Shown: positions 1 through 64,000 of the stretch, piece after piece | How positions within the stretch are numbered: position 1 is the stretch's first letter | How the letters are laid out: every line of letters begins with the position of its first letter | Assembly (NCBI RefSeq): GCF_002556545.1 | Contig: NZ_CP022685.1 | Location: 9,402,001-9,466,000 of the forward strand | From: Streptomyces formicae | Lineage (GTDB): Bacteria; Actinomycetota; Actinomycetes; Streptomycetales; Streptomycetaceae | Length of the DNA: 64,000 nt | Direction of reading: 5' to 3' | The notes under the pieces: model-generated | Database searches by the model: none | The model's input: the letters and a program-made list of their open reading frames with translations, nothing else | Told to the model about the DNA's origin: nothing | Made by a program: the position numbers and the translations under genes

Positions 1-100
1 GCACGGCTTCGTGATCGGCGGCGGCAGCGAGCCCTTCACCGACCCGGACGGATTCGAGTGGCAGACGGCCGCGTCGCTGCCGCTGGCGTCCTCGTCCTGA
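1..100 (+). CDS. C-terminal fragment of an unidentified protein
   Basis: An open frame enters from the left edge (codons begin at base 2) and stops with TGA at 98-100. Only 32 residues are visible, running HGFVIGGGSEPF and ending LPLASSS. That is too little to assign a family. Codon use is normal for the rest of the window, and a hairpin follows 15 bases after the stop, so this is probably the true 3' end of a gene. Its start lies outside the window. Confidence 0.5.
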   Translation, partial: HGFVIGGGSEPFTDPDGFEWQTAASLPLASSS

Positions 101-114
101 GGCGTGGTCGCGGA

Positions 115-137
115 GGTCAGCCGCCACGCGGCTGACC
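115..137. terminator. Hairpin between convergent genes
   Basis: A perfect 9-bp inverted repeat, GGTCAGCCG / CGGCTGACC, with a 5-base loop lies between the stop of the left-edge gene and the stop of the convergent SDR gene. It has no U-tract, as is usual for Streptomyces terminators, and could serve both directions. Confidence 0.55.
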
Positions 138-156
138 GGCGACACCGCGCGGCGGT

Positions 157-930
157 TCAGAACATGCGCGGCTGGCCGCTGGAAGCCCGGAGGCCGCCGT
201 CCACCGGAATGTGGGCGCCATTGACGAAACCGGCGTCCGCGCTGGCCAAGAAGGCGATGACAGCGGCGACTTCGGCCGGTTCGGCGGCGCGCTCCATGGG
301 GATCCGCTGCTGGAACGCCGCGAACAACTTCTCGTCCTCCACGACGGGGGTGGCCACGGGGGTGCGCGTCAGGCTCGGGTGCACCGCGTTGACCCGCACG
401 CCCTCGCGGGCGTGATCGAGCGCCATCGCGTTGGTCAGATTGACCACGGCCCCCTTGGCGCTGTTGTAGGCGGCCATGCCCCAGTCCGCGCCGAGCCCGG
501 ACACCGACCCGACGTTGACGATGCAGCCGCCGACCTCGCGCAGATGGGGGAGGGCGGCGCGCGAGGCGAAGAAGACACCGTCGATGTCGGCGGCGAAGAC
601 CTGGCGCCACGACGCCGCGTCGAGCTGCTCGACGGTTCCGGGTATCGCGATGGCGGCGTTGTTGACCAGGACGTCGAGGCGGCCGAACTCCTCGGCCACC
701 CCGGCGATCAGCGTGTCGACGGCGGTCTCGTCGGCGACGGCGGCCACGCGGGGGACGACGGTCGAACCGGCGGGGGCCTGCGCGGCGGCCTGCTTGAGCT
801 TGGCCTCGGACCGCCCGACGGAGATCACCGTCGCGCCTTCCCGCGCGAACCGGTCCACGGTCGCGGCGCCGATGCCGGACCCGCCGCCGGTGACCACGAC
901 GACGCGATCGGCGAATCTGCTCTCACCCAT
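157..930 (-). CDS. SDR-family NAD(P)-dependent oxidoreductase
   Basis: This is a 257-residue classical short-chain dehydrogenase. The cofactor-binding TGGGSGIG motif is at residues 14-21, NNAA at about 90-93, and the catalytic set is Ser142 (or Ser144), Tyr155 and Lys159 (YNSAK). The length is standard and the C-terminal substrate loop is complete. The ATG at 930 has AAGGGAG six bases upstream. It should be a cytosolic enzyme that interconverts an alcohol and a ketone, with unknown substrate. It is divergent from the serine hydrolase at 1064, and the 133-bp gap presumably holds both promoters. The family call is firm; the cofactor and pathway are not known. Confidence 0.93.
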   Translation of the reverse strand: MGESRFADRVVVVTGGGSGIGAATVDRFAREGATVISVGRSEAKLKQAAAQAPAGSTVVPRVAAVADETAVDTLIAGVAEEFGRLDVLVNNAAIAIPGTVEQLDAASWRQVFAADIDGVFFASRAALPHLREVGGCIVNVGSVSGLGADWGMAAYNSAKGAVVNLTNAMALDHAREGVRVNAVHPSLTRTPVATPVVEDEKLFAAFQQRIPMERAAEPAEVAAVIAFLASADAGFVNGAHIPVDGGLRASSGQPRMF

Positions 931-1063
931 GACAACTCCCTTGGTGCGTAAGGCTGAACGGGACGGCCTCGACGAGCTTAGGCGTCAGCCGTGATCGATT
1001 GTCAGTGGCGGATGCCATGATCGAGGAAAAGCCGCTGAGGATGCGACGGGGGAGAGGAAGTTC

Positions 1064-2227
1064 ATGATGAGCGACGAAGTCCAGGTGCGCGGGACGGTGG
1101 AGAAGGGTTTCGAGGGCGTGCGCGAGGCGTTCGCCGTGGTGCTCGACGAGGCCGGGGTCGCTCCCGAGGCGCAGCTCGTGGTCGATGTGGGCGGCCGCAG
1201 GGTGGTCGACCTGTGGGGCGGTCCCGGTACGGCGGGAGACACGCTGACCGGCCTGTACTCGATCACCAAGGGCGCGGCCCACCTCGTGGTCGCGCTCCTG
1301 GTGCAGGAGGGGGTCCTCGACCTGGATCGCGAAGTGGCCGCGTACTGGCCGGAGTTCGCGGCGGAGGGCAAGGGCCGGCTGACCCTGCGGGAACTGCTCG
1401 CGCACCGTTCCGGTGTCGTCGGCGTCGACGGTGGATTCACCACCGACGAGCTGGCCGACGACCGGCTGATGGCCGGACGGCTCGCCGGGCAGCGCCCGTT
1501 CTGGGAGCCGGGCACGGCGTACGGCTACCACGGCTTCGTGATCGGCGCGCTCACCGGCGAGGTCGTGCGCAGGGCGACGGGGCGCTCCACCCAGGAGATC
1601 TACGAAGAGCGGATCCGCGCACCGTACGGGCTCGACTTCTACCTGGGCCTGCCGGACCACCTCGCAGCGCGCCGCGCCGACGTGCTCCCCCTGCTGCCCA
1701 CCCCGGAAGAGGCCGAGCGGCTCGCTGCCGACGTGGCGCCTCCCGGCAGCGTCCGGGAGATCGCCTTCAACCAGCACGCGACCCCGCCGACCGACCTGGT
1801 GGCCTTCGGCAACGCCCCGAAGGTCGTCGCGCTCGGCCCCACCTCCTCCGGCGGAGTGGGCACGGCGCGGGGTGTGGCGGGAATGTACGCGGCGGCGATC
1901 AGCGAGGTGGCCGGTCGGCCGCCGTTCCTGAAGCCGGAGACCATCACGGAGTTCGCCCGCGTGCACTACCGCGGCACCGACCTGGTCACGGGGAACGACG
2001 ACGTCTTCGGCCTGGGCTTCGAGGAGCTGAGCGCCCGTTACCCCTTCCTCGGCCCCGACGCCTTCGGCCACAGCGGGGCGACCGGCTCACTCGGCTTCGC
2101 TGACCCGGACAGCGGCGTGGCCTACGCCTACACGCGCCGCCGTTTCGGCTTCCCCTCGGGATTCGGCGCGGGACCGGAGAACCACCGCCTCGTCGAGGCG
2201 GTGGTGCGGGCGGCGGCAGGGCGGTAG
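1064..2227 (+). CDS. Serine hydrolase, class C beta-lactamase/EstB-like esterase fold
   Basis: This 387-residue protein belongs to the beta-lactamase-related serine hydrolases. The nucleophile motif SITK is at 66-69, a Tyr motif (YGYH) at about 153-156, and an HSG triad equivalent (FGHSGATGS) near the C terminus. There is no signal peptide, which favours a cytosolic carboxylesterase of the EstB type over a true beta-lactamase. The gene begins with two ATG codons (1064 and 1067), and either could be used; AGAGGAAG lies just upstream. Its substrate is unknown. It ends at a hairpin shared with the convergent GMC oxidoreductase gene. Because a clavam cluster lies 30 kb away, a self-resistance role was considered, but nothing in the sequence supports it. 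Confidence 0.88.
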   Translation: MMSDEVQVRGTVEKGFEGVREAFAVVLDEAGVAPEAQLVVDVGGRRVVDLWGGPGTAGDTLTGLYSITKGAAHLVVALLVQEGVLDLDREVAAYWPEFAAEGKGRLTLRELLAHRSGVVGVDGGFTTDELADDRLMAGRLAGQRPFWEPGTAYGYHGFVIGALTGEVVRRATGRSTQEIYEERIRAPYGLDFYLGLPDHLAARRADVLPLLPTPEEAERLAADVAPPGSVREIAFNQHATPPTDLVAFGNAPKVVALGPTSSGGVGTARGVAGMYAAAISEVAGRPPFLKPETITEFARVHYRGTDLVTGNDDVFGLGFEELSARYPFLGPDAFGHSGATGSLGFADPDSGVAYAYTRRRFGFPSGFGAGPENHRLVEAVVRAAAGR

Positions 2228-2239
2228 AGCCGTAGGTCC

Positions 2240-2270
2240 GTGGGGCCAGCCCGCCTACGTACTGGCCCAC
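2240..2270. terminator. Hairpin between convergent genes
   Basis: The arms GGGCCAG (2243-2249) and CTGGCCC (2262-2268) form a 7-bp stem that can extend outward with one bulged base. It lies between the stops of the serine hydrolase and GMC oxidoreductase genes, so it may terminate both. Confidence 0.55.
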
Positions 2271-2291
2271 TTGACCACCAGACCACCGTGC

Positions 2292-3818
2292 CTACCGGGC
2301 GCCGGAGCGGATCAGGTCCGCCGCCTTCTCGGCGATCATGACGGTCGCCGCGTTCGTGTTGACCGAGACGATCGACGGCATCACCGACGCGTCGGCCACC
2401 CGCAGGCCCTTGACGCCGTGCACGGTCAGATCGGGTGTCACCACCGCGTCGGTGCCGGTGCCCATGGCGCAGGTGCCCACGGCGTGGAAGTACGGGCCGA
2501 CGGCCGCGGCAAGGTAGCCGCGCAGCCCGGCCTCGTCGGTGACGTCGGCCCCTGGCAGCACCTCGTGTGCGCGCCACGGGGCGAAGGGAGGTGCCGCCGC
2601 GATCTCCCGGGCCATCGCGATGCCCTGGAGCAAGCGGCGTACGTCGGTCTCCTCGCCCAGGTAGTTGGGGTCGATCAGCGGCGGGTCATCGGGCCGCGGA
2701 CCGCTCAGCCGCACCGAGCCGCGGCTGTCGGGGAGGGTGGCCACCGCGAGGGTGAAGCCGTTGTCCGGTGGCGGCATCGACGGCGGGTGGTACGGGACGT
2801 GGATGCAGAGCAGTTGCAGGTCGGGGCCGTGTGCGGAGGCGTCGCCGCGCCACAGCAGGGACGTCTCGGCGAGGCTGGTCTGCGCCGGGGGAAGGGGGCG
2901 GTCGGCCGCGAAGACGACCGGGCACAGCGGGTGGTCGTGCAGATTGCGCCCGACGCCCGGCAGGTCGTGCCGCACCGGGATGCCCAACTCCCGCAGTTCG
3001 TCGCCGGGCCCGATGCCGGAGAGCAGGAGCAGCCGGGGAGAGTCGACGGCGCCACAGCTGACGATCACCTCGGCGGCCGCGCGGGCGGTGCGTGCGGCAC
3101 CGTGCTGCTCGAACTCCACACCGGTGCACCGGTTGTCGCCGTCCAGGAGCAGCCGCAGGGCGCGCGATGCGGTGGCGACGGTGAGGTTGGGCCTGCTGTT
3201 CCTGACCGGGTGCAGATAGGCGTGTGCGGTGGTCTGCCGCCTGCCGTCGACGATGTTCAGGTCGTGCCAGCCGGCACCCTCGTGGTCGCGGCCGTTGAAG
3301 TCATCGGTCCGCGGGTGCCCGACCGAGGTCGCCGCGTCGAGGAACGCCTGGGACAGGGGATGGCCGCCTTCCTGGGCGGGAGCCGGGCGCAGCGGTCCCG
3401 TGTTCCCACGGAACTTCGGATCCCTGCCTTCGACGCTCTCCATCCGCTGGAAGTACGGCAGGACCCTCTCGAAGCCCCACCCCGAACATCCCAGCGCCTC
3501 CCACCGGTCGAAGTCGGCACGGTGTCCGCGCAGATGGATGAGCCCGTTGATCGCGCCCGACCCGCCCAGCGTGCGGCCCCTCGGGAACGGCCTGGCCGTC
3601 CGGTCGGCGCCCATCTGCGGGACCGTGGTGTAGCCGTAGTCGACCTCGGTGCCCTGCAACGCGGGCCAGGCCATGGGTATGCCGATCTCCGCCCTGCTGT
3701 CCTCCCCGCCCGCCTCGATCAGCAGGACCGAGCTCTGCCCGTCCTCGGACAGCCTGGCCGCCAGCACGCACCCGGCCGACCCCGCGCCCACCACGACGTA
3801 GTCGTACTCGTCGGACAT
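2292..3818 (-). CDS. GMC-family FAD oxidoreductase (choline/alcohol dehydrogenase-like)
   Basis: This is a flavoprotein of about 508 residues. The N-terminal FAD-binding motif [15 protein letters not shown] begins within ten residues of the start, the GMC signature region follows ([13 protein letters not shown]), and the C-terminal active-site His lies in HAVGTCAMG. The chosen start is the ATG at 3818, which has GGAGAGGGAGAG immediately upstream; a TTG six codons earlier lacks its own ribosome site. GMC enzymes oxidise alcohols, choline or polyols with FAD. The choline-dehydrogenase-like N terminus and the dimethylglycine-methyltransferase-like gene at 4509 hint at quaternary-amine metabolism, but this is only a guess from position. 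Confidence 0.9.
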
Positions 3819-4085
3819 CTCTCCCTCTCCGAGCAACGCCGGTCATCGATACGGCAGTTGACGTGCCGGACCGGACCTCCGATTGTGGCGGAGGGGCGCT
3901 GCCGGAACCCCGGGAACCCCAGAAGTCGCCCTCTTTCTCCGCTACGTCGGGTGAGGTTTTACCGAACGGTCAGCCAGTCGTGCGTGCCCCTGTCGTACCG
4001 TCGACGCATTCCTTGATCACGACTGCGGGCGTCCTCGACGGCTCATGGAGCCCTCCGACCGGACAGCCCGCCAGGAGGCAATGCC

Positions 4086-4487
4086 ATGAACCCCATCGAC
4101 GTACTGAGCAAGGCCGCGGAACTCCCCACCGCCTGGCACTCACTCGTGCTCGGCCGGATCGGCCCCACCGAGGTGAAGGTCCTGCGCATGGACGGCCGCA
4201 CGGTGCCCGTGGAATCGCACGAGACGGCGGAAGCGCTGCTGGTGCTGGAGGGGACACTGCGACTGACGGTCGCCGGTGCCGAGATCGAGGTGGGGGCAGG
4301 GGAGATGTACGTGGTGCAGGCGGGCGTGGACCACGCCGTGCGCCCCGGCAGCAAGGGGACGCTCGTCATCGTGGAGCACGGAGCGGCGGCGCCCGGCTCG
4401 GCCGGGCCCGGGCCAGCCGGGCGCGGCTCAGTCGAGCATGAGTCGGTCGAGCACGGGTCGGTCGAGCGCGGTTCCGTCGCGGGCTAG
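4086..4487 (+). CDS. Cupin-domain protein with a repetitive C-terminal tail
   Basis: This 133-residue protein contains a single cupin beta-barrel at about residues 20-100. The barrel has ETAEALLVLEGTLRL, a glycine turn (VGAGEMYVV) and a conserved His in GVDHAVRPG. The metal-site His of cupin motif 1 is only partly matched, so metal binding is uncertain. Small cupins like this act as sugar or metabolite binders or isomerases, and no specific role can be given. The last 35 residues are low-complexity Gly/Ala/Ser followed by imperfect SVEHG-type repeats encoded by 15-bp DNA repeats. The gene is convergent with the methyltransferase at 4509, with a hairpin between them. Confidence 0.8.
   Translation: MNPIDVLSKAAELPTAWHSLVLGRIGPTEVKVLRMDGRTVPVESHETAEALLVLEGTLRLTVAGAEIEVGAGEMYVVQAGVDHAVRPGSKGTLVIVEHGAAAPGSAGPGPAGRGSVEHESVEHGSVERGSVAG
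4428..4487 (+). repeat. 15-bp tandem repeat inside the cupin gene
   Basis: Three imperfect copies of a 15-bp unit (consensus TCGGTCGAGCACGGG) start at 4428, 4443 and 4458. A decayed fourth unit runs into the stop codon. The unit keeps frame and encodes five residues of the type SVEHG. The number of copies could vary between strains. Confidence 0.75.
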
Positions 4488-4503
4488 GGGCGGCGTCGCC
4501 CCT
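4486..4503. terminator. Hairpin between convergent genes
   Basis: AGGGGCG and CGCCCCT pair perfectly around a GCGT loop. The stem begins at the last bases of the cupin stop codon and lies just before the stop of the convergent methyltransferase, so it may act in both directions. Confidence 0.6.
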
Positions 4504-4508
4504 CACGG

Positions 4509-5351
4509 TCAGCCGCGACGGCCGTGGAAGATCCCCCACCTGAAGTGGCCCTTGCGGCAGGCCGCCGCCGTCTGGGGCAGGCTCGTCCTCAGGCGGTCGA
4601 CGTACGCGGCGCTGACCGCGTCGGTCAGGCCCGGCGCAGCCGTCAGGACCTCCTCGGTGAGGCGCTCGTAGTGGGTCAGCATGTGGTCGCTGAGATCGTC
4701 GAACTCCACGTCGGCGTAGGCGAGGGCCCGGAGCTGCTCCACGTAGAAGCCCGGCGTGGCGAAGTCGATGAGACGCAGGCGTTCCGCGGCCGGGCGTACC
4801 TCGTCGTCGGGGGCGTCCTCGGCGGCCGTGAGGTCGGTGAACACCAGGTGCCCGCCGGGCTTGAGGACACGGCGCGCCTCCCGCAGCACCCCGGCCCGGT
4901 CGCCGCTGTGGCACAGGGCTTCCTGGGACCAGACGACGTCGAACTTCCCGTCGGGGGAGGGGATGTCCTGGAAGGAGCCGGACACGACCTCGATCCGGTC
5001 GTCCAGGCCGCGCTCCGCGTTGATTTCACGGTGCCGCAGGTTCTGGACCTCGCTGATGTTGAGGGCCACCACATGGCAGCCGTACACACCGGCCAGCCTG
5101 CGGGCCGCGCCCCCGTAGCCCGACCCCATGTCGAGAACGACGCTGTCGGCCCCGAGCGCCTCGCCCACCTTCGAGGCCATGCGCTCGACGGTCCGCCCGG
5201 CCGCCGAACCGATCGCCTCGTGCGGGTCGGCGTACACCCCGACGTGGATGTCCTCACCGCCCCACGTCTGCGAGTAGAAGCCGTCGATGTCATCGGTGTC
5301 GTAGTAGGCGCGCGCCACATCCGTGGCACGTGCCGCATTCTCCTCAGTCAT
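4509..5351 (-). CDS. Class I SAM methyltransferase (sarcosine/dimethylglycine methyltransferase-like)
   Basis: This 280-residue methyltransferase has SAM motif I LDMGSGYGGAARRLA, a motif II acidic loop, and motif VLKPGGHLVFTDL. The N terminus (YYDTDDIDGFYSQTWGGEDI) resembles the glycine, sarcosine and dimethylglycine N-methyltransferases of betaine synthesis. However, the same block also occurs in small-molecule methyltransferases of natural-product pathways. The start was taken as the ATG at 5351, which has GAGGAA seven bases upstream; the longer frame to 5447 has no ribosome site. It is divergent from the glycosyltransferase at 5575. N-methylation of a small amine is plausible, but the substrate is not known. 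Confidence 0.85.
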   Translation of the reverse strand: MTEENAARATDVARAYYDTDDIDGFYSQTWGGEDIHVGVYADPHEAIGSAAGRTVERMASKVGEALGADSVVLDMGSGYGGAARRLAGVYGCHVVALNISEVQNLRHREINAERGLDDRIEVVSGSFQDIPSPDGKFDVVWSQEALCHSGDRAGVLREARRVLKPGGHLVFTDLTAAEDAPDDEVRPAAERLRLIDFATPGFYVEQLRALAYADVEFDDLSDHMLTHYERLTEEVLTAAPGLTDAVSAAYVDRLRTSLPQTAAACRKGHFRWGIFHGRRG

Positions 5352-5574
5352 GGGGGCATTCCTCGGCACACCGGACCCGGCACAAACCCGCCTTTCGGAC
5401 ACAAGCGGACGAGGGCCGACGAGGTTCTTGTGGCCACGGGAGAGCACAAAGGCAGGGAGACGTATCTCCCTGCCACTTTCAATCTATAGCCCACAGGGGG
5501 GCTTGCGGCAAGGCCCCGTCGGTGCATCAAGATGGTCGGCCGAGGCCAGGACCTGCGGAAATGAGGATTCACGG

Positions 5575-6792
5575 ATGCGTGTGGTGTTGTCGACGGGGGG
5601 ATCGCGCGGGGACGTCGAACCGCTGGCGGCGGTGGCGGTGCGGCTGCGGGAACTCGGCGCGCAAGCGCTGGTGTGCGCGCCGCCGGACGAGGAGTTCACG
5701 ACGCTGCTCGCCGGTGTCGGCGTGGAGCACGTGCCGCTCGGTCCCTCGGTGCGCTCGGTGGTGACGGGGGAGCGGCCGCCGACGCACCAGGACGCCTTCC
5801 GGCTCGCGCCCGAGCTGGTCGCCGCGCGGTTCGAGACGCTCACCGCGGCGGCCGAGGGCGCCGACGCGATCCTCGCGACGGGCCTGATGCCCGCGGGCGC
5901 ACGGGACGTGGCCGAGAAGCTGGGCATCCGCTACGTGATGGCGTGCTTCCATCCGTTCGGACTGCCCTCGCCGCACTTCCGTCCCGGGGCCCGACCGGGC
6001 ACGCCGTCGCCGAGCGACGAGACCGACCTCAAGGTGCTGTGGGAGCAGGACGGCCGACGCGTGGACGCGTTGTACGGGGAGGCGCTCAACCGGCACAGGG
6101 CGGCGATCGGCCTGCCCCCGGTGGACGGCGTCCGCGACCACGTCCTCACCGACCGGGCGTGGCTGGCCGCGGACCCCGTGCTCGGCCCGTGGCAGGACCT
6201 GACCAACCTCGACCTCGTGCAGACGGGGGCATGGATCCTGCCGGACGAACGTCCGCTCCCCGCAGAGGTGCAGACGTTCCTGGCCGCGGGCGAACCGCCG
6301 GTGTACGTGGGCTTCGGCAGCATGGCGATGCGTACCTCACCGGACCTGGCACGGGTGACCATCGAGGCGATCCGCACGCAGGGCCGCCGCGCGATCCTCT
6401 CCCGTGGCTGGGCCGGCCTCGCGCCGACCGACGACCGGGACGACTGTCTGGTGGTCGGCGAGGTCAACCATCAGGCACTGTTCGCGCAGGTGGCCGCCGT
6501 GGTGCACCACGGCGGCGCGGGCACCACGACGACGGCCGCCCTGTCCGGCGCGCCCCAGGTCCTCGTCCCGCAGATCGCGGACCAGCCGCACTGGGCCGCG
6601 AGGGTGGCCGAACTGGGCATCGGCGCGGCCCACGACGGCCCGACCCCGACCGTCGACTCCCTGTCCGCGGCGCTCAGGACGGCCCTCGCTCCGGAGACCC
6701 GCGTGCGGGCGAAGACGGTGTCCGGCACGATCCGCACCGACGGTGCGGCGGTGGCGGCGCGGATGCTGCTGGACGGAGTCAGCGCCCGGTAG
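5575..6792 (+). CDS. UDP-glycosyltransferase, GT1/GtfB-like
   Basis: This 405-residue enzyme has the two-domain GT-B fold of vancomycin- and macrolide-type glycosyltransferases. The N-terminal acceptor domain starts MRVVLSTGGSRGDVEPL, and the C-terminal donor-binding block contains VVHHGGAGTTTTAALSGAP and QIADQPHWA. The ATG at 5575 is preceded by AGGA and matches the family's N terminus exactly; the longer upstream frame is not needed. Such enzymes move an activated sugar onto a lipid, phenol or antibiotic, and some inactivate macrolides. The acceptor is unknown. Its 3' end overlaps the convergent DinB-like gene by 14 bases. Confidence 0.92.
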   Translation: MRVVLSTGGSRGDVEPLAAVAVRLRELGAQALVCAPPDEEFTTLLAGVGVEHVPLGPSVRSVVTGERPPTHQDAFRLAPELVAARFETLTAAAEGADAILATGLMPAGARDVAEKLGIRYVMACFHPFGLPSPHFRPGARPGTPSPSDETDLKVLWEQDGRRVDALYGEALNRHRAAIGLPPVDGVRDHVLTDRAWLAADPVLGPWQDLTNLDLVQTGAWILPDERPLPAEVQTFLAAGEPPVYVGFGSMAMRTSPDLARVTIEAIRTQGRRAILSRGWAGLAPTDDRDDCLVVGEVNHQALFAQVAAVVHHGGAGTTTTAALSGAPQVLVPQIADQPHWAARVAELGIGAAHDGPTPTVDSLSAALRTALAPETRVRAKTVSGTIRTDGAAVAARMLLDGVSAR

Positions 6793-7315
6793 CGCCGTCG
6801 ATGAGTTCCCGGAGGATGTCGGCGTGGCCCGCGTGGCGGCCGGTCTCCTCGATCATGTGGGCAAGTGCCCAGCGCACACTGGGAGATGAGCCCGCACGGC
6901 CCGGCCGGGGGAGCGGCGCGCCGAGGTCGGCGCACGCGTCGAGGGCCTTGTTCGCGCGGTCGACGGTGGCCCGGTAGCGGGCGACCACGTCGGCGACGCC
7001 GTCCTGCGGATCGGGCCGGAAGGTCGCCTGCCAGTCGCCGACCTGCTCGCCGAGGAACGTCGCGCCCTCCACGGCCGTCAGGTGGTGGAGTACGCCGAGC
7101 AGGCTCGTGCCCGAGGGCACCATCGGCGTGCGGGCCTGGGGCTCCGGGGCGCCCTCCACCTTCGCCGCGATCGAGACGCGCAGGTAGTCGAGGAACCCCC
7201 GCAGAACATCGGCTTCGTCGTTCGCGGTCCGGGGCGGTGGGGCGTCCTTGCGGCGGGGGGCGCTGGGCACGGCGATCTCCTTGTCCGGTGAGTGAGGGGC
7301 GCGTTCGGGGGTCAT
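6779..7315 (-). CDS. DinB-like four-helix protein (DUF664 type)
   Basis: This protein of about 178 residues has the DUF664/DinB pattern: FLDYLRVSIAAKVEG near the N terminus, the metal-site His region LGVLHHLTAVEGATF, and the C-terminal motif MIEETGRHAGHADILRELI. DinB-like proteins bind a metal through three His residues and are often thiol-dependent (mycothiol or bacillithiol) transferases. The ATG at 7315 overlaps the TGA of the upstream methyltransferase by one base, suggesting translational coupling. A GTG at 7270 has a better ribosome site (AAGGAGA) and would remove 15 residues. The two genes are almost certainly co-transcribed. Confidence 0.85.
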   Translation of the reverse strand: MTPERAPHSPDKEIAVPSAPRRKDAPPPRTANDEADVLRGFLDYLRVSIAAKVEGAPEPQARTPMVPSGTSLLGVLHHLTAVEGATFLGEQVGDWQATFRPDPQDGVADVVARYRATVDRANKALDACADLGAPLPRPGRAGSSPSVRWALAHMIEETGRHAGHADILRELIDGATGR

Positions 7316-7941
7316 CACGCCGTCCTGCGGACGAGCAGGACATGGTCGATGACCTCGGCTGTGCTCCCGTCGGGGCCGATCGCCGTCCGGGTCGGCGCGT
7401 CCGCGCGCTCGATCTCCCACCGGTCGGGGGAGAGGTCCAACAGCGCCGCGACCTCGTGAGGGGTCGGGAACCGCACGTCGGGGTCCTGGTTCCACGACCA
7501 CGGCGCCGTCGAACCGTGGTCGACGATCAGGAGCCGTCCGCCCGGCCGCAGCAGAGCGGCCGCGGCGTTGAGGGCGGGCGTCCTGTCCTGGTCGTAGGGG
7601 GTGTGGAAGTAGTGGGCGGTGACCAGGTCGCAGCGCAGCTCGGGCAGCGAGGCGCGTACGTCGTGCTGCACGGCGGTGATCCGGTCGCCCAGGCCGCGCG
7701 CTCGGGCCTTCTGGGTGAGTGCCGTGGTCGCCACGGCACTGACGTCGAGAGCGGTGACCCGCCAGCCCTGGCCGGCGAGCCACAGCGCGTCGCCGCCGCC
7801 ACCGCATCCGAGGTCCAGCGCGTCTCCCGGCGGGAGTTCGGCGACCGTCTCGACGAGACGGGCGTTCGGCCGCGGCTCCTCGGGCGTGGGCCGCTCCGTG
7901 TACACGGCGTCCCAGTACCTCGCGGCTTCGGCGCTCTTCAT
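7315..7941 (-). CDS. Class I SAM-dependent methyltransferase (TehB-like)
   Basis: This 208-residue methyltransferase carries motif I ALDLGCGGGGDALWLA, the acidic motif II TALDVSAVA, and LLRPGGRLLIVDHG. Its short length and N-terminal YWDAVYTERPTPEE block place it with the TehB/thiopurine-methyltransferase-like family that often modifies small toxic compounds. The start is the ATG at 7941, behind GGGAAGG; upstream codons have no ribosome site. It is the first gene of a two-gene unit with the DinB-like protein. A detoxification role is plausible but not shown by the sequence. Confidence 0.87.
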   Translation of the reverse strand: MKSAEAARYWDAVYTERPTPEEPRPNARLVETVAELPPGDALDLGCGGGGDALWLAGQGWRVTALDVSAVATTALTQKARARGLGDRITAVQHDVRASLPELRCDLVTAHYFHTPYDQDRTPALNAAAALLRPGGRLLIVDHGSTAPWSWNQDPDVRFPTPHEVAALLDLSPDRWEIERADAPTRTAIGPDGSTAEVIDHVLLVRRTA

Positions 7942-8059
7942 CGTGTGCCTTCCCCTCGATCGCTCCGCGGTTACCCGCGGATTCCGTGGGGCCAGTCTCG
8001 GTCGGTGTGCCGCAATGGGCATTGTTCGTTGCTGTTTCGGCAAGTCCGGTCCGGCGCGG

Positions 8060-8593
8060 TCACTCGCGAAGCTCCACGTCCATCATGCGGATGAGCTCAC
8101 CGACCCGGCCGCCACCACCCGGCGCCTTCGGGAAACGTGTGAGTACGTCGACGACGGCCGGTGCCACACGACGTACCGCCTGGCGCACATGTGCGGCGCC
8201 CACGGCCGGATCGTCACCGGCGACGAGCTCGGCCGCTCTCGCGGCGTGCGCGCCCGCGCCGAGGATGTGTTTGACCTGGGTGGCCTTGGCCAACGGATGC
8301 AGATAGGCGGCGCCCGCCGCGGCCATCGACGCCCGCGCCGCCTCGCGGGCGGCCGCGGTCTCCGTCTCCTTGGCCGCCTTGAGCGCCGCCCACGCGGCGT
8401 CGCGCAGCGCCTTTCCGCGCTCACCGCCCCGGGCGAACTCCCACGCCGTGCCGATGGCGTCCCGGGGGCGTGGGTCGTCCGGCCGATCGGCCTCGAACAC
8501 TTCGAGGACCGTCTCCGCGCAGGCCGCCGCGTACGCGGTGACCTCGCGAAGATCCTGCTTGCTCAGAGCGACGTCGCTCGGTTTCTCCGACAT
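8060..8593 (-). CDS. Putative immunity protein (Imm-5-like alpha-helical family)
   Basis: This 177-residue, alanine-rich helical protein matches the pattern of small actinobacterial proteins annotated as putative immunity proteins: AWEFARGGERGKALRDAAWAA, then paired A-rich helices, then ILGAGAHAARAAELVAGDD. The ATG at 8593 has GAGGA upstream. Immunity proteins of this kind normally neutralise a polymorphic toxin encoded next door, but no toxin, WXG100 or secretion gene is adjacent. It is transcribed in the same direction as the sugar dehydrogenase, 25 bases behind it, so it may share that promoter. Family recognition is from pattern only and is moderately sure. Confidence 0.65.
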   Translation of the reverse strand: MSEKPSDVALSKQDLREVTAYAAACAETVLEVFEADRPDDPRPRDAIGTAWEFARGGERGKALRDAAWAALKAAKETETAAAREAARASMAAAGAAYLHPLAKATQVKHILGAGAHAARAAELVAGDDPAVGAAHVRQAVRRVAPAVVDVLTRFPKAPGGGGRVGELIRMMDVELRE

Positions 8594-8618
8594 GCGCCCA
8601 TCCTCGGTCACCGCATCG

Positions 8619-9755
8619 CTACGCCCGATCGATGCGGTACACGCTGCCACCGATGTCGAGGGCGTACAGCTCGCGATTGCCGCCCTGGACGAACGAGATG
8701 ACCTCGCCGCCGTTGACTCCGAGGTCGTGCGTGCCGGTCACCTTGCCGTTCTCGATCCGCAGCGAGCGGATGGTGCCGTCGCAGTAGTCGCTGTACACGT
8801 ACTGGCCCCTGAGGGCGGGGATGGCCTTGCCCCGGTAGACGAATCCGCCGGTGACCGAGCAGCCGAGACCGGTGCGGTCGTACTCGTGCACCGGCGGCAC
8901 GTGGTTCGCGGGCTCGGTGCCCTCGCGGAAGGGATGGTTGCCCTCCATCTGGGACCAGCCATAGTTCTCGCCGCCGTCGCTGCTCGCCGGAGCCCAGTCG
9001 ATCTCCTCCCAGGCGCTCTGGCCGACGTCACCGATCAGCAGGTCGCCCGTGCCCGCGTCGAAGGAGAACCGCCACGGGTTGCGCAGCCCATAGGCCCAGA
9101 TCTCGTCCCTCGCCTTCGGGTCGTCCACGAAGGGGTTGTCGCGGGGGATCGCGTACGGCTTGCCGCCGTGCGGGTCGATCCGCAGCAGCTTGCCGAGGAG
9201 CGTGTCGAGGTTCTGTCCGTTGCCGTGCGGGTCGCCGCCCGAGCCGCCGTCGCCGAGGGCGATGTAGAGGTAGCCGTCGGGGCCGAACTTGATGTCGCCG
9301 CCGTTGTGGTTCGGGTACGGCTGGGTCTGGGTGATGACGGTGCGCCGCGTCTCCGGCCGGATCTTGCCGTGCCGTACGGCGAACTCGTCGACGGTGCTCG
9401 TGCCTTCGAGGTTCGTGAACGAGATGTAGAAGTGCGCGAACTTCTTGTCGAACGCGATGCCCAGCAGGCCACGTTCGCCGTCGGTGGTGGTCTCCGCGGA
9501 GATGTCGAGCACGGGCTCGCTGAGCCCGCGCCGGTCCAAGACCCTTACGGTTCCCGCGCGTTCGGCCAACCAGACCGTTCCTCCCGGGCCTGCTGCCCCG
9601 GCGGTCGGATTCTTGGCTGTGGCCACCTTCGTCAGTGCGACCTTGGCCGCCTGACGTGGGGCGGTGGACTCGTCCGCGGACGCCGTGGTGAGGGCGAGGG
9701 ACGCGATGAGGCAGATGGTGCCGATGATCGCCGAGCTTCTGGTGCGAACTTTCAC
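8619..9755 (-). CDS. Secreted PQQ-dependent sugar dehydrogenase (GSDH-type beta-propeller)
   Basis: This 378-residue protein has a signal peptide (basic KVRTRS, hydrophobic IIGTICLIASLALTT, cleavage near ASA-DE). A six-bladed propeller of the soluble aldose dehydrogenase family follows. Recognisable blocks are GGTVWLAERAGTVRVL, ERGLLGIAFD, PYPNHNGGDIKFGPDGYLY (including the catalytic His region), GDGGSGGDPHGNGQN and WAYGLRNPWRFSFD. It would oxidise sugars outside the cell and needs PQQ, but no PQQ genes are in the window. A near-consensus DasR site lies 66 bases upstream of the start, which suggests repression by DasR and release by glucosamine-phosphates. The immunity-like gene follows 25 bases downstream. 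Confidence 0.9.
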   Translation of the reverse strand: MKVRTRSSAIIGTICLIASLALTTASADESTAPRQAAKVALTKVATAKNPTAGAAGPGGTVWLAERAGTVRVLDRRGLSEPVLDISAETTTDGERGLLGIAFDKKFAHFYISFTNLEGTSTVDEFAVRHGKIRPETRRTVITQTQPYPNHNGGDIKFGPDGYLYIALGDGGSGGDPHGNGQNLDTLLGKLLRIDPHGGKPYAIPRDNPFVDDPKARDEIWAYGLRNPWRFSFDAGTGDLLIGDVGQSAWEEIDWAPASSDGGENYGWSQMEGNHPFREGTEPANHVPPVHEYDRTGLGCSVTGGFVYRGKAIPALRGQYVYSDYCDGTIRSLRIENGKVTGTHDLGVNGGEVISFVQGGNRELYALDIGGSVYRIDRA

Positions 9756-10064
9756 CGTGAGCCTCCTGGAGGCGGCGAATGGCTACTGGCCACGGCTGAG
9801 GATACTGGGACAGCGGTGGTTGGTGTAGACCAAGGCGGTATCGATCTGCCGCCGTGGCACTCGTTCCGGCTCCCCGGCGGGCCCTGCCGGGCTCTCGGAG
9901 GGGCAGGGCAACGGGCAGAAGACCGGCCGACGACCAGCGGCCAAACGTGTGATGCACGGTCCGTGCACTCCCTGCCGCCCCTACAACCACGCTCGGGCCC
10001 CCGCATGTCGAACTCCACGCCGGACTCCCCGGCGCACACTCACGTCACCAGCAACGGAGTTCAC
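9756..10064. other. Intergenic region between divergent secreted-protein genes
   Basis: These 309 bases separate the sugar dehydrogenase (minus) and the secreted beta-rich protein (plus). The only site recognised is the palindrome at 9821-9832. An in-frame ATG at 10005 could extend the plus-strand gene by 20 codons, but it lacks a ribosome site. Nothing else could be supported. Confidence 0.6.
9821..9832. promoter_or_regulatory. Candidate dre (DasR-responsive element)
   Basis: TGGTGTAGACCA differs at one base from TGGTCTAGACCA, the core of the published DasR (GlcNAc regulator) consensus. With its flanks it forms the near-palindrome TTGGTGTAGACCAA. It sits 66 bases upstream of the sugar dehydrogenase start, in the expected promoter position. 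Confidence 0.6.
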
Positions 10065-10925
10065 GTGCACCTGCGTACTCGCGCCGCGAGACTCACCGCG
10101 GCCGCCACCCTCGCCCTGACGACCTTCGCGCTCGGCGCACCGGCCGCCCACGGCTCCACCGCCGACCAGGGATCGATCGCCGAGCGTGCGTCAACTGCCG
10201 CTCGCGCCAAGGTCGATGAGCCCACGGCGGCGTACCGGGTGGCGCTCACCAGCAGCGCCGCCACCACCGACTTCGCCCACCGCACCACCGACCTCAGCGG
10301 CACCGTGACCCGCGCCGACGGCACCCCCGTCGCGGACGCGCCGGTCAACCTCAGCAAGACCGTCCTCTACGACACGTGGAACCCGTGGGGCGACCCCATC
10401 GACCCGACCGAGCGCGAGACCCTCGACCTGGGCGCCGTCCGCACGGACGCCCAGGGGCGGTTCGCGCTCGCCGGTGTGCGGGCGGACCGTTGGCTCGACC
10501 AGGGGAGTGTGTACGTCTTCCCCCGGCACCAGGTGCAGTTCGAGGCGTCGTACGACCCGGGACCGCCCGACGACAACGAGATCTACTTCGGCGCCGACAC
10601 GCTCGGCGTCCGGCCGGTCGCCAGTGCCCTCACCTACAAGGTGAACCGCACCAAGGTGCGCGCCGGTGACACGCTCGTCGTCACGGGCAAGGTCACCTGG
10701 CCCGCAGGACACGGCCCGGTCGCCGGTACCCGGGTGCTGCTGCGGACCTACTTCGAGTCCGCGTACAACGCGCAGGCCACCACTGACGCGCGGGGCAACT
10801 TCGAGGTACGCGCCAAGATCCGGGACTACGACAACGAGTTCGTGCTCTTCTCCGCGCCCAAGGACTACTACATCGCGGGTGCGAGCAAGGAGCTGCCGGT
10901 CAAGAACGTCACGCCGCGGCCGTGA
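10065..10925 (+). CDS. Secreted protein with two Ig-like/carboxypeptidase-regulatory-like beta domains
   Basis: The best start is the GTG at 10065. It has GGAG five bases upstream and begins a clear signal peptide (HLRTRAARLTAAATLALTTF, cleavage near AHG-STA). The mature part of about 255 residues shows two beta-sandwich repeats. The first (about 65-160) has DLSGTVTRADGTPVADAPVNL and TDAQGRFALAGV. The second (about 180-285) has VVTGKVTWPAGHGPVAGTRVLL and TTDARGNFEVRAKI. This is the pattern of carboxypeptidase-regulatory-like domains used in extracellular adhesion or scaffold proteins. There is no sortase motif. It is divergent from the sugar dehydrogenase and ends at a long hairpin. Confidence 0.75.
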   Translation: MHLRTRAARLTAAATLALTTFALGAPAAHGSTADQGSIAERASTAARAKVDEPTAAYRVALTSSAATTDFAHRTTDLSGTVTRADGTPVADAPVNLSKTVLYDTWNPWGDPIDPTERETLDLGAVRTDAQGRFALAGVRADRWLDQGSVYVFPRHQVQFEASYDPGPPDDNEIYFGADTLGVRPVASALTYKVNRTKVRAGDTLVVTGKVTWPAGHGPVAGTRVLLRTYFESAYNAQATTDARGNFEVRAKIRDYDNEFVLFSAPKDYYIAGASKELPVKNVTPRP

Positions 10926-10933
10926 CCGCGAGC

Positions 10934-10980
10934 GTCGCCTGAGGCGCGAAGAGGGCGCGAGTTCCGGCGCCTCAGGTGAC
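10934..10980. terminator. Long hairpin between convergent genes
   Basis: GTCGCCTGAGGCGC (10934-10947) pairs with GCGCCTCAGGTGAC (10967-10980) over 14 bp with one G-U pair. The right arm overlaps the last codons of the convergent marR-type gene. It is a strong candidate for two-way termination. Confidence 0.7.
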
Positions 10981-11526
10981 GTCCGGCATGAGCGGCGGGT
11001 CGTCGTCCTCGACGGCGAGCGCCACGGTCCGCAGGAGGGCGGACAACTGCTCCAACTCCTGCTCGCCCAGGGGTGCGAGCAGCGCCGCCTCGGCCTCCCG
11101 TTGTTCGTCGATCACCGCCGACCACGCCTCGGCCCCCTCGGGGGTCAGGCCGACGAGGAGGCTGCGGCGGTCCTCCGGCGGGTGCTCGCGCGTGATCAGG
11201 CCCGACGACTGGAGCCGGTCGAGGCGGTTGGTGAGGGTCGCCGGATGGATGCCGAGTCCCCGGGCGAGGCGCGTCGGCGTCATGCGGTAGGGCTCGCCCG
11301 CCGACCGCAGGCGCCACAGGATCTCGTACTCCCACAGCTTCAGGCCGTGCCGCGCGAGAGCGGCCTCCTTCCGCCCGTGCAGGTGCCGCACCAGCATCTG
11401 CATGCGGGTGACCGCGCCCTCCAACTCCGGTACGAGACCGGGCACTTCGCGCTCCCAGCGAGCGATGTGCCGATCGATCGAGTCCCGCGCCTGCGCCGAT
11501 GTCGTCGTCGGCTTCCCTGTTGTCAC
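10972..11526 (-). CDS. MarR-family transcriptional regulator
   Basis: This 184-residue winged-helix regulator has the MarR core: LKLWEYEILWRLRSAGEPYRMT, recognition helix RGLGIHPATLTNRLDRLQSSGLI, and the wing REHPPEDRRSLLVGLTPEG with the conserved D-x-R-S. A GTG start at 11526 is used. It is divergent from an esterase gene 66 bases away, and an AT-rich inverted repeat lies between them. The usual arrangement is that such a regulator represses both itself and the divergent enzyme until a small phenolic or lipophilic ligand binds. The ligand is unknown here. Confidence 0.92.
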   Translation of the reverse strand: MTTGKPTTTSAQARDSIDRHIARWEREVPGLVPELEGAVTRMQMLVRHLHGRKEAALARHGLKLWEYEILWRLRSAGEPYRMTPTRLARGLGIHPATLTNRLDRLQSSGLITREHPPEDRRSLLVGLTPEGAEAWSAVIDEQREAEAALLAPLGEQELEQLSALLRTVALAVEDDDPPLMPDVT

Positions 11527-11546
11527 AGCCCCACCCTACCTTCCAT

Positions 11547-11568
11547 AAATTACGGACTCGGATAATTT
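11547..11568. promoter_or_regulatory. Candidate MarR operator
   Basis: AAATTA (11547-11552) and TAATTT (11563-11568) form a perfect inverted repeat with a 10-base spacer. It is an AT-rich island in GC-rich DNA. It is centred in the 66-base gap between the divergent marR-type and esterase genes, and is probably the autoregulatory operator overlapping both promoters. Confidence 0.6.
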
Positions 11569-11592
11569 GAAAGCGTAGTAACGTCCCGGCCC

Positions 11593-12654
11593 ATGCCGAC
11601 CTTCACCCTTGCCGGACGCATCGACGAGCACGTCATCGACAGCGCGCTGCTCCGCGACAACCCCCTCCGCGACCCCGGCCGACGGCCGCTGTGGGTCTAC
11701 ACCCCGCCCGGCTACGAGGAGGCGGCCGGGCGCCGCTACCCCGTCACCTACCTGCTGCTCGGATACGCGGGAACGCTGCCGGTCTGGGGGAACCGCATGG
11801 CCTTCCGGCAGCCCGTTCCCGAACTCGCCGACGCGCTCTTCGCCCGCGGCGACGCTCCGGGCACGCTGCTGGTGTTCGTGGACGCCTGGACCACGTACGG
11901 CGGAAGCCAGTTCGTCGACTCGCCGGGCACCGGCCGCTACCACTCGTACCTGTGCGAGGAGGTCGTGCCGTACGTCGACGCCCACTACCGCACCCTGCCC
12001 GAACGCGACCACCGGGCCGTCGCGGGAAAGTCGAGCGGCGGCCTCGGCGCCGCGGTCAGCGCGATGCTCCGCCCCGACCTGTTCGGCGCGTTCGCCACGC
12101 ACTCCGGCGACTCGCTGTCCCAGGCGCAGTACCAGCCGCACTTCCTCACCGCGGCCCGCCAGTTGAGGCCCTACGGCGGCGACATCTTCCGCTGGTGGGA
12201 CGACTTCCGCTCGCGCGTCGCGTTCACCAAGGAGGAGGACCTGAACCTCCTGGAGATCCTCGGGGTCTCCGCCTGCTTCTCCCCGGGGCCCGACGGCACT
12301 CCCACCCTGCCCTTCGACCCGCGCACCGGCGCACTGCGCGAAGAGGAGTGGCGGCGCTGGCTGGCCTGGGACCCGGTACGGATGGCCGCCGATCACGCGA
12401 CGGCCCTGCGGTCCCAGCGCGGCATCTGGATCGATGCGGGAACCCGCGACGAGTGGTTCCTCGACCTGGGCGCGCTGGCCTTCCGCGACGCGATCGCCGA
12501 GGCCGGAGTGCCGGACGAGGACGTGCACTTCGAACTCTTCGAAGGCGGCCACCACGCCGTCGAGTACCGCATGCCACCCGCCCTCGCCTGGCTGGCCCAC
12601 CGCATCGCCGCCCCTCAGGAGCCGGTGCGGACGGGCGTCACGGGCCGGAGCTGA
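11593..12654 (+). CDS. Alpha/beta hydrolase, putative esterase (esterase D/PF00756 type)
   Basis: This 353-residue cytosolic esterase belongs to the family of esterase D and Fes. It begins with a domain containing LWVYTPPGYEEAAGRRYPV. The nucleophile elbow is AGKSSGGLG (Ser at about residue 143), the likely acid is in WIDAGTRDEW, and the catalytic His is in FEGGHHAVEYR. No signal peptide is present. The gene is read divergently from a MarR regulator, so induction by an ester or aromatic compound is likely. The natural substrate cannot be told. Confidence 0.88.
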   Translation: MPTFTLAGRIDEHVIDSALLRDNPLRDPGRRPLWVYTPPGYEEAAGRRYPVTYLLLGYAGTLPVWGNRMAFRQPVPELADALFARGDAPGTLLVFVDAWTTYGGSQFVDSPGTGRYHSYLCEEVVPYVDAHYRTLPERDHRAVAGKSSGGLGAAVSAMLRPDLFGAFATHSGDSLSQAQYQPHFLTAARQLRPYGGDIFRWWDDFRSRVAFTKEEDLNLLEILGVSACFSPGPDGTPTLPFDPRTGALREEEWRRWLAWDPVRMAADHATALRSQRGIWIDAGTRDEWFLDLGALAFRDAIAEAGVPDEDVHFELFEGGHHAVEYRMPPALAWLAHRIAAPQEPVRTGVTGRS

Positions 12655-12955
12655 CCGGCACCGTCACGGATCCGTCGGGGAGCGACCCGGCGCAGGAGGA
12701 GGGCGTCAGCTGACGCGCCCGGTGCGCGAGGGCGGGCCCAGGGCGCGGGCGCACGGTCTGCGGCACCCCGTGCCACAGATGGCAGGTGTAAGGGGCGTCA
12801 TGCAACGTTCACGCCTTGCGCGACCGGCTCACGTCCAGGGTGCTGCCGCACGCCCCGTGAGATCGCGCGAAGGCGAGGAAGGCGTTTAGGAGCGGCGAAA
12901 ATTCGCCGCTCAGCCCTGACCGGGGGCTGACCGTGACGTACCGCGGGAGGCTGGC
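12655..12955. other. Leader region of the A-T-R gene cluster
   Basis: These 301 bases lie between the esterase and the TenA-like gene and have no convincing reading frame. The main structure is the inverted repeat at 12890-12911. The region should hold the promoter for the 12956-18129 genes, but no clear -35/-10 pair was identified. Confidence 0.5.
12890..12911. promoter_or_regulatory. Perfect inverted repeat upstream of the A-T-R cluster
   Basis: GAGCGGCG and CGCCGCTC flank AAAATT. The repeat is 10 bp per arm if the central A/T bases are paired. It lies 44 bases before the first gene of the cluster and could be an operator or a small leader hairpin. Confidence 0.5.
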
Positions 12956-13693
12956 ATGGCGTGGGACGCGGACCTGCTGCTCGAGGAGACGGCGCCTGAC
13001 ACCGAGGCGCACGTACGCACCAACCGGCTGGTGGCGGCGGTGACTTCAGGCGAAGCCGGAGCGGCGGAGATGGCCCGGGTGACGTTGGGCGAATTCCACG
13101 CTCATACCGCTGAGGTGGCGGCGTTCGCCACGCTGGCCGCTCGTCACCCGCACCAGCCGGTGGCCGGATACTTCCTGGACCTGGCCCGGCTGGTGCTCGA
13201 CTGCGAGGCCCCGCTGCTGGCCTGCGCACGCGCCCTCGGGCAGGGGGAACAGGAACTGCGTGACCAGCGGCCGCCGCAGGGGATGCGGGCGTTCGGTTCG
13301 CTCATGGGATGGCTGGCGATGCGGGCGGGCCCGGCCGAGGCGGCCTGTGTGATCCGTGCGGATCTGCTGCTGTGGTGCGCGGCCTGCGAAGCGCTGGGCG
13401 AAGCCCTCGGCGCGGTCGAGCCCGAACTCCCCACGCCGGTCCTCGCCTACGTGGCCCTGTTCCGGGCGGCACCGCCACGATTCGTCGACGGAGCGCGGGA
13501 CGTCGTCGCCCACGGACTGGCCCACGGCGAGAGCCTGGCCGTGATCGAGCACGCCGTGTCCCAGGTCGAACCCACGCTGGCCGCCTTCTGGACCGCGGCC
13601 CTGCCACCGGCACCCCCACATCGCGCGGGCCCGGCCCCCCTCTCACCCCCGACCCCGCTTTCACCCCCGGGCGACACCGTCGCCCACACGTAG
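12956..13693 (+). CDS. TenA/heme-oxygenase-fold-like helical protein
   Basis: This 245-residue, mostly helical protein has a pattern that resembles the TenA-like and heme-oxygenase-like superfamily: RTNRLVAAVTSGEAG, then EFHAHTAEVAAFATLAARHP, then long alanine-rich helices ending EHAVSQVEPTLAAFWTAAL. The tail is proline-rich and disordered. The diagnostic thiaminase Cys/Tyr pair and the iron-ligand spacing of heme-oxygenase-like diiron oxidases could not be confirmed, so catalysis is open. It ends 20 bases before the A-T-R gene, so it is probably co-transcribed with it and works on the same product. The alternative is a regulator or chaperone of unknown type. Confidence 0.55.
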   Translation: MAWDADLLLEETAPDTEAHVRTNRLVAAVTSGEAGAAEMARVTLGEFHAHTAEVAAFATLAARHPHQPVAGYFLDLARLVLDCEAPLLACARALGQGEQELRDQRPPQGMRAFGSLMGWLAMRAGPAEAACVIRADLLLWCAACEALGEALGAVEPELPTPVLAYVALFRAAPPRFVDGARDVVAHGLAHGESLAVIEHAVSQVEPTLAAFWTAALPPAPPHRAGPAPLSPPTPLSPPGDTVAHT

Positions 13694-13713
13694 ACACGCA
13701 AGGAGCAAGCTCC

Positions 13714-16700
13714 ATGGCAACCGTAGCCAACGACCTCCGTGTGAATCCGGACGCCCACCGCGCCCAGGTGCACCGGTGGAACGACACCTCGACCAGTTAC
13801 CCGCGCACGGCGACCGTGCCGGAACGCTTCGCCCAGCAGGCCGACATCCGCCCCGACGCGGTGGCCGTGCGCCAGGGCACGGAACAGCTGACCTACCGCG
13901 AACTGCGGGACCAGGTGGCCGCGTTGGCCGACCGTCTGGTCGCCGACGGCGTCGAGCCGGGCGACGTGGTCGGCGTGCTGCTCGAACGCTCGGTGGCGTG
14001 CGTGACGGCGGTCCTCGCGGTGATGCGCGCGGGGGCGGCCTACCTGCCCCTGGACCCCCACTACCCGCAGCAGCACCTGTTGCGGCTCCTCCAGGACGCC
14101 CACGTCCGCAAGGTGATCACCCGGGCTACCCACCGGCCGCTGGTGGAGGGCCATGCCGAGACGGTGGACGTCGCCGACCGGCCCGTGCGCACGGGAGCCT
14201 CCGACCAGGTGGACGCGGGCCCCGACGACCCGGCCTACGTGATCTTCACGTCCGGGTCCACCGGCGTACCCAAAGGGGCGGTGGTGCCGCACCGGGGCCC
14301 GGTGCGGCTGGTCTGCCACGGTGACGAGCGGCTGCGCCTTTCGTCGCGGGACGTGCTGCTGGCCACGACCAACCCGACCTTCGACGTCTCGTGCTTCGAG
14401 TGGTTCGCGGCCCTCCTGAACGGCGCCCGCCTGGTGCTGGCCGAAGGGGACACCCTGCTGGCCGCCGACGCCCTGGAGGACACGCTGCGGGCCGAGGGCG
14501 TGAGCGTGATGTGGCTCAGCGCGGGACTGTTCCACCAGATGGCCAAGGTCCGACCCGAGATGTTCGCCCCGCTGCGGTGCCTGATCGCGGGCGGCGACGC
14601 CCTCTCACCGGAGGCGGTGCGCCGGGTACTGGCCCACGGCAGGCCCGGGATGCTGGTCAACGGCTACGGCCCGACCGAGAACTCCTCGCTGTCGACCGTG
14701 CACGTGATGACCGAGTTGCCCGACGACGCGGAGACGGTGCCGATCGGCACGCCGGTGGCCAATTCCACGGCCTACGTGGTGCGTGAGGACGGCGACCTCG
14801 CCGCTCCCGGGCAGACGGGCGAGCTGTGGGTCGGCGGCGACGGGGTGGCGCTCGGCTACCTGCGGGACGAGGAGCTCACCACCCGCCGCTTCGTGCCCGA
14901 CCACCTCAGCCCCGATGACGAATCCGGGACCCTCTACAAGACGGGTGACCTGGCCCGCTGGCGTCCCGACGGGGTGCTGGAGTTCCTGGGACGGCGGGAC
15001 CGGCAGGTCAAGGTGCGCGGCTACCGCATCGAACTGGACGAGATCGAGGTGCACCTCAGCGCCCATGAACAGGTGCGCGAGGCGGCGGTGATCACCCCGC
15101 AGGGCGGCGAGCGCGACCGCCTGCTGGCCTGGGTGACCCCGCAACCGGGAGCGGACGCCGCCGAACTGGGCTGGCGGCTGCGGGAGTACCTGCGCGACCG
15201 GCTGCCGGTGTTCATGGTGCCCCAGCCGATCCTGGTGCGGGACCGGATGCCGCTGAATCGGTCCGGCAAGATCGACCGAGCCCTGCTGGCCCAGGAGGCC
15301 GACCGGCACGACACGGCGGCCCGCACCGCTGGGCAGGAGGCCGTGACCCCGGTGGAGAAGGCGGTCGCCGAACTGTGGGCCGAGATCCTGGGCATCGAAG
15401 GGAACATCGGGCGCGAGAGGGACTTCTTCGCCCTGGGCGGCCACTCGCTGCAGGCCACCCGGCTGGCCGCGCGCTGCCGGGCCCGCTTCGACCTGGCCCC
15501 GGAACACAGCCGCTACCTGATCCGCACCCTGCTGGCCAACCCCACCGTCGAGACGTTCGCGGCGCGCATCGAGGAGCTGGCCACCGCCACCGTCGAGGAC
15601 ACCCAGGAGCAGACGGTGGACTTCGAGGCCGCCGCCCGTCTCGATCCGGACCTAGTCTTTCCCACCGCCACCCACCTGCCGTCCACGGGACGGCGCGTCG
15701 TCCTCAGCGGCGCCACCGGTTTCCTCGGCACCTACCTGCTGGACTCCCTGATCCGTGACCACGGGGCCGCACACGTGTACTGCCTGGTGCGGGCCCGCAG
15801 CGAAGCCGAGGGCAGGCAGCGCCTCGCGGCCCGCATGCGCCGCTACGGGCTCGACCTCCAGGCCGTCGGCGAGCACGTCACCGTCGTGCCCGGCGACCTG
15901 GGCGCCCCGCGCTTCGGCCTCGCCCCGGTCGCGTTCCACGCCCTGGGCGAGGACAGCGACACACTGCTGCACGCCGGATCACGCGTGAACTTCGCCTACC
16001 CGTACGCCGCGCTGGAAGCCATCAACGTGGGCGGCACCCGCACCATGCTCGACCTCGCCCGCATCGGCCCGGCCAAGGCGTTCCACTACGTCTCCAGCAT
16101 CGCCGTCATCGCCGGGTTCGGTGTCGCCGGTGTGCGCCACGTCGACGAGGACACCCCGCTGCGCTTCGCCGACCGCATCTCGCTGGGCTACCCGGAAACC
16201 AAGTGGGTCGCCGAACGCCTCGTCGCCCAGGCCGCACAGCAGGGGCTCGCCGCCGCCGTGCACCGCCCCTACGAGATCACCGGCACCCAGGACGGCGGCA
16301 TCTGGAACACCGACACCATGATGTGCGCCCTGTTCCGCAGCATCGCCGAGACCGGCCTCGCCCCCGACATCGAACTCCCGCTGGACTTCGTGCCCGTCGA
16401 CTACACCGCCAAGGCCATCACCCACATCCTGGCCCACCGGCCCGCACACGGACAGGTGCACCACATCACCAACCCGCACGATGCCCGCCTGCCCCTGCTC
16501 ACCGAGCGGCTGCGGGCCCGCGGCTACCCGGTGCGCAGCGTGCCGTACGAGGAGTGGGTCGCCTTCATGGCCGACCTCACGGCCAGGGACCCGAGCCAGC
16601 CGATGGCCCCGTTCATGCCGATGTTCATCGAACCGGCCCACCAATCGGACATCTCCGTCAAGGAGATGTACTTCGCCGGTACCTTCCCCTCCTTCAGCCG

Positions 16701-16839
16701 CACCACCTTCGAAGCCGCCATCGACGGCTCCGGGCTGACCTGTCCGCCCGTCGACGCCGCGATGCTCGACCCCTACCTCGACTACTTCACCGACTCCGGA
16801 TTCCTCCAGCCCCCCGCCGCCGCTTCCGGGTCGGCCTGA
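13714..16839 (+). CDS. NRPS-like carboxylic acid reductase, A-T-R architecture
   Basis: This 1041-residue stand-alone enzyme has three domains. The adenylation domain (about 30-540) carries core motif YVIFTSGSTGVPKG near 174 and YGPTE. The thiolation domain carries FALGGHSLQATR (phosphopantetheine Ser near 575). The thioester reductase domain from about 655 carries SGATGFLGTYLL and catalytic YPETK. No condensation domain is present, so one amino acid is activated, tethered and released by NADPH as an aldehyde or alcohol. Aligning by eye to GrsA gives pocket residues D-V-F-W-I-G-G-S-L-K, close to the known valine code DAFWIGGTFK. The ATG at 13714 has AAGGAG upstream. Aminoaldehydes made this way can dimerise to pyrazines or be transaminated; the final product is not known. 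Confidence 0.9.
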   Translation: MATVANDLRVNPDAHRAQVHRWNDTSTSYPRTATVPERFAQQADIRPDAVAVRQGTEQLTYRELRDQVAALADRLVADGVEPGDVVGVLLERSVACVTAVLAVMRAGAAYLPLDPHYPQQHLLRLLQDAHVRKVITRATHRPLVEGHAETVDVADRPVRTGASDQVDAGPDDPAYVIFTSGSTGVPKGAVVPHRGPVRLVCHGDERLRLSSRDVLLATTNPTFDVSCFEWFAALLNGARLVLAEGDTLLAADALEDTLRAEGVSVMWLSAGLFHQMAKVRPEMFAPLRCLIAGGDALSPEAVRRVLAHGRPGMLVNGYGPTENSSLSTVHVMTELPDDAETVPIGTPVANSTAYVVREDGDLAAPGQTGELWVGGDGVALGYLRDEELTTRRFVPDHLSPDDESGTLYKTGDLARWRPDGVLEFLGRRDRQVKVRGYRIELDEIEVHLSAHEQVREAAVITPQGGERDRLLAWVTPQPGADAAELGWRLREYLRDRLPVFMVPQPILVRDRMPLNRSGKIDRALLAQEADRHDTAARTAGQEAVTPVEKAVAELWAEILGIEGNIGRERDFFALGGHSLQATRLAARCRARFDLAPEHSRYLIRTLLANPTVETFAARIEELATATVEDTQEQTVDFEAAARLDPDLVFPTATHLPSTGRRVVLSGATGFLGTYLLDSLIRDHGAAHVYCLVRARSEAEGRQRLAARMRRYGLDLQAVGEHVTVVPGDLGAPRFGLAPVAFHALGEDSDTLLHAGSRVNFAYPYAALEAINVGGTRTMLDLARIGPAKAFHYVSSIAVIAGFGVAGVRHVDEDTPLRFADRISLGYPETKWVAERLVAQAAQQGLAAAVHRPYEITGTQDGGIWNTDTMMCALFRSIAETGLAPDIELPLDFVPVDYTAKAITHILAHRPAHGQVHHITNPHDARLPLLTERLRARGYPVRSVPYEEWVAFMADLTARDPSQPMAPFMPMFIEPAHQSDISVKEMYFAGTFPSFSRTTFEAAIDGSGLTCPPVDAAMLDPYLDYFTDSGFLQPPAAASGSA

Positions 16840-16863
16840 GCGAAGCGAAAGGAACGCACCCCC

Positions 16864-18129
16864 ATGCGTATCGCGATCATCGGGGCAGGCATCGCGGGCC
16901 TGACGGCCGCCTGGCTCCTGGACGAAGACCACGACGTCACCGTGTACGAAGCCGACGATCGGCCGGGCGGCAACATCCGCACCGTCCCGGTCCCCACCCC
17001 CGAAAACGGCACCGTCCACGTCGACCTGGGCGCCCAGTTCCTCTCCCCGACCGCCTATCCCGACCACAGCGCCCTGTGCCGCGCCCTGGGCATCACCGCC
17101 GAGGACATCACGGCCGTCCCCTTGACCACGTCCCTGCTGCACGCCGGGCAGGACGAACCGCTCCTGGTGACCCCGCACGCCCCCGGCGACGCCGCGGCCG
17201 GACGCAAGCCGCTCACGGGCCCGGCCTGGGAGGCACTCGGCGCCTTCCTGGCACAAGCCGCCCGTCTCGAAGCCGACGACGGACCGGAGACCACCACCGT
17301 CGCCGACCTAGCAGGCCCCCTCGGCCTGACCGACGACCTATACCGGCACGCCGTCCTGGCCTGGTGCGCCTCCTTCGTCGGATGCACCCTGGACCAGGCC
17401 GCGCGGATGCCCGCGCGCGCCGCTGCCGCCTGGGCCACCCGCACCCCGCCCGAACACGCGGAGGCGGCCCCGATCTGGCACACCCTCACCTCAGGGCTCG
17501 GAACGGTGACCCACCGGCTTGCCACCGCGCTCAAGACCCCCGTCCGCTGTCGCACCTCCGTCCGGCACATCTCCCTGAACGCCGACGGGCCCGTCGTGCA
17601 CTGCTCGCGCGGGCATGAACTCCCCTACGACAGCGTGATCCTGGCCCTGCCCGCCCCTCAGGCGGCCACGCTCCTGCGGCAGTGCCCACCGCTCGCCCGC
17701 ACCGCGGCCGACCTGAGCGAGTTCACCTACGTCCCCACCACCGTGGCCCTCCACCGGGACCCCCGGCACATGCCCGCCGACCGCGCCCACTGGTCCAGCG
17801 CGAACACCACCAGCGACGGCCACTGGGCCGAGACGACGAGCTGGCTCGGCCCCCACCTCGGCACCGACCTCTTCAAGAGCTGGATCACCCACCGCACTCC
17901 GCCCGACGACATCATCGCCACGGCCCACTTCCACCAACTCCTGCCCACCGTCCCCGGCCGCCTGGCCGCGGCCCGACTCGCCGCCGGGCAAGGGCAGCAC
18001 GGCATCCACTGCGCGGGAAGCCATCTGCACGACGCCGACAGCCAGCAAGGAGCCGTCCGCTCCGCCCTGGACACGGCCCGGACCCTGGCCCCCCACAGTC
18101 ACCGCCTCAAGTCCCTCGCCGCTTCATAA
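16864..18129 (+). CDS. FAD-dependent amine oxidase/protoporphyrinogen-oxidase-like protein
   Basis: This 421-residue flavoprotein has the N-terminal dinucleotide motif IAIIGAGIAGLTAAWLLDED followed by VYEADDRPGGNI, which defines the amine oxidase superfamily. The C-terminal FAD-contact block (GIHCAGSHLHDADSQQGAVR) is complete. It is the third gene of the cluster, 24 bases after the A-T-R gene, with AAAGGAA upstream of its ATG. It could oxidise the amine or imine product of the reductase, for example in aromatising a dihydropyrazine, but that is inference from position. A strong hairpin directly after it suggests that transcription of the unit ends here. Confidence 0.88.
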   Translation: MRIAIIGAGIAGLTAAWLLDEDHDVTVYEADDRPGGNIRTVPVPTPENGTVHVDLGAQFLSPTAYPDHSALCRALGITAEDITAVPLTTSLLHAGQDEPLLVTPHAPGDAAAGRKPLTGPAWEALGAFLAQAARLEADDGPETTTVADLAGPLGLTDDLYRHAVLAWCASFVGCTLDQAARMPARAAAAWATRTPPEHAEAAPIWHTLTSGLGTVTHRLATALKTPVRCRTSVRHISLNADGPVVHCSRGHELPYDSVILALPAPQAATLLRQCPPLARTAADLSEFTYVPTTVALHRDPRHMPADRAHWSSANTTSDGHWAETTSWLGPHLGTDLFKSWITHRTPPDDIIATAHFHQLLPTVPGRLAAARLAAGQGQHGIHCAGSHLHDADSQQGAVRSALDTARTLAPHSHRLKSLAAS

Positions 18130-18150
18130 GCCCTGACGCACACCTCTGCA

Positions 18151-18191
18151 CGCCTGCCCGGCGGCGGGAGTCCTCCGCCGCCGGGCAGGCG
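18151..18191 (+). terminator. Strong 17-bp hairpin terminator
   Basis: CGCCTGCCCGGCGGCGG (18151-18167) and CCGCCGCCGGGCAGGCG (18175-18191) pair perfectly around a 7-base loop. It is 22 bases after the flavoprotein stop and just before the broken aminotransferase gene, which it would separate from the operon. Confidence 0.75.
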
Positions 18192-18217
18192 CTGCCTCCC
18201 ACACCGATGGACCCCCG

Positions 18218-19438
18218 ATGATCAAGCCTGCCGACCGCCTGACCGGTCTTTCGTACGGTCTGCGCGGCCCCCTGCCGTAACTCGCCGACACCCTCGAACA
18301 CCAAGGCCGCTCCGTCATCCGCCTGCACCTGGGCGACCCCGCCGCCCACGGCCTGCCCGCACCCGCACACGTCCTGGACGCCGTCGAGCACGCACTGGAG
18401 CGCTCCCGGGCCTACACCGACGCCCAAGGCCTCGCCGCGGCTCGCGACGCCATCGCCGCCTACTACCACCACCGCGGCCTAGCCCTGCGCCCCTCGGACA
18501 TCCACCTGGGCAACGGCGTCTCCGAACTCGTCCCCCTCGCCCGCCAAGCACTCCTCAACCCCGGCGACGAAGTCCTCCTGCCCGCACCGGGCTACCCCTT
18601 GTGGGCCGCCTCCGTCCAACTCGCGGGCGGTGTACCCGTGTACTACCGCTGCGACGAGCGCCAGGGATGGCAGCCCGACGCCGACCACCTGCGGGACCGG
18701 ATCACCGCCCGCACCGTGGCACTGGTCACCAATACGCCCCACAACCCCACCGGCGCGGTCTGGAACGCCGCCACGCTCCGCACCCTGGCCGACATCGCCC
18801 GCAGCCGTGAACTCCTGCTCATGGCCGAGGAGATCTACGCCCACATCACCTACGACGCCGAACACACCGTCCTGGCCGCCCTCGCCCCCGACGTCCCCTG
18901 CGTCACCTTCAGCGGACTGTCCAAGATCTGCTGCATCCCCGGGTTCCGGTCGGCGTGGATGGCCGTCTCCGGCCCCCGTGCCGCGACCCACGCCTACACC
19001 GAAGCCGTCACCCAGCTCGCCAGCCTGCGCCTATGCCCGAACGTGCCCGCCCAACACGCCATCCCGCCCGCCCTCGCCTCCATCCACCGGACTCAGAACG
19101 ACCTCACCGGCCACGCAGGCCCACTCCGGGAGCGGCTGAACACGGCATGGGAGGCGCTCTCCGACATCCCCACACTGACCTGCGCACGCCCCCGGGGCGC
19201 CTTCTACCTCTTCCCATGCATCACATCTGCCGCGGCCTTGCCCCACGACAGCACGGTGGCCGACACCCTGCTGCGCGACCACGGCGTACTCGTCGCTCCC
19301 GGCAGCGACTTCCACCTCACGAGCGGCGACCACATCAGGCTCTCCGCCCTCGCGGAACCGGCCACGATCGACGAGGCCATGGAGCGGATCGCCCACCACT
19401 TCGACACCAGCATCGCCACACCCCGCTCGCGGCACTGA
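18218..19438 (+). pseudogene. Class I/II PLP aminotransferase (AlaA-like), broken by an in-frame stop
   Basis: Reading from the ATG at 18218 gives an AlaA-like aminotransferase (about 406 codons), but codon 21 is TAA (18278-18280), inside the conserved N-terminal RGPLP...LADTLE block. After it the frame is open to 19438. The next usable start is a TTG at 18599, which would lose about 127 residues needed for the fold. Family motifs that remain are NTPHNPTGAVW and the Lys in GLSKICCIPGFR. Two usual PLP contacts are changed: the Asp of DEIY is Glu (AEEIY), and the phosphate-binding Arg after the Lys (SKxxR) is Cys. All this points to a decaying gene. A sequencing error at the stop, or recruitment to a new role, is possible. 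Confidence 0.75.
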
Positions 19439-19596
19439 CACACCCGCAGGGGTGCGGTTCCCGCCGAAGGTGCGGTCGAGCCGCTGCCGGACGTTTACGC
19501 ACGGCGTGCTCGGACAACCGGGTGGTGTCGCCGGGAAGGACGCACGGTGCAGTCTGCACCGCCTGACCGGATTGGCTAGCGCACGGAGGTCACACC

Positions 19597-19968
19597 ATGA
19601 CCGAGAACATCTGGAGCTACCCCTCCTCGGCAGGTCACTCTCCCAACGCTGACCTGACGGGGTACAAGGTCGAGGCGACGGACGGACAGATCGGCAAGGT
19701 CGACAAGCACTCGAACGACGTCGGCTCGCAGTACATCGTCGTCGACACCGGCATGTGGATCTTCGGCAAGGAGGTTCTGCTGCCGGCGGGGACCATCACG
19801 GGCATCGATTCGGAAACGAAGACGATCCAGGTGGCGCGGACCAAGGAGCAGATCAAGGACGCGCCTGAGTTCGACAAGCACAAGCACCTGACCGACCCGG
19901 CCTACCACGACCAGATCGGTACGTACTACGGCGCCCACTACCCGGGCGGCCCGGGCCGCATGTTCTGA
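19597..19968 (+). CDS. PRC-barrel domain protein
   Basis: This 123-residue soluble protein has a PRC-barrel at about residues 20-85: LTGYKVEATDGQIGKVDKHSND, a YIVVDTGMWIFGKEVLLPA strand pair, and TITGIDSETKTIQVART. PRC-barrel proteins are small beta-barrels thought to bind RNA or protein partners, and in actinobacteria many respond to stress. The C-terminal tail HYPGGPGRMF is typical of the actinobacterial group. The ATG at 19597 has GGAGG upstream. The gene is followed by a very clear terminator and is probably monocistronic. Confidence 0.88.
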   Translation: MTENIWSYPSSAGHSPNADLTGYKVEATDGQIGKVDKHSNDVGSQYIVVDTGMWIFGKEVLLPAGTITGIDSETKTIQVARTKEQIKDAPEFDKHKHLTDPAYHDQIGTYYGAHYPGGPGRMF

Positions 19969-19983
19969 TCCGCGACGAGTGAG

Positions 19984-20018
19984 GCGGGGCCGGACCCTGA
20001 ACGGGGGTCCGGCCCCGC
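19984..20018 (+). terminator. Terminator after the PRC-barrel gene
   Basis: GCGGGGCCGGACCC (19984-19997) pairs perfectly with GGGTCCGGCCCCGC (20005-20018) around a 7-base loop, 15 bases after the stop codon. Confidence 0.8.
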
Positions 20019-20119
20019 TGCGTCGTCGGCCCTCGACGTGCTCCCTCCTGTCCTGGGTGCGAGGGCCGGATCATGTCGGTCTTCCTCGGCACGTCACCGG
20101 CCGGGGTCACCGAACAGGG

Positions 20120-20745
20120 TCCATTGGACGTCGAAGCCCGGCAACGTCATCCTCGCTCCGGACGGGCCGCGCATCATCGACTTCGGCATCGCGCGGGCGG
20201 TGGACGCGAGTTCTCTCACGGAGATGGGCACCGGCATCGGCACGTACTCCTACATGTCGCCGGAACAGATCCGCGCCGACCCTGATCGAGGTCGTCCAGC
20301 GGAGCCTGGACCAGCCGCCCGCGTTGGATGACGTGGAGAGCGGCGACGGCGGGGCGGCGGGGCGGCTCCACACCTTGCTGACCGAACGCCTGGCCAAGGA
20401 CCCCGGGGCCCGGCCGCCCGTCGCGGAGCTCCCCGCCCCCTTCGCGGGACGCGCCTCGAGTCCGTCAAGTCCCGGGCGGAAGTCTCCTGTTGACCCACGG
20501 GTGCCCGCGCGGCCGACCGCACCGCGTCCCGAGGGCTCGGACGCTGACGAGCCGAAGAAGGGGAGCCCGGACAAGAAGGGGCCCGGACAAGAAGAACACG
20601 GGCGACATCTCCGACGGCTCCGCCTCGACCGGCTCCGTCGCCTTGAAGGGCCTCGTCTCCGTACGTGCCCTCGCCTTCTCCGAGGACGGCAAGTCGCTGT
20701 GCGACACGGTCAGCAACGCCATGTGCCGCTGGGACGCACCCGACC
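20120..20745 (+). pseudogene. Decayed Ser/Thr kinase-WD40 gene
   Basis: Kinase pieces can be read in one frame at about 20123-20285: VHWTSKPGNVIL (the catalytic-loop HRDLKPGN is now HWTSKPGN, losing the Arg and the catalytic Asp), IIDFGIARA, and TYSYMSPEQIRAD. The frame then shifts, and the end of a kinase domain appears (EVVQRSLDQPP to LLTERLAKDPGARPPVAEL), with most of the C-lobe deleted between. A third frame encodes SVRALAFSEDGKSLCDTVSN, a WD40-like repeat, up to the end. Start, catalytic loop and most of the C-lobe are missing, so no functional protein is expected. The rest of the 19969-20745 gap holds nothing else recognisable. Confidence 0.8.
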
Positions 20746-21456
<711 letters not shown>

Positions 21457-21457
21457 G

Positions 21458-22897
21458 TCAGTCGCCCTTCGTGAGGATGTCGCGCGGGTTCAGGCGCAGG
21501 ACGCGGGAGCCGGGGACGAGGGTGGCCAGGGCCGCGATGCCCAGGCCCGTGGCGCCGACCTTGCCGATGTCGGCGGGGCCGATGCGGATGTCCATGGAGC
21601 TGATCGGCTCGGCGTCGGACTCCTCGTCCCCGGCGGCGCCGTTCCCCAGGGAGTTGGAGTAGTCCGGCTCCTGGGGCCTGTTCGCGGCGTCCTCCTTGGC
21701 CGAGGACACCTCACCGGCCAGCAGCTTGTCGCCGATGCTCTGCGACAGGACCTGGCTGCACACCCCCGCGAGGCCGATGGCGACGACCGCGCAGGCGACG
21801 ACCTCGACGAGGTGCTGGCCGAGCAGCCGAGGCTTCTTCTCGCCCAGGGAGAGCAGGATCCCGAGTTCCTTGCGCCGCTCGCGCAGCGAAGAGGCGACGA
21901 TCAGCGCCAGGATCACGGTGCCCGCGAGGGCGACGAGCCAGACGGTGACGGAGGCGAAGTCCGCCGTCTTGTTGATGGGGCCGACGAGCGTCTTGTACTG
22001 CTTGTCGTTCACGGTGATCGGGAAGATCCGCAGGTCGGCGCCCGCCGCCTCGGCGTCCTTCTTGAGGCGACCGAGGTCCTCGGGGTCCTTGAGGGTGAAG
22101 GTGGCGTTCTTGAGGACGGTGTCCTTGTCGCCCTTGCCCTCCAGCTTCGAGCCGCCGCCGGGGGTGACGTACAGGCGGTTGGCCGGGTCCATCATCGCGG
22201 GGACGTACTGACCGCTGTCGGGCGTGCTGTTCTGGTAGATGCCGACGACCTTGAAGGAGTACTCCCGTTTGTCGCGCTCCTGACCGGCGCCGGGCAGGAC
22301 ACCGACCATGAGCTTCACGCGGTCGCCGACCTGGAGGTGGTTGTCCTTGGCGACGCGCTCCTCGACGACGATCTCGTCGTTCTTGCTGTCGGGAGTGATG
22401 CCGTGTCCCGCGATCAGTTCCGAGTCGCCGTTGCGGAATTCCTTGACCTCGCCGAGATCGAGGATTCCGGAGGCGCTGAACAGGTCCGTGCCGAGTGAGT
22501 CCTGCCCCTGAGGCGGGGGAACTGGCTGGTGCAGCTCGGTGGATTTGGTCGGAAAGGCGCCGCCGTCCGTCGAGTAATTGCACTTCGCCACCGCCGACGA
22601 CGTGCAGATCTTGTCGACGAGACCGGCGTGCAGATCGCCCTCGGCGCCGATGGTGCCGCCCTGGGGCCCGTCCGGCTTGTCCGTCTTTCCGGAGTCGATC
22701 AGGCCGTTCACGTCCAGTTGCATGGTGGCCACCGCGCCCACCCGCTGCTTGGCGGCGTCCGCGGCACGTGCGGCGGCGGACTGGATGAGGAAGCCCGAGA
22801 GCACCAGGGTGCAGATCACGAAGAAGAGGCCGACGAGCATCAGCGTCTTCCCGAGGTGGCCCGTCAGCCGCCACCAGGCCCGTTTGAAGAGGTTCAT
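21458..22897 (-). CDS. FtsX-like ABC transporter permease
   Basis: This 479-residue permease has the MacB/FtsX layout. One membrane segment follows the N terminus (TLMLVGLFFVICTLVLSGFL). A large extracytoplasmic domain follows (about 45-320). Three C-terminal segments then follow (WLVALAGTVILALIVASSL, HLVEVVACAVVAIGLAGVCS and TGLGIAALATLVPG), with the FtsX block LRERRKELGILLSLGEKK between the second and third segments. The ATG at 22897 begins NLFKRAWWRLTGH, which fits the family; the longer frame to 23044 has no ribosome site and crosses the palindrome upstream. Together with the ATPase it probably forms an exporter or tension-driven machine for envelope peptides or antibiotics, controlled by the divergent regulator. 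Confidence 0.9.
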   Translation of the reverse strand: MNLFKRAWWRLTGHLGKTLMLVGLFFVICTLVLSGFLIQSAAARAADAAKQRVGAVATMQLDVNGLIDSGKTDKPDGPQGGTIGAEGDLHAGLVDKICTSSAVAKCNYSTDGGAFPTKSTELHQPVPPPQGQDSLGTDLFSASGILDLGEVKEFRNGDSELIAGHGITPDSKNDEIVVEERVAKDNHLQVGDRVKLMVGVLPGAGQERDKREYSFKVVGIYQNSTPDSGQYVPAMMDPANRLYVTPGGGSKLEGKGDKDTVLKNATFTLKDPEDLGRLKKDAEAAGADLRIFPITVNDKQYKTLVGPINKTADFASVTVWLVALAGTVILALIVASSLRERRKELGILLSLGEKKPRLLGQHLVEVVACAVVAIGLAGVCSQVLSQSIGDKLLAGEVSSAKEDAANRPQEPDYSNSLGNGAAGDEESDAEPISSMDIRIGPADIGKVGATGLGIAALATLVPGSRVLRLNPRDILTKGD

Positions 22898-23012
22898 GCC
22901 ACGGGACGCTAGGCACTTCCCGATTTCCACCGTGTTTGGTTCCTGCGGTGCGGGCTCAGTCCTCATACACGGTTCACAGACGAGATCTGGTAAATGTGAG
23001 CGTGGCAAGGGC

Positions 23013-23042
23013 GAATTACCGGGATCGAGGATCCGGTAATTC
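23013..23042. promoter_or_regulatory. Palindromic operator candidate between exporter and two-component genes
   Basis: GAATTACCGG (23013-23022) and CCGGTAATTC (23033-23042) are a perfect 10-bp inverted repeat with a 10-base spacer, about one helix turn. It is 81 bases before the response regulator start and 116 bases before the permease start. It is a good candidate site for the adjacent regulator. Confidence 0.6.
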
Positions 23043-23122
23043 ATGGAATTCTCAGCCGCGCGGAACTCCTTTCACGGCGTCGCGGGGCGAGAAGGACCGA
23101 TCGGGCGAGGACGGGCGGACGC

Positions 23123-23785
23123 GTGCGGGTGCTGGTGGTCGAGGACGAGCGGTACATGGCGCGCGTCATCGAGATGGGACTGCGCCGCGAGGCCATGGCG
23201 GTGGACGTCGTCCACGACGGCGAGGCCGCCCTGGAGCGGGTGTCGGTGTACGACTACGACACGGTGGTCCTCGACCGGGACCTGCCGGGCGTGCACGGCG
23301 ACGAGGTCTGCCGCCGCATCGTCGCCGAGGGCCTGGACTGCCGCATCCTGATGCTGACGGCCGCGGGCCGCCTCGGCGACAAGGTCGCGGGACTCGGCCT
23401 CGGCGCCGACGACTACCTGGCCAAGCCCTTCGACTTCCCCGAGCTGGTCGCCCGGCTGCGCGCCCTGTACCGGCGCAGCCCCCAGGCCCACGCCCCCGTG
23501 CTCACCTTCGCCGACCTCACCTTCGACACGCACCGGCGCCGGGTGTCCCGCGCGGGCCGGGAGATCCGTCTCACCCCGAAGGAGCTGGCGGTCCTCGAAC
23601 TGCTGCTGCGCGCGGACGGTGGGGTGCTCAGCGCCGAGTACCTCCTGGACAAGGCGTGGGACGCGCACACCGACCCGCTGACCAACGCCGTCCGCCTCGT
23701 CGTGCACACGCTGCGCAAGAAGCTGGGCGAGCCCCGGCTCGTGCACACCGCGATCAGCGCGGGCTACTACCTGGGCACCGAGTGA
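23123..23785 (+). CDS. OmpR-family response regulator
   Basis: This 220-residue regulator has a receiver domain (1-115) with the acidic pair near 8-9, phosphoacceptor Asp51 in VVLDRDLPG, Thr/Ala in MLTAAG and Lys101 in LAKPFDF. The C-terminal winged-helix domain contains RLTPKELAVLELLLRADGGV and TNAVRLVVHTLRKKLG. The GTG at 23123 begins VRVLVVEDER. Its stop overlaps the GTG start of the histidine kinase by four bases, so the two are translationally coupled. It is probably the activator of the divergent ABC exporter and of its own operon. Confidence 0.94.
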   Translation: MRVLVVEDERYMARVIEMGLRREAMAVDVVHDGEAALERVSVYDYDTVVLDRDLPGVHGDEVCRRIVAEGLDCRILMLTAAGRLGDKVAGLGLGADDYLAKPFDFPELVARLRALYRRSPQAHAPVLTFADLTFDTHRRRVSRAGREIRLTPKELAVLELLLRADGGVLSAEYLLDKAWDAHTDPLTNAVRLVVHTLRKKLGEPRLVHTAISAGYYLGTE

Positions 23786-24993
23786 GACGGGCCCGGCGCG
23801 GGCGCCCCCGCGCCCTCAGCATCCATCTGCGGCTCTTCCTCGGCTTCGGCGGCGCCCTGGTCGTCTGCTCGGCGCTGATGGTCGCCGTGATCTACGTCGG
23901 CATCCGCTTCGTCCCCACGTACGACCTGACGACCCCCATCGAGGTGCCGCGCCCCCTGCCGAGCAACTCGGCGGGCGAGCCGCAGTGGATCGAACCGCAC
24001 ACGGTGAGCCCGAGCGGCACCCCCGGACCCGGGCAGAAGATCTCCGCGTCAGGAGTGGTTAGGGACAAGGAGGACGTCTGGGCCTCGGTGCTCGCCATCT
24101 CCATCGGCGGGCTCCTCGTGGTGACGGCGGTGGGGCTCGCCGCGGGCTGGGTGCTCTCGCGCAGGCTGCTCGCGCCGCTGCACACGATCAACAGGGCCGC
24201 CGCCCAGGCCGGAAAGGGGGATCTGGCGTACCGCATCAACGCGCGGGGCCCGCGTGACGAGCTGAAGCAGCTCGCGGACACCTTCGACACCACGCTGGAA
24301 CGCCTGGAGGAGTCTTTCGGCGCGCACCAGCGGTTCGCCGCGAACGCCTCGCACGAGCTGCTCACCCCGCTCGCCACCACGCGGGCCGCGCTACAGCTCG
24401 CGGCTGCCGACGACTCGGGGGAGTCGCTGCGCGAACTGCTGCCGCTGCTCACGGAGACCAACGAGCGCAACATCCGGGTCGTGAAGGAACTCCTGGCGCT
24501 CGCCGCCGCCGACCAGGTCCCGTGCGACACCGAGCCGGTTGACCTCGCGGCTCTCGTACGAGAGGTCGTCGCCGACGCCACCGGACCCGCCGAAGGACCC
24601 GCGCTCTGCGTACGCGCCGACGCCGTCCCCTGCGAAGTCCTGGGCAGCGCGACGCTGTTGAGGCAGCTGGTGACCAACCTCGTCGAGAACGCCGTCACCC
24701 ACAACACCGGAGCCCCCGACGCCTTCGTGCACGTGACCGTGTGCGGCGAGGGCGCGGGAAACGTGGCCTTGGAGGTCGTCAATTCCGGCCCGCTCATCGC
24801 CCCGGAGACCACGGACCGCCTCTTCGAACCGTTCTACCGGGCGACCCCCCGGGTGGGCAGCGAACGCGGCCACGGCCTGGGACTGGCCCTGGTCCGCTCG
24901 GTGGCCCGCGCCCACGGCGGCACGTCATCGGCGACGGCGCGTGCGGGCGGGGGGCTCGTGGTGCGGGTCGTGCTGCCTCGGCCGAGCGCGTGA
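23782..24993 (+). CDS. Membrane sensor histidine kinase
   Basis: This 403-residue kinase starts at a GTG inside the response regulator stop (GTGA overlap). It has an N-terminal membrane segment (LRLFLGFGGALVVCSALMVAVI), a short proline-rich outer loop of about 75 residues, a second segment (VLAISIGGLLVVTAVGLAAG), a HAMP linker (RRLLAPLHTINRAAAQ) and the H-box FAANASHELLTPLATTRA (His at about 191). The ATPase blocks are LVTNLVENAVTHN and RGHGLGLALVRSVARAHGG. The H-box has Leu-Leu where most kinases have Leu-Arg (HELRTPL). The small sensor loop suggests it reads a membrane signal, perhaps through the neighbouring exporter, as in cell-wall-antibiotic detection modules. Confidence 0.93.
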   Translation: MRRARRGRPRALSIHLRLFLGFGGALVVCSALMVAVIYVGIRFVPTYDLTTPIEVPRPLPSNSAGEPQWIEPHTVSPSGTPGPGQKISASGVVRDKEDVWASVLAISIGGLLVVTAVGLAAGWVLSRRLLAPLHTINRAAAQAGKGDLAYRINARGPRDELKQLADTFDTTLERLEESFGAHQRFAANASHELLTPLATTRAALQLAAADDSGESLRELLPLLTETNERNIRVVKELLALAAADQVPCDTEPVDLAALVREVVADATGPAEGPALCVRADAVPCEVLGSATLLRQLVTNLVENAVTHNTGAPDAFVHVTVCGEGAGNVALEVVNSGPLIAPETTDRLFEPFYRATPRVGSERGHGLGLALVRSVARAHGGTSSATARAGGGLVVRVVLPRPSA

Positions 24994-25260
24994 CCGGCCC
25001 GGCACACGTGTCTGAACACCGTCGTGGGTGTGACCCCACCCATAGGAGCCACGTCACACACTAAGTGCGGTAGTAGCCAGGGCGACGGCACCGCCCGGGG
25101 GCCGCGTGGTGGTCGCGAAGGGGCTGGTCAGGGCGGTCTGCGTACCGGGGTAGTACGTCACACCTTTGCGTCCCGACACCGTGCGCCGTTATGCCTGGCT
25201 GACACACGCAAGCCGAGCCCCCCCCCACGCGCCGTCCGCGCATTGGAGAGTCACCGCCGC

Positions 25261-25761
25261 ATGTTCAGCACGCACACCAAGGCCCGCACGGGCCGCACCG
25301 CTCGTATCCGCAAGGTCTCCGTGGCAGGCATCGCCACCGCAGGTGCCGCCGCCGCGGCCCTCACGCTGGTTCCCTCGCCCGCTCAGGCCGCCGCGCCGAG
25401 CGCGACCGTGTCCAAGGCCGCTGCCGCCGACAAGAGCTACCCGGACAGCCTCGACGGCTGGATCCGCGAGTCGCTCGACATCATGAAGGCCAAGGGCATC
25501 CCCGGTACGTACGAGGGGCTGCACCGCAACATCATGCGCGAGTCCTCCGGCGATCCGAACGCCCAGAACGGCTGGGACGTCAACGCGCAGAACGGCACCC
25601 CGTCCAAGGGGCTGCTCCAGGTCATCCAGCCGACCTTCGACACGTACCACGTCGAGGGCACCGCGAACGAGCTGACCGACCCGGTCGCCAACATCACCGC
25701 GGCCGCGAACTACGCCGCCGACAGGTACGGCTCCATCGACAACGTCGACTCCGCCTACTGA
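25261..25761 (+). CDS. Secreted lytic-transglycosylase-like (SLT) protein
   Basis: This 166-residue exported protein starts at the ATG at 25261. The signal peptide has a twin-basic N region and a hydrophobic core (VAGIATAGAAAAALTLV) with cleavage near AQA-AA. The SLT domain has the catalytic Glu in IMRESSGDPNAQNGWD, then GTPSKGLLQVIQPTF and a C-terminal NITAAANYAADRYG. It should cleave peptidoglycan glycan strands outside the cell. Related Streptomyces genes are often preceded by a c-di-AMP riboswitch, but none was seen in the 267-base leader. It is 32 bases upstream of the LCP gene, so the two may form a cell-wall operon. Confidence 0.9.
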   Translation: MFSTHTKARTGRTARIRKVSVAGIATAGAAAAALTLVPSPAQAAAPSATVSKAAAADKSYPDSLDGWIRESLDIMKAKGIPGTYEGLHRNIMRESSGDPNAQNGWDVNAQNGTPSKGLLQVIQPTFDTYHVEGTANELTDPVANITAAANYAADRYGSIDNVDSAY

Positions 25762-25793
25762 GCCACCGCGAGAACGAGGGAAAGGGACAGCGC

Positions 25794-26861
25794 ATGCCGT
25801 ACGCGAGCGGGACCCGGCGCAAGCCGCGGAAGAGGGCCCTGCGGTACGTCGCGTGGGGCGCCCTCGGCGTCGTCCTCGTCGGCGGAGGCGGCCTGGCCTA
25901 CGCCTGGCAGCACCTCGACGGCAACATCCGGGGCACGGACGTCAACGCCGCCCTCGGGCACGACCGGCCGAGCGAGCAGCGCGACGGGTCCATGAACATC
26001 CTCCTGCTCGGGTCCGACTCCCGGGCCGGAACCCACGGTCGGTACGGGCAGGGCGTCAGCGGGGCCCGCGCCGACACGGCGATGGTCCTGCACGTCGACA
26101 AGACCCACAAGAAGGCTTCGGTCGTCAGCATCCCGCGCGACACGATGGTCGAGCGCCCCCGGTGCGCGAAGCCGCACGGCGGCACCGCCCCCGCCGAACG
26201 CCGGACCATGTTCAACTCGTCGTACCAGGTGGGCGGGCCCGCCTGCACCGTGAAGACGGTGGAGAAGATGTCGGACATCCGCATGGACCACTACCTCGAA
26301 GTCGACTTCAAGGGATTCGAGAAGCTCATCGACGAGCTCGGCGGCGTGGACATCACCACCCGCAAGGCCATCGACGACCCCCACAGCGGCCTCCACCTGA
26401 ACGCGGGCAAGCACACGCTGAAGGGCAAGGAGGCCCTGGAGCTCGTCCGCACCCGGCATGGCGTGGGCGACGGCAGCGACCTCGGCCGCATCCAGCTCCA
26501 GCAGGCGTTCATCAAGGCCCTGATCCACCGGGCCGACACCGTCGACCCGCTCGGCAGCCCGGCCACGTCGTACGCCCTCGCGGACACCGCCACCAAGTCC
26601 ATCAGCGCCGACTCCGAGCTGGCATCGGCGGACAAACTCCTGGGCCTGGCAAAGGAGTTGAAGGGCATCAGCCCCGACCGCACCCGGACCGTCACGATGC
26701 CGGTCACCTACGACGCGCGGAACTCGGGCCGGGTCCTGCCGCTGGACAAGGCGTCCCACCGGGTCTGGACCGCACTGCGCGATGACCGCCCCGTCCCGAA
26801 GTCCGCGACCGAGGCATCGGTGGGCGACGCGACCGAGTCGCCGGTGTCGGCGGGATCCTGA
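25794..26861 (+). CDS. LytR-CpsA-Psr (LCP) family cell-wall polymer transferase
   Basis: This 355-residue protein has a basic cytoplasmic N terminus, one membrane anchor (VAWGALGVVLVGGGGLAYAW) and an outer LCP domain. LCP motifs are NILLLGSDSRAG, GARADTAMVLHVDK, SVVSIPRDTMV and the Arg-rich LVRTRHGVGDGSDLGRIQLQ. LCP enzymes attach teichoic acids, arabinogalactan or glycopolymers to peptidoglycan using polyprenyl-linked donors. The ATG at 25794 follows AAAGGGA. It lies directly after the lytic transglycosylase-like gene, which fits coordinated wall opening and polymer attachment. Confidence 0.94.
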   Translation: MPYASGTRRKPRKRALRYVAWGALGVVLVGGGGLAYAWQHLDGNIRGTDVNAALGHDRPSEQRDGSMNILLLGSDSRAGTHGRYGQGVSGARADTAMVLHVDKTHKKASVVSIPRDTMVERPRCAKPHGGTAPAERRTMFNSSYQVGGPACTVKTVEKMSDIRMDHYLEVDFKGFEKLIDELGGVDITTRKAIDDPHSGLHLNAGKHTLKGKEALELVRTRHGVGDGSDLGRIQLQQAFIKALIHRADTVDPLGSPATSYALADTATKSISADSELASADKLLGLAKELKGISPDRTRTVTMPVTYDARNSGRVLPLDKASHRVWTALRDDRPVPKSATEASVGDATESPVSAGS

Positions 26862-27035
26862 CGCGGCAGTCGACAGTGCGTACGTCAACGGAGCGCATGA
26901 GGCACACAAAGCGCGAACAAGGCGTGTACGCGGGGCGCCGGACTGAGGAAGATGGGCGGTGAAGGCGTCGGCATGCCGTCCCGGTCCTGGCGGTGGTGTG
27001 CCGACGCAGGCATGGGGACATGGGGAGAGCACAAC

Positions 27036-27383
27036 ATGACAGACGTCTCCGATGCGTCCGTGGACCGGTTGGCCGCACCCACGATCGACGAAGCGGTCGA
27101 CAGCGCCGTAGTCCTGGACGACGGAACTCCGCAGCTGGTGATCCGTGTTGAGCCATACGCGGGGATGAGCGGCGGAGATCAGGTCCACCTACGCTGGGAC
27201 ACGGGGGTCCTGCGGACCTCGCGGGTCGAAACACACGTCGTCGACACCACCGAAGTGGGGCAGAGCACCCTCTTCACCATCCCGCACCCGCGGCCCGGCG
27301 CCGCCCGGGTCAGTTACGTCATCAGCCGTGCCACCGGGGAATGGCGGGCCTCGGACCGGCTGGACATCACGGTGCGCGGCTGA
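27036..27383 (+). CDS. Small single-domain beta protein, Ig-like repeat type
   Basis: This 115-residue protein starts at the ATG at 27036 behind GGGGAGAG. The pattern APTIDEAVDSAVVLDD, VRVEPYAGMSGGDQVHLRW (inexact, IRVEPY here), TLFTIPHP and VSYVISRATGEWRASDRLDITV resembles one unit of the Ig-like repeats found in long surface proteins of Pseudomonas. Here there is only one unit, no signal peptide and no anchor. The role is unknown. It could be a cytosolic binding protein or a relic of a larger repeat protein. It ends at a two-way hairpin shared with the convergent kinase gene. Confidence 0.65.
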   Translation: MTDVSDASVDRLAAPTIDEAVDSAVVLDDGTPQLVIRVEPYAGMSGGDQVHLRWDTGVLRTSRVETHVVDTTEVGQSTLFTIPHPRPGAARVSYVISRATGEWRASDRLDITVRG

Positions 27384-27399
27384 GCGAAGCAGGTCGGCA

Positions 27400-27433
27400 C
27401 CGGGCAGGGCGAGGCGGTACGCGCCCTGCCCGG
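27400..27433. terminator. Hairpin between convergent genes
   Basis: CCGGGCAGGGCG (27400-27411) and CGCCCTGCCCGG (27422-27433) pair perfectly over 12 bp with a 10-base loop. It lies between the small beta protein and the convergent kinase gene and probably terminates both. Confidence 0.75.
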
Positions 27434-27462
27434 CGTGCCGTCCAGGCCGGTCCGGCGCACCC

Positions 27463-30288
27463 TCACCGGCGCACGTAGGCGTTGAGCGGCGAAAGCCCGG
27501 AGAGGTCGACCTGCAGACCGCGCAGCGCCGGTGAGTACAGGTAGGTGCGCTCCGGTACGTACACCGGTACGACCGCCGCCTGCTCCATCACCAGGGTGCT
27601 CACCTCCGCCCACAGCTCGCCCGCCTTCTTGAGGTCCGGCGCGGCGTTCGCGGCGTCGATCGCCTCGTTGACCTTCTTGTTGTTGAGCCTGCTGTAGTTG
27701 CTCGACGTGTCGAAGGGCTGGCGCCCGTCGAAGTAGTCGGGCAGGTAGTTGGCGGCGGTGGGCAGCCCGCCGCCGACGGACATGCGGAACATGTCGTACT
27801 TGCCCGCGGCCGCGTCGGCCCAGAAGGAGCTGATCGCGACCTTCTTGACGGTCACCTTGAATCCGGCCTTCTCCAGGCTCGCGCGAACGACTTCCGCGCG
27901 GGCCGTGTCGACCGTGGTGTCCGGGTGGGCGAGGGTGAGGCGGTAGCCGAGCGCGTCCGCGTCCTGGAGGTACAGGCGAGCGGTGGTGGGATCACCGTCG
28001 TCGCCCGAGTGGTAGAAGTTCATGGCGCTGCTCGCTCCGGGCACCCCCGGCGGCATCAGGTGCGGGGTCAAGCGCCCCTGGCCTCCGCTCGCCTTGAGGA
28101 TCTGGTCGGGGGGCAGGGCGGTGACGATGGCCCTGCGGATGTCGCGGTCCTTCACCCGGGCCGTGTTGATGACGTACGACTGCGCGTTCCAGGAAGGGAA
28201 CTTGACGGACTTCGCGCTGCCCGTGGGACCTCCCTGGACCCCGACCGGATCGTCCGTCCCGGTGAAGGTCATGACGGCCTGGCCCGCGGTCGCCGCGCCG
28301 ATGCGGTGCCGGATCTCCGGGAGCTGCATCCCGGTCTGGATCCGATAGCCGTCGGGGTAGGCGCCGCGCACCGGGTCGGTGTTCTTCTGCCAGTGGGGGT
28401 TGCGGGTCAGGGTGACGTTCTTGGCGTCCGCGGGGCTGCTGGTGATCTGGTACGGGCCGGTGGACGGCAGCGCCTTCGAACGCCCGTCCGAGCCGGCGGC
28501 GTCCTTCGGGAGCGGCGCGCCCGAAGGGCCCGCGAGGACGACGTTGAAATCCCGGTGAGGGCCCGCGAGATGGAAGACGATCGTGCGGTCGTCCGGGGTC
28601 CGGATCGCGTCCTTCTTCGCTGACTTGGCGTCGGCGTCCTTCGGGCCGTACAGGAACCTGCGCAGGGTCGGGTCGCCCGCGGCCAGCTCCGGCTCGAGGG
28701 TGCGCTCGATGGCGTACCGGAAGTCCTGGGAGCGCACGGGCGTTCCGTCGTTGTACGTCAGCCCGCGCTTGAGCTTGAACGTCCAGTCCCGGCCGTTCGT
28801 CGTGCGTCCCGCGTCCTCGGCGAGATCGCCGACGACCTTCACCTGGTGGCCGCTCTCGGCCTTGATCGTGGTGAGCCCGCGGTGTACGAGGCGTGCGAGC
28901 TGGTGGTCGGCGCTGCCGGGCCACATCATCCCGGGATCGAGCGAGGTGAACTCCTGCGGTTCGAGGACGGTGACCTGGCCGCCCTTGCGGGCACCCTTGA
29001 CGGCGGGCGCGGGGCCTTTGGAGTCGGCGGCGCTGCCGACGACGAGGCCCTCCGTCGAGACCTGGGTCAGCTCGTCGGTCGGGATGTCGCTGTTCTCGCG
29101 GGAGGTTCCCTTCCCGTTCCCCTTGGCGTCGTCGCCGCCGTCCTTCGACGCGTCCCCGAACGGGTCGAAGACCGTCAGGGTCGTCACCAGGGCGCCCGCG
29201 GCCACCGCGACGACCGCACCGATGCCCCAGGCTTTGGCCCGCGACCTGCCGGGCGGTCCTGAGGGGCTCATAAAGGGGCTGGGGGAGGGGGCTTGGGCGT
29301 ACGGGGACGGTCCTGTGACCGTGGGCAGCGCCGGTGTCCCGGGTGCGTCCGCGGCCGGCGGCGGGGACTGCGGCATCGGGGGGAGCGGCGGCGCGAGGGA
29401 GTAGGAGGTGGGCGCGCCGGACGCGGACGGGCTCTCGGGGGCCGGGTTCCGTGCGCTCAGGTTCTCCAGGGCGTCCCCGGCCTCCTGCGCGTCGGGGCGC
29501 TCGCCGGGCTGCTTGGCCAGCATCCGGCCGACCAGCTCGTCCCACGCGGGAGCCAGCCCGGGGCGGCGCACGGACGGCAGGTCCGGCGTCTCGTACACGT
29601 GGCCGTGCATGAGCGCGGCGGCCGAGTCCGCGTCGAACGGCGGTCTGCCGGTGAGGAGTTCCTGCACCATGCAGCCCAGCGAGTACACGTCGCAGCGCCC
29701 GTCGTCCGCGTCACGCGTGAAGCGCTCCGGCGCCATGTAGTGCAGGGTGCCCACGGGCGCGTCGGCCGTGCCCGTCAGATATCCGGCCGTGGTGGTGGCG
29801 TCGAGGAACTTGGCGATGCCGAAGTCGAGGACCTTGACCGTGCCCTCGTCCGTCACCATCACGTTCGCCGGTTTGATGTCCCGGTGCACGATGCCGGCCC
29901 GGTGCGCGGTGGCCAGCGCCCGGCAGACCTGCGCGGAGATCGCGGCGACCCGCTCGGGCGCCAGGGTCCCCGTCTCCAGGACCAACTCCCCGACGGTGCG
30001 CCCGGAAAGCAGCGGCATCACCAGGTACGGGACCCCGTCCGCCGACCCGTGGTCGAAGACGGGCACGATGTAGGAACTGTCGAGCGCCGCGGCGGCCCGC
30101 GCCTCGCGCACGAACATGGCGAGGAAGCGTTCCGCCTCCGTCGCCGTCGTGCCGCGCGGCGTGCTCAGGATCTTGACGGCGACGCGCCGCTGAAGCCGCG
30201 AGTCCTCCGCGCGCCACACCTCGCCCATGCCGCCCGCGCCGATGCGCTCCACGAGCGTGTACCGGCCGTCCAGGACCGAACCCTGCAT
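27463..30288 (-). CDS. Membrane Ser/Thr kinase fused to an ABC-type peptide-binding protein
   Basis: This 941-residue protein has an N-terminal PknB-type kinase domain (about 10-270): glycine loop GAGGMGEVW, Lys in [23 protein letters not shown] and MAPERF, all intact. A proline-rich linker follows, then one membrane segment at about 353-373 ([20 protein letters not shown]). Outside the membrane is a full family-5 solute-binding domain (about 430-941). This has [31 protein letters not shown] and LPSTGPYQI. The domain normally delivers oligopeptides to an ABC importer, but here it sits in the sensor position. Binding of a peptide or similar ligand outside may switch the kinase inside. No transporter genes are adjacent. 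Confidence 0.92.
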
Positions 30289-30416
30289 CCCTGCCTCCCC
30301 CGTCGACAGGGCTTCCTCGCCCCGTCGTTGATCCTCAATCTATCGTCGGAGGAGGGTGGTTGTCGGCACAGGGGCCCCCGAGGGCCACCGTGGCGGGTGT
30401 GGCGGTGCGAGACACG

Positions 30417-31253
30417 TCAGCCCTTGCCGAGCTCTCCCGGCACGGGCGCCAGTGCCCAGTCGAGTGCGAAGTCGGCGACGGCCTCCCAGCCCGGTTCGCC
30501 GCACGTGTAGTGACTGCGGCCGTCGAAGAGCCGGAAGGCGGTGACCGCCTCGGAGTGCTTCGCGTTCTTCTCGTAGTTCTCGCGCTGCACCGGGGGCGGG
30601 AGCATGTGGTCGTCGCCACCGGCGATGAACAGCAGGGGCGCGCGGTCGCCGTTGGCGAAGTCGTAGGTCGTCACGGCGTTCGGCGTGAAGTTGGCCAGAG
30701 ATGCCTGGAACAGCATGCGGCCCGACACCGGGATCGCGTAGCGATCGAAGACCTTCCTCGATTCCCCGACGCTCAGATTGTTCGTGAACGCGTAATGGAA
30801 CTCCTTCTCCGTGATGGGCACGGCCCGGCGCCGATTGGCGGGGTTCCGCAGGACGGGGAACGTCGCCTTGATCTCGCTGAGGGGCAGCGCTTTGAGGCCC
30901 TTCACGGCGGCGCCGTCGACGGAGACTCCCGCTGTGCCGTGACCGGCGTCGAGCAGCAGTTGTACGAAGACCCCGCCGAAGGAGTGGCCGATGATGATCG
31001 GCTTCGCGTCGAGTGCGCCGACGACCTCGCTGAGGTGGTCGAAGATCTCCCGCACTCCTAGTCCGGCCAGGGGCGAGGGATCATCGCGGATCGCCCGGAC
31101 ACCGGCTTCACCGGGGAGAACGCCGGGATATCCAGGGGTGATGACCCGTAGGCCGCGCTGCTCGTAGTGGGTGACCCAGTGCTCCCACGACAGCGGTGTC
31201 ATCCAGAGGCCGTGAATGAGGACGACCGTGTCCGCGGATGTTTCTCGATCCAT
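30417..31253 (-). CDS. Alpha/beta hydrolase
   Basis: This 278-residue cytosolic hydrolase has the oxyanion-side motif VVLIHGLWMTPLSWE and the nucleophile elbow IIGHSFGGVFVQ. An acidic residue lies in FIAGGDDHMLPPPV, and the likely catalytic His is in DGRSHYTCGEPGW. The ATG at 31253 matches the family's start; a longer frame reaching 31427 runs into the divergent SnoaL-like gene's promoter and start. The substrate is unknown. Similar proteins are often annotated as lysophospholipases or haloalkane-dehalogenase-like, and none of these can be preferred here. Confidence 0.88.
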   Translation of the reverse strand: MDRETSADTVVLIHGLWMTPLSWEHWVTHYEQRGLRVITPGYPGVLPGEAGVRAIRDDPSPLAGLGVREIFDHLSEVVGALDAKPIIIGHSFGGVFVQLLLDAGHGTAGVSVDGAAVKGLKALPLSEIKATFPVLRNPANRRRAVPITEKEFHYAFTNNLSVGESRKVFDRYAIPVSGRMLFQASLANFTPNAVTTYDFANGDRAPLLFIAGGDDHMLPPPVQRENYEKNAKHSEAVTAFRLFDGRSHYTCGEPGWEAVADFALDWALAPVPGELGKG

Positions 31254-31408
31254 CGATCTCACCCGATTCTCTCGTGGCGGAACGCGCGGCTGCTCCTTCG
31301 CCGACGGGGGGATGCTATGGGGGCGATGAACCAGGGGGAACGAGTGGTGCGTTGGATCGACCGGCATCGGCGCCGACGGCCTGGGGAGGGCGTGGTAGTA
31401 GTAGGGGA

Positions 31409-31804
31409 ATGGAGAGCGATGAGGCACGGGCCGCGATCGACATGTTCCTGTCCGCGTTCAACGCTCCGGACGAGGTCAGCGTCGTCGACCGGCTCTCGCG
31501 CGCGCTGAGCCCCGAGATCACTTTCTGGGGGCCGTGGGGCCGCTCCGAGGGCGTGGAGGCGGTGGGCGCCTTCGTCCTTGACCTGCGCAGACACTCGGGC
31601 GGCGAGGGCACGATGGAGCGCTGCTCGGACGTCGACGCGCCGGGGGAGTGGGCGCGCTACCAGTGGCGGTACGCGGCGGCCGACGACAGGGCCGCGCTGT
31701 CGGGCACGGACGTGGTGCGGATCCAGGAGGGACGCATCGCGGAGATGATCGTCTTCGCCGGGGACCTTCCGGCGCTGCCCGCCGACGCGGCGCACTCGGC
31801 CTGA
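31409..31804 (+). CDS. SnoaL/NTF2-like small protein
   Basis: This 131-residue protein has the cone-shaped alpha+beta NTF2-like pattern: helix [18 protein letters not shown], then [16 protein letters not shown], then a curved sheet ending [18 protein letters not shown]. SnoaL-like proteins include polyketide cyclases, isomerases and many binding proteins of unknown role. The ATG at 31409 is preceded by a G-rich stretch. It is divergent from the alpha/beta hydrolase gene (156-base gap) and 64 bases upstream of the ComB-like gene. Its link, if any, to the clavam cluster is not clear. Confidence 0.75.
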
Positions 31805-31868
31805 CGCGGTACCGCCCGACACCGGAAACCGTTTGTGGATCACTCCGGCGGGCTGGAAGCATCCCGAC

Positions 31869-32543
31869 ATGACATCGCGCACAGTCGGAATTCCCGAGGT
31901 GGACGGCACCGAAGAGGTGGCCGTGGTGATCGACGTGATGCGGGCGTTCACCACCGCCGCCTGGGCCTTCCACCGCGGTGTGGAGAAGATCGTTCTCGCT
32001 GCCGACGTGGCTGAGGCACTGGCGGTCAAGGAGCGTCACCCGGGCTGGTTGGCGCTCAAGGACGGGGCGCCTGCCGACGGGTTCGACCTGGTCAACTCTC
32101 CCGGCCTGATCCGTACGGCGGACCTGACCGGCCGTACCGTGATCCAGAAGACCACCGCGGGAACAGTGGGCGCCCTCGCGGTCGTCGAAGCCGAACTGGC
32201 GCTGTGCGCCGGCTTCGCCGTGGCGGGGGCGACCGCCCGGGCCCTCCTGGCAGCGGGCGCCGACGCGGTGACGTTCGTGGCCACCGGCGAGGAAGGCCGC
32301 GCCGCCGAGGATCTGGCCTGCGCCGACTACCTGGCCCGGCTGCTGGCCGGGGACGCTCCCGACCCGGGTCCCTGGGTGCGTCGTGCCCGCACCTCACCGG
32401 CCGCGGACGACCTGCGCGGCGGTCGGCGCGGCGGTGCTCACCCCGACGACGCGGAGCTGTGCGTCGAGGTGGACCGGTTCGACTTCGCCATGAGGGTCGG
32501 CCGTGAGAACGGGCTCGCGGTGCTGCGGCCGTTCCGGACCTGA
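31869..32543 (+). CDS. comB: 2-phosphosulfolactate phosphatase family protein (ComB-like)
   Basis: This 224-residue protein shows the ComB family pattern: [18 protein letters not shown] near the N terminus, [28 protein letters not shown], and [22 protein letters not shown]. ComB removes phosphate from 2-phosphosulfolactate in archaeal coenzyme M synthesis. In actinobacteria the true substrate is unclear and may be another phosphorylated hydroxy acid. The ATG at 31869 is preferred over an upstream GTG. It marks the left edge of the clavam region but has no obvious step there; the clavam precursor is a triose phosphate, so a role with phosphorylated C3 compounds is only a speculation. Confidence 0.82.
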
Positions 32544-32772
32544 CCGGCGGCGCATCGGCTCCCATCGGCGGGCTCCGGTCCGCACCGCATCGGCCGAGCG
32601 GGCGCCGACGGAGGCCGCTCACCCTTGCAGGCCGCTTGACGTTCCGCTCGTACGTCCGTGCCAGCCGGACACAACCCCCCGCTGCGAGACTCCCCGCGAT
32701 GCGGCAGCCGCGCGTCGTGGCTGCGGCCCTCCCCGTACACCTCCCGAGGGACTTCGCGAAGGAGCTTGCCTC

Positions 32773-34146
32773 ATGCCCACCTTCCCGGCGGCACCGATTC
32801 CCGGCCAGGACCGGACGGCACAGTGGGTCCGGGCCGACCGCGACCGGCTCATCCACCCCAATCTCCCCAGCGGCCGCACCGACCGCACCGTCATCGTCGA
32901 GGGCCGCGGCTGCCACGTGCGTGACAGTCGGGGAAGGCGGTATCTGGACGCCGCCGCGGTGCTCGGCATGATGCAGGTGGGGCACGGCCGCGAGGAGATC
33001 GTGTCGGCCGCCACCGCTCAGCTGGGCACGCTGGAGTGCTTCCACCTCTGGGAGTCCATGAGCAACGACAAGGCGATCGAGCTGGCCGTACGGCTGACCG
33101 ATCTCGCGCCCGCCGGTCTCGACCGGGCGTTCTTCACCAGCGGGGGAGCGGAGGGCAACGAGATCGCCCTGCGCATGGCGCGGTTCTTCCACTACCGCAG
33201 GCAACAGCCCGAGCGGACCTGGATCCTGTCGCGCAGGACGGCCTACCACGGCATCGCCTACGGAGCGGGAAGCGTCTCCGGGCTGCCCGTGTACCACGAG
33301 GGCTTCGGCCCCCAACTCCCGCACGTACACCACCTCACCGCCCCGGATCCCTACCAGAACTCCGCGTACGACGGTGAGGACGTGACCGAGTTCTGCCTGC
33401 GCGAACTGCGCGAGACCATCGAGCGGATCGGCCCCGACCGGATCGCGGCGATGATCGGCGAGCCGGTCATGAGCGTCGGCGGCGCGGTCGTCCCGCCGCC
33501 CGACTACTGGCCCCGGGTCGCCGAACTGCTGCGCTCCCACGGCATCCTGCTGATCTTCGACGAGGTGGTCACGGCCTACGGCAGGACCGGGCACTGGTTC
33601 GCCGCCGAACACTTCGGAGTCCGTCCCGACCTGCTCGTCACCGCGAAGGGCATCACGTCCGGCTACGTCCCGCACGGCGCGGTGCTCGTCACCGAGGAGG
33701 TCGCGGCCGCGGTCACGGGATCGACCGGATTCCCGATCGGGTTCACGTACACCGGACACCCCACCGCCTGCGCGGTCGCGCTCGCCAACCTGGACATCAT
33801 CGAGCGGGAGAAGCTGCTCGACAACGCGACGACGACCGGCGGCCACCTCGCCGACCGGCTGGCCACGCTCACCGACCTGCCCGTCGTGGGCGACGTGCGC
33901 CAGATCGGCCTGATGCTCGGCATCGAACTCGTCGCGGACAAGGAATCACGCGCCCAACTGCCCACCGGCACCGCCCCGGTGGCACAGGCGCTGCGCGAGG
34001 ACGCGGGCATCATCCTGCGCGGCAACCCGCGCTCCCTGCTGATCAACCCCCCGTTGGTGATGGACCGCGCGACGGCGGACGAGCTGGCGGACGGACTGCA
34101 CACGGTGCTGGCCCGCGTCGAGCCCGACGGACGCGTACGGCCCTAG
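32773..34146 (+). CDS. Class III PLP aminotransferase, clavam tailoring candidate
   Basis: This 457-residue omega-type aminotransferase has FFTSGGAEGNEIALRMARF (PLP phosphate region), TAYHGIAYGAGS, the Asp in LLIFDEVVTAYGRTG, and the PLP Lys at about 292 in TAKGITSGYVP. GFTYTGHPTACAVALAN is the usual class III block. The ATG at 32773 follows AAGGAG. In known 5S clavam clusters of Streptomyces clavuligerus and S. antibioticus, a class III aminotransferase (Cvm6 type) is thought to remove the amino group of clavaminic acid. That is the most likely job here, given the operon for clavaminic acid 5 kb away. It heads a plus-strand set of four genes (32773-37049) ending at a strong terminator. Confidence 0.9.
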   Translation: MPTFPAAPIPGQDRTAQWVRADRDRLIHPNLPSGRTDRTVIVEGRGCHVRDSRGRRYLDAAAVLGMMQVGHGREEIVSAATAQLGTLECFHLWESMSNDKAIELAVRLTDLAPAGLDRAFFTSGGAEGNEIALRMARFFHYRRQQPERTWILSRRTAYHGIAYGAGSVSGLPVYHEGFGPQLPHVHHLTAPDPYQNSAYDGEDVTEFCLRELRETIERIGPDRIAAMIGEPVMSVGGAVVPPPDYWPRVAELLRSHGILLIFDEVVTAYGRTGHWFAAEHFGVRPDLLVTAKGITSGYVPHGAVLVTEEVAAAVTGSTGFPIGFTYTGHPTACAVALANLDIIEREKLLDNATTTGGHLADRLATLTDLPVVGDVRQIGLMLGIELVADKESRAQLPTGTAPVAQALREDAGIILRGNPRSLLINPPLVMDRATADELADGLHTVLARVEPDGRVRP

Positions 34147-34193
34147 ACGGCCGCGGTTCCCCCCCTCCCGTTCACGCGACGAAGGAACACCTC

Positions 34194-34838
34194 ATGCCAC
34201 TCCTGGACCTGAATCCGGACGAACTCCTCACCACCACACGCTCCGTACGCAAGCGGCTCGACCTGACCAGGGCCGTACCGCTCGAACTCGTCAAGGACTG
34301 CATCCGCGTCGCCCTGCAAGCCCCGTCGGGCAGCAACCGGCAGACCTGGCACTGGGTGGTCGTGACGGACGCGGAGCAGCGGGCCGCCATAGGCCGCTAC
34401 TACCGGCGCGCGGTGCGGACGTATCTGAACTCGGAGGGCACGTGCGCCTCACTGTTCCCCGAGGACCCCGAACGCCACGCCGTGCAGCGGCGCGTGGGCG
34501 ACAGCGTGGCCCATCTGGGCGACCACCTGGGCGAGGTTCCCGTGCTCGTCATCCCCTGCCTCGACGCGAACGAGGCCCCCGAGTACAACGAGGCGGGCAA
34601 GTGGGGGTCGATCATCCAGGCCGCCTGGAGCTACATGCTCGCCGCCCGCGCACGCGGCCTCGGCACGGCCTGGACCACCTTGCACCTGATGTACGAGAAG
34701 GAGATCGCGGAACTCCTCGGCCTCCCGGACGGAATCGTCCAGGCGGCACTGATCCCGACGGCGTACTCCCTCGGCACGGAGTTCAGGCCCGCGGCGCGCC
34801 AGCCGCTCGAACAGGTCTTGCACATCGATACGTGGTGA
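34194..34838 (+). CDS. Nitroreductase-family flavoprotein
   Basis: This 214-residue protein has the FMN-binding nitroreductase fold: TTTRSVRKRLDLTRAVP, ALQAPSGSNRQTWHWVVVTD, and the C-terminal GLGTAWTTLHLMYEKEIAELLGLPDG. Members reduce nitro groups, enones, flavins or quinones using NAD(P)H, and some act as dehydrogenases in natural-product pathways. It starts 47 bases after the aminotransferase and ends 9 bases before the aldo/keto reductase gene, so it is part of the same transcript. A nitroreductase is not part of the clavam clusters known to me, which makes it a candidate for a new tailoring step. Confidence 0.9.
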   Translation: MPLLDLNPDELLTTTRSVRKRLDLTRAVPLELVKDCIRVALQAPSGSNRQTWHWVVVTDAEQRAAIGRYYRRAVRTYLNSEGTCASLFPEDPERHAVQRRVGDSVAHLGDHLGEVPVLVIPCLDANEAPEYNEAGKWGSIIQAAWSYMLAARARGLGTAWTTLHLMYEKEIAELLGLPDGIVQAALIPTAYSLGTEFRPAARQPLEQVLHIDTW

Positions 34839-34847
34839 GGAGCGGGC

Positions 34848-35855
34848 ATGCGGACCGACGGGACAAGACCTCCGCCGACGTGCGGAATCGGTGCACTGAA
34901 GCTTCCGGCGCAGGGGTTGGGCTGTCTGAGCATGACGTCCTTCTACGCGCGGGCCGACCCCGCCGAGGCCATCGCCACCGTGCACCGAGCCGTCGACCTG
35001 GGCGTCTCGCTCCTGGACACGGCGGACGTGCAGGGCCTTGGAGAGGGGGAGCGGCTGCTCGGCAAGGCCGTCGAGGGGCGGCGGGACCGTGTGCTCCTCT
35101 CCACCAAAGTGGGCCTGGAGCGGGACCGGAACGGGGAATTCCTCGGCGTACGCGGTGACCGGGCCTACATCCGGCAGCGCTGCCACGGCTCGCTGCGCCG
35201 CCTCGGCACCGACCATCTCGACCTGTACGTCAAGCACTGGGCGGCCCCCGGGGAGCGGATCGAAGAGGCGATCGAGGCCCTCGCGGAACTCGTCGACGAG
35301 GGAAAGGTCCGCCATGTGTGCCTCTCCGAGGTCTCGGCGGACACCATCCGCCGCGCCCACGCGGTGCACCCCATCACCGCCGTACAGAGCGAGTGGTCGT
35401 TGTGGAGCCGGGGCATCGAGGCGGAGGTGGTGCCGGTCTGCCGGGATCTCGGCATCGGCATCATCGCCTCGTCCCCGCTCGGACGCGGCTTCCTGACCGG
35501 GCGGATCGGCTCGGTCGCCGACCTCGGCCCTGCGGCGGACTTCCGCCACGGGCTGCCTCGGTTCACCGAGTCCGGCCTCGCGCGCAACCAGCCTCTCGTG
35601 GCGGCCCTGCGCTCCCTGGCGGCGCGCCGTGGCCTGACCCTTGCCCAACTCGCCCTGGCCTGGCTGCACCACCAAGGTGACGACGTCGTGCCCATCCCCG
35701 GCACCGCACGCCGCGACCACCTGGCGGAGAACCTCGGCGCCGCCCGCGTCGAGCTGTCCGCCGACGAACTGCGGGCCGTGACGGACGCGGTGCCGCCCAC
35801 GGCCGTCCACGGCGAGCGGTACCCGCCTTTCCTGATGCGGCTCGTCGACAACTGA
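34848..35855 (+). CDS. Aldo/keto reductase-family protein lacking the catalytic Tyr
   Basis: This 335-residue TIM-barrel protein is an aldo/keto reductase. The motif LLDTADVQGLGEGERLLGKA corresponds to DTADVYGxGxxE, so the catalytic Tyr is replaced by Gln62 while Asp57 is kept. Lys87 (LLSTKVG) and the His of LYVKHW are present. The cofactor region IPGTARRDHLAENLGA is normal. The Tyr normally donates the proton to the carbonyl, so ordinary ketone reduction may be weak or lost. Related enzymes without it can still act on C=C bonds or bind nucleotides. Aldo/keto reductases (Cvm1) occur in clavam clusters, so it is a tailoring candidate. It starts 9 bases after the nitroreductase gene. Confidence 0.88.
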   Translation: MRTDGTRPPPTCGIGALKLPAQGLGCLSMTSFYARADPAEAIATVHRAVDLGVSLLDTADVQGLGEGERLLGKAVEGRRDRVLLSTKVGLERDRNGEFLGVRGDRAYIRQRCHGSLRRLGTDHLDLYVKHWAAPGERIEEAIEALAELVDEGKVRHVCLSEVSADTIRRAHAVHPITAVQSEWSLWSRGIEAEVVPVCRDLGIGIIASSPLGRGFLTGRIGSVADLGPAADFRHGLPRFTESGLARNQPLVAALRSLAARRGLTLAQLALAWLHHQGDDVVPIPGTARRDHLAENLGAARVELSADELRAVTDAVPPTAVHGERYPPFLMRLVDN

Positions 35856-35909
35856 GCCGATCCAACGGACGAACCCCCCTTTCCGGCACTAGCAGAGGGA
35901 CGAGAGAGC

Positions 35910-37049
35910 GTGAAATTCCTCCAACTCGACCACGACGTATGCGGAAAGCTCCTGCCCGGCCTCGCCGACCGACTCGCCGACGTGCCGTTCGACGAGCTGG
36001 AGTCCCCGGCGAGTCCGGCCATCGCGCTGTTCAAGGAGTACGGCGGCACCAATCTCCTGATCCCCCGTGCGTACGGCGGGGTCGGCGCCTCCGCGCTCGA
36101 CGCGGTCAGGGTGATCCGCGCGCTGGGGTCGCTCGCACCCTCGCTCGCCGTGGCCACCGCGATGCACCACTTCTCGGTCGGCATGCTGTTCGCCGTGGGA
36201 CCGCTCTACGAGAGCAGCACCAGCATTCGGGCGTCCGTGCTCGACGTGGTCGCGAAGAACCGGTCGCTCATCGCCTCGGGGTACGCGGAGGGCCGCTCGG
36301 GCCACGGCATCCTCAGCCCGACCGTCGAGGCCCGCGAGACCCCCGGCGGCTACCTGGTCAGCGGTTCCAAGAAGCCCTGCAGCCTGTCGCGCTCGATGGA
36401 CCTGCTCACCGCGAGCGTCGCGCTGCCCGGGCCCGAAGGGGAATCCGAGATGGGTCTCCTGGTGCTTCCCGCCGATACGCCGGGCATCTCCGTGCACGAC
36501 TTCTGGTCGACGTTCCCGCTGGCCGCCGCGGAGAGCCACGAGGTCCGCCTCACCGACGTGTTCGCCGGGCCCGAGCACATCCTGCGCGCACCCGCGAACG
36601 CCGCGGAGAAGCTGGACGAGCTCAACGAGGCGGGGGTGATCTGGTTCCAGATGATCGTCGCCGCCTCGTACACCGGAGTGGCCAGCGCATTGGTCGACCT
36701 CGTCCTGAACCGGCGGCGCGGATCGGCCGACGAGCGCGCACGGCTGTGCCTCCTCATCGAGTCGGCCGCGTCCTTGGTGGAGGGGATCGCCCGCCGGATC
36801 ATGGACGACGACCTCGGCAACGACTGCGCGGCGGCCTCCCTGTTCACCCGCTTCTCCGTGCAGGACATCATCACCAGGGTCGTCAGCCAGGCGGTGGAGA
36901 TGCTGGGCGGCATGGCCTTCATCACCTCGCCGAAGGTCGCCTCCCTGGCTTCCGCCGCACAGGCCGTCGTCTTCCACCCTCCGTCGCGGGCGAGCATGAG
37001 CGAAGCGGTCGTCGACTACTACGCGGGCAAGCCGCTGTTCTTCTCCTAG
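35910..37049 (+). CDS. Acyl-CoA-dehydrogenase-fold flavoprotein, possible oxygenase
   Basis: This 379-residue protein has the acyl-CoA dehydrogenase fold: an N-terminal helical part with LLIPRAYGGVGASALDAVRVIRALG, a middle beta part (GYLVSGSKKPCSLSRSMDLL) and C-terminal FAD contacts (VSQAVEMLGGMAFITSPKV). The usual catalytic Glu could not be placed, and the C terminus (FHPPSRASMSEAV) resembles the flavin-dependent oxygenases of this superfamily. It may therefore use reduced flavin supplied by the reductase at 46488. It starts with GTG at 35910 and ends at a 24-bp hairpin facing cas. It is the last gene of the 32773-37049 set. Confidence 0.82.
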   Translation: MKFLQLDHDVCGKLLPGLADRLADVPFDELESPASPAIALFKEYGGTNLLIPRAYGGVGASALDAVRVIRALGSLAPSLAVATAMHHFSVGMLFAVGPLYESSTSIRASVLDVVAKNRSLIASGYAEGRSGHGILSPTVEARETPGGYLVSGSKKPCSLSRSMDLLTASVALPGPEGESEMGLLVLPADTPGISVHDFWSTFPLAAAESHEVRLTDVFAGPEHILRAPANAAEKLDELNEAGVIWFQMIVAASYTGVASALVDLVLNRRRGSADERARLCLLIESAASLVEGIARRIMDDDLGNDCAAASLFTRFSVQDIITRVVSQAVEMLGGMAFITSPKVASLASAAQAVVFHPPSRASMSEAVVDYYAGKPLFFS

Positions 37050-37052
37050 CCG

Positions 37053-37106
37053 CCACGCGGACGACCGGGGGCCGCCCGCACCGGCGGCCCCCGGTCGTCC
37101 GCGTGG
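37053..37106. terminator. 24-bp perfect hairpin between convergent clavam genes
   Basis: The arms at 37053-37076 and 37083-37106 are perfect complements over 24 bp with a 6-base loop. It lies directly between the acyl-CoA-dehydrogenase-like gene and cas, which are convergent, and it is the strongest terminator in the window. Confidence 0.88.
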
Positions 37107-37126
37107 TACCACGCACGTGCCTCGCG

Positions 37127-39048
<1,922 letters not shown>

Positions 39049-39086
39049 GGTGGGCCCCTCCCTTCCTGGTCGGGTACGTGACGTGG

Positions 39087-40616
39087 TCATCGCGGAACGG
39101 GACGGGCGGCGCCGGTCAGCCGGGAGGCGGCCAGTTCGACCACCGCGTCGAGCGCCACGTCGTCCGGATGGCGTCCGCCGACGACGACTTGATCGAAGAT
39201 CTCCCGGACGACCAGGCGCTTGGCCTGGCGCACGCGGTCGGGCGGGGCCCCGGCGTCCGCCAGGAGCCGGGAGAAGGACGAGCTGGTGCCCGATCCCTCG
39301 TGCACGCCGAGCTTGGGGCGGACGACGACCTCGTGCGGCAGGACGTCGCTCATGGCGGCGCGCAGCACCCACTTGTCCTGCCCGTGACGGTGCTTGAGCC
39401 CTGCCTCCAGGGACACCAGGACGTCGAGGACGTCGCGGTCCCAGTAGGGGTGGGTCGACCAGTGGCCGCCCACCGCGGAGAGCGTCGGCGTCATCTCGTT
39501 GAGGCCGTCGAAGGTCTCCATGTCGTGGCAGACGGCCGTGTCGAGCCGAGGCAGCCGGTTCTCGCGGTGCATGCCGCCGAGCGGGATGTCGGCCCCGTAA
39601 CCGGTGAGGACGCGCCGCCCCGGGCCGCCGATCCGCACGTACAGGGCGGTCAGCGGCAGCAGGTATTCGACGATGTCCGGGTCGAGGCATTCGGCGGCCC
39701 AGACCGTGTGCGGAAGCCGCCGCAGCAGCTCAGTGGTCGGGACGGTGATCTCCCGGTGCGCGGAGCCGACGTGCCGGGCCACGACGCGCGCCTGCGGGAA
39801 CTCGTCGGCCTCGTCGGTTCCCATCGACACGGTGTCGACGGGCCTGGCCGCCCGACGGGCGGCCAGCGCCGCGACGGTCGAGGAATCGATGCCTCCCGAG
39901 AGCACCACCAGGGGCGTGCCACCTGCCGTGCGGGTCCGCACCGCGCGCTCCACCGCCCGGCGCACGGCGTCGACTGCCTCCTCCTCCGGCAGGATCCGGC
40001 GGGCGAGCGGCGGCGCCCACGTGCGGTGCGGGACGCACTTCCCGGTGGCCACCTCGATGTCGAGGACCGTGCCGGCCGGCACCTGGTGGGTGCCGGGCAG
40101 CCCCCGCACAGGGCGGGCGGGCACGGGACGCCCGGCCGGCGCGTTCCGCAGCGCCTTCGCCTCCGTCGCGGCGAGGACGCGCCCCGGGGCGACGGAGACG
40201 TACAGCGGCACCGAGCCCGCGTGGTCCGTGGCGAGCACCGCCCGCCCGGACTCCGTCACCAGGGCGGCGAACCGCCCGTTCAGGAGCCGGAAGACGTGAA
40301 GGTCGTAGACGCCGAACAGGGCGATGACGAGCGCGGCGTCGTTGCCCGGCAGCGCGCGCCCCGGCGGCAGGAGCCGGTGCAGCTCGTCCCGGTTGTACAG
40401 CTCTCCGGCGAACACCAGCGTCCTGCCCCGGGCGCGGGCGCAGGCCTCGTCCGGTGCTCCGGAGTGCAGGAGTACGGCGTGCAGGGTGCGGTCGGCCGTT
40501 CGTTCGTGCCACGTCGCCCGCGAGGCGCGTGCCGCGAAGGTCGGTGCGGGCACGTGCCCGCCGTCCTGGCGGAGTTCGGTGAGGAAGCCGATGGCGGCGG
40601 GGGAGTTCGGTGTCAT
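39087..40616 (-). CDS. bls: Beta-lactam synthetase
   Basis: This 509-residue protein is built like asparagine synthetase B. The N-terminal glutaminase-like domain has no Cys after the start (it begins TPNSPAAIG), so ammonia release is lost. The synthetase domain has the ATP loop VVLSGGIDSSTVA, Tyr in VLTGYGADIPLGG, and the catalytic Lys in RPKLGVHEGSG, as in characterised Bls. It adenylates carboxyethylarginine and closes the four-membered beta-lactam ring. A remarkable run, DKWVLRAAM followed by RPKLGVHEGSGTSSSFSRLL, is close to the S. clavuligerus protein as I recall it. It starts 5 bases after ceaS ends. Confidence 0.95.
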   Translation of the reverse strand: MTPNSPAAIGFLTELRQDGGHVPAPTFAARASRATWHERTADRTLHAVLLHSGAPDEACARARGRTLVFAGELYNRDELHRLLPPGRALPGNDAALVIALFGVYDLHVFRLLNGRFAALVTESGRAVLATDHAGSVPLYVSVAPGRVLAATEAKALRNAPAGRPVPARPVRGLPGTHQVPAGTVLDIEVATGKCVPHRTWAPPLARRILPEEEAVDAVRRAVERAVRTRTAGGTPLVVLSGGIDSSTVAALAARRAARPVDTVSMGTDEADEFPQARVVARHVGSAHREITVPTTELLRRLPHTVWAAECLDPDIVEYLLPLTALYVRIGGPGRRVLTGYGADIPLGGMHRENRLPRLDTAVCHDMETFDGLNEMTPTLSAVGGHWSTHPYWDRDVLDVLVSLEAGLKHRHGQDKWVLRAAMSDVLPHEVVVRPKLGVHEGSGTSSSFSRLLADAGAPPDRVRQAKRLVVREIFDQVVVGGRHPDDVALDAVVELAASRLTGAARPVPR

Positions 40617-40621
40617 CGGCG

Positions 40622-42437
<1,816 letters not shown>

Positions 42438-42509
42438 TGTGCCGATCGCCCCTTGCAGGGGGGTGGGCCGTCGACTTGCACGGTTCCTGTGGACGGCTGA
42501 GCCGCCACG

Positions 42510-42533
42510 GGCACACACTTCGGTGGGTGTGCC
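42510..42533. terminator. UUCG-tetraloop hairpin in the divergent region
   Basis: GGCACAC and GTGTGCC enclose AC-TTCG-GT with a two-base bulge, a very stable cUUCGg tetraloop hairpin. In the plus direction it could insulate or attenuate the regulator transcript; in the minus direction, the ceaS transcript. Confidence 0.4.
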
Positions 42534-43009
42534 TGGCGCTCCTTGGGGGGTAACGAGGCTGTTCCCACCGCCATGTGCCGCCGTGCGTGCGCATGCGGGC
42601 ACTGGTCGGGCGCCGCGGCCCCGCACGGCGGGCACGACCGTGCGCCCGTTCGCTGCCCGGACGGCCCGATGCGGGACGCAGGAGCCGCGGCAGCGGGCAA
42701 CCGGAGCCTTGTATTCAGCCAAGGGCAGGCGCAACGCGCCCCATAACGGGCGAGGACCGCGCCCCTCCGCCGGGAGAAACTGGGCGATGACGGGGCGGTT
42801 CGGATGCGTTTCTCACGTGGCTGCGGTTCTCGGGGAGAGCGCTCCCGGCCGGTGCACCGGGCCGACGCCCCGGGCTCTTAGCACGGCGGCCGGTCGAGTG
42901 ACTCAGGAACACCCGAGCGGATCTCGTTCAGCCACAAGCACCCGCGCAGGCCCGCTCCTCCGGCACCGCAGGGCGGTCCCGCGCCACGCAGAGAGGACCG
43001 GATGTCGCA

Positions 43010-45127
43010 GTGAAGCCGACCAGCCTTGACTCCCGTGCCGAAGCGTCCGAGCCGACCGGACCCGCGCCGATCGGCGCACTGGGTTCGCTCTCCGTGCGCA
43101 GCGAAGGCCGCCCTCTGGAGCTGGGGCCGCCACGCCAACGCGCGGTCCTCGCCCTGCTCCTGATCGGCGCGGGCAGTGTGGTGTCGGTCGACTCGATCAT
43201 CTCCCGCATCTGGGGCGACGCCCCGCCCGCGACCGCCAACGCGACCCTGCAGTCGTACGTGTCGCGGCTGCGCAAACTCCTTGCCGACTGCCTCCTGCCC
43301 GACGGGTCGAGGCCCCAACTGCACTACCAGCAACCGGGGTACGCGCTGGTCATCGATCCCGAGCACGTCGACGTCCACCGCTTCGAGGGAGCCGTACGGA
43401 CAGGCAGCCGGCTGGCGCAGAAGGGGAGTGCCGACGAGGCCCACGCCGTGCTGGGCGCGGCCCTGGACACCTGGGTCGGAGCGCCCTACGAGGAGCTGAG
43501 CGCCTACGACTTCGCCGTGCAGGAGGCCGCCAGGCTCGAACAACTGCGGCTCAGCGCCGTCGAGTCGTGGGCCCAGTGCGCGCTGCGCCTCGGCCGGGAG
43601 GAGAACGTGCTGCACCCCCTGGCGATCGAGGCGAAGCGCAACCCGCTGCGCGAGCGGCTCACCGGCCTGTACATGCACGCCCAGTACCGGCTCGGCCGCC
43701 AGGCGGACGCCCTGCGGACGTACGAGGAGACGCGTCAGGCCCTCGCCGAGGAGATCGGCGCGGACCCCGGCAGGGAGCTGGCGGCGCTGCACGCGGCGAT
43801 CCTGCGACAGGACTGCGCCCTGGAGCGCGCGCCCGAGTTGGCCGACCGGGGCACCGGGGACGAGGCGCGGTGCGGCCCTGCCCCGGCCTTCGAAGGACCG
43901 TCCCACCCGGTGACCGCGGCCGGATCCGGACGAATCACGATCCGCGCGCCCCGGCTCCCCACCGCGCGCGACCTCGACGCGGGATCGCCGCGCCGGGCGG
44001 ACGGCGCCCCACCCGTGTTCGTCGGCCGTGACGAGGAGTTGCGGGCCCTCGTCGACTCCGCCACGGGCGCGTTCCACACGTCGGGGCGGGTGGCGTTCCT
44101 CGTCGGTGAGGCGGGCATCGGCAAGACGCGGCTGGTGTCCGAGCTCGCCCGGACGGTCACGGAGAGCGCGCACACCGTCTGGGCGTCCTGTTCGGAGAGC
44201 GAGGACAAGCCGGACTACTGGCCATGGACGACACTCCTGCGCCGGCTGACCGCGCTCTGGCCCGACCGGGTGTGCCGATTACCCGACTGGGTGCGGCACA
44301 GCCTCGCGCACCTGCTCCCCGAGATGTGCTCGGACATCTGCGAGCCGCCCCGCCACGGGACGAGCGCGCGGCCGGTGTCGGCGCCGCTCTCCAGGGACGC
44401 CCGGTTCACGCTGCACGACGCGGTGTGCCAGGCGCTGCTGCGCACCGTCCGGGAGCCGACGGTCCTGGTCGTGGAGGACGTGGACCGGGCCGACGCGCCG
44501 TCGCTCGCCCTGCTGCGGCTTTTCGTGGAGCAACTGCGGAACGCCCCCGCCCTCCTCGTGGTCACCACCCGTACCTTCCAGCTCGCCCACGACGCCGAAC
44601 TGCGACGGGCCGCGGCCGTGATCCTCCAGTCGCTGGACGCACGCCGGATCCTGCTCGAACCGCTGGACCTCGCGGCGACCGGGACGCTCGCGTCAAGGAC
44701 GCTGGGGGAGAGCCCCGAACCCCGCCTCCTGGAAAGGCTGCACCGGCGTACCGCGGGCAATCCCTACTTCCTCGGCTACCTGCTGCACGCCGGGCAGCAG
44801 GGGCTCGCCGTCGATCCGGACGCCGCGATCCCGCACGAACTCGCCGGGGTCGTCCTGGAACGCCTGTCGGGCCTGCCGTCCGGGATCCGCCGGGTTCTCG
44901 AACTGTGCGCCGTCATGGAGGACGGCTGCGAACGACACGCCGTCGAGGCGATGCTGCGACACGAAGGCATCCCCACGGACGCGCTTCCCACGGCGCTGCA
45001 CGGCGGGTTGTTGACGCCCGACCCCGACGGAGCCGACCGGCTGCGGTTCGTCCATCCGCTGGTGCGGGAGGCGGTCCTGCACGCCCTGGAGAGCACCCGT
45101 ACGGCGTCGCCCGCCGGGGCGGCATGA
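43010..45127 (+). CDS. Large SARP regulator with AAA-type ATPase domain
   Basis: This 705-residue regulator has an N-terminal winged-helix domain (about 25-105, LELGPPRQRAVLALLLIGAG to TLQSYVSRLRKLL). A bacterial transcriptional activation domain follows (about 110-255, ending AEEIGADPGRELAALHAAIL). Then comes an ATPase domain with Walker A VGEAGIGKTRLVSE (near 366) and Walker B TVLVVEDVDRAD. Large SARPs of this type activate antibiotic clusters, and a similar regulator (Cvm7P) serves 5S clavam production in S. clavuligerus. Leu424 is encoded by TTA (44279-44281), so full translation needs the bldA tRNA. The start is GTG at 43010 with a rather distant GAGAGG. It is divergent from ceaS and probably controls it. 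Confidence 0.93.
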   Translation: MKPTSLDSRAEASEPTGPAPIGALGSLSVRSEGRPLELGPPRQRAVLALLLIGAGSVVSVDSIISRIWGDAPPATANATLQSYVSRLRKLLADCLLPDGSRPQLHYQQPGYALVIDPEHVDVHRFEGAVRTGSRLAQKGSADEAHAVLGAALDTWVGAPYEELSAYDFAVQEAARLEQLRLSAVESWAQCALRLGREENVLHPLAIEAKRNPLRERLTGLYMHAQYRLGRQADALRTYEETRQALAEEIGADPGRELAALHAAILRQDCALERAPELADRGTGDEARCGPAPAFEGPSHPVTAAGSGRITIRAPRLPTARDLDAGSPRRADGAPPVFVGRDEELRALVDSATGAFHTSGRVAFLVGEAGIGKTRLVSELARTVTESAHTVWASCSESEDKPDYWPWTTLLRRLTALWPDRVCRLPDWVRHSLAHLLPEMCSDICEPPRHGTSARPVSAPLSRDARFTLHDAVCQALLRTVREPTVLVVEDVDRADAPSLALLRLFVEQLRNAPALLVVTTRTFQLAHDAELRRAAAVILQSLDARRILLEPLDLAATGTLASRTLGESPEPRLLERLHRRTAGNPYFLGYLLHAGQQGLAVDPDAAIPHELAGVVLERLSGLPSGIRRVLELCAVMEDGCERHAVEAMLRHEGIPTDALPTALHGGLLTPDPDGADRLRFVHPLVREAVLHALESTRTASPAGAA

Positions 45128-45306
45128 GAGCGGCGTTCCCCGTTCCGTGACGTTTCCTGTGTCGCCGCGCCTCCCGTTGCGCGCCGTCCCTCGTTCAAGG
45201 GAGTTCCAGCGAACGGCGCAGCGGTCGGCAAGCGGGGCGTGTCACGGTGGCCGGGCAGGCGCCGGGAGGGCCTGTACCGGCGATTCGGGAAGGGAACCCA
45301 GGTCCG

Positions 45307-46470
45307 ATGCACGCCTCTTCTCCGCAAGGTTTCCTCGTCCACCACGGCCGCGCGGGCATCAAGGAGACATCCCCGGACTTCACCGTGATCGCCTCCGAGG
45401 TGCCCGCGGTCGCGAGCGCGGTGTTCACCCGCTCACGTTTCGCCGGACCCAGCGTCCTGCTCAGCAGGGAAGCGGTCGCGGACCGGAGCGCGCGGGGCGT
45501 CGTCGTCCTCTCCGGGAACGCCAACGTCGCCACGGGTGCGGAGGGCCGCCGTGACGCCGAGGAGATCCGCCGCCGGGTGGCCGAGGCGATCGGGGCCGAC
45601 GAGAACGACGTACTGATCGCCTCCACGGGCCTGATCGGCCACCGCTACCCCATGCCCCTCCTGCGCGCTCATGTCGCCTCGCTGCGCTGGCCGTTCCCCG
45701 GTGCCGATTTCGACGCGGCGGCGACGGCCATCATGACGACCGACACCCACCCCAAGATCCGCAGGGCGCGGTGCGGTGACGCGAGGCTGGTCGGCATCGC
45801 CAAGGGGGTGGGCATGATGGAGCCGGACATGGCGACGCTGCTCACGTTCTTCTGCACCGACGCCGCGGTGGGCCCCGTCGTCCTCGATGACGTCTTCCGG
45901 CGCGTGATGGACCGCACGTTCAACGCGTTGAGCATCGACACCGACACGTCCACCAGCGACACGGCGGCCGTCTTCGCCAGCGGTCTCGCGGGCCACGTCG
46001 ACCTCGTGGAGTTCGAAAGGGCCCTGGGCGCACTCGCGTTGGACCTGGTCAAGGACATCGCCAGGGACGGCGAGGGCGCCACCAAGCTCCTCGAGGTGCG
46101 GGTGACGGGGGCCAGGGACGTCGCCCAGGCCAAGCGTGTGGCCAAGGCCGTGGTCAACTCCCCGTTGGTGAAGACCGCCGTGCACGGCGCCGATCCGAAC
46201 TGGGGACGGGTCGCCATGGCGGTCGGCAAGTGCCAGGACGACCTGGACATCGTCCCCGAGCGCGTCACGATCAGCTTCGGCGCCCAGGAGGTGTACCCGG
46301 GGACGCCGGGCCCCAAGGAGCTGGAGCGCGTCGCGGAACACCTCAAGAACGCCGAGGTCGCGCTCCAGGTCGACCTCGGCGTCCGCCCGTACTCCACCGC
46401 TGAGTTCACGGCTTACGGCTGCGACCTCACCGAGGGGTACGTGCGGCTGAACGCCGACTACTCGACCTGA
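45307..46470 (+). CDS. oat: Ornithine acetyltransferase (ArgJ family, clavam-associated)
   Basis: This 387-residue member of the ArgJ family is a self-cleaving N-terminal nucleophile acyltransferase. The cleavage site is in DGEGATKLLEV (Ala-Thr bond, Thr as nucleophile), with earlier blocks VLSGNANVATGAEG, IASTGLIGHRYPM and KGVGMMEPDMATLL. Clavam clusters carry such a gene (oat1/oat2). Its exchange of acetyl between N-acetylornithine and glutamate raises ornithine and hence arginine supply. The primary-metabolism argJ is the alternative, but no other arg gene is adjacent. The ATG at 45307 is used. The flavin reductase follows after 17 bases. Confidence 0.9.
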   Translation: MHASSPQGFLVHHGRAGIKETSPDFTVIASEVPAVASAVFTRSRFAGPSVLLSREAVADRSARGVVVLSGNANVATGAEGRRDAEEIRRRVAEAIGADENDVLIASTGLIGHRYPMPLLRAHVASLRWPFPGADFDAAATAIMTTDTHPKIRRARCGDARLVGIAKGVGMMEPDMATLLTFFCTDAAVGPVVLDDVFRRVMDRTFNALSIDTDTSTSDTAAVFASGLAGHVDLVEFERALGALALDLVKDIARDGEGATKLLEVRVTGARDVAQAKRVAKAVVNSPLVKTAVHGADPNWGRVAMAVGKCQDDLDIVPERVTISFGAQEVYPGTPGPKELERVAEHLKNAEVALQVDLGVRPYSTAEFTAYGCDLTEGYVRLNADYST

Positions 46471-46487
46471 ACCGCGGGACCGGTGAC

Positions 46488-47072
46488 GTGATGACGTACG
46501 GCTCCCGTTCCGAGGGATCACACGAGGGCTCCGGGTGCGGTGCGGATCACCGCGGACCCGCAGCGGACCTCCGTACGGTGCTGGGGCGCTGTCCCACCGG
46601 TGTCGCCCTGATCACCGCACCTGCCCCGAGGCCGGGCGCGGACCCGCTCGGAATGGTCGTCGGCACCTTCACCTCGGTCTCCCTCGATCCACCCCTGGTG
46701 GGCTTCCTGCCCGCGCGCACCTCGACGACCTGGCCGCTGATCAGGGCCGGGGGCCGGTTCTGCGGCAACGTGCTGAGCGCGGGGCAGCGCGGTGTGTGCG
46801 AGGCGTTCGTCACGAAGTCGCCGCACCGCTGGGACCTTCCCCACCGCTGGTCGCCCTCGGGCTGCCCCCTCCTGCTCGACGCCGTCGCCTGGGTCGACTG
46901 CGCGACGTACGCGCAGTCCGACGCGGGCGACCACTGGTTCGTCACGGGCTCGGTGCGAGCGCTGGGCACCGGTCACCAGGGCCCGCCGCTGGTCTTCCTG
47001 GGCGGCCGCTACGGCACGTACGCGCCGCAATCCGGCCATCGGGACCAGACGCCGGGACCGATGACCGCCTGA
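46488..47072 (+). CDS. Flavin reductase (HpaC/ActVB-like)
   Basis: This 194-residue flavin reductase has the FMN-binding split barrel: LRTVLGRCPTGVALITAPA, VGTFTSVSLDPPLVGFLPARTSTTW, FCGNVLSAGQRGVCEAF and HWFVTGSVRALG. It makes FMNH2 or FADH2 with NAD(P)H for a partner oxygenase. Cvm3 in the S. clavuligerus clavam cluster is of the same class. A possible partner here is the acyl-CoA-dehydrogenase-like protein at 35910. GTG at 46488 and ATG at 46491 are both possible starts. It is co-transcribed with oat and followed by a hairpin. Confidence 0.9.
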   Translation: MMTYGSRSEGSHEGSGCGADHRGPAADLRTVLGRCPTGVALITAPAPRPGADPLGMVVGTFTSVSLDPPLVGFLPARTSTTWPLIRAGGRFCGNVLSAGQRGVCEAFVTKSPHRWDLPHRWSPSGCPLLLDAVAWVDCATYAQSDAGDHWFVTGSVRALGTGHQGPPLVFLGGRYGTYAPQSGHRDQTPGPMTA

Positions 47073-47154
47073 CCGGCCCGACGCGTCGCCCCCTGACCGG
47101 TCCGGCCCCGGCACCGTGAATCCAACGCTTTCGGCCACCTTCCGACCTGCAGTC

Positions 47155-47185
47155 CCGGCCACCGCAACGTCGATGCGGCGGCCGG
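47155..47185 (+). terminator. Terminator after the oat-flavin reductase unit
   Basis: CCGGCCACCGCA (47155-47166) and TGCGGCGGCCGG (47174-47185) form a 12-bp stem with one mismatch and a 7-base loop, 82 bases after the flavin reductase stop. Confidence 0.6.
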
Positions 47186-47336
47186 AATGACACCTGTCCC
47201 CGACGGCCATGTGAACCGCCCGGCCGTCAGCCCCGTAGGGGTCTGGCGTGGAGGCAACGCACGGCCGAACCGCCTGAACGGGCGCGTGCCCGGCTGAAGT
47301 TGACAGGGTCGAAGGTGGCATGGGGGAGGGCTACAC

Positions 47337-48131
47337 ATGGGGGAGTCAGTCATGGGTCGGGCGGTCGCCGCGGAGGGCGAGGACCGGCGCCGCCGCATTG
47401 TGATCAGCGCCCGGCGGGCGGGATCCGTAGACGTCACGGCGATCGCCGCCGACCTCGGGGTGTCCAAGGAGACGGTGCGGCGGGACCTGAGCACACTGGA
47501 ACGGCGCGGCCTGGTGCGGCGCACGCACGGGGGCGCGTACCCGGTGGAGAGCACGAGCTTCGAGACCACGCTGGCGTTCCGCACCGGAATGCACGCCGCG
47601 GAGAAGGCACGCATCGCCACGGCCGCCGCGGAACTCCTGAGAGACGCCGAGACGGTCTTCATCGACGAGGGCTACACCCCGCAGCTGATCGCGGAGGCGC
47701 TGCCCGACGACCGCCCGCTGATCGTGATCACCGCCTCGCTCGCCACTGCCCAAGTCCTGGCGACCCGGCCCCGGTTCACCGTGCTGCTGCTCGGCGGCCG
47801 GGTGCGTGGCCGCACGATGGCGACCGTCGACCGCTGGGCGGCGCAGATGCTTTCCGAGTTCGTCATCGACCTGGCGTACGTGGGAGCCAACGGCATCTCC
47901 CGCGAGCACGGCCTGACCACTCCCGACCCGACGGTCAGCGAGGTCAAACGGCAGGCCGTGCGCTCCTCGCGCCGCCGCGTCTTCTCCGGGGAGTACTCCA
48001 AGTTCGGCGCGGTGAGCTTCTGCCGGTTCGCCGACGCGCGCGCCTTCGACACGATCGTCACCGACACCCGCCTCCCGCGGAGCGAGGCCCGACGGTACGC
48101 ACTGCTCGGCCCCGAGGTGCTGCGGGTGTGA
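47337..48131 (+). CDS. DeoR/GlpR-family transcriptional regulator
   Basis: This 264-residue regulator has the N-terminal DeoR helix-turn-helix (VDVTAIAADLGVSKETVRRDLSTLERRGLVRRTHGG, here shown in parts: DLGVSKETVRRDL) and a C-terminal sugar-phosphate sensor domain. The sensor blocks are ETVFIDEGYTPQLIAEAL, LLGGRVRGRTMATV, LAYVGANGISREHGLTTPD and VVDTRLP-like TDTRLPRSEA. The sensor site usually has DxGTT, but here the block reads DEGYT, so ligand binding may differ. Starts at 47337 and 47352 are both ATG with good ribosome sites. It lies between the clavam cluster and the PKS, and its target is unknown. Confidence 0.9.
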   Translation: MGESVMGRAVAAEGEDRRRRIVISARRAGSVDVTAIAADLGVSKETVRRDLSTLERRGLVRRTHGGAYPVESTSFETTLAFRTGMHAAEKARIATAAAELLRDAETVFIDEGYTPQLIAEALPDDRPLIVITASLATAQVLATRPRFTVLLLGGRVRGRTMATVDRWAAQMLSEFVIDLAYVGANGISREHGLTTPDPTVSEVKRQAVRSSRRRVFSGEYSKFGAVSFCRFADARAFDTIVTDTRLPRSEARRYALLGPEVLRV

Positions 48132-48254
48132 CGGTGCCGCCGTGTGCCGGTGTGGCGGCGGGCCGAGGCGCTGTCGAACCTGGCGGGGCGTGACAGCGCC
48201 GCCCTGGCTCGGGCGTCGGCGCCTGGTCGGTGGATCGGTTGGGGGGGCGGTGAC

Positions 48255-48274
48255 TGACTCGGCTCGCTGAGTCA
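48255..48274. terminator. Weak hairpin between convergent genes
   Basis: TGACTC and GAGTCA form a 6-bp inverted repeat with an 8-base loop just after the PKS stop codon (minus strand). It may be a weak terminator for the PKS. Confidence 0.3.
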
Positions 48275-48276
48275 AC

Positions 48277-51200
48277 TCACCGGTGATTCCCCGTCGTTCG
48301 TGCACGGATCCAGTCGCGGACCGCCGACGCCGTCGACTCCGCATGTTCCCGCATCATCGTCAGATGGTCACCGGGCACGTCCACGACCTCGTGAGCGGAC
48401 GGCCAGGACGTCCGCCAGGATTCGGCTTCCGCGGCGGCCGCCATCGCGGGGGTGGGGAGGGACGCGCGGACGAGGAGGGTGGGGGTGGTGATCGGCTCGG
48501 GCTCCCAGTCGAGGAGGATCCGGTGGTAGGCGCCCATCGCGGCCAGGACACTGTCGCCGTCCCCCGACACGTTCCCCCACAGGTCCCCGGATCGCGTGGG
48601 CGGGGCGGCCAGGGAGAGCAGCCAGTCCGTGCCGTTGTTGTCCGGCGTGATGTGGTACGTGTCGAGCAGCACCAGTCCCGCCGGTGCCCGGCCCGTGTTC
48701 TCCAGGTGCTGGGCCACCAGGTGCGCCACGTTCCCGCCCGCCGACCGCCCCACGATCACGAAGGGCCCGTTCCCCGCGTACCGCAGCACGCTCTCGGCCT
48801 GCGTACGCGCCAGCGCCGCGCGGTCCTCCGGCACGGCCCTCTCCGTGCTCGCGCTCGCACCGAGCCCAGGGTACGGGAACTCCAGGACGTCGAGGTCGTC
48901 GTGGAACGCGCCGTGGAAGCGGGGGAAGTCGCCGGCGCCCGGCGGCGCGAACGACGGCTGGAACGCCGGGAAGTAGACGACGGTCGGTCCGTCGGTGCCC
49001 GGGCGGCCGTGGGAGCGGCGGATCGGGGGCAGGGCGTGCTCGGCGCTCTGGACGGCAGTGAAGGAGGGCACTGCCCAGGACGCGGTGACGAGCAGATGCA
49101 TCGCCGCCACCGGCTGCCCTGCCGCGCTGACCGCACGGAAGAGCGAGGAGAGGGTGTACGCGGGCTGTTCGACCGAGTGGACCTCCTCGGCGGCTGTAGC
49201 CGCACCGGCGGTCGTATCGGCGTCCGCCTCGTCCTCCAGAAGGCCGAGCAGATGGTGTGCAAGGCCGTCGGCCGTCCGGTGTTCGAACACCACCGCCACC
49301 GGCAGCCTGACCGTGAGCGCCATGCTCAGCCGGTTGCGGATCTGCACGGCCGTCAGGGAGTCGAATCCGAGCTCGCCGAGCGACTTGCCTTCCGGGAGCG
49401 CGTCGGCGCCGGGGTATCCGAGCACCGAGGCCACATCGGCCCGCAGCAACTCCGCGAGCGCCGACTCCCGCGCCTCGACGGGCAGTTGGTTGAGCCTTTT
49501 CCGCCAGGCTCCCGGCGCCTCGGCATTCCGGTCGGAGTCGGAGGCCGTCGCGGCGGCCGTCGGCCGGTTCCGGCGTACGAGTCCGCGCAACAACGGCGGG
49601 ACGAGCCCGGCAGATGACCGCAGCGCACCCCGGTCGAGCAGGATCGGCGCGAGCACCGGCTCCGTGGAGCGCAGCGCGGCATCGAACAGGGCGAGGCCCT
49701 GCCGCGTGGACAGCGGAACGAGCACATCACGTGCCTGTGGGCGCTGTCGGGAGGGCCCGGAATCGGGGAGGGAGGCGGTGGCGTCCGGCGCCGCCCCCAT
49801 GCCGTCGGCGTGCTCCCACGGGCCCCACGCCAGCGACACCGTCGGCAGCCCCTCGGCGGTGCGGCGCCGGGCGAGGGCGTCGAGGAACGCGTTCGCGGCG
49901 GCGTAGTTGCCCTGGCCCGCCGGGCCGAGCAGACCGGAAACGGAGGAGAACACGACGAACGCCGAGAGCCCCATGTCCCGGGTCAGTTCATGCAGGTTCC
50001 AGGCGGCGTCGGCCTTCGGCCGGAGTACCGCGGCCATCCGCTCGGGAGTCAGCGACTCCAGCACACCGTCGTCGAGCACACCGGCGGCGTGCACCACACC
50101 GGTCAGCGGCGGTTCGCAGCGCTTGATCGCCTCGGCCAGCGCCGCGCGGTCGGCCGCGTCGCAGGCCACGATGTCGACCTGCGCCCCCAACCGCGTGAGA
50201 TCGCCGCGCAGTTCATCGGCACCGGGCGCCCGCGGCCCCCGGCGTCCGGTCAGCAGCAAGTGTCGTACGCCGTGTGCGGTGACGAGGTGGCGTGCCAGCT
50301 CCGCGCCGAGCGCGCCGGTGCCGCCGGTGATCAGTACCGTGCCGTCCGGGTCGAAGACGGTCGCCTCTCCCTCGGTCGTGTCGCCGACCAGGCCAAGCCG
50401 AGGGACCGTCACCCGCCCCTCCCGTACGCGTAGTTGGGGTTCACCGGTGGCGACCGCATCCGGCACCAGACTCAGTGACTCCGGCCGCCCGTCCACATCC
50501 ACCAGGACGACGCGGCCCGGCAGCTCCGACTGGGCCACGCGTACCAGTCCCCAGACCGCCGCACCCGCCAGGTCGGGGACGGGGGCGGTGGCGTCGCGCG
50601 TCACCACCACGAGTCGCGTGCCCGCCGTGTCCGGATCGCCCTGCCAGTCCCGCAGCGTCTCGAGGACCGTATCGGTCATTTCGTGTACGTCGGTCAGCGG
50701 ATCGGAGTCCGTGCGGCCGGTGTCGGAGTCCGTCGCGCGGGCGACGGCCGCGACGACGATGAACTGGGGGTCTTTGCCGCAGGGCAGATACCCGGCGAGG
50801 CCCAGCCGGTCGCGCCCGCGCACCACCCACGTGTGACCCGCCGACCCGGTCGACGGCTCAGGGAATGCGGCATCCGCCCACTCGGGGCGCAGGAGAGCGT
50901 GTCGTACGACGTCGTCCGTCGAGTCGGTCTGCGCGGTGGGCGGGAGTTCCCTGGTGGTCAGGGAGTCCACACGGGCCACGATTCGGCCGTGCGGGTCGGC
51001 GAGGGTGAGCGAGGCCGTGTCCGTGCCGGTACGAGTCACCCGGACGCGCAGCTCCGTGGCTCCGGAGGCGTGCAGACTGACGCCGCTCCAGGCGAACGGC
51101 ACCCTGAGCGCGGCCAGTTCGGCGGGTGCGGCGAGCAGGGGTGCGTGCAGCGCGGCGTCTAACAGCGCCGGGTGCAGCCCGAAGCGATCGGCGTCCGAGG

Positions 51201-54200
51201 TGTGCGACGCGGGCAGGCGGACCTCCGCGAGGACGTCGTCGCCGCACCGCCAGACCGTGTCGACGCCCTGGAACGCGGGCCCGTAGGCGAGCCCGGCGTC
51301 GGCGAGGACGGCGTACGCGTCGGTGAGATCCACGGCCTCGGCCGCCTGGGGCGGCCACGGGGTCAGGCCCTCGTGCCGCGCGCCGTCCTGCGCCGCGCGG
51401 CTGCGCACCAGTTGCCCGGAGACGTTCCGGGTCCATGGCGTGTCCTCGGTGGATTCCTCCGGCCGGGTGTAGAGGTCGACCGGCCGCCGACCCGCGTCGT
51501 CAGGACCGCCCACCACGACCTGGACGCAGACCGCCGAGGCGTCGGGCAGAGCGAGGGGGCGCAGGATCACGAGGTCGTCGACCGTTCCCCGGTCCACCGC
51601 GTCCCCCGCCCGTACCGCCATCTCCACGAACACCGTGGCCGGGACGATCACCCGCCCGGCCACGACGTGGTCGGCGAGCCACGGGTGGGTCGGAAGGGAC
51701 AGCAAGCCCGACAGGACGGTTCGTGCCGTACCAGGGACCGGGAAGGCGGGACCCAGCAGCGGCGGGGCGTCGGCGGCGGTGGTTCGCGGCGCGTCCAGCC
51801 AGTACCGCTGTCGCTGGAAGGGGTACGTCGGCAGGTCCACATGCCGTGCGTCGGAACTCGCGTACACCGAGGCCCAGTCGACGGCCGCCCCGGCCACATG
51901 CAGTCGTGACACGGCCGAGAGGAGGGTCTCCGGTTCGTGCTCGCCGCCCCGGGTGGCGACGGCGAGGACGGAGCCGCCGTCGGACGCGGGCGTGGCCAGG
52001 CAGTCGGTCCCCGCCGCGGTGAGGACCGGGCCGGGGCCCAGCTCCAGGTAGGCCGAGACCCCGTCGTCCGCGAGTGTGCGCACGGCGTCGGCGAAGCGCA
52101 CGGGCCGACGGGCGTGCCGCACCCAGTACTCGGGTGAGCACAGCTCGGCGGCGTCGGCGGGACGGCCCGTCACCGTGGAGACGATCGGGATGCGCGGCAG
52201 GTGGAAGGTCACCTCGCGTGCGACGCGCAGGAAATCGTCGAGCATCGGCTCGACCAGGGGCGAGTGGAAGGCATGACTCACCCGCAGTCGTACGGCCCTT
52301 CGGCCCCGCGCCTCGAAGGCGGTGGCCACGGCGAGCACCGCGCCCGCCGCGCCCGAGACGACCACCGAACGCGGCCCGTTGACGGACGCGATCGCCACCT
52401 GATCGTCCTCCAACTCGGCGATCGCGAACCGGACTTCGTCCTCTGGCGCGTCCAGCGCCACCATCGCGCCGCCGTCGGGCAGGCCCTGCATCAGACGGCC
52501 GCGGGCGGCCACGAGCCTCGCCGCGTCGGGCAGATCGAGCACCCCGGCGACATGTGCGGCCGCCAACTCACCGACGGAGTGCCCCACCAGGTGATCAGCG
52601 CGCACGCCCCACGACTCGACCAGCCGGAACAGCGCCACCTCGAAGGCGAACAGTCCGGCCTGAGCGAAGTCCGTGCGGTCCACGAGCGTCGCGTCCGGCG
52701 ACCCGGGCTCCGCGGCGAGCACCGAACTCAGAGGGTGGGGGAGATGGTCGTCCAGGTGGCGGCAGACCTCGTCGAAGGCTTCGGCGAAGACGGGGAAGGC
52801 GGCGCGGAGTTCGGCGCCCATCCGGGGGCGCTGGGCGCCCTGCCCGGTGAACAGGAGAGCGGTGCGGAGCTGCGGTGCCGCAAGGCCGCGTACGACTCCC
52901 GGTGCGTCCCTGCCCTCCGCGAGCGCGCCGAGCGCGTCAAGCATCCGGGTCGGATCGTCGTCGGCGGGCACCAGCGCCCGATGAGCGAGCGCGGAGCGCG
53001 ACACCGTCAGCGAGCGGGCGACATCGGCGGTCAATACGCGTGTCCCGTCCGCTACATGGGATGCGAGCCGTCGCGCCTGGGCGCGCAGGGCGGGTGCGTC
53101 GGCGGCGGAGAGCAGCCACGGCGCGGACCACGTGGAGGAGGCCCTACGAGGGATCTCCGCCCGGTCGTCCGGCGCCTCCTCCAGAATCACGTGCGCGTTG
53201 GTCCCGCCGATCCCGAACGCCGAGACCCCCGCGCGCCGCGGCCGACCCGGTTCCGGCCACGGCCGCGCGGCCGTCAGAAGCTCCACCCGGCCCGACGGCC
53301 AGTCCACATGAGGCGTGGGGGAGTCGGCGTGCAGCGTCCTGGGCAGCTCGCCGTGCCGCATGGCCTGCACCATCTTGATGACACCCGCGACCCCGGCGGC
53401 CGCCTGCGTGTGCCCGAGGTTGGACTTGACGGAGCCGAGCCACAGCGGCCGCTCGCGGCCTTGACCGTACGTGGCCAGGATCGCCTGTGCCTCGATCGGG
53501 TCGCCGAGACGGGTGCCGGTCCCGTGGGCCTCCACCGCGTCCACGTCGGCGGCGCGCAGCCCCGCGTCCGCGAGGGCCCGCGTGATCAACCGCCGCTGCG
53601 CGGGGCCGTGCGGCGCGGTGAGGCCGTTGGACGCGCCGTCGGAATTGACGGCGGAGCCGCGCAGCACGGCCAGGACCTGACGGCCGTTGCGCCGCGCGTC
53701 GGAGAGCCGTTCCAGGAGGACGAGCCCCACGCCCTCGGCCCAGGCCGTGCCGTCGGCGTGGGCCGAGAACGATTTGCAGCGCCCGTCGGGAGCGAGGCCG
53801 CGCTGGCGGCTGAAGGCGAGGAAGGGGTGGGGCGTCGCCATGACGGTGACGCCGCCCGCGAGGGCCAGCGAGCACTCGCCCGAGCGCAGGGCGCCCGCCG
53901 CCAAGTGCAGCGCCACCAGCGAGGACGAGCAGGCGGTGTCGAGCGTGATCGCGGGACCGCGCAGCCCGTACACGTACGAGATCCGCCCGGAGGTCACACT
54001 GCCCGCGGAGCCGAGACCCAGCTGCGCCTCCAGCTCGTGGCGGCGCGTGAAGCGGGACGCGTAGTCGGTGTACATCTGGCCGACGAACACCCCGGTGTCG
54101 CTCTCGCGCAGCGACGCCGGATCGATCCCGGCCCGCTCCCACACCTCCCAGGACGTCTCCAGGAGCAACCGCTGCTGCGGGTCCGTCGCGAGTGCCTCGC

Positions 54201-56346
54201 GCGGCGAGATCCCGAAGAGACCCGCGTCGAACTCCGCGGCGCGGTGCAGGAATCCGCCGTGTCGCGTGTACGACGTGCCGATCCGGTCGGGATCGGGGTC
54301 GTACAGGGCGGCCAGGTCCCAGCCGCGGTCGGTGGGGAACTCCGAGATGGCGTCCCGGCCGTGCGTCACCAACTCCCACAAGTCCTCGGGTGAGTTCACG
54401 TCACCGGGATACCGGCAGCCCATGGCGACGATCACGACGGGATCGTCGTCCACCTCGGACCGGCCCTGTCCGCCGGACGCCCGCGGCCGCCGCTCCGTCG
54501 GCTCGTCCGCGAAGAGCGTGGCGAGCAGGTGGCGGGCCGCCTCGGCCGGTGTCGGGTGGTCGAAGACGAGCGTCGACGGCAGCCTCAGGCCGGTCAGCGC
54601 GCCGAGCCGGTCCACCAGCTCGACCGCGCCCAGGGACGTCATGCCGAGATCGGCGAACGGGCTGTCAGCGTCGGGCAGTTCCTCCTGCTCGAAGCCGCAG
54701 ACCTCGGCCGTGCAGGTCAGGACCGTCTCGCGCAGCGCACGCTCCCGCTCGTCGCGGGGGAGGGCGAGGAGCCGCTCGTGCGGGGAGGCGCCGGCCGAGG
54801 GGGCCGGGGCGGGGACGACGAGGCGGTGCCGGGCGATCTTGCCGGACGCGGTGCGCGGGACGGCGTCGATCTCGTGGATCCCAGTCGGCACCTTGTAGTC
54901 GGCCAGCAGGGCCCGGCACTCGGCGAGGACCCGACGCGCGTCGAGCCCGTCGGGACCGGGCACGACGAACGCGACCGGCACCTCGCCGAGCACCTCGTGC
55001 GGCAGCCCCACGACTACGGCGTCGGACACGCCAGGGCACTCCGTCAGGACCTGCTCGATCTCCGTGGGGTGGATGTTCTCGCCGCCACGGATGATCAGCT
55101 CGCTGAGCCTGCCGGTGAGCAGGAGATGGCCGTGTTCCCCGATGCGGCCGAGGTCACCGGTGCGGTACCAGCCCTCCCGCAGGGCGGCAGCCGTCGCCTC
55201 GGGCCGCTCGTGGTACTTCGTCATCAGGCTCGGCCCGCGCACCCACACCTCGCCCTCGGCTCCGTCCGGGACGTAGGTGAGGCTGTCCGGTGCGACGACG
55301 CGTACGTCCATGCCGGGCACGGGCGGACCGCTGGAGCCCTCGACCCTGGCCCCCTCGGGGCGATTCGCCGTGATCACGCCGCAGGTCTCCGTGCTGCCGT
55401 ACACGTCGAGCAGCGGAGCCCCCAAGGCGGCCTCCACCGCCTCGTGCAGCGCGGGACCGCTCGGCGCGCCCGCCACCACGCACATCCGTAACGCCCGCGG
55501 CCTGGCGCCCGCCGACTCGACCAGCCGGTGATACGTGGCGGGCACACCGGCCATCATCGTGAACGGTCCACCCAGCGCCTCGTCCGCCGTGAGCAATTCC
55601 TGCCGCAGTCCGCCCGACGACAGCGGATCGCCGACGAGCCCGGCGCTCGCGCCCACGGCCGTCACACCCATGATCGCCATCGAGTGGCTGAAGCTGTGGA
55701 ACAGCGGAAGCGGCCAGCACACCCGGTCCTCGGGCGAGAGGCCGAAGAGCGGCGCGTAACAGGCGGCCACCGACCACAGTGCGGCCCGCTGCGTGGACAG
55801 GACGCCCTTGGGCCGGTGGGTGGTGCCCGAGGTGTAGAGCATCCAGGCGGGTTCGTCGAGGCCGAGCCGGTCGATCTCCGCGGACCGCTCGCCCGCTGCC
55901 GCGTGCTCGAAGAGCCGGGCGCCGTCCGGGACCGGCCCGGCTCCGGTGACCAAGGCGCCCAGGTGGCCGAACGGCGCGTGGAGGCCGCGCAGTTGGGCTA
56001 GGTGTGCGGCGTCCGTGATGACGAAGGCGGCGCCGCTGTCCTGAAGGAAGTGGGTCAGCTCGGCGTCGGACGAGCGCGGATTGAGCGGTACGCCGACCAT
56101 TCCGGCCCGCACGACGGCGAAGCAACTCTCCACGGCCTCGACGCAGTTGCCTAGGAGGATCGCGACGCGATCGCCACGGCGGAGACCCGTCCCGGTGAGG
56201 TGGGCGGCGAGGGCGCGGGTGCGGCGCTCCAGCTCGGCGTAGGTGACGCGGCGCGAGGAGTCCGCGTAGGCGATCCGTCCGGCCGCCCGCTCGGCGTGCT
56301 CCTTCAACAGCTCGGGCACCGGTCGGATCAGCTCGTGACGCGTCAT
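48277..56346 (-). CDS. Single-module type I PKS: acyl-ligase-ACP-KS-AT-DH-KR-ACP-TE
   Basis: This 2689-residue synthase has, in order: an acyl-CoA-ligase-like loader (1-520, [17 protein letters not shown]) and ACP (Ser near 571, [11 protein letters not shown]). KS has Cys806 in DTACSSSL plus both His motifs EAHGTGT and KSNLGH. AT has Ser1257 in GHSVGE, with HAFH favouring malonyl-CoA. DH has [10 protein letters not shown] and [12 protein letters not shown] has TGGTGALG and AAGVLDDG, the B-type LDD motif. ACP2 has LGFDSLT near 2330, and TE has VGRSAGGN plus GDHLTM. ER is absent. One cycle would yield a trans-2-enoic acid two carbons longer than the loaded starter; iteration is possible. Two Leu codons are TTA (codons 286 and 1729), so translation depends on bldA. 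The ATG at 56346 follows GGGGAA. Confidence 0.93.
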
Positions 56347-56436
56347 GATTCCCCGCTCTCCAAAACCCTTGCTCTGTAACGATGTTGAGCCTACGTGGGC
56401 GAGCGTCGGACGCGATGCGGGCCTGACGTGGACGAC

Positions 56437-56463
56437 TGGACCGGACCTGTCGTGGACCGGACC
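56437..56463. promoter_or_regulatory. Direct repeat in the PKS/methyltransferase divergent promoter
   Basis: TGGACCGGACC occurs at 56437-56447 and again at 56453-56463, a 16-base period. It lies in the 185-base gap between the divergent PKS and methyltransferase genes and is a candidate activator or repressor site. Confidence 0.5.
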
Positions 56464-56531
56464 AGACGCCGACCTGATGTCGGCGCGCGCAGGATGGAGG
56501 AAGGTAGGTGGGGAGAGGGAGGGGGACACGC

Positions 56532-58271
56532 ATGGCCGGTCCCGATGCCCGAGCGCTGCCGGTGCATCCCGCTGATCTCGCGCTGATCGACGAGGCGGTC
56601 GAGCACGTCAGGACCGCCCGAACCGGTGACGTGGTGAGACGGCTCATGCCCGGTCTTGCCGCCGCCGAGCGGGCGGCCCTGGTCCGGCACTGCGCACTCA
56701 CGCACGCCGCCGTCCTCGTCTCCGCCCCTTCGGTGGAGACGCTGTGCGCCACCTTGCGGGACCGTGGCCTGGACGCGGGGAAGGCGGTGCCGAGCGTGAT
56801 CGTGCGGCGTCGGCTCGCCGAACGGTACGGGCGCACGCCGGAGGGCCTGCGCGTGGACATCGTCCGGGTGCCGGTGCCCGGACCCGTTTCCGTACCCGCG
56901 GTGGCCCCGGCCGAGCGAGCGGTGGAGATCTTCGTCCTGGAAGCGCCGCCGGGCGCGGGGCTCGACGCGGTGGCCGTACGCGAGCGGGCCGCGCGGCACG
57001 AGTCGCACCTCGCGCTGGAGGTGACCGAGCCCGACGACGTGATCATGGCCGGACTCCGTACGACCCTGGTCGAACGCGGGGCGATGGTTCCCGACGGCGG
57101 CGGCTACAACGCCCGCGAGGACGCCACCGCGCTCTACTTCCGCACCGGGACGGGCGCCTCGACGGCGAGCGGGGCCGAGCGTCTCGAACTGCACGCCCGA
57201 GGCGACCACCGGCAGGCGCTCACCGCGCATCTGGCGGCAGCTGCGGGCCAGGACCCGGCGCGGCGGCTCCTTGAGCTGTGCACCGGAGCCTGGACGACCC
57301 AGGCGCTCGCCACCGCCGTACGCCTCGGGCTGCCCGACGCGCTGCCGACCGGCGCCGAACCCGCCGTGGACGCGGCCGAACTGGCGGCGCGGACCGGCAC
57401 GGACCGCGACGGAACCGGACGGCTCCTGCGGTACCTGGCGAGCCTCGACGTCGTCGCGGCGGACGGCGACCGGTACCGGCTCGGCCCGCTCGGAAGCGTG
57501 CTGCGATCGGACGCCCCGCACTCCATGGCGCCACTCGCGGAACTCTACGGAGGCCCCTTCTACGCCTCCTTCGGAGAACTCGACCACGCCGTGCGCACCG
57601 GCGAAGAGGCGTTCAAGTACCTGTACGGCGAGAGTCACTTCACGCTCTTCGCCGCGCGTCCGGAACTGGACGTGCTCTTCCAGCGGACGATGGCCGCGAG
57701 CGCCGCGATGTTCGGACCCGTCGCGGCGGCGGTGGCCGCGTCCGGCGCGCGGCTGGTCGTCGACGTCGGCGGGTGCGACGGTGAACTGCTGGCGCGGGTA
57801 CTGGCGGCAGGGCCGGATCTGCGCGGAGTGCTGCTGGAGCGGGAGCACGTCCTGGACTCGGCACGCGCGCGACTGACGGAGGCGGGAGTCGTCGACCGCT
57901 GCACCCTGGTGGCGGGCGACTTCACCGAGTCGGTCCCGCCCGGCGGCGACGTCTACCTGCTCTCACGGATCCTGCACGACTGGGACGACGACGCCTGCCT
58001 GCGGATCCTGCGCCGCTGCGCCGACGCCATGCCCCAGGGCGCCGAACTCCTCATCGTGGAAAGGCTGTTGCCACAGGACGGACGGCCCTCCCTGGCCACC
58101 GCGTGGGACCTGCACATGCTGTGCAACGTGGGCGGCAGGGAGCGCACCGAGGAGCACTACGGGCGGTTGCTCGCCGAGTCAGGACTCGGCCTCTGCTCGG
58201 TCGCGCCGCTGCCCCTGGACGGATTCCTGCTGCGGGCGCGCAAGGCCGGTGGGGCGAGCGCGGCCCTCTGA
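56532..58271 (+). CDS. O-methyltransferase with an unrecognised N-terminal domain
   Basis: This 579-residue protein has two parts. Residues about 230-579 are a plant-type/actinobacterial O-methyltransferase: a dimerisation helix block ([20 protein letters not shown]), SAM motif [16 protein letters not shown] near 408, and the catalytic His in [17 protein letters not shown]. The first 200 residues are a separate domain not recognised. Its segment [20 protein letters not shown], followed by [16 protein letters not shown], has a faint look of a VOC/glyoxalase half-fold. The usual family length is about 340, so the fusion is unusual. The ATG at 56532 sits behind a long G/A-rich ribosome site. It is divergent from the PKS and probably methylates its product. 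Confidence 0.85.
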
Positions 58272-58278
58272 GCGCCAG

Positions 58279-59130
58279 TCACGCACGGGGGAGCGCGAAC
58301 ATCGGCGTGGCGTCCGCGTCGTACGGCAGCGTGGACAGCACGTCGGCGTAGCTCCGGTCGAGCGCCTGCCGCTGCCGCGCGGTGTGCGGGCCCTCGGGGC
58401 GTGCGGCCAGGTGTGCCACGCGTTGCTCGTGCGCCTCGGTGATCTCCGCGGCGGTCGTCTGCCAGGCGTCGTCGGCCGGTAGGCGGACCAGTTCCACGCA
58501 CGGCGGCGGCGCGCCCTCCGCCAGCGCGGCCGCCGCCCGGTCGTGGCCGTCGAGCAGCAGCCAGCCGTCCAGGAACGACACCCACCACAAGAGGACCGGG
58601 GCGAGGGTGCCCTGGCGAGCGTGCTTGCGGTAGGACTTCACCCGTGGGGCGTCCGGCGCCAGGAGCGGGCGCAGCGGCAGGACACCGTGCCAGCCGCCCC
58701 CGCAGAGCAGGTCGAGGCTCGCATCCGGCCAGTCCCTGACGAGATCGCAGTCCCAGATGCCGGGCGCGAAAACCGTACGCGGGGTCAGCCGCCAGCGGCC
58801 ACGGTGCAGCGGTCCGAGCTCCGTTTCCTCCAACCACCGGGCGTACCGGTGAGGCCAGTTCGCCCCGGAGCGCATCGACGCGGCGGACGGCGGCGGCAGC
58901 GGGGAGCGGTGCCCCGACAGACGGCGCAGCCGCAGTTCTCGGCAGCAGCCCTCGCCTTCGGACCTCGCCAGGACGAGCGGCCTCTCGCCCTGGCGCAGAA
59001 CCCACCGGCGCTCGCTCTCCCGCTCGAAGCGCAGCGCGGGCACGTCCGGCACCCCCTCGGGCACGGCCAGGACGACTCCGCCGCCCGGCAGGGGTTCTCT
59101 CGTCGCCCTGGTGATGCCCGTCCGGTTCAT
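58279..59130 (-). CDS. Uncharacterised protein with a ParB/sulfiredoxin-like motif
   Basis: This 283-residue protein has no enzyme family that I recognise. The middle contains SYRKHARQGTLAPVLLWW and WLLLDGHDRAAAALAEG, which resembles the ParB/sulfiredoxin-like motif (a promoted residue, then xDGHHR) used for nucleotide binding in ParB N-terminal domains. The N-terminal third, with RWVLRQGERPLVLARSEG, looks like a beta-rich domain. The tail has EAHEQRVAHLAARPEG. It is convergent with the methyltransferase with a 7-base gap and 70 bases downstream of the SDR gene on the same strand. It could be an ATPase-like or kinase-like enzyme; no function is proposed. Confidence 0.6.
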   Translation of the reverse strand: MNRTGITRATREPLPGGGVVLAVPEGVPDVPALRFERESERRWVLRQGERPLVLARSEGEGCCRELRLRRLSGHRSPLPPPSAASMRSGANWPHRYARWLEETELGPLHRGRWRLTPRTVFAPGIWDCDLVRDWPDASLDLLCGGGWHGVLPLRPLLAPDAPRVKSYRKHARQGTLAPVLLWWVSFLDGWLLLDGHDRAAAALAEGAPPPCVELVRLPADDAWQTTAAEITEAHEQRVAHLAARPEGPHTARQRQALDRSYADVLSTLPYDADATPMFALPRA

Positions 59131-59200
59131 GAGGGGCAGTGTCGACGCGACGCGCCGTCCACGGCAACTCGACGAACCGGCGAGCGGGCCCCGGTCCCGC

Positions 59201-60004
59201 TCAGGCGATCATGCCCCCGTCGACCGGCAGCACCGTCCCCGTCACGTAGGAAGCACGGTCGCTCAGGAGCCAGGCGGCGGCCTGGGCGATCTCCTCGGGG
59301 TCGGCGGCGCGGCCCAGCGGGGTCCGGGAGTTGAGGTGGTCGATGGTGCCGGGGGACTTCTCGTCCCACGCGTGCAGCATCTCGGTGAGTGTGGTGCCGG
59401 GGGCGATGGCGTTGACGCGGATGTCCTCGGGGCCGTACGTGGCGGCCGCCGACGCGGTGAGGCTGTTCACCGCGCGCTTCGTCGCGCCGTACGCGGGCAG
59501 CTGGGGGTTGGCCATCAGACCGCCGATGCTGGAGGTGTTGACGATGGCGCCCTGCTTCGCGGTCGCCCGGATTGCGGCGATCTCGGCGTTCATGGCCAGC
59601 CACGGGCCCTTGAGGTTGACGGCGTAGACGTGGTCGAAATCGGCCTCGGAGAGCTCGTCCATCGGGCCGGGCTCCTGGGCCGTGGCGCCGTTGTTGAAGG
59701 CGACGTCGAGACGGCCGTACACCTCCACGCAGCGGTCGACCGCCGCCCGGACGCTCGCCGCGTCCGACAGGTCGCACACCACGTGGTCCGCGACGCCGCC
59801 CGCCGCCCCGATCTCCTCGGTCACCGCCTTGAGCTGCTGCTCCGTGCGTGCCGCGAGGAGCACCTTGGCGCCCTCCCGGGCGAAGAGCCGCGCCGCCGCG
59901 GCGCCGATGCCGCGACCGGCACCGGTGATGAAGGCGACCTTGCCGTCGAGCAGACCGAGGGAGGGATGGGAGGCGGTGGCGGTGTTCGGGGTGTTGTTGT
60001 CCAT
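59201..60004 (-). CDS. SDR-family oxidoreductase
   Basis: This 267-residue short-chain dehydrogenase has TGAGRGIG at 27-34, FNNGA at about 103-107 (NNAG equivalent), Ser158/159 in VNTSSIGG, and Tyr172-x3-Lys176 in YGATK. It ends VTGTVLPVDGGMIA, typical of the glucose dehydrogenase-like group. The ATG at 60004 is used; a longer frame to 60793 is antisense to the divergent regulator and is not real. It is divergent from an MmyB-type regulator 72 bases away, which most likely controls it through the palindrome between them. The substrate is unknown. Confidence 0.92.
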   Translation of the reverse strand: MDNNTPNTATASHPSLGLLDGKVAFITGAGRGIGAAAARLFAREGAKVLLAARTEQQLKAVTEEIGAAGGVADHVVCDLSDAASVRAAVDRCVEVYGRLDVAFNNGATAQEPGPMDELSEADFDHVYAVNLKGPWLAMNAEIAAIRATAKQGAIVNTSSIGGLMANPQLPAYGATKRAVNSLTASAAATYGPEDIRVNAIAPGTTLTEMLHAWDEKSPGTIDHLNSRTPLGRAADPEEIAQAAAWLLSDRASYVTGTVLPVDGGMIA

Positions 60005-60037
60005 GCCGATGAGCCTGGTCCGGACCGCCCCGCTCAT

Positions 60038-60058
60038 CCAGGCACCGTCAGTACCTGG
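60038..60058. promoter_or_regulatory. Candidate operator of the MmyB-type regulator
   Basis: A 21-bp near-palindrome (left arm CCAGGCACCG, right arm CAGTACCTGG) matches at 8 of 10 paired positions. It is centred between the divergent SDR and regulator starts. Confidence 0.5.
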
Positions 60059-60076
60059 CTGAGCACCTAGGCGATC

Positions 60077-60952
60077 ATGGACACTGGTCGGGTGGATCGA
60101 CGAGTACGACAAGAGCTCGGTCACTTCCTGCGCAGCAGGCGTGAACGCATCACCCCCGCCGACGTGGGGCTGCCCGCGGGGGCGCGCCGCCGCACCCCCG
60201 GCCTGCGCCGCGAGGAAGTGGCGCAGCTCGCGTTCATCTCGACCGAGTACTACGCGCGCCTCGAGCAGGCCCGCGCCCCGCACCCGTCGAGCGAGGTCCT
60301 CGCACAGGTCGCCCGCGCGCTGCGCCTCTCGGACGCCGAACGCGACCACCTCCACCACCTCGCGGGTGCCCCGCCCGCCCCGCCGCCCGGGCCCTCCCGT
60401 GAGGTGCGGCAGAGCATCGTCGACCTGCTGGAGCGACTCCCCGAGGCCGCGGCGGTCGTCCTCTCGGCGACGTACGAGGTCATCGCCTGGAACCCGCTGG
60501 CCGCCGCCCTGATGGAGGACTTCTCCGCCCTGGAGCGCCGGGACCGCAACCTCATCAGGCGCGCCTTCCTCGGCCCGCACGGGGACGGCCGGCGCCTCTA
60601 CGGCGTCTCGGACGCGGACGAATTCGCCAGGACCGCGGCCCAGGCGCTGCGCACCGCCGCCGTCCGTTACCCCCACGACGCGGAGGTGACCGGCCTGGTC
60701 GCCGAACTGCGGGCGGGGAGCGCGGAGTTCGACCAGTTGTGGGACGCCCATGACGTGACCGACCGGCCCACCCTGTGCAAGACCTTCGCGCACCCCTTGG
60801 TCGGCGACGTCACCGTCCGCTGCGACGTCCTGGACATCGCCGACCAGGACCAGCGGGTCGTGATCTACACCGCGGTCCCGGGCTCACCGTCGGAGGAGGC
60901 CCTGCGCCTGCTGTCCGTCGTGGGGACGCAGCGCATGGACGTACCGGCCTGA
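60077..60952 (+). CDS. Helix-turn-helix regulator of the MmyB-like family
   Basis: This 291-residue regulator has an N-terminal XRE-type helix-turn-helix (about 10-80): LGHFLRSRRERITPADVGLP, RRTPGLRREEVAQLAFISTEYYARLEQ and SEVLAQVARALRLSDAERDHL. The C-terminal MmyB-type ligand domain (about 110-285) has SATYEVIAWNPLAAALMEDF and FDQLWDAHDV. This domain in related proteins has a PAS-like fold that binds a fatty acid or similar lipid. It is divergent from an SDR gene, a very common pairing in actinobacteria, and likely represses it. It ends at a two-way hairpin. Confidence 0.93.
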   Translation: MDTGRVDRRVRQELGHFLRSRRERITPADVGLPAGARRRTPGLRREEVAQLAFISTEYYARLEQARAPHPSSEVLAQVARALRLSDAERDHLHHLAGAPPAPPPGPSREVRQSIVDLLERLPEAAAVVLSATYEVIAWNPLAAALMEDFSALERRDRNLIRRAFLGPHGDGRRLYGVSDADEFARTAAQALRTAAVRYPHDAEVTGLVAELRAGSAEFDQLWDAHDVTDRPTLCKTFAHPLVGDVTVRCDVLDIADQDQRVVIYTAVPGSPSEEALRLLSVVGTQRMDVPA

Positions 60953-60999
60953 CCTGCGGGGCGAGTCCTTGAGCCGCGCGGCCGAGCCCCTGGGCGGCA

Positions 61000-61027
61000 C
61001 GGGTCGTGACGGTGACGTCACGACCCG
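61000..61027. terminator. Hairpin between convergent genes
   Basis: CGGGTCGTGACG (61000-61011) and CGTCACGACCCG (61016-61027) pair perfectly with a GTGA loop, between the MmyB-type regulator and the convergent protease gene. Confidence 0.75.
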
Positions 61028-61059
61028 CGCCGGGGCCCGGGAAACACCTCCGGGCTACC

Positions 61060-63138
61060 TCACTTCCCGACCTTGCAGACCGCCGACGCGCTCTTGCCCG
61101 GGTCGCTCTCGGAGCGGGCGGTCAGCGTGACCTTGCCGTGCCGGTCGGCCTTCTGCCCGGCGCTGACGGCGACCTCCACCTCGGCCGAGCCGCGGGCCTT
61201 CGCCGTGGCGAGCCGACTGGGGAGCCAGACGGACCAGCCGCGCCCCGAGACCTTGGCCGAAAGGCGGTAGACGTCGGAGGACAGGTACCGGTCCAGGTTC
61301 TCGGGGTCGTCCGGGTTCTGGGCCCCGGGGCGTCCGGTGTTGGTGAGGTCGAAGGTGCACACGGCCCGGCGTCCGGGGTCGCCCTCGGCCTCGCCGCGGC
61401 CGAGCTTCACGCCGCGGAGCTGCTGCCCCGCGCCGTCCAGCGACTTCACGGCGATGGTGTACGAGAGCACTCCGGAGCGGCCGCGATGGATGTCGAGGAC
61501 GTAGAAGTGCAGCCGGTTGGCCTTGTCGACGTACTCGTACGCGCTGCCCGAATCGGCCCCCGCGTGCAGCAGCGCGTCGCTGAGCTGCCGGTAGTCGCCC
61601 ATGGTGATCTTCTGGAGGGTTCCGTCGGGGCGCTTGAAGTCGACCATGTCGATGTCCTCGGGATGCGCGTCGACCACCCAGGCGAACGGGGCCCGGTCCT
61701 GGTTCTTGGTCTTGGAGAGCAGCACCCCGTGATCGGGCGTGAAGGAGTCCATGCCCATCCGGTCGACGACCTCGACGGTGTAGTTGTTGTAGCCGCCGCC
61801 GTCGCACAGGGGATCGGCCGACGGATCGCAGGCGGGCGAGAGGTCCCGGTTCATGGAGACGTTGACCCCGCTGAGCCCCTTGTCGCCGGGCGGTGCGGAG
61901 CGCGCGGTGACCCGGGCGACCACGGTCCCCGCGTCCTTGAGGGCGTCGCGGTCCAGGCGCAGCACGTTCTTCTCGTCGACGATGCCGAGCTTCAGCTTGT
62001 CGCGCAGCACGTGCTGGGAGCCCATCGAGGCACCGTTGGCCGCGGGTATCTGCCAGCGGGTGTGCGGCCCGCCGGGACCGTTGAACGAGCCGCGCGAGAG
62101 CATGCTCCAGATCCCGGTGTAGGCCCGGCGCAGCGGGGTGCCGTACGGGTTGTTGTAGTTGTCGCCGATGCCCAGGATGTGGCTGAGCTCATGGGCGTAC
62201 ACGGCCATTCCGGAGCTCTCGGCCTGGGTGGACGAGCCCTCCGAGGCGTTGGGCCAGATGCGGGCCGCGGCCGCCCAGGAAGTCCACGGCACGTAACGGG
62301 TGCTGGCGGCGTTGCCACCGGAGGCGATGGGCGCGGGCGGCCCCCACGCGGTCGGCACGCCCTGTGGGCCGGTGAACTTCATCTGGCCGAACTCCTGCCA
62401 GACGGACGACTCGTCCTGCCCGGCGGTGAGGAAGAAGACGAAGTCGTACTTCCCGGTCTCGCCGCCGCCGACGTCGGCCGTCCAGGCGGCCTTGCCGTCG
62501 GCGCGGATGTCCTTGCCGCAGGTGCTGCCCTGCGGGCACGCGCCGGGGTTCATGCCGGGCTCGATGCCGTACTGGAAGGACTTGAACGGCATGCGGTAGA
62601 CGCCGAACGAGGTCAGGTCGACCCCGATGCGGCCTCCGGAGTCCTCCATCCAGTACTCGTTGATGGTGTGACCGCGATTGAGGGCGCCCGGCTTGTTGAG
62701 GAAGTCCCGGTAGAAGGCGGGTAGTTGCGCGCGGGGGACGTTCGACGCGCTGGGCTGCGGGTTGCCGAAGAGGGAGGAGCCGGCCGGTTTGCTGACCGTG
62801 AACTCCTCGTCGGGGTAGTCCAGGAGGACCAGGGCGCCCTTGAAGGTGCGCCGGGTGGGCTCGAGTTCGGGATCGGCCCAGTCGGTGCCGGGGACGGAGC
62901 GGTAGTCCGCCCACGTCATGTCGTCGGGGTTCTGCCAGCGCTGCGGATCGGTCGGCTGGACGAGCGGCGGCCGGTGCGGCCGGTCGGCGGCGCGCGGATT
63001 CGCCTGGGCGGGGCCCGCGGCGACGGCGGCGGCGAGGAGTCCGAGCAGCGCGGCGACGAGCGTCCACCCGCGGACTCGGGAGCGGGTGCGGGTCCGGGGT
63101 CCAGTGGTGCGGTGCGTTCGCGTACGACGGAGGAACAA
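61060..63138 (-). CDS. Secreted M6-like zinc metalloprotease
   Basis: This 692-residue exported protein has a very basic N region and a hydrophobic core (LVAALLGLLAAAVAAG), with cleavage near AQA-NP. The zinc motif HELSHILGIGD (His316, Glu317, His320) is of the M6 (immune-inhibitor-A-like) type. It is preceded by an N-terminal block DYRSVPGTDWADPELEPT and GALVLLDYPDEEF, seen in M6-domain proteins. A C-terminal beta domain of about 110 residues (VAVSAGQKADRHGKVTLTA) may bind substrate or surface. It starts with TTG at 63138, with GAGGTGA six bases upstream and no better ATG. It should degrade proteins outside the cell. It is probably monocistronic. Confidence 0.9.
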   Translation of the reverse strand: MFLRRTRTHRTTGPRTRTRSRVRGWTLVAALLGLLAAAVAAGPAQANPRAADRPHRPPLVQPTDPQRWQNPDDMTWADYRSVPGTDWADPELEPTRRTFKGALVLLDYPDEEFTVSKPAGSSLFGNPQPSASNVPRAQLPAFYRDFLNKPGALNRGHTINEYWMEDSGGRIGVDLTSFGVYRMPFKSFQYGIEPGMNPGACPQGSTCGKDIRADGKAAWTADVGGGETGKYDFVFFLTAGQDESSVWQEFGQMKFTGPQGVPTAWGPPAPIASGGNAASTRYVPWTSWAAAARIWPNASEGSSTQAESSGMAVYAHELSHILGIGDNYNNPYGTPLRRAYTGIWSMLSRGSFNGPGGPHTRWQIPAANGASMGSQHVLRDKLKLGIVDEKNVLRLDRDALKDAGTVVARVTARSAPPGDKGLSGVNVSMNRDLSPACDPSADPLCDGGGYNNYTVEVVDRMGMDSFTPDHGVLLSKTKNQDRAPFAWVVDAHPEDIDMVDFKRPDGTLQKITMGDYRQLSDALLHAGADSGSAYEYVDKANRLHFYVLDIHRGRSGVLSYTIAVKSLDGAGQQLRGVKLGRGEAEGDPGRRAVCTFDLTNTGRPGAQNPDDPENLDRYLSSDVYRLSAKVSGRGWSVWLPSRLATAKARGSAEVEVAVSAGQKADRHGKVTLTARSESDPGKSASAVCKVGK

Positions 63139-63370
63139 GGCTCACCTCATGTGTGGAGGATGTGTCTTGCCTGGAGGTTGTGGGCCAGAACATGACAAGC
63201 CGTTCGAGCCGTACCCTCCGCCGAAGCTCGTGGGGTGTCAACGCACTTTTGGGACGGTTGCGACGTGGGGTTGCCGAAATGTGCCGCCGGGCCGCAGGAG
63301 GCGCCCCCCCCGCCCAGGGAAGGAGGAGTCGCCTCCGCGGCCTCGTACGGCCGCCCGGCAGGGTGCGCGC

Positions 63371-64000
63371 TCAGGCGTCCCGGCACTCCACGTGGCCCCA
63401 GCCGTGCGCGTTCTTCGCGATCTTCTCACCGGCGGCGTAGGGCTTCTGGCAGTGGCAGCGGCCGGGGAACTTGGCCTTGATCGTGGCGCTCGACGACGAC
63501 TTCTTCGCGCGCCCGGCCGAGCCCGCGCCGGCGCGGGAGGTCCGGGCCGTGCGGGCGCCGGGGGAGGCCGTCATGCGCTCGGGCCGGGGCTCGGGGATCG
63601 TCAGCGCGCCGTGGGCGGTGCCCGCGGGCTCCTGCGACGTAGCGGCGTCGCTGGCCGCGACGTCGGCGATGGCGTTGAGGGGGTCGCCGTCCACCTGGTG
63701 CGCCGCCACGTGCTGGAAGGTCACCGCGCGGTTCTGCAGGAGGGCGTCGATGCGGACGACGAGTTCCTTGTTGGCGACCGGCTTCTTCGCCGCGGTCAGC
63801 CACCCGTTCCGCTTCCAGGACGCGATCCACTTGGTGACCGCGTTCATCGCGTACTGGCTGTCCATGCGGACCTCCAGCGGGACCGCGGGATCCGTGGCCT
63901 CCAACAGCTCCGCCAGCGCGGTCAGCTCCGCCACGTTGTTCGTCGAGTGGCCCAGCGGACCGGCCTCCCAGCGCTGCGGCGTACCGTCGGAGTCGGCGAC
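63371..64000 (-). CDS. Ribonuclease H family protein, N terminus beyond the window
   Basis: The frame runs into the right edge, so only the C-terminal 209 residues are seen. RNase HI pieces are GHSTNNVAELTALAELLEAT (catalytic Glu), LEVRMDSQYAMNAVTKWIASWKRN (catalytic Asp) and FQHVAAHQVDGDPLNAIADVAA (His and Asp). The enzyme cuts RNA in RNA-DNA hybrids. After the catalytic domain is a Thr/Ala/Arg-rich linker and a 30-residue tail with CHCQKPYAAGE and GWGHVECRDA, a possible small metal site not found in Escherichia coli RNase HI. The family is clear; the role of the tail is unknown. Confidence 0.88.
   Translation of the reverse strand, partial: VADSDGTPQRWEAGPLGHSTNNVAELTALAELLEATDPAVPLEVRMDSQYAMNAVTKWIASWKRNGWLTAAKKPVANKELVVRIDALLQNRAVTFQHVAAHQVDGDPLNAIADVAASDAATSQEPAGTAHGALTIPEPRPERMTASPGARTARTSRAGAGSAGRAKKSSSSATIKAKFPGRCHCQKPYAAGEKIAKNAHGWGHVECRDA

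Follow-up and report, generated by a model that had tools for sequence, protein, structure and literature searches.

A candidate 5S-clavam gene cluster of Streptomyces formicae with a nitroreductase-family protein and an acyl-CoA-dehydrogenase-like flavoprotein

In S. clavuligerus, the genes cvm6, cvm1, cvm3 and cvm7/cvm7P are given as encoding an aminotransferase, an aldo/keto reductase, an "oxidoreductase" and a SARP, respectively (excerpt of PMC3992018). The 5S clavams have been reported as non-inhibitors of beta-lactamases, and the late steps of their biosynthesis are drawn as uncharacterised (excerpt of PMC6856088). Here we describe a locus of S. formicae lying in a stretch of 64,000 nucleotides (the window), for which a preliminary description had proposed a clavam cluster with ceaS-bls-pah-cas in the S. 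clavuligerus order, oat and a SARP gene nearby, and five tailoring genes, here E, F, G, H and O. All of them were found at 32773-47072, intact, in frame and free of internal stops (Table 1); gene starts were placed by comparison with relatives.

Table 1. Genes of the locus, with positions in the window
Gene	Product or family	Position	Strand	Evidence and remarks
E	Class III aminotransferase, Cvm6/Cvm6P-like	32773..34146	+	PF00202 304 bits; open frame from 32503, start set by relatives
F	Nitroreductase-family FMN protein, clavam-specific clade	34194..34838	+	PF00881 86 bits
G	Cvm1-like aldo/keto reductase	34848..35855	+	PF00248 227 bits; D57 Q62 K87 H130
H	Acyl-CoA-dehydrogenase-fold flavoprotein, putative member of VlmH-type amine N-hydroxylase family	35910..37049	+	Sequence, model
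CAS	Clavaminate synthase	37127..38101	-	596 bits to 6vwq; NCBIfam ClavSyn_CS1
PAH	Proclavaminate amidinohydrolase	38098..39048	-	Arginase family 295 bits; start by comparison; 4-base overlap with CAS
BLS	Beta-lactam synthetase	39087..40616	-	637 bits to 1jgt
CEAS	Carboxyethylarginine synthase	40622..42337	-	1063 bits to 1upa; open frame begins 42430
SARP	SARP regulator with AAA domain, Cvm7/Cvm7P-like	43010..45127	+	BTAD, AAA_16, Trans_reg_C
OAT	Ornithine acetyltransferase	45307..46470	+	504 bits to 1vz6; open frame 45247, start by comparison
O	Flavin reductase, Cvm3-like	46488..47072	+	PF01613 117 bits
DeoR	DeoR-type regulator, possible edge gene	47337..48131	+	PF00455/PF08220; 80% counterpart in G351

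Early enzymes and boundaries of the cluster

The early genes were compared with enzymes of primary metabolism, the refutation test set beforehand, and their best matches were clavam enzymes. Among PDB matches, CEAS aligned with carboxyethylarginine synthase (1upa), from residue 32 of its open frame, at 1063 bits versus 262 bits for the runner-up, an ancestral acetolactate synthase. BLS had two PDB matches at E 1e-20, beta-lactam synthetase 1jgt at 637 bits and CarA at 90 bits, and its matches to NCBIfam asparagine synthase models fell below their cut-offs. The BLS residues aligned to Tyr348, Glu382 and Lys443 of 1jgt (numbering counted on the BLS-1jgt alignment), which we take to be catalytic, are invariant across a 16-sequence alignment. 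The closest solved structure to CAS was clavaminate synthase 3 (6vwq), presumably from S. antibioticus, and CAS also exceeded the cut-off of the NCBIfam clavaminate synthase model (558 versus 450). PAH, assigned by its Pfam family and its matches in bls loci, was matched in 42 of the 44 loci L008-L051, 40 times at 65-91% identity and twice at 49%. That CEAS, BLS, PAH, CAS and OAT make clavaminic acid is well supported.

The boundaries were set by comparison with the near-identical cluster of genome G351, in which matches of more than 100 residues and more than 30% identity were considered. The ComB-like gene at 31833-32543, which the originally proposed left edge (31869) takes in, has no orthologue within 60 kb around the G351 cluster, and neither do the abhydrolase gene at 30417, the kinase-SBP fusion at 27463 and the PKS at 48277-56529; these four were rejected as members. 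The DeoR-type regulator adjoins the cluster in G351 as well, one predicted gene further out. A contribution of the neighbouring NRPS-PKS (48277-56529), which would add an acyl or peptide part to the clavam, was nevertheless considered: it begins 145 bases past the DeoR gene, PKS genes also lie near loci L009 and L010, and a match of up to 55% occurs in G018. Furthermore, a T1PKS, PKS-like, NRPS, blactam region of S. olivoreticuli YNK-FS0020, the species of locus L010, which contains the E-F-G-H block, was scored as similar to valclavam (score 57; PMC12472026, the excerpt of which gives nothing on its product or on F or H). However, the best match beside the otherwise identical G351 cluster is 33%, and in our judgement 35-55% is the level that any two PKS modules might give, so we regard this participation as improbable.

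Genes of the 5S branch

Clavulanic acid biosynthesis was rejected because its late genes are missing, as the preliminary description had anticipated from the gene content. Within the 64 kb, claR, the P450 and ORF12 were unmatched, and the only late-gene matches were to oppA (27%, in the kinase fusion) and to car (31-33%, two distant SDR genes), whereas car, claR, oppA, P450 and ORF12 were all matched in the control locus L036. The complete early operon in its unchanged order would also agree with a different late pathway to clavulanic acid or another 3R,5R clavam. Yet the locus has none of the late genes found in L028 and L036, it carries E and G of the 5S branch, and in G082 the E-F-G-H block exists as a unit of its own alongside a clavulanic-acid-type cluster in the same genome, which leaves this alternative very improbable.

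The tailoring set had been described as unusual, and this holds for F and H, which are genuinely extra, but not for E, G, O and the SARP, which are the normal set of 5S-clavam clusters, if the cvm3 "oxidoreductase" is, as we assume, a flavin reductase. E is 73% identical to the aminotransferase adjoining bls1 in the S. clavuligerus plasmid locus L008, and the SARP is 62% identical over 386 residues to the regulator there. L015, L017, L018 and L039 each contain relatives of E, G and O, and the last three have a relative of the SARP as well. A Cvm6-like aminotransferase and a Cvm1-like aldo/keto reductase, the latter judged via these classical loci, are thus linked to early genes here, and the locus is very probably a 5S-clavam cluster rather than one for clavulanic acid. 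Because beta-lactamase inhibition is reportedly not a property of 5S clavams, the inhibition assay suggested earlier is poorly aimed for this cluster.

Going by gene names only (excerpt of PMC3992018), the SnoaL-, luciferase- and hydrolase-like genes of the classical loci would correspond to Cvm2, Cvm5 and Cvm4. No Cvm5-like (luciferase) or Cvm2-like (SnoaL) match was found in the window at E 1e-8. In the whole genome no luciferase homologue was detected at E 1e-30, and a single SnoaL-like protein (65%) was unlinked to the cluster. Among the plasmid-record matches listed for Cvm-like genes there was no S. clavuligerus entry.

The aldo/keto reductase had been called altered, and its catalytic tetrad (D57-Q62-K87-H130) indeed carries Gln in place of Tyr. 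The same replacement was seen in all 17 aldo/keto reductases of clavam loci and cassettes (homologues above 45% identity; one 32% match, in L033, was dropped), while Tyr is kept in five of five non-clavam G homologues at 50-56% identity and in one aldo/keto reductase of the same genome. This loss of the catalytic tyrosine in all clavam aldo/keto reductases examined argues against a simple carbonyl-reductase reading of Cvm1.

Recurrence and predicted roles of F and H

The preliminary description had found F and H unexpected in a clavam cluster. In the open-access literature searched they turned up in no described clavam cluster, and a new clavam as product is therefore plausible, but they are not a unique oddity of this genome, since both recur. 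The E-F-G-H block was found in five other genomes examined (E at 71-84% identity). In one even draw of 392 genomes of the genus, S. formicae included, F was present in seven and H in five, and every one of these genomes has bls, although in two of them the cassette is megabases away from it. The cluster is one member of a recurring clavam branch defined by F and H, and the conserved four-gene cassette, sometimes megabases from the early genes, seems to be a minimal late pathway that is movable as a unit. L012, L014 and L043 contain F but not H, absence in the L loci meaning absence inside a flank of at most 10 kb per side. Elsewhere than in this locus the GC3-based ORF caller overlooked some genes or called them wrongly, one example being F in L009, which was recovered by tblastn.

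O is 71-74% identical to its counterpart in G351, 82% to that in L011, and 56-60% to those of the classical clavam loci L015-L018 and L039. Four loci with H (L009, L010, G057, G082) carry a KAS III gene in place of a close O; O is therefore not obligatory. We propose that O supplies reduced flavin to H.

The lists of related proteins comprised the best 120 entries each. Among those of F, 32 form a clade marked by five diagnostic residues. The F model, of moderate quality (pLDDT 80; the other four models ranged from 73 down to 46) was nearest in fold to the FbiB C-terminal domain, a nitroreductase, iodotyrosine deiodinase and BluB. The FbiB C-terminal domain reduces a C=C bond of dehydro-F420, and by this analogy F could be an ene-type reductase, an assignment that we consider nearly as probable as its opposite.

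H resembles acyl-CoA dehydrogenases, as noted earlier, but is probably no such enzyme; a monooxygenase of the amine N-hydroxylase type is the better reading, because of the VlmO linkage of its relatives and a modelled fold that leans towards monooxygenases. Its best 120 homologues include 29 clavam-type proteins, which form a clade. Outside the clavam type, 78 of 103 H-like matches lie within 15 kb of a homologue of VlmO (azoxy) and 25 do not, and none of the five clavam-type H genes of the genus sample does. The closest sisters of clavam H are P0270-P0273 (61-63%); P0272, to which H is 62% identical, is named isobutylamine N-hydroxylase in UniRef. No close sister was found among 394 genomes of the class (seven with a match, our own genome first, the best other at 49%), and all plasmid matches to H sisters were below 50%. 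The tree of H held 83 sequences, namely the 29 clavam-type proteins, 34 of the 91 other homologues listed and 20 genome matches (19 with VlmO near, one without); a separate comparison took in 29, 91 and 19 sequences.

By PDB sequence H matched DszC best, with KijD3 (3m9v) and DnmZ among the others, and the top structural matches of its model (pLDDT 89) were DszC, TdsC and KijD3. Flavin monooxygenases, N-oxygenases included, fitted slightly best, about 2 Z above dehydrogenases, a margin that makes the fold weak evidence; this fold, expected of the VlmH type, is common to dehydrogenases as well. It is quite unlikely that H, in keeping with its family name, dehydrogenates or oxidises a C-C or C-N bond in the side chain of the clavam. 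The Pfam acyl-CoA dehydrogenase middle domain matched H below its cut-off, and 17 of the top 18 VIA rows are flavin monooxygenases or nitrososynthases (XiaF being, we assume, a monooxygenase), the exception being 5gj7, titled putative acyl-CoA dehydrogenase (Z 35.0), although monooxygenases and dehydrogenases are intermixed from rank 4 on in Foldseek. None of the structural matches listed by VIA-align is named VlmH, an absence that carries no weight. A role in beta-oxidation is likewise disfavoured. That H is an amine N-oxygenase, with O at hand as flavin reductase partner (no close O in four other loci with H), is in our estimate an evenly balanced assignment.

That E and G, under the SARP, commit clavaminic acid to the 5S branch is likewise well supported. 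F, as an FMN enzyme, may reduce the exocyclic enol-ether C=C of a clavaminate-derived intermediate, by analogy with FbiB. H, as a two-component flavin monooxygenase of the VlmH type that receives its reduced flavin from O, would oxygenate a primary amine of a clavam, possibly clavaminate itself or an aminoethyl-clavam, to give a hydroxylamine, an oxime or a later N-oxidised clavam. Product, substrates and enzyme activities are all predicted here from sequences and models. An argument against the role of H is that the amine it would need is the one that E is expected to take away. Alternatively, H and O may replace the pair of a luciferase-type (Cvm5-like) enzyme and Cvm3 in the same side-chain oxidation, leading by way of unrelated enzymes to a known product such as 2-hydroxymethyl- or 2-formyloxymethylclavam. 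The relatedness of O to classical flavin reductases is in line with this substitution, as is the lack of a close luciferase copy in the six loci with H (one match of 30% over 135 residues, in L010) and of any at E 1e-30 in the seven genomes with F. Nevertheless, most relatives of H neighbour amine and azoxy genes, the KAS III-type loci have no close O, and the SHMT-like gene of the alanylclavam/valclavam route is also missing here, which makes the substitution rather unlikely. As a whole, a 5S-clavam cluster with ene reduction by F and N-oxygenation by H is our best explanation, about which we are evenly divided. The wider proposal, in which an azoxy-type alkylamine N-hydroxylase and a dedicated nitroreductase-fold ene-reductase were recruited into the 5S-clavam pathway in a Streptomyces lineage, yielding N-oxygenated clavams (hydroxylamine, oxime, nitrone, nitro) in two sub-branches, with flavin reductase or an acylating KAS III, is offered tentatively, as somewhat doubtful; no N-oxygenated clavams were found in the literature searched. 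Of the two enzymes, which have no clavam link in that literature, one now has a concrete proposed substrate class, and should H work in the way suggested here, N-O chemistry would have become part of the clavams.

Comparison with known systems

With the S. clavuligerus clavam cluster (cvm1-cvm13, cas1) and its pSCL4 paralogue cluster, taken together, the locus has the early genes, E, G, O and the SARP in common. It differs from S. clavuligerus in having no SnoaL-, luciferase-, acetyltransferase- or SHMT-like gene and in the additional F and H. The pSCL4 paralogue cluster (ceaS1-bls1-pah1-oat1-cvm6P-cvm7P; L008), with the E and SARP counterparts described above, matches PAH at 74%. The valclavam-like loci L015, L017 and L018 of K. 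aureofaciens share E, G and O with ours, but they lack F and H and contain luciferase, SnoaL and SHMT-like genes, joined in L015 and L017 by an ATP-grasp gene; no SHMT-like transaldolase of the OrfA type was found in the 64 kb (tblastn, E 1e-8). The valclavam cluster of S. antibioticus Tu1718 is likened here via the match of CAS to clavaminate synthase 3. F resembles the FbiB C-terminal FMN domain, iodotyrosine deiodinase and BluB in fold, at just 18-28% identity. Unlike azoxy clusters, H is tied to clavam genes, in a genome without a VlmO homologue at E 1e-20. VlmH of the valanimycin pathway, part of the two-component isobutylamine N-hydroxylase VlmH/VlmR, has 378 residues (excerpts of PMC7347517 and PMC11705231) and H has 379, and both are accompanied by a flavin reductase.

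Cluster layout and early pathway

The window (positions 9402001-9466000) lies towards the end of a 9.61 Mb single-contig genome. Gene calling and Pfam assignment gave the cluster genes the order and orientation shown in the table. All cluster genes have open frames free of internal stops. The genes E to H are separated by 47 (E/F), 9 (F/G) and 54 (G/H) bases and PAH and CAS overlap by 4 bases, a spacing that looks operon-like. Relatives that carry a species name put the window in Streptomyces; among the matches listed, the closest are from S. kanamyceticus (H 95%, BLS 88%).

Genes of the clavam cluster and further features (window positions unless another sequence is named; identity is to the counterpart in G351, a genome of the 392-genome same-genus sample)
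Feature	Position	Strand	Identity (%)
E, aminotransferase	32773-34146	+	84
F, nitroreductase-family protein	34194-34838	+	87
G, aldo/keto reductase	34848-35855	+	80
H, acyl-CoA-dehydrogenase-like protein	35910-37049	+	89
CAS	37127-38101	-	86
PAH	38098-39048	-	89
BLS	39087-40616	-	80
CEAS	40622-42337	-	87
SARP	43010-45127	+	72
OAT	45307-46470	+	86
O, flavin reductase	46488-47072	+	71
DeoR	47337-48131		80
A-PCP-reductase protein, carboxylic acid reductase-like; flavin amine oxidase next	13309-18129	+	
Ser/Thr kinase domain fused to family 5 extracellular solute-binding protein	27463-30288	-	
Single-module NRPS-PKS, A-PCP-KS-AT-DH-KR-ACP-TE	48277-56529	-	
Genes accompanying the NRPS-PKS	56508-58271, 59201-60793		
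SnoaL-like protein, own genome	G000:C1:5951471-5951914		
P450, L036	1954-3194		
bls, L036	9831-11446		
KAS III-like gene, L009	14838-15812		
KAS III-like gene, L010	14878-15837		
bls match, L050	10001-11431		
bls match, L051	6800-8230		

The G351 cluster has the same gene order. The ComB-like gene, abhydrolase and kinase fusion of the window have no counterpart beside it, and the best match there to the PKS of the window is at 33%, 7 kb off. Because these flanking genes lack counterparts, the comparison sets the cluster limits at E and O; the DeoR gene, preceded in G351 by one additional regulator-like gene, is perhaps the outer limit. The NRPS-PKS, which has genes for an O-methyltransferase and an SDR close by, is likely a separate cluster.

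The preliminary description had proposed a complete clavam early pathway joined to late genes unlike those of clavulanic acid clusters, and both proposals are borne out. CEAS, BLS, CAS and OAT are closest to solved clavam enzymes, which outscore the next enzymes listed by a wide margin; the CAS score is above the NCBIfam cut-off for clavaminate synthase, and its best solved match is clavaminate synthase 3. The late clavulanic acid genes of two bls loci (L028, L036), used as queries, found no real counterpart in the window.

Types of clavam locus and co-occurrence with bls

Scanning with an alignment of 16 BLS sequences gave 43 loci, and the window genes were compared with each of these and with the S. 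clavuligerus plasmid locus. Type 1 loci (L015, L017, L018, L039, L047) carry E and G together with SHMT-like, luciferase-like and SnoaL-like genes, and a flavin reductase in four of the five (absent from L047); L016, which ends at a contig edge, was also placed here. Type 2, with E-F-G-H, comprises the window, G351, S. cinnamoneus (L009), S. olivoreticuli (L010) and genomes G057 and G082. In a locus of S. silaceus (L011), truncated by a contig end, SARP, OAT and O are 79-89% identical to those of the window, and an H of this species (88%) is on another contig. Type 3 (L012, L014 and L043, Salinispora fenicalii) has F, a G with Gln (see below) and a class III aminotransferase of a different kind, with additional SHMT-like and ATP-grasp ligase genes in L012 and L014. 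The other bls loci, such as L013, L019-L026 and L044-L046, do not fully fit any type.

None of the nine F-positive loci has a close SnoaL or luciferase copy (a 30% luciferase match over 135 residues in L010 was not counted), F is absent from all six SnoaL-positive loci, and no luciferase match was found genome-wide in the seven F-positive genomes. A SnoaL-like protein of the own genome, 65% identical to the one of classical clavam loci and encoded in an unrelated neighbourhood, weighs against strict exclusion.

Across the 392 genomes, bls was found in 25 (E-value 1e-60), F in seven (1e-100) and H in five (at least 74% identity), and every F-positive and every H-positive genome falls within the bls-positive set. 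Twelve of 29 H-clade proteins share the length of their longest contig with one of the best 120 BLS proteins listed. Judging by this pattern, F and H are part of clavam metabolism. E, F, G and H form a cassette with a KAS III gene and a divergent SARP at 5.53 Mb in G057 (bls at 4.54 Mb) and at 0.33 Mb in G082 (bls at 2.67 Mb). The early operon of G057 comes with a claR-like gene, and the 20 kb covered there gave no match to car; the G082 bls is within a clavulanic-acid-type locus, its bls and P450 frames split. The P450 and bls frames of L036 (S. fulvorobeus, clavulanic-acid-type) are each in two pieces, which may reflect either decay or assembly error.

A KAS III-like gene adjoins H in four H-positive loci (L009, L010 and the G057 and G082 cassettes), and none was found in the own genome or G351 at an E-value of 1e-15; its product is a possible acyl transferase to the clavam. 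Two Bacillota loci, L050 (Anoxybacillus rupiensis) and L051 (A. ayderensis), group BLS-like (32%), CEAS-like (50%), PAH-like (49%) and OAT-like (47%) genes, with no CAS match in the flanks covered, and perhaps represent a beta-lactam-type pathway beyond actinomycetes.

Predicted roles of G, F and H

The position of the catalytic Tyr of the aldo/keto reductase tetrad, identified in G by comparison with perakine reductase, holds Gln in 17/17 clavam-type homologues above 45% identity, in types 1, 2 and 3 alike, and in none of five non-clavam relatives (50-56%). The alteration noted earlier stands, but it is a clavam-family trait and not peculiar to this cluster.

The 32 clavam-type F proteins form a single clade (support 0.999), whose best relatives outside it, among the matches listed, are actinobacterial nitroreductases (67-74%). 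They differ from 88 relatives at C84, A128, Y131, E133 and Q142, positions otherwise nearly fixed. In its modelled fold F is similar to the FbiB C-terminal domain, a putative nitroreductase, iodotyrosine deiodinase and BluB. The bond that FbiB reduces in dehydro-F420 is an enol-ether C=C, and clavaminic acid has an exocyclic enol-ether C=C that is lost in 5S clavams; for these reasons we propose that F may reduce this bond.

The Pfam acyl-CoA dehydrogenase assignment of H is weak. In a tree of 83 proteins, the 29 clavam-type H proteins group in a single clade (100/100). Its sister group consists of four proteins at 61-63%, and UniRef gives one of these the name isobutylamine N-hydroxylase. The 392 genomes yielded 103 other H-like hits, and 78 of them have a homologue of the azoxy protein VlmO within 15 kb; the roles of VlmO, VlmA, VlmB, VlmH and VlmR are as described in passages of PMC11705231 and PMC7347517, and two VlmO homologues keep 4/4 iron-site residues at the published numbers. 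In the three azoxy-type loci examined (G208, G236, G374), the neighbouring genes encode among others a class III aminotransferase, an aldehyde dehydrogenase, an LPG_synthase_C protein and, in two of the loci, a polyketide-cyclase-like protein. The H model (pLDDT 89) matches DszC (36.1), KijD3 (35.4) and DnmZ (34.9) versus isovaleryl-CoA dehydrogenase (34.1). This margin is small; a further entry, whose title is putative acyl-CoA dehydrogenase, reaches 35.0, and monooxygenases and dehydrogenases are intermixed in the Foldseek ranking. Clavam H has no change at any position fixed in both the 91 other listed homologues and the 19 with VlmO near. From the tree, the VlmO linkage and the model matches, the most likely, though not certain, reading of H is a flavin monooxygenase whose target is an amine nitrogen. 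Homologues (39-41%) of P0272, a listed H relative, are found on Nostoc plasmids NZ_CP040277.1 and NZ_CP117766.1.

In the late pathway that we propose, E would deaminate and decarboxylate, F would reduce the C=C, G would carry out an unusual reduction, and H with O would N-oxygenate an amine. Since E would take away an amine that H needs, H would act either first, on clavaminate, or on an amine restored by E.

Comparison with known clavam clusters

A nitroreductase and an acyl-CoA-dehydrogenase-like protein had been called unexpected in known clavam clusters, and rightly so: we found no description of a clavam cluster with F/H-type genes in the open-access literature on clavams (5S clavams, valclavam and hydroxyethylclavam included), cvm genes, S. 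kanamyceticus, nitroreductase or N-hydroxylase, and where that literature joins clavam and acyl-CoA dehydrogenase, the relevant passages concern fatty acid degradation. The sequences show that the early pathway is complete, that E and G are those of the 5S branch, and that F and H occur together with bls. We regard the cluster as real, a variant 5S-clavam cluster new in type, with an unusual predicted step. The S. clavuligerus clavam set, as presented in passages of PMC3992018, is similar in gene content to the type 1 loci. The clavam genes of S. clavuligerus are located apart from its clavulanic acid genes, as the cassettes of G057 and G082 lie apart from bls.
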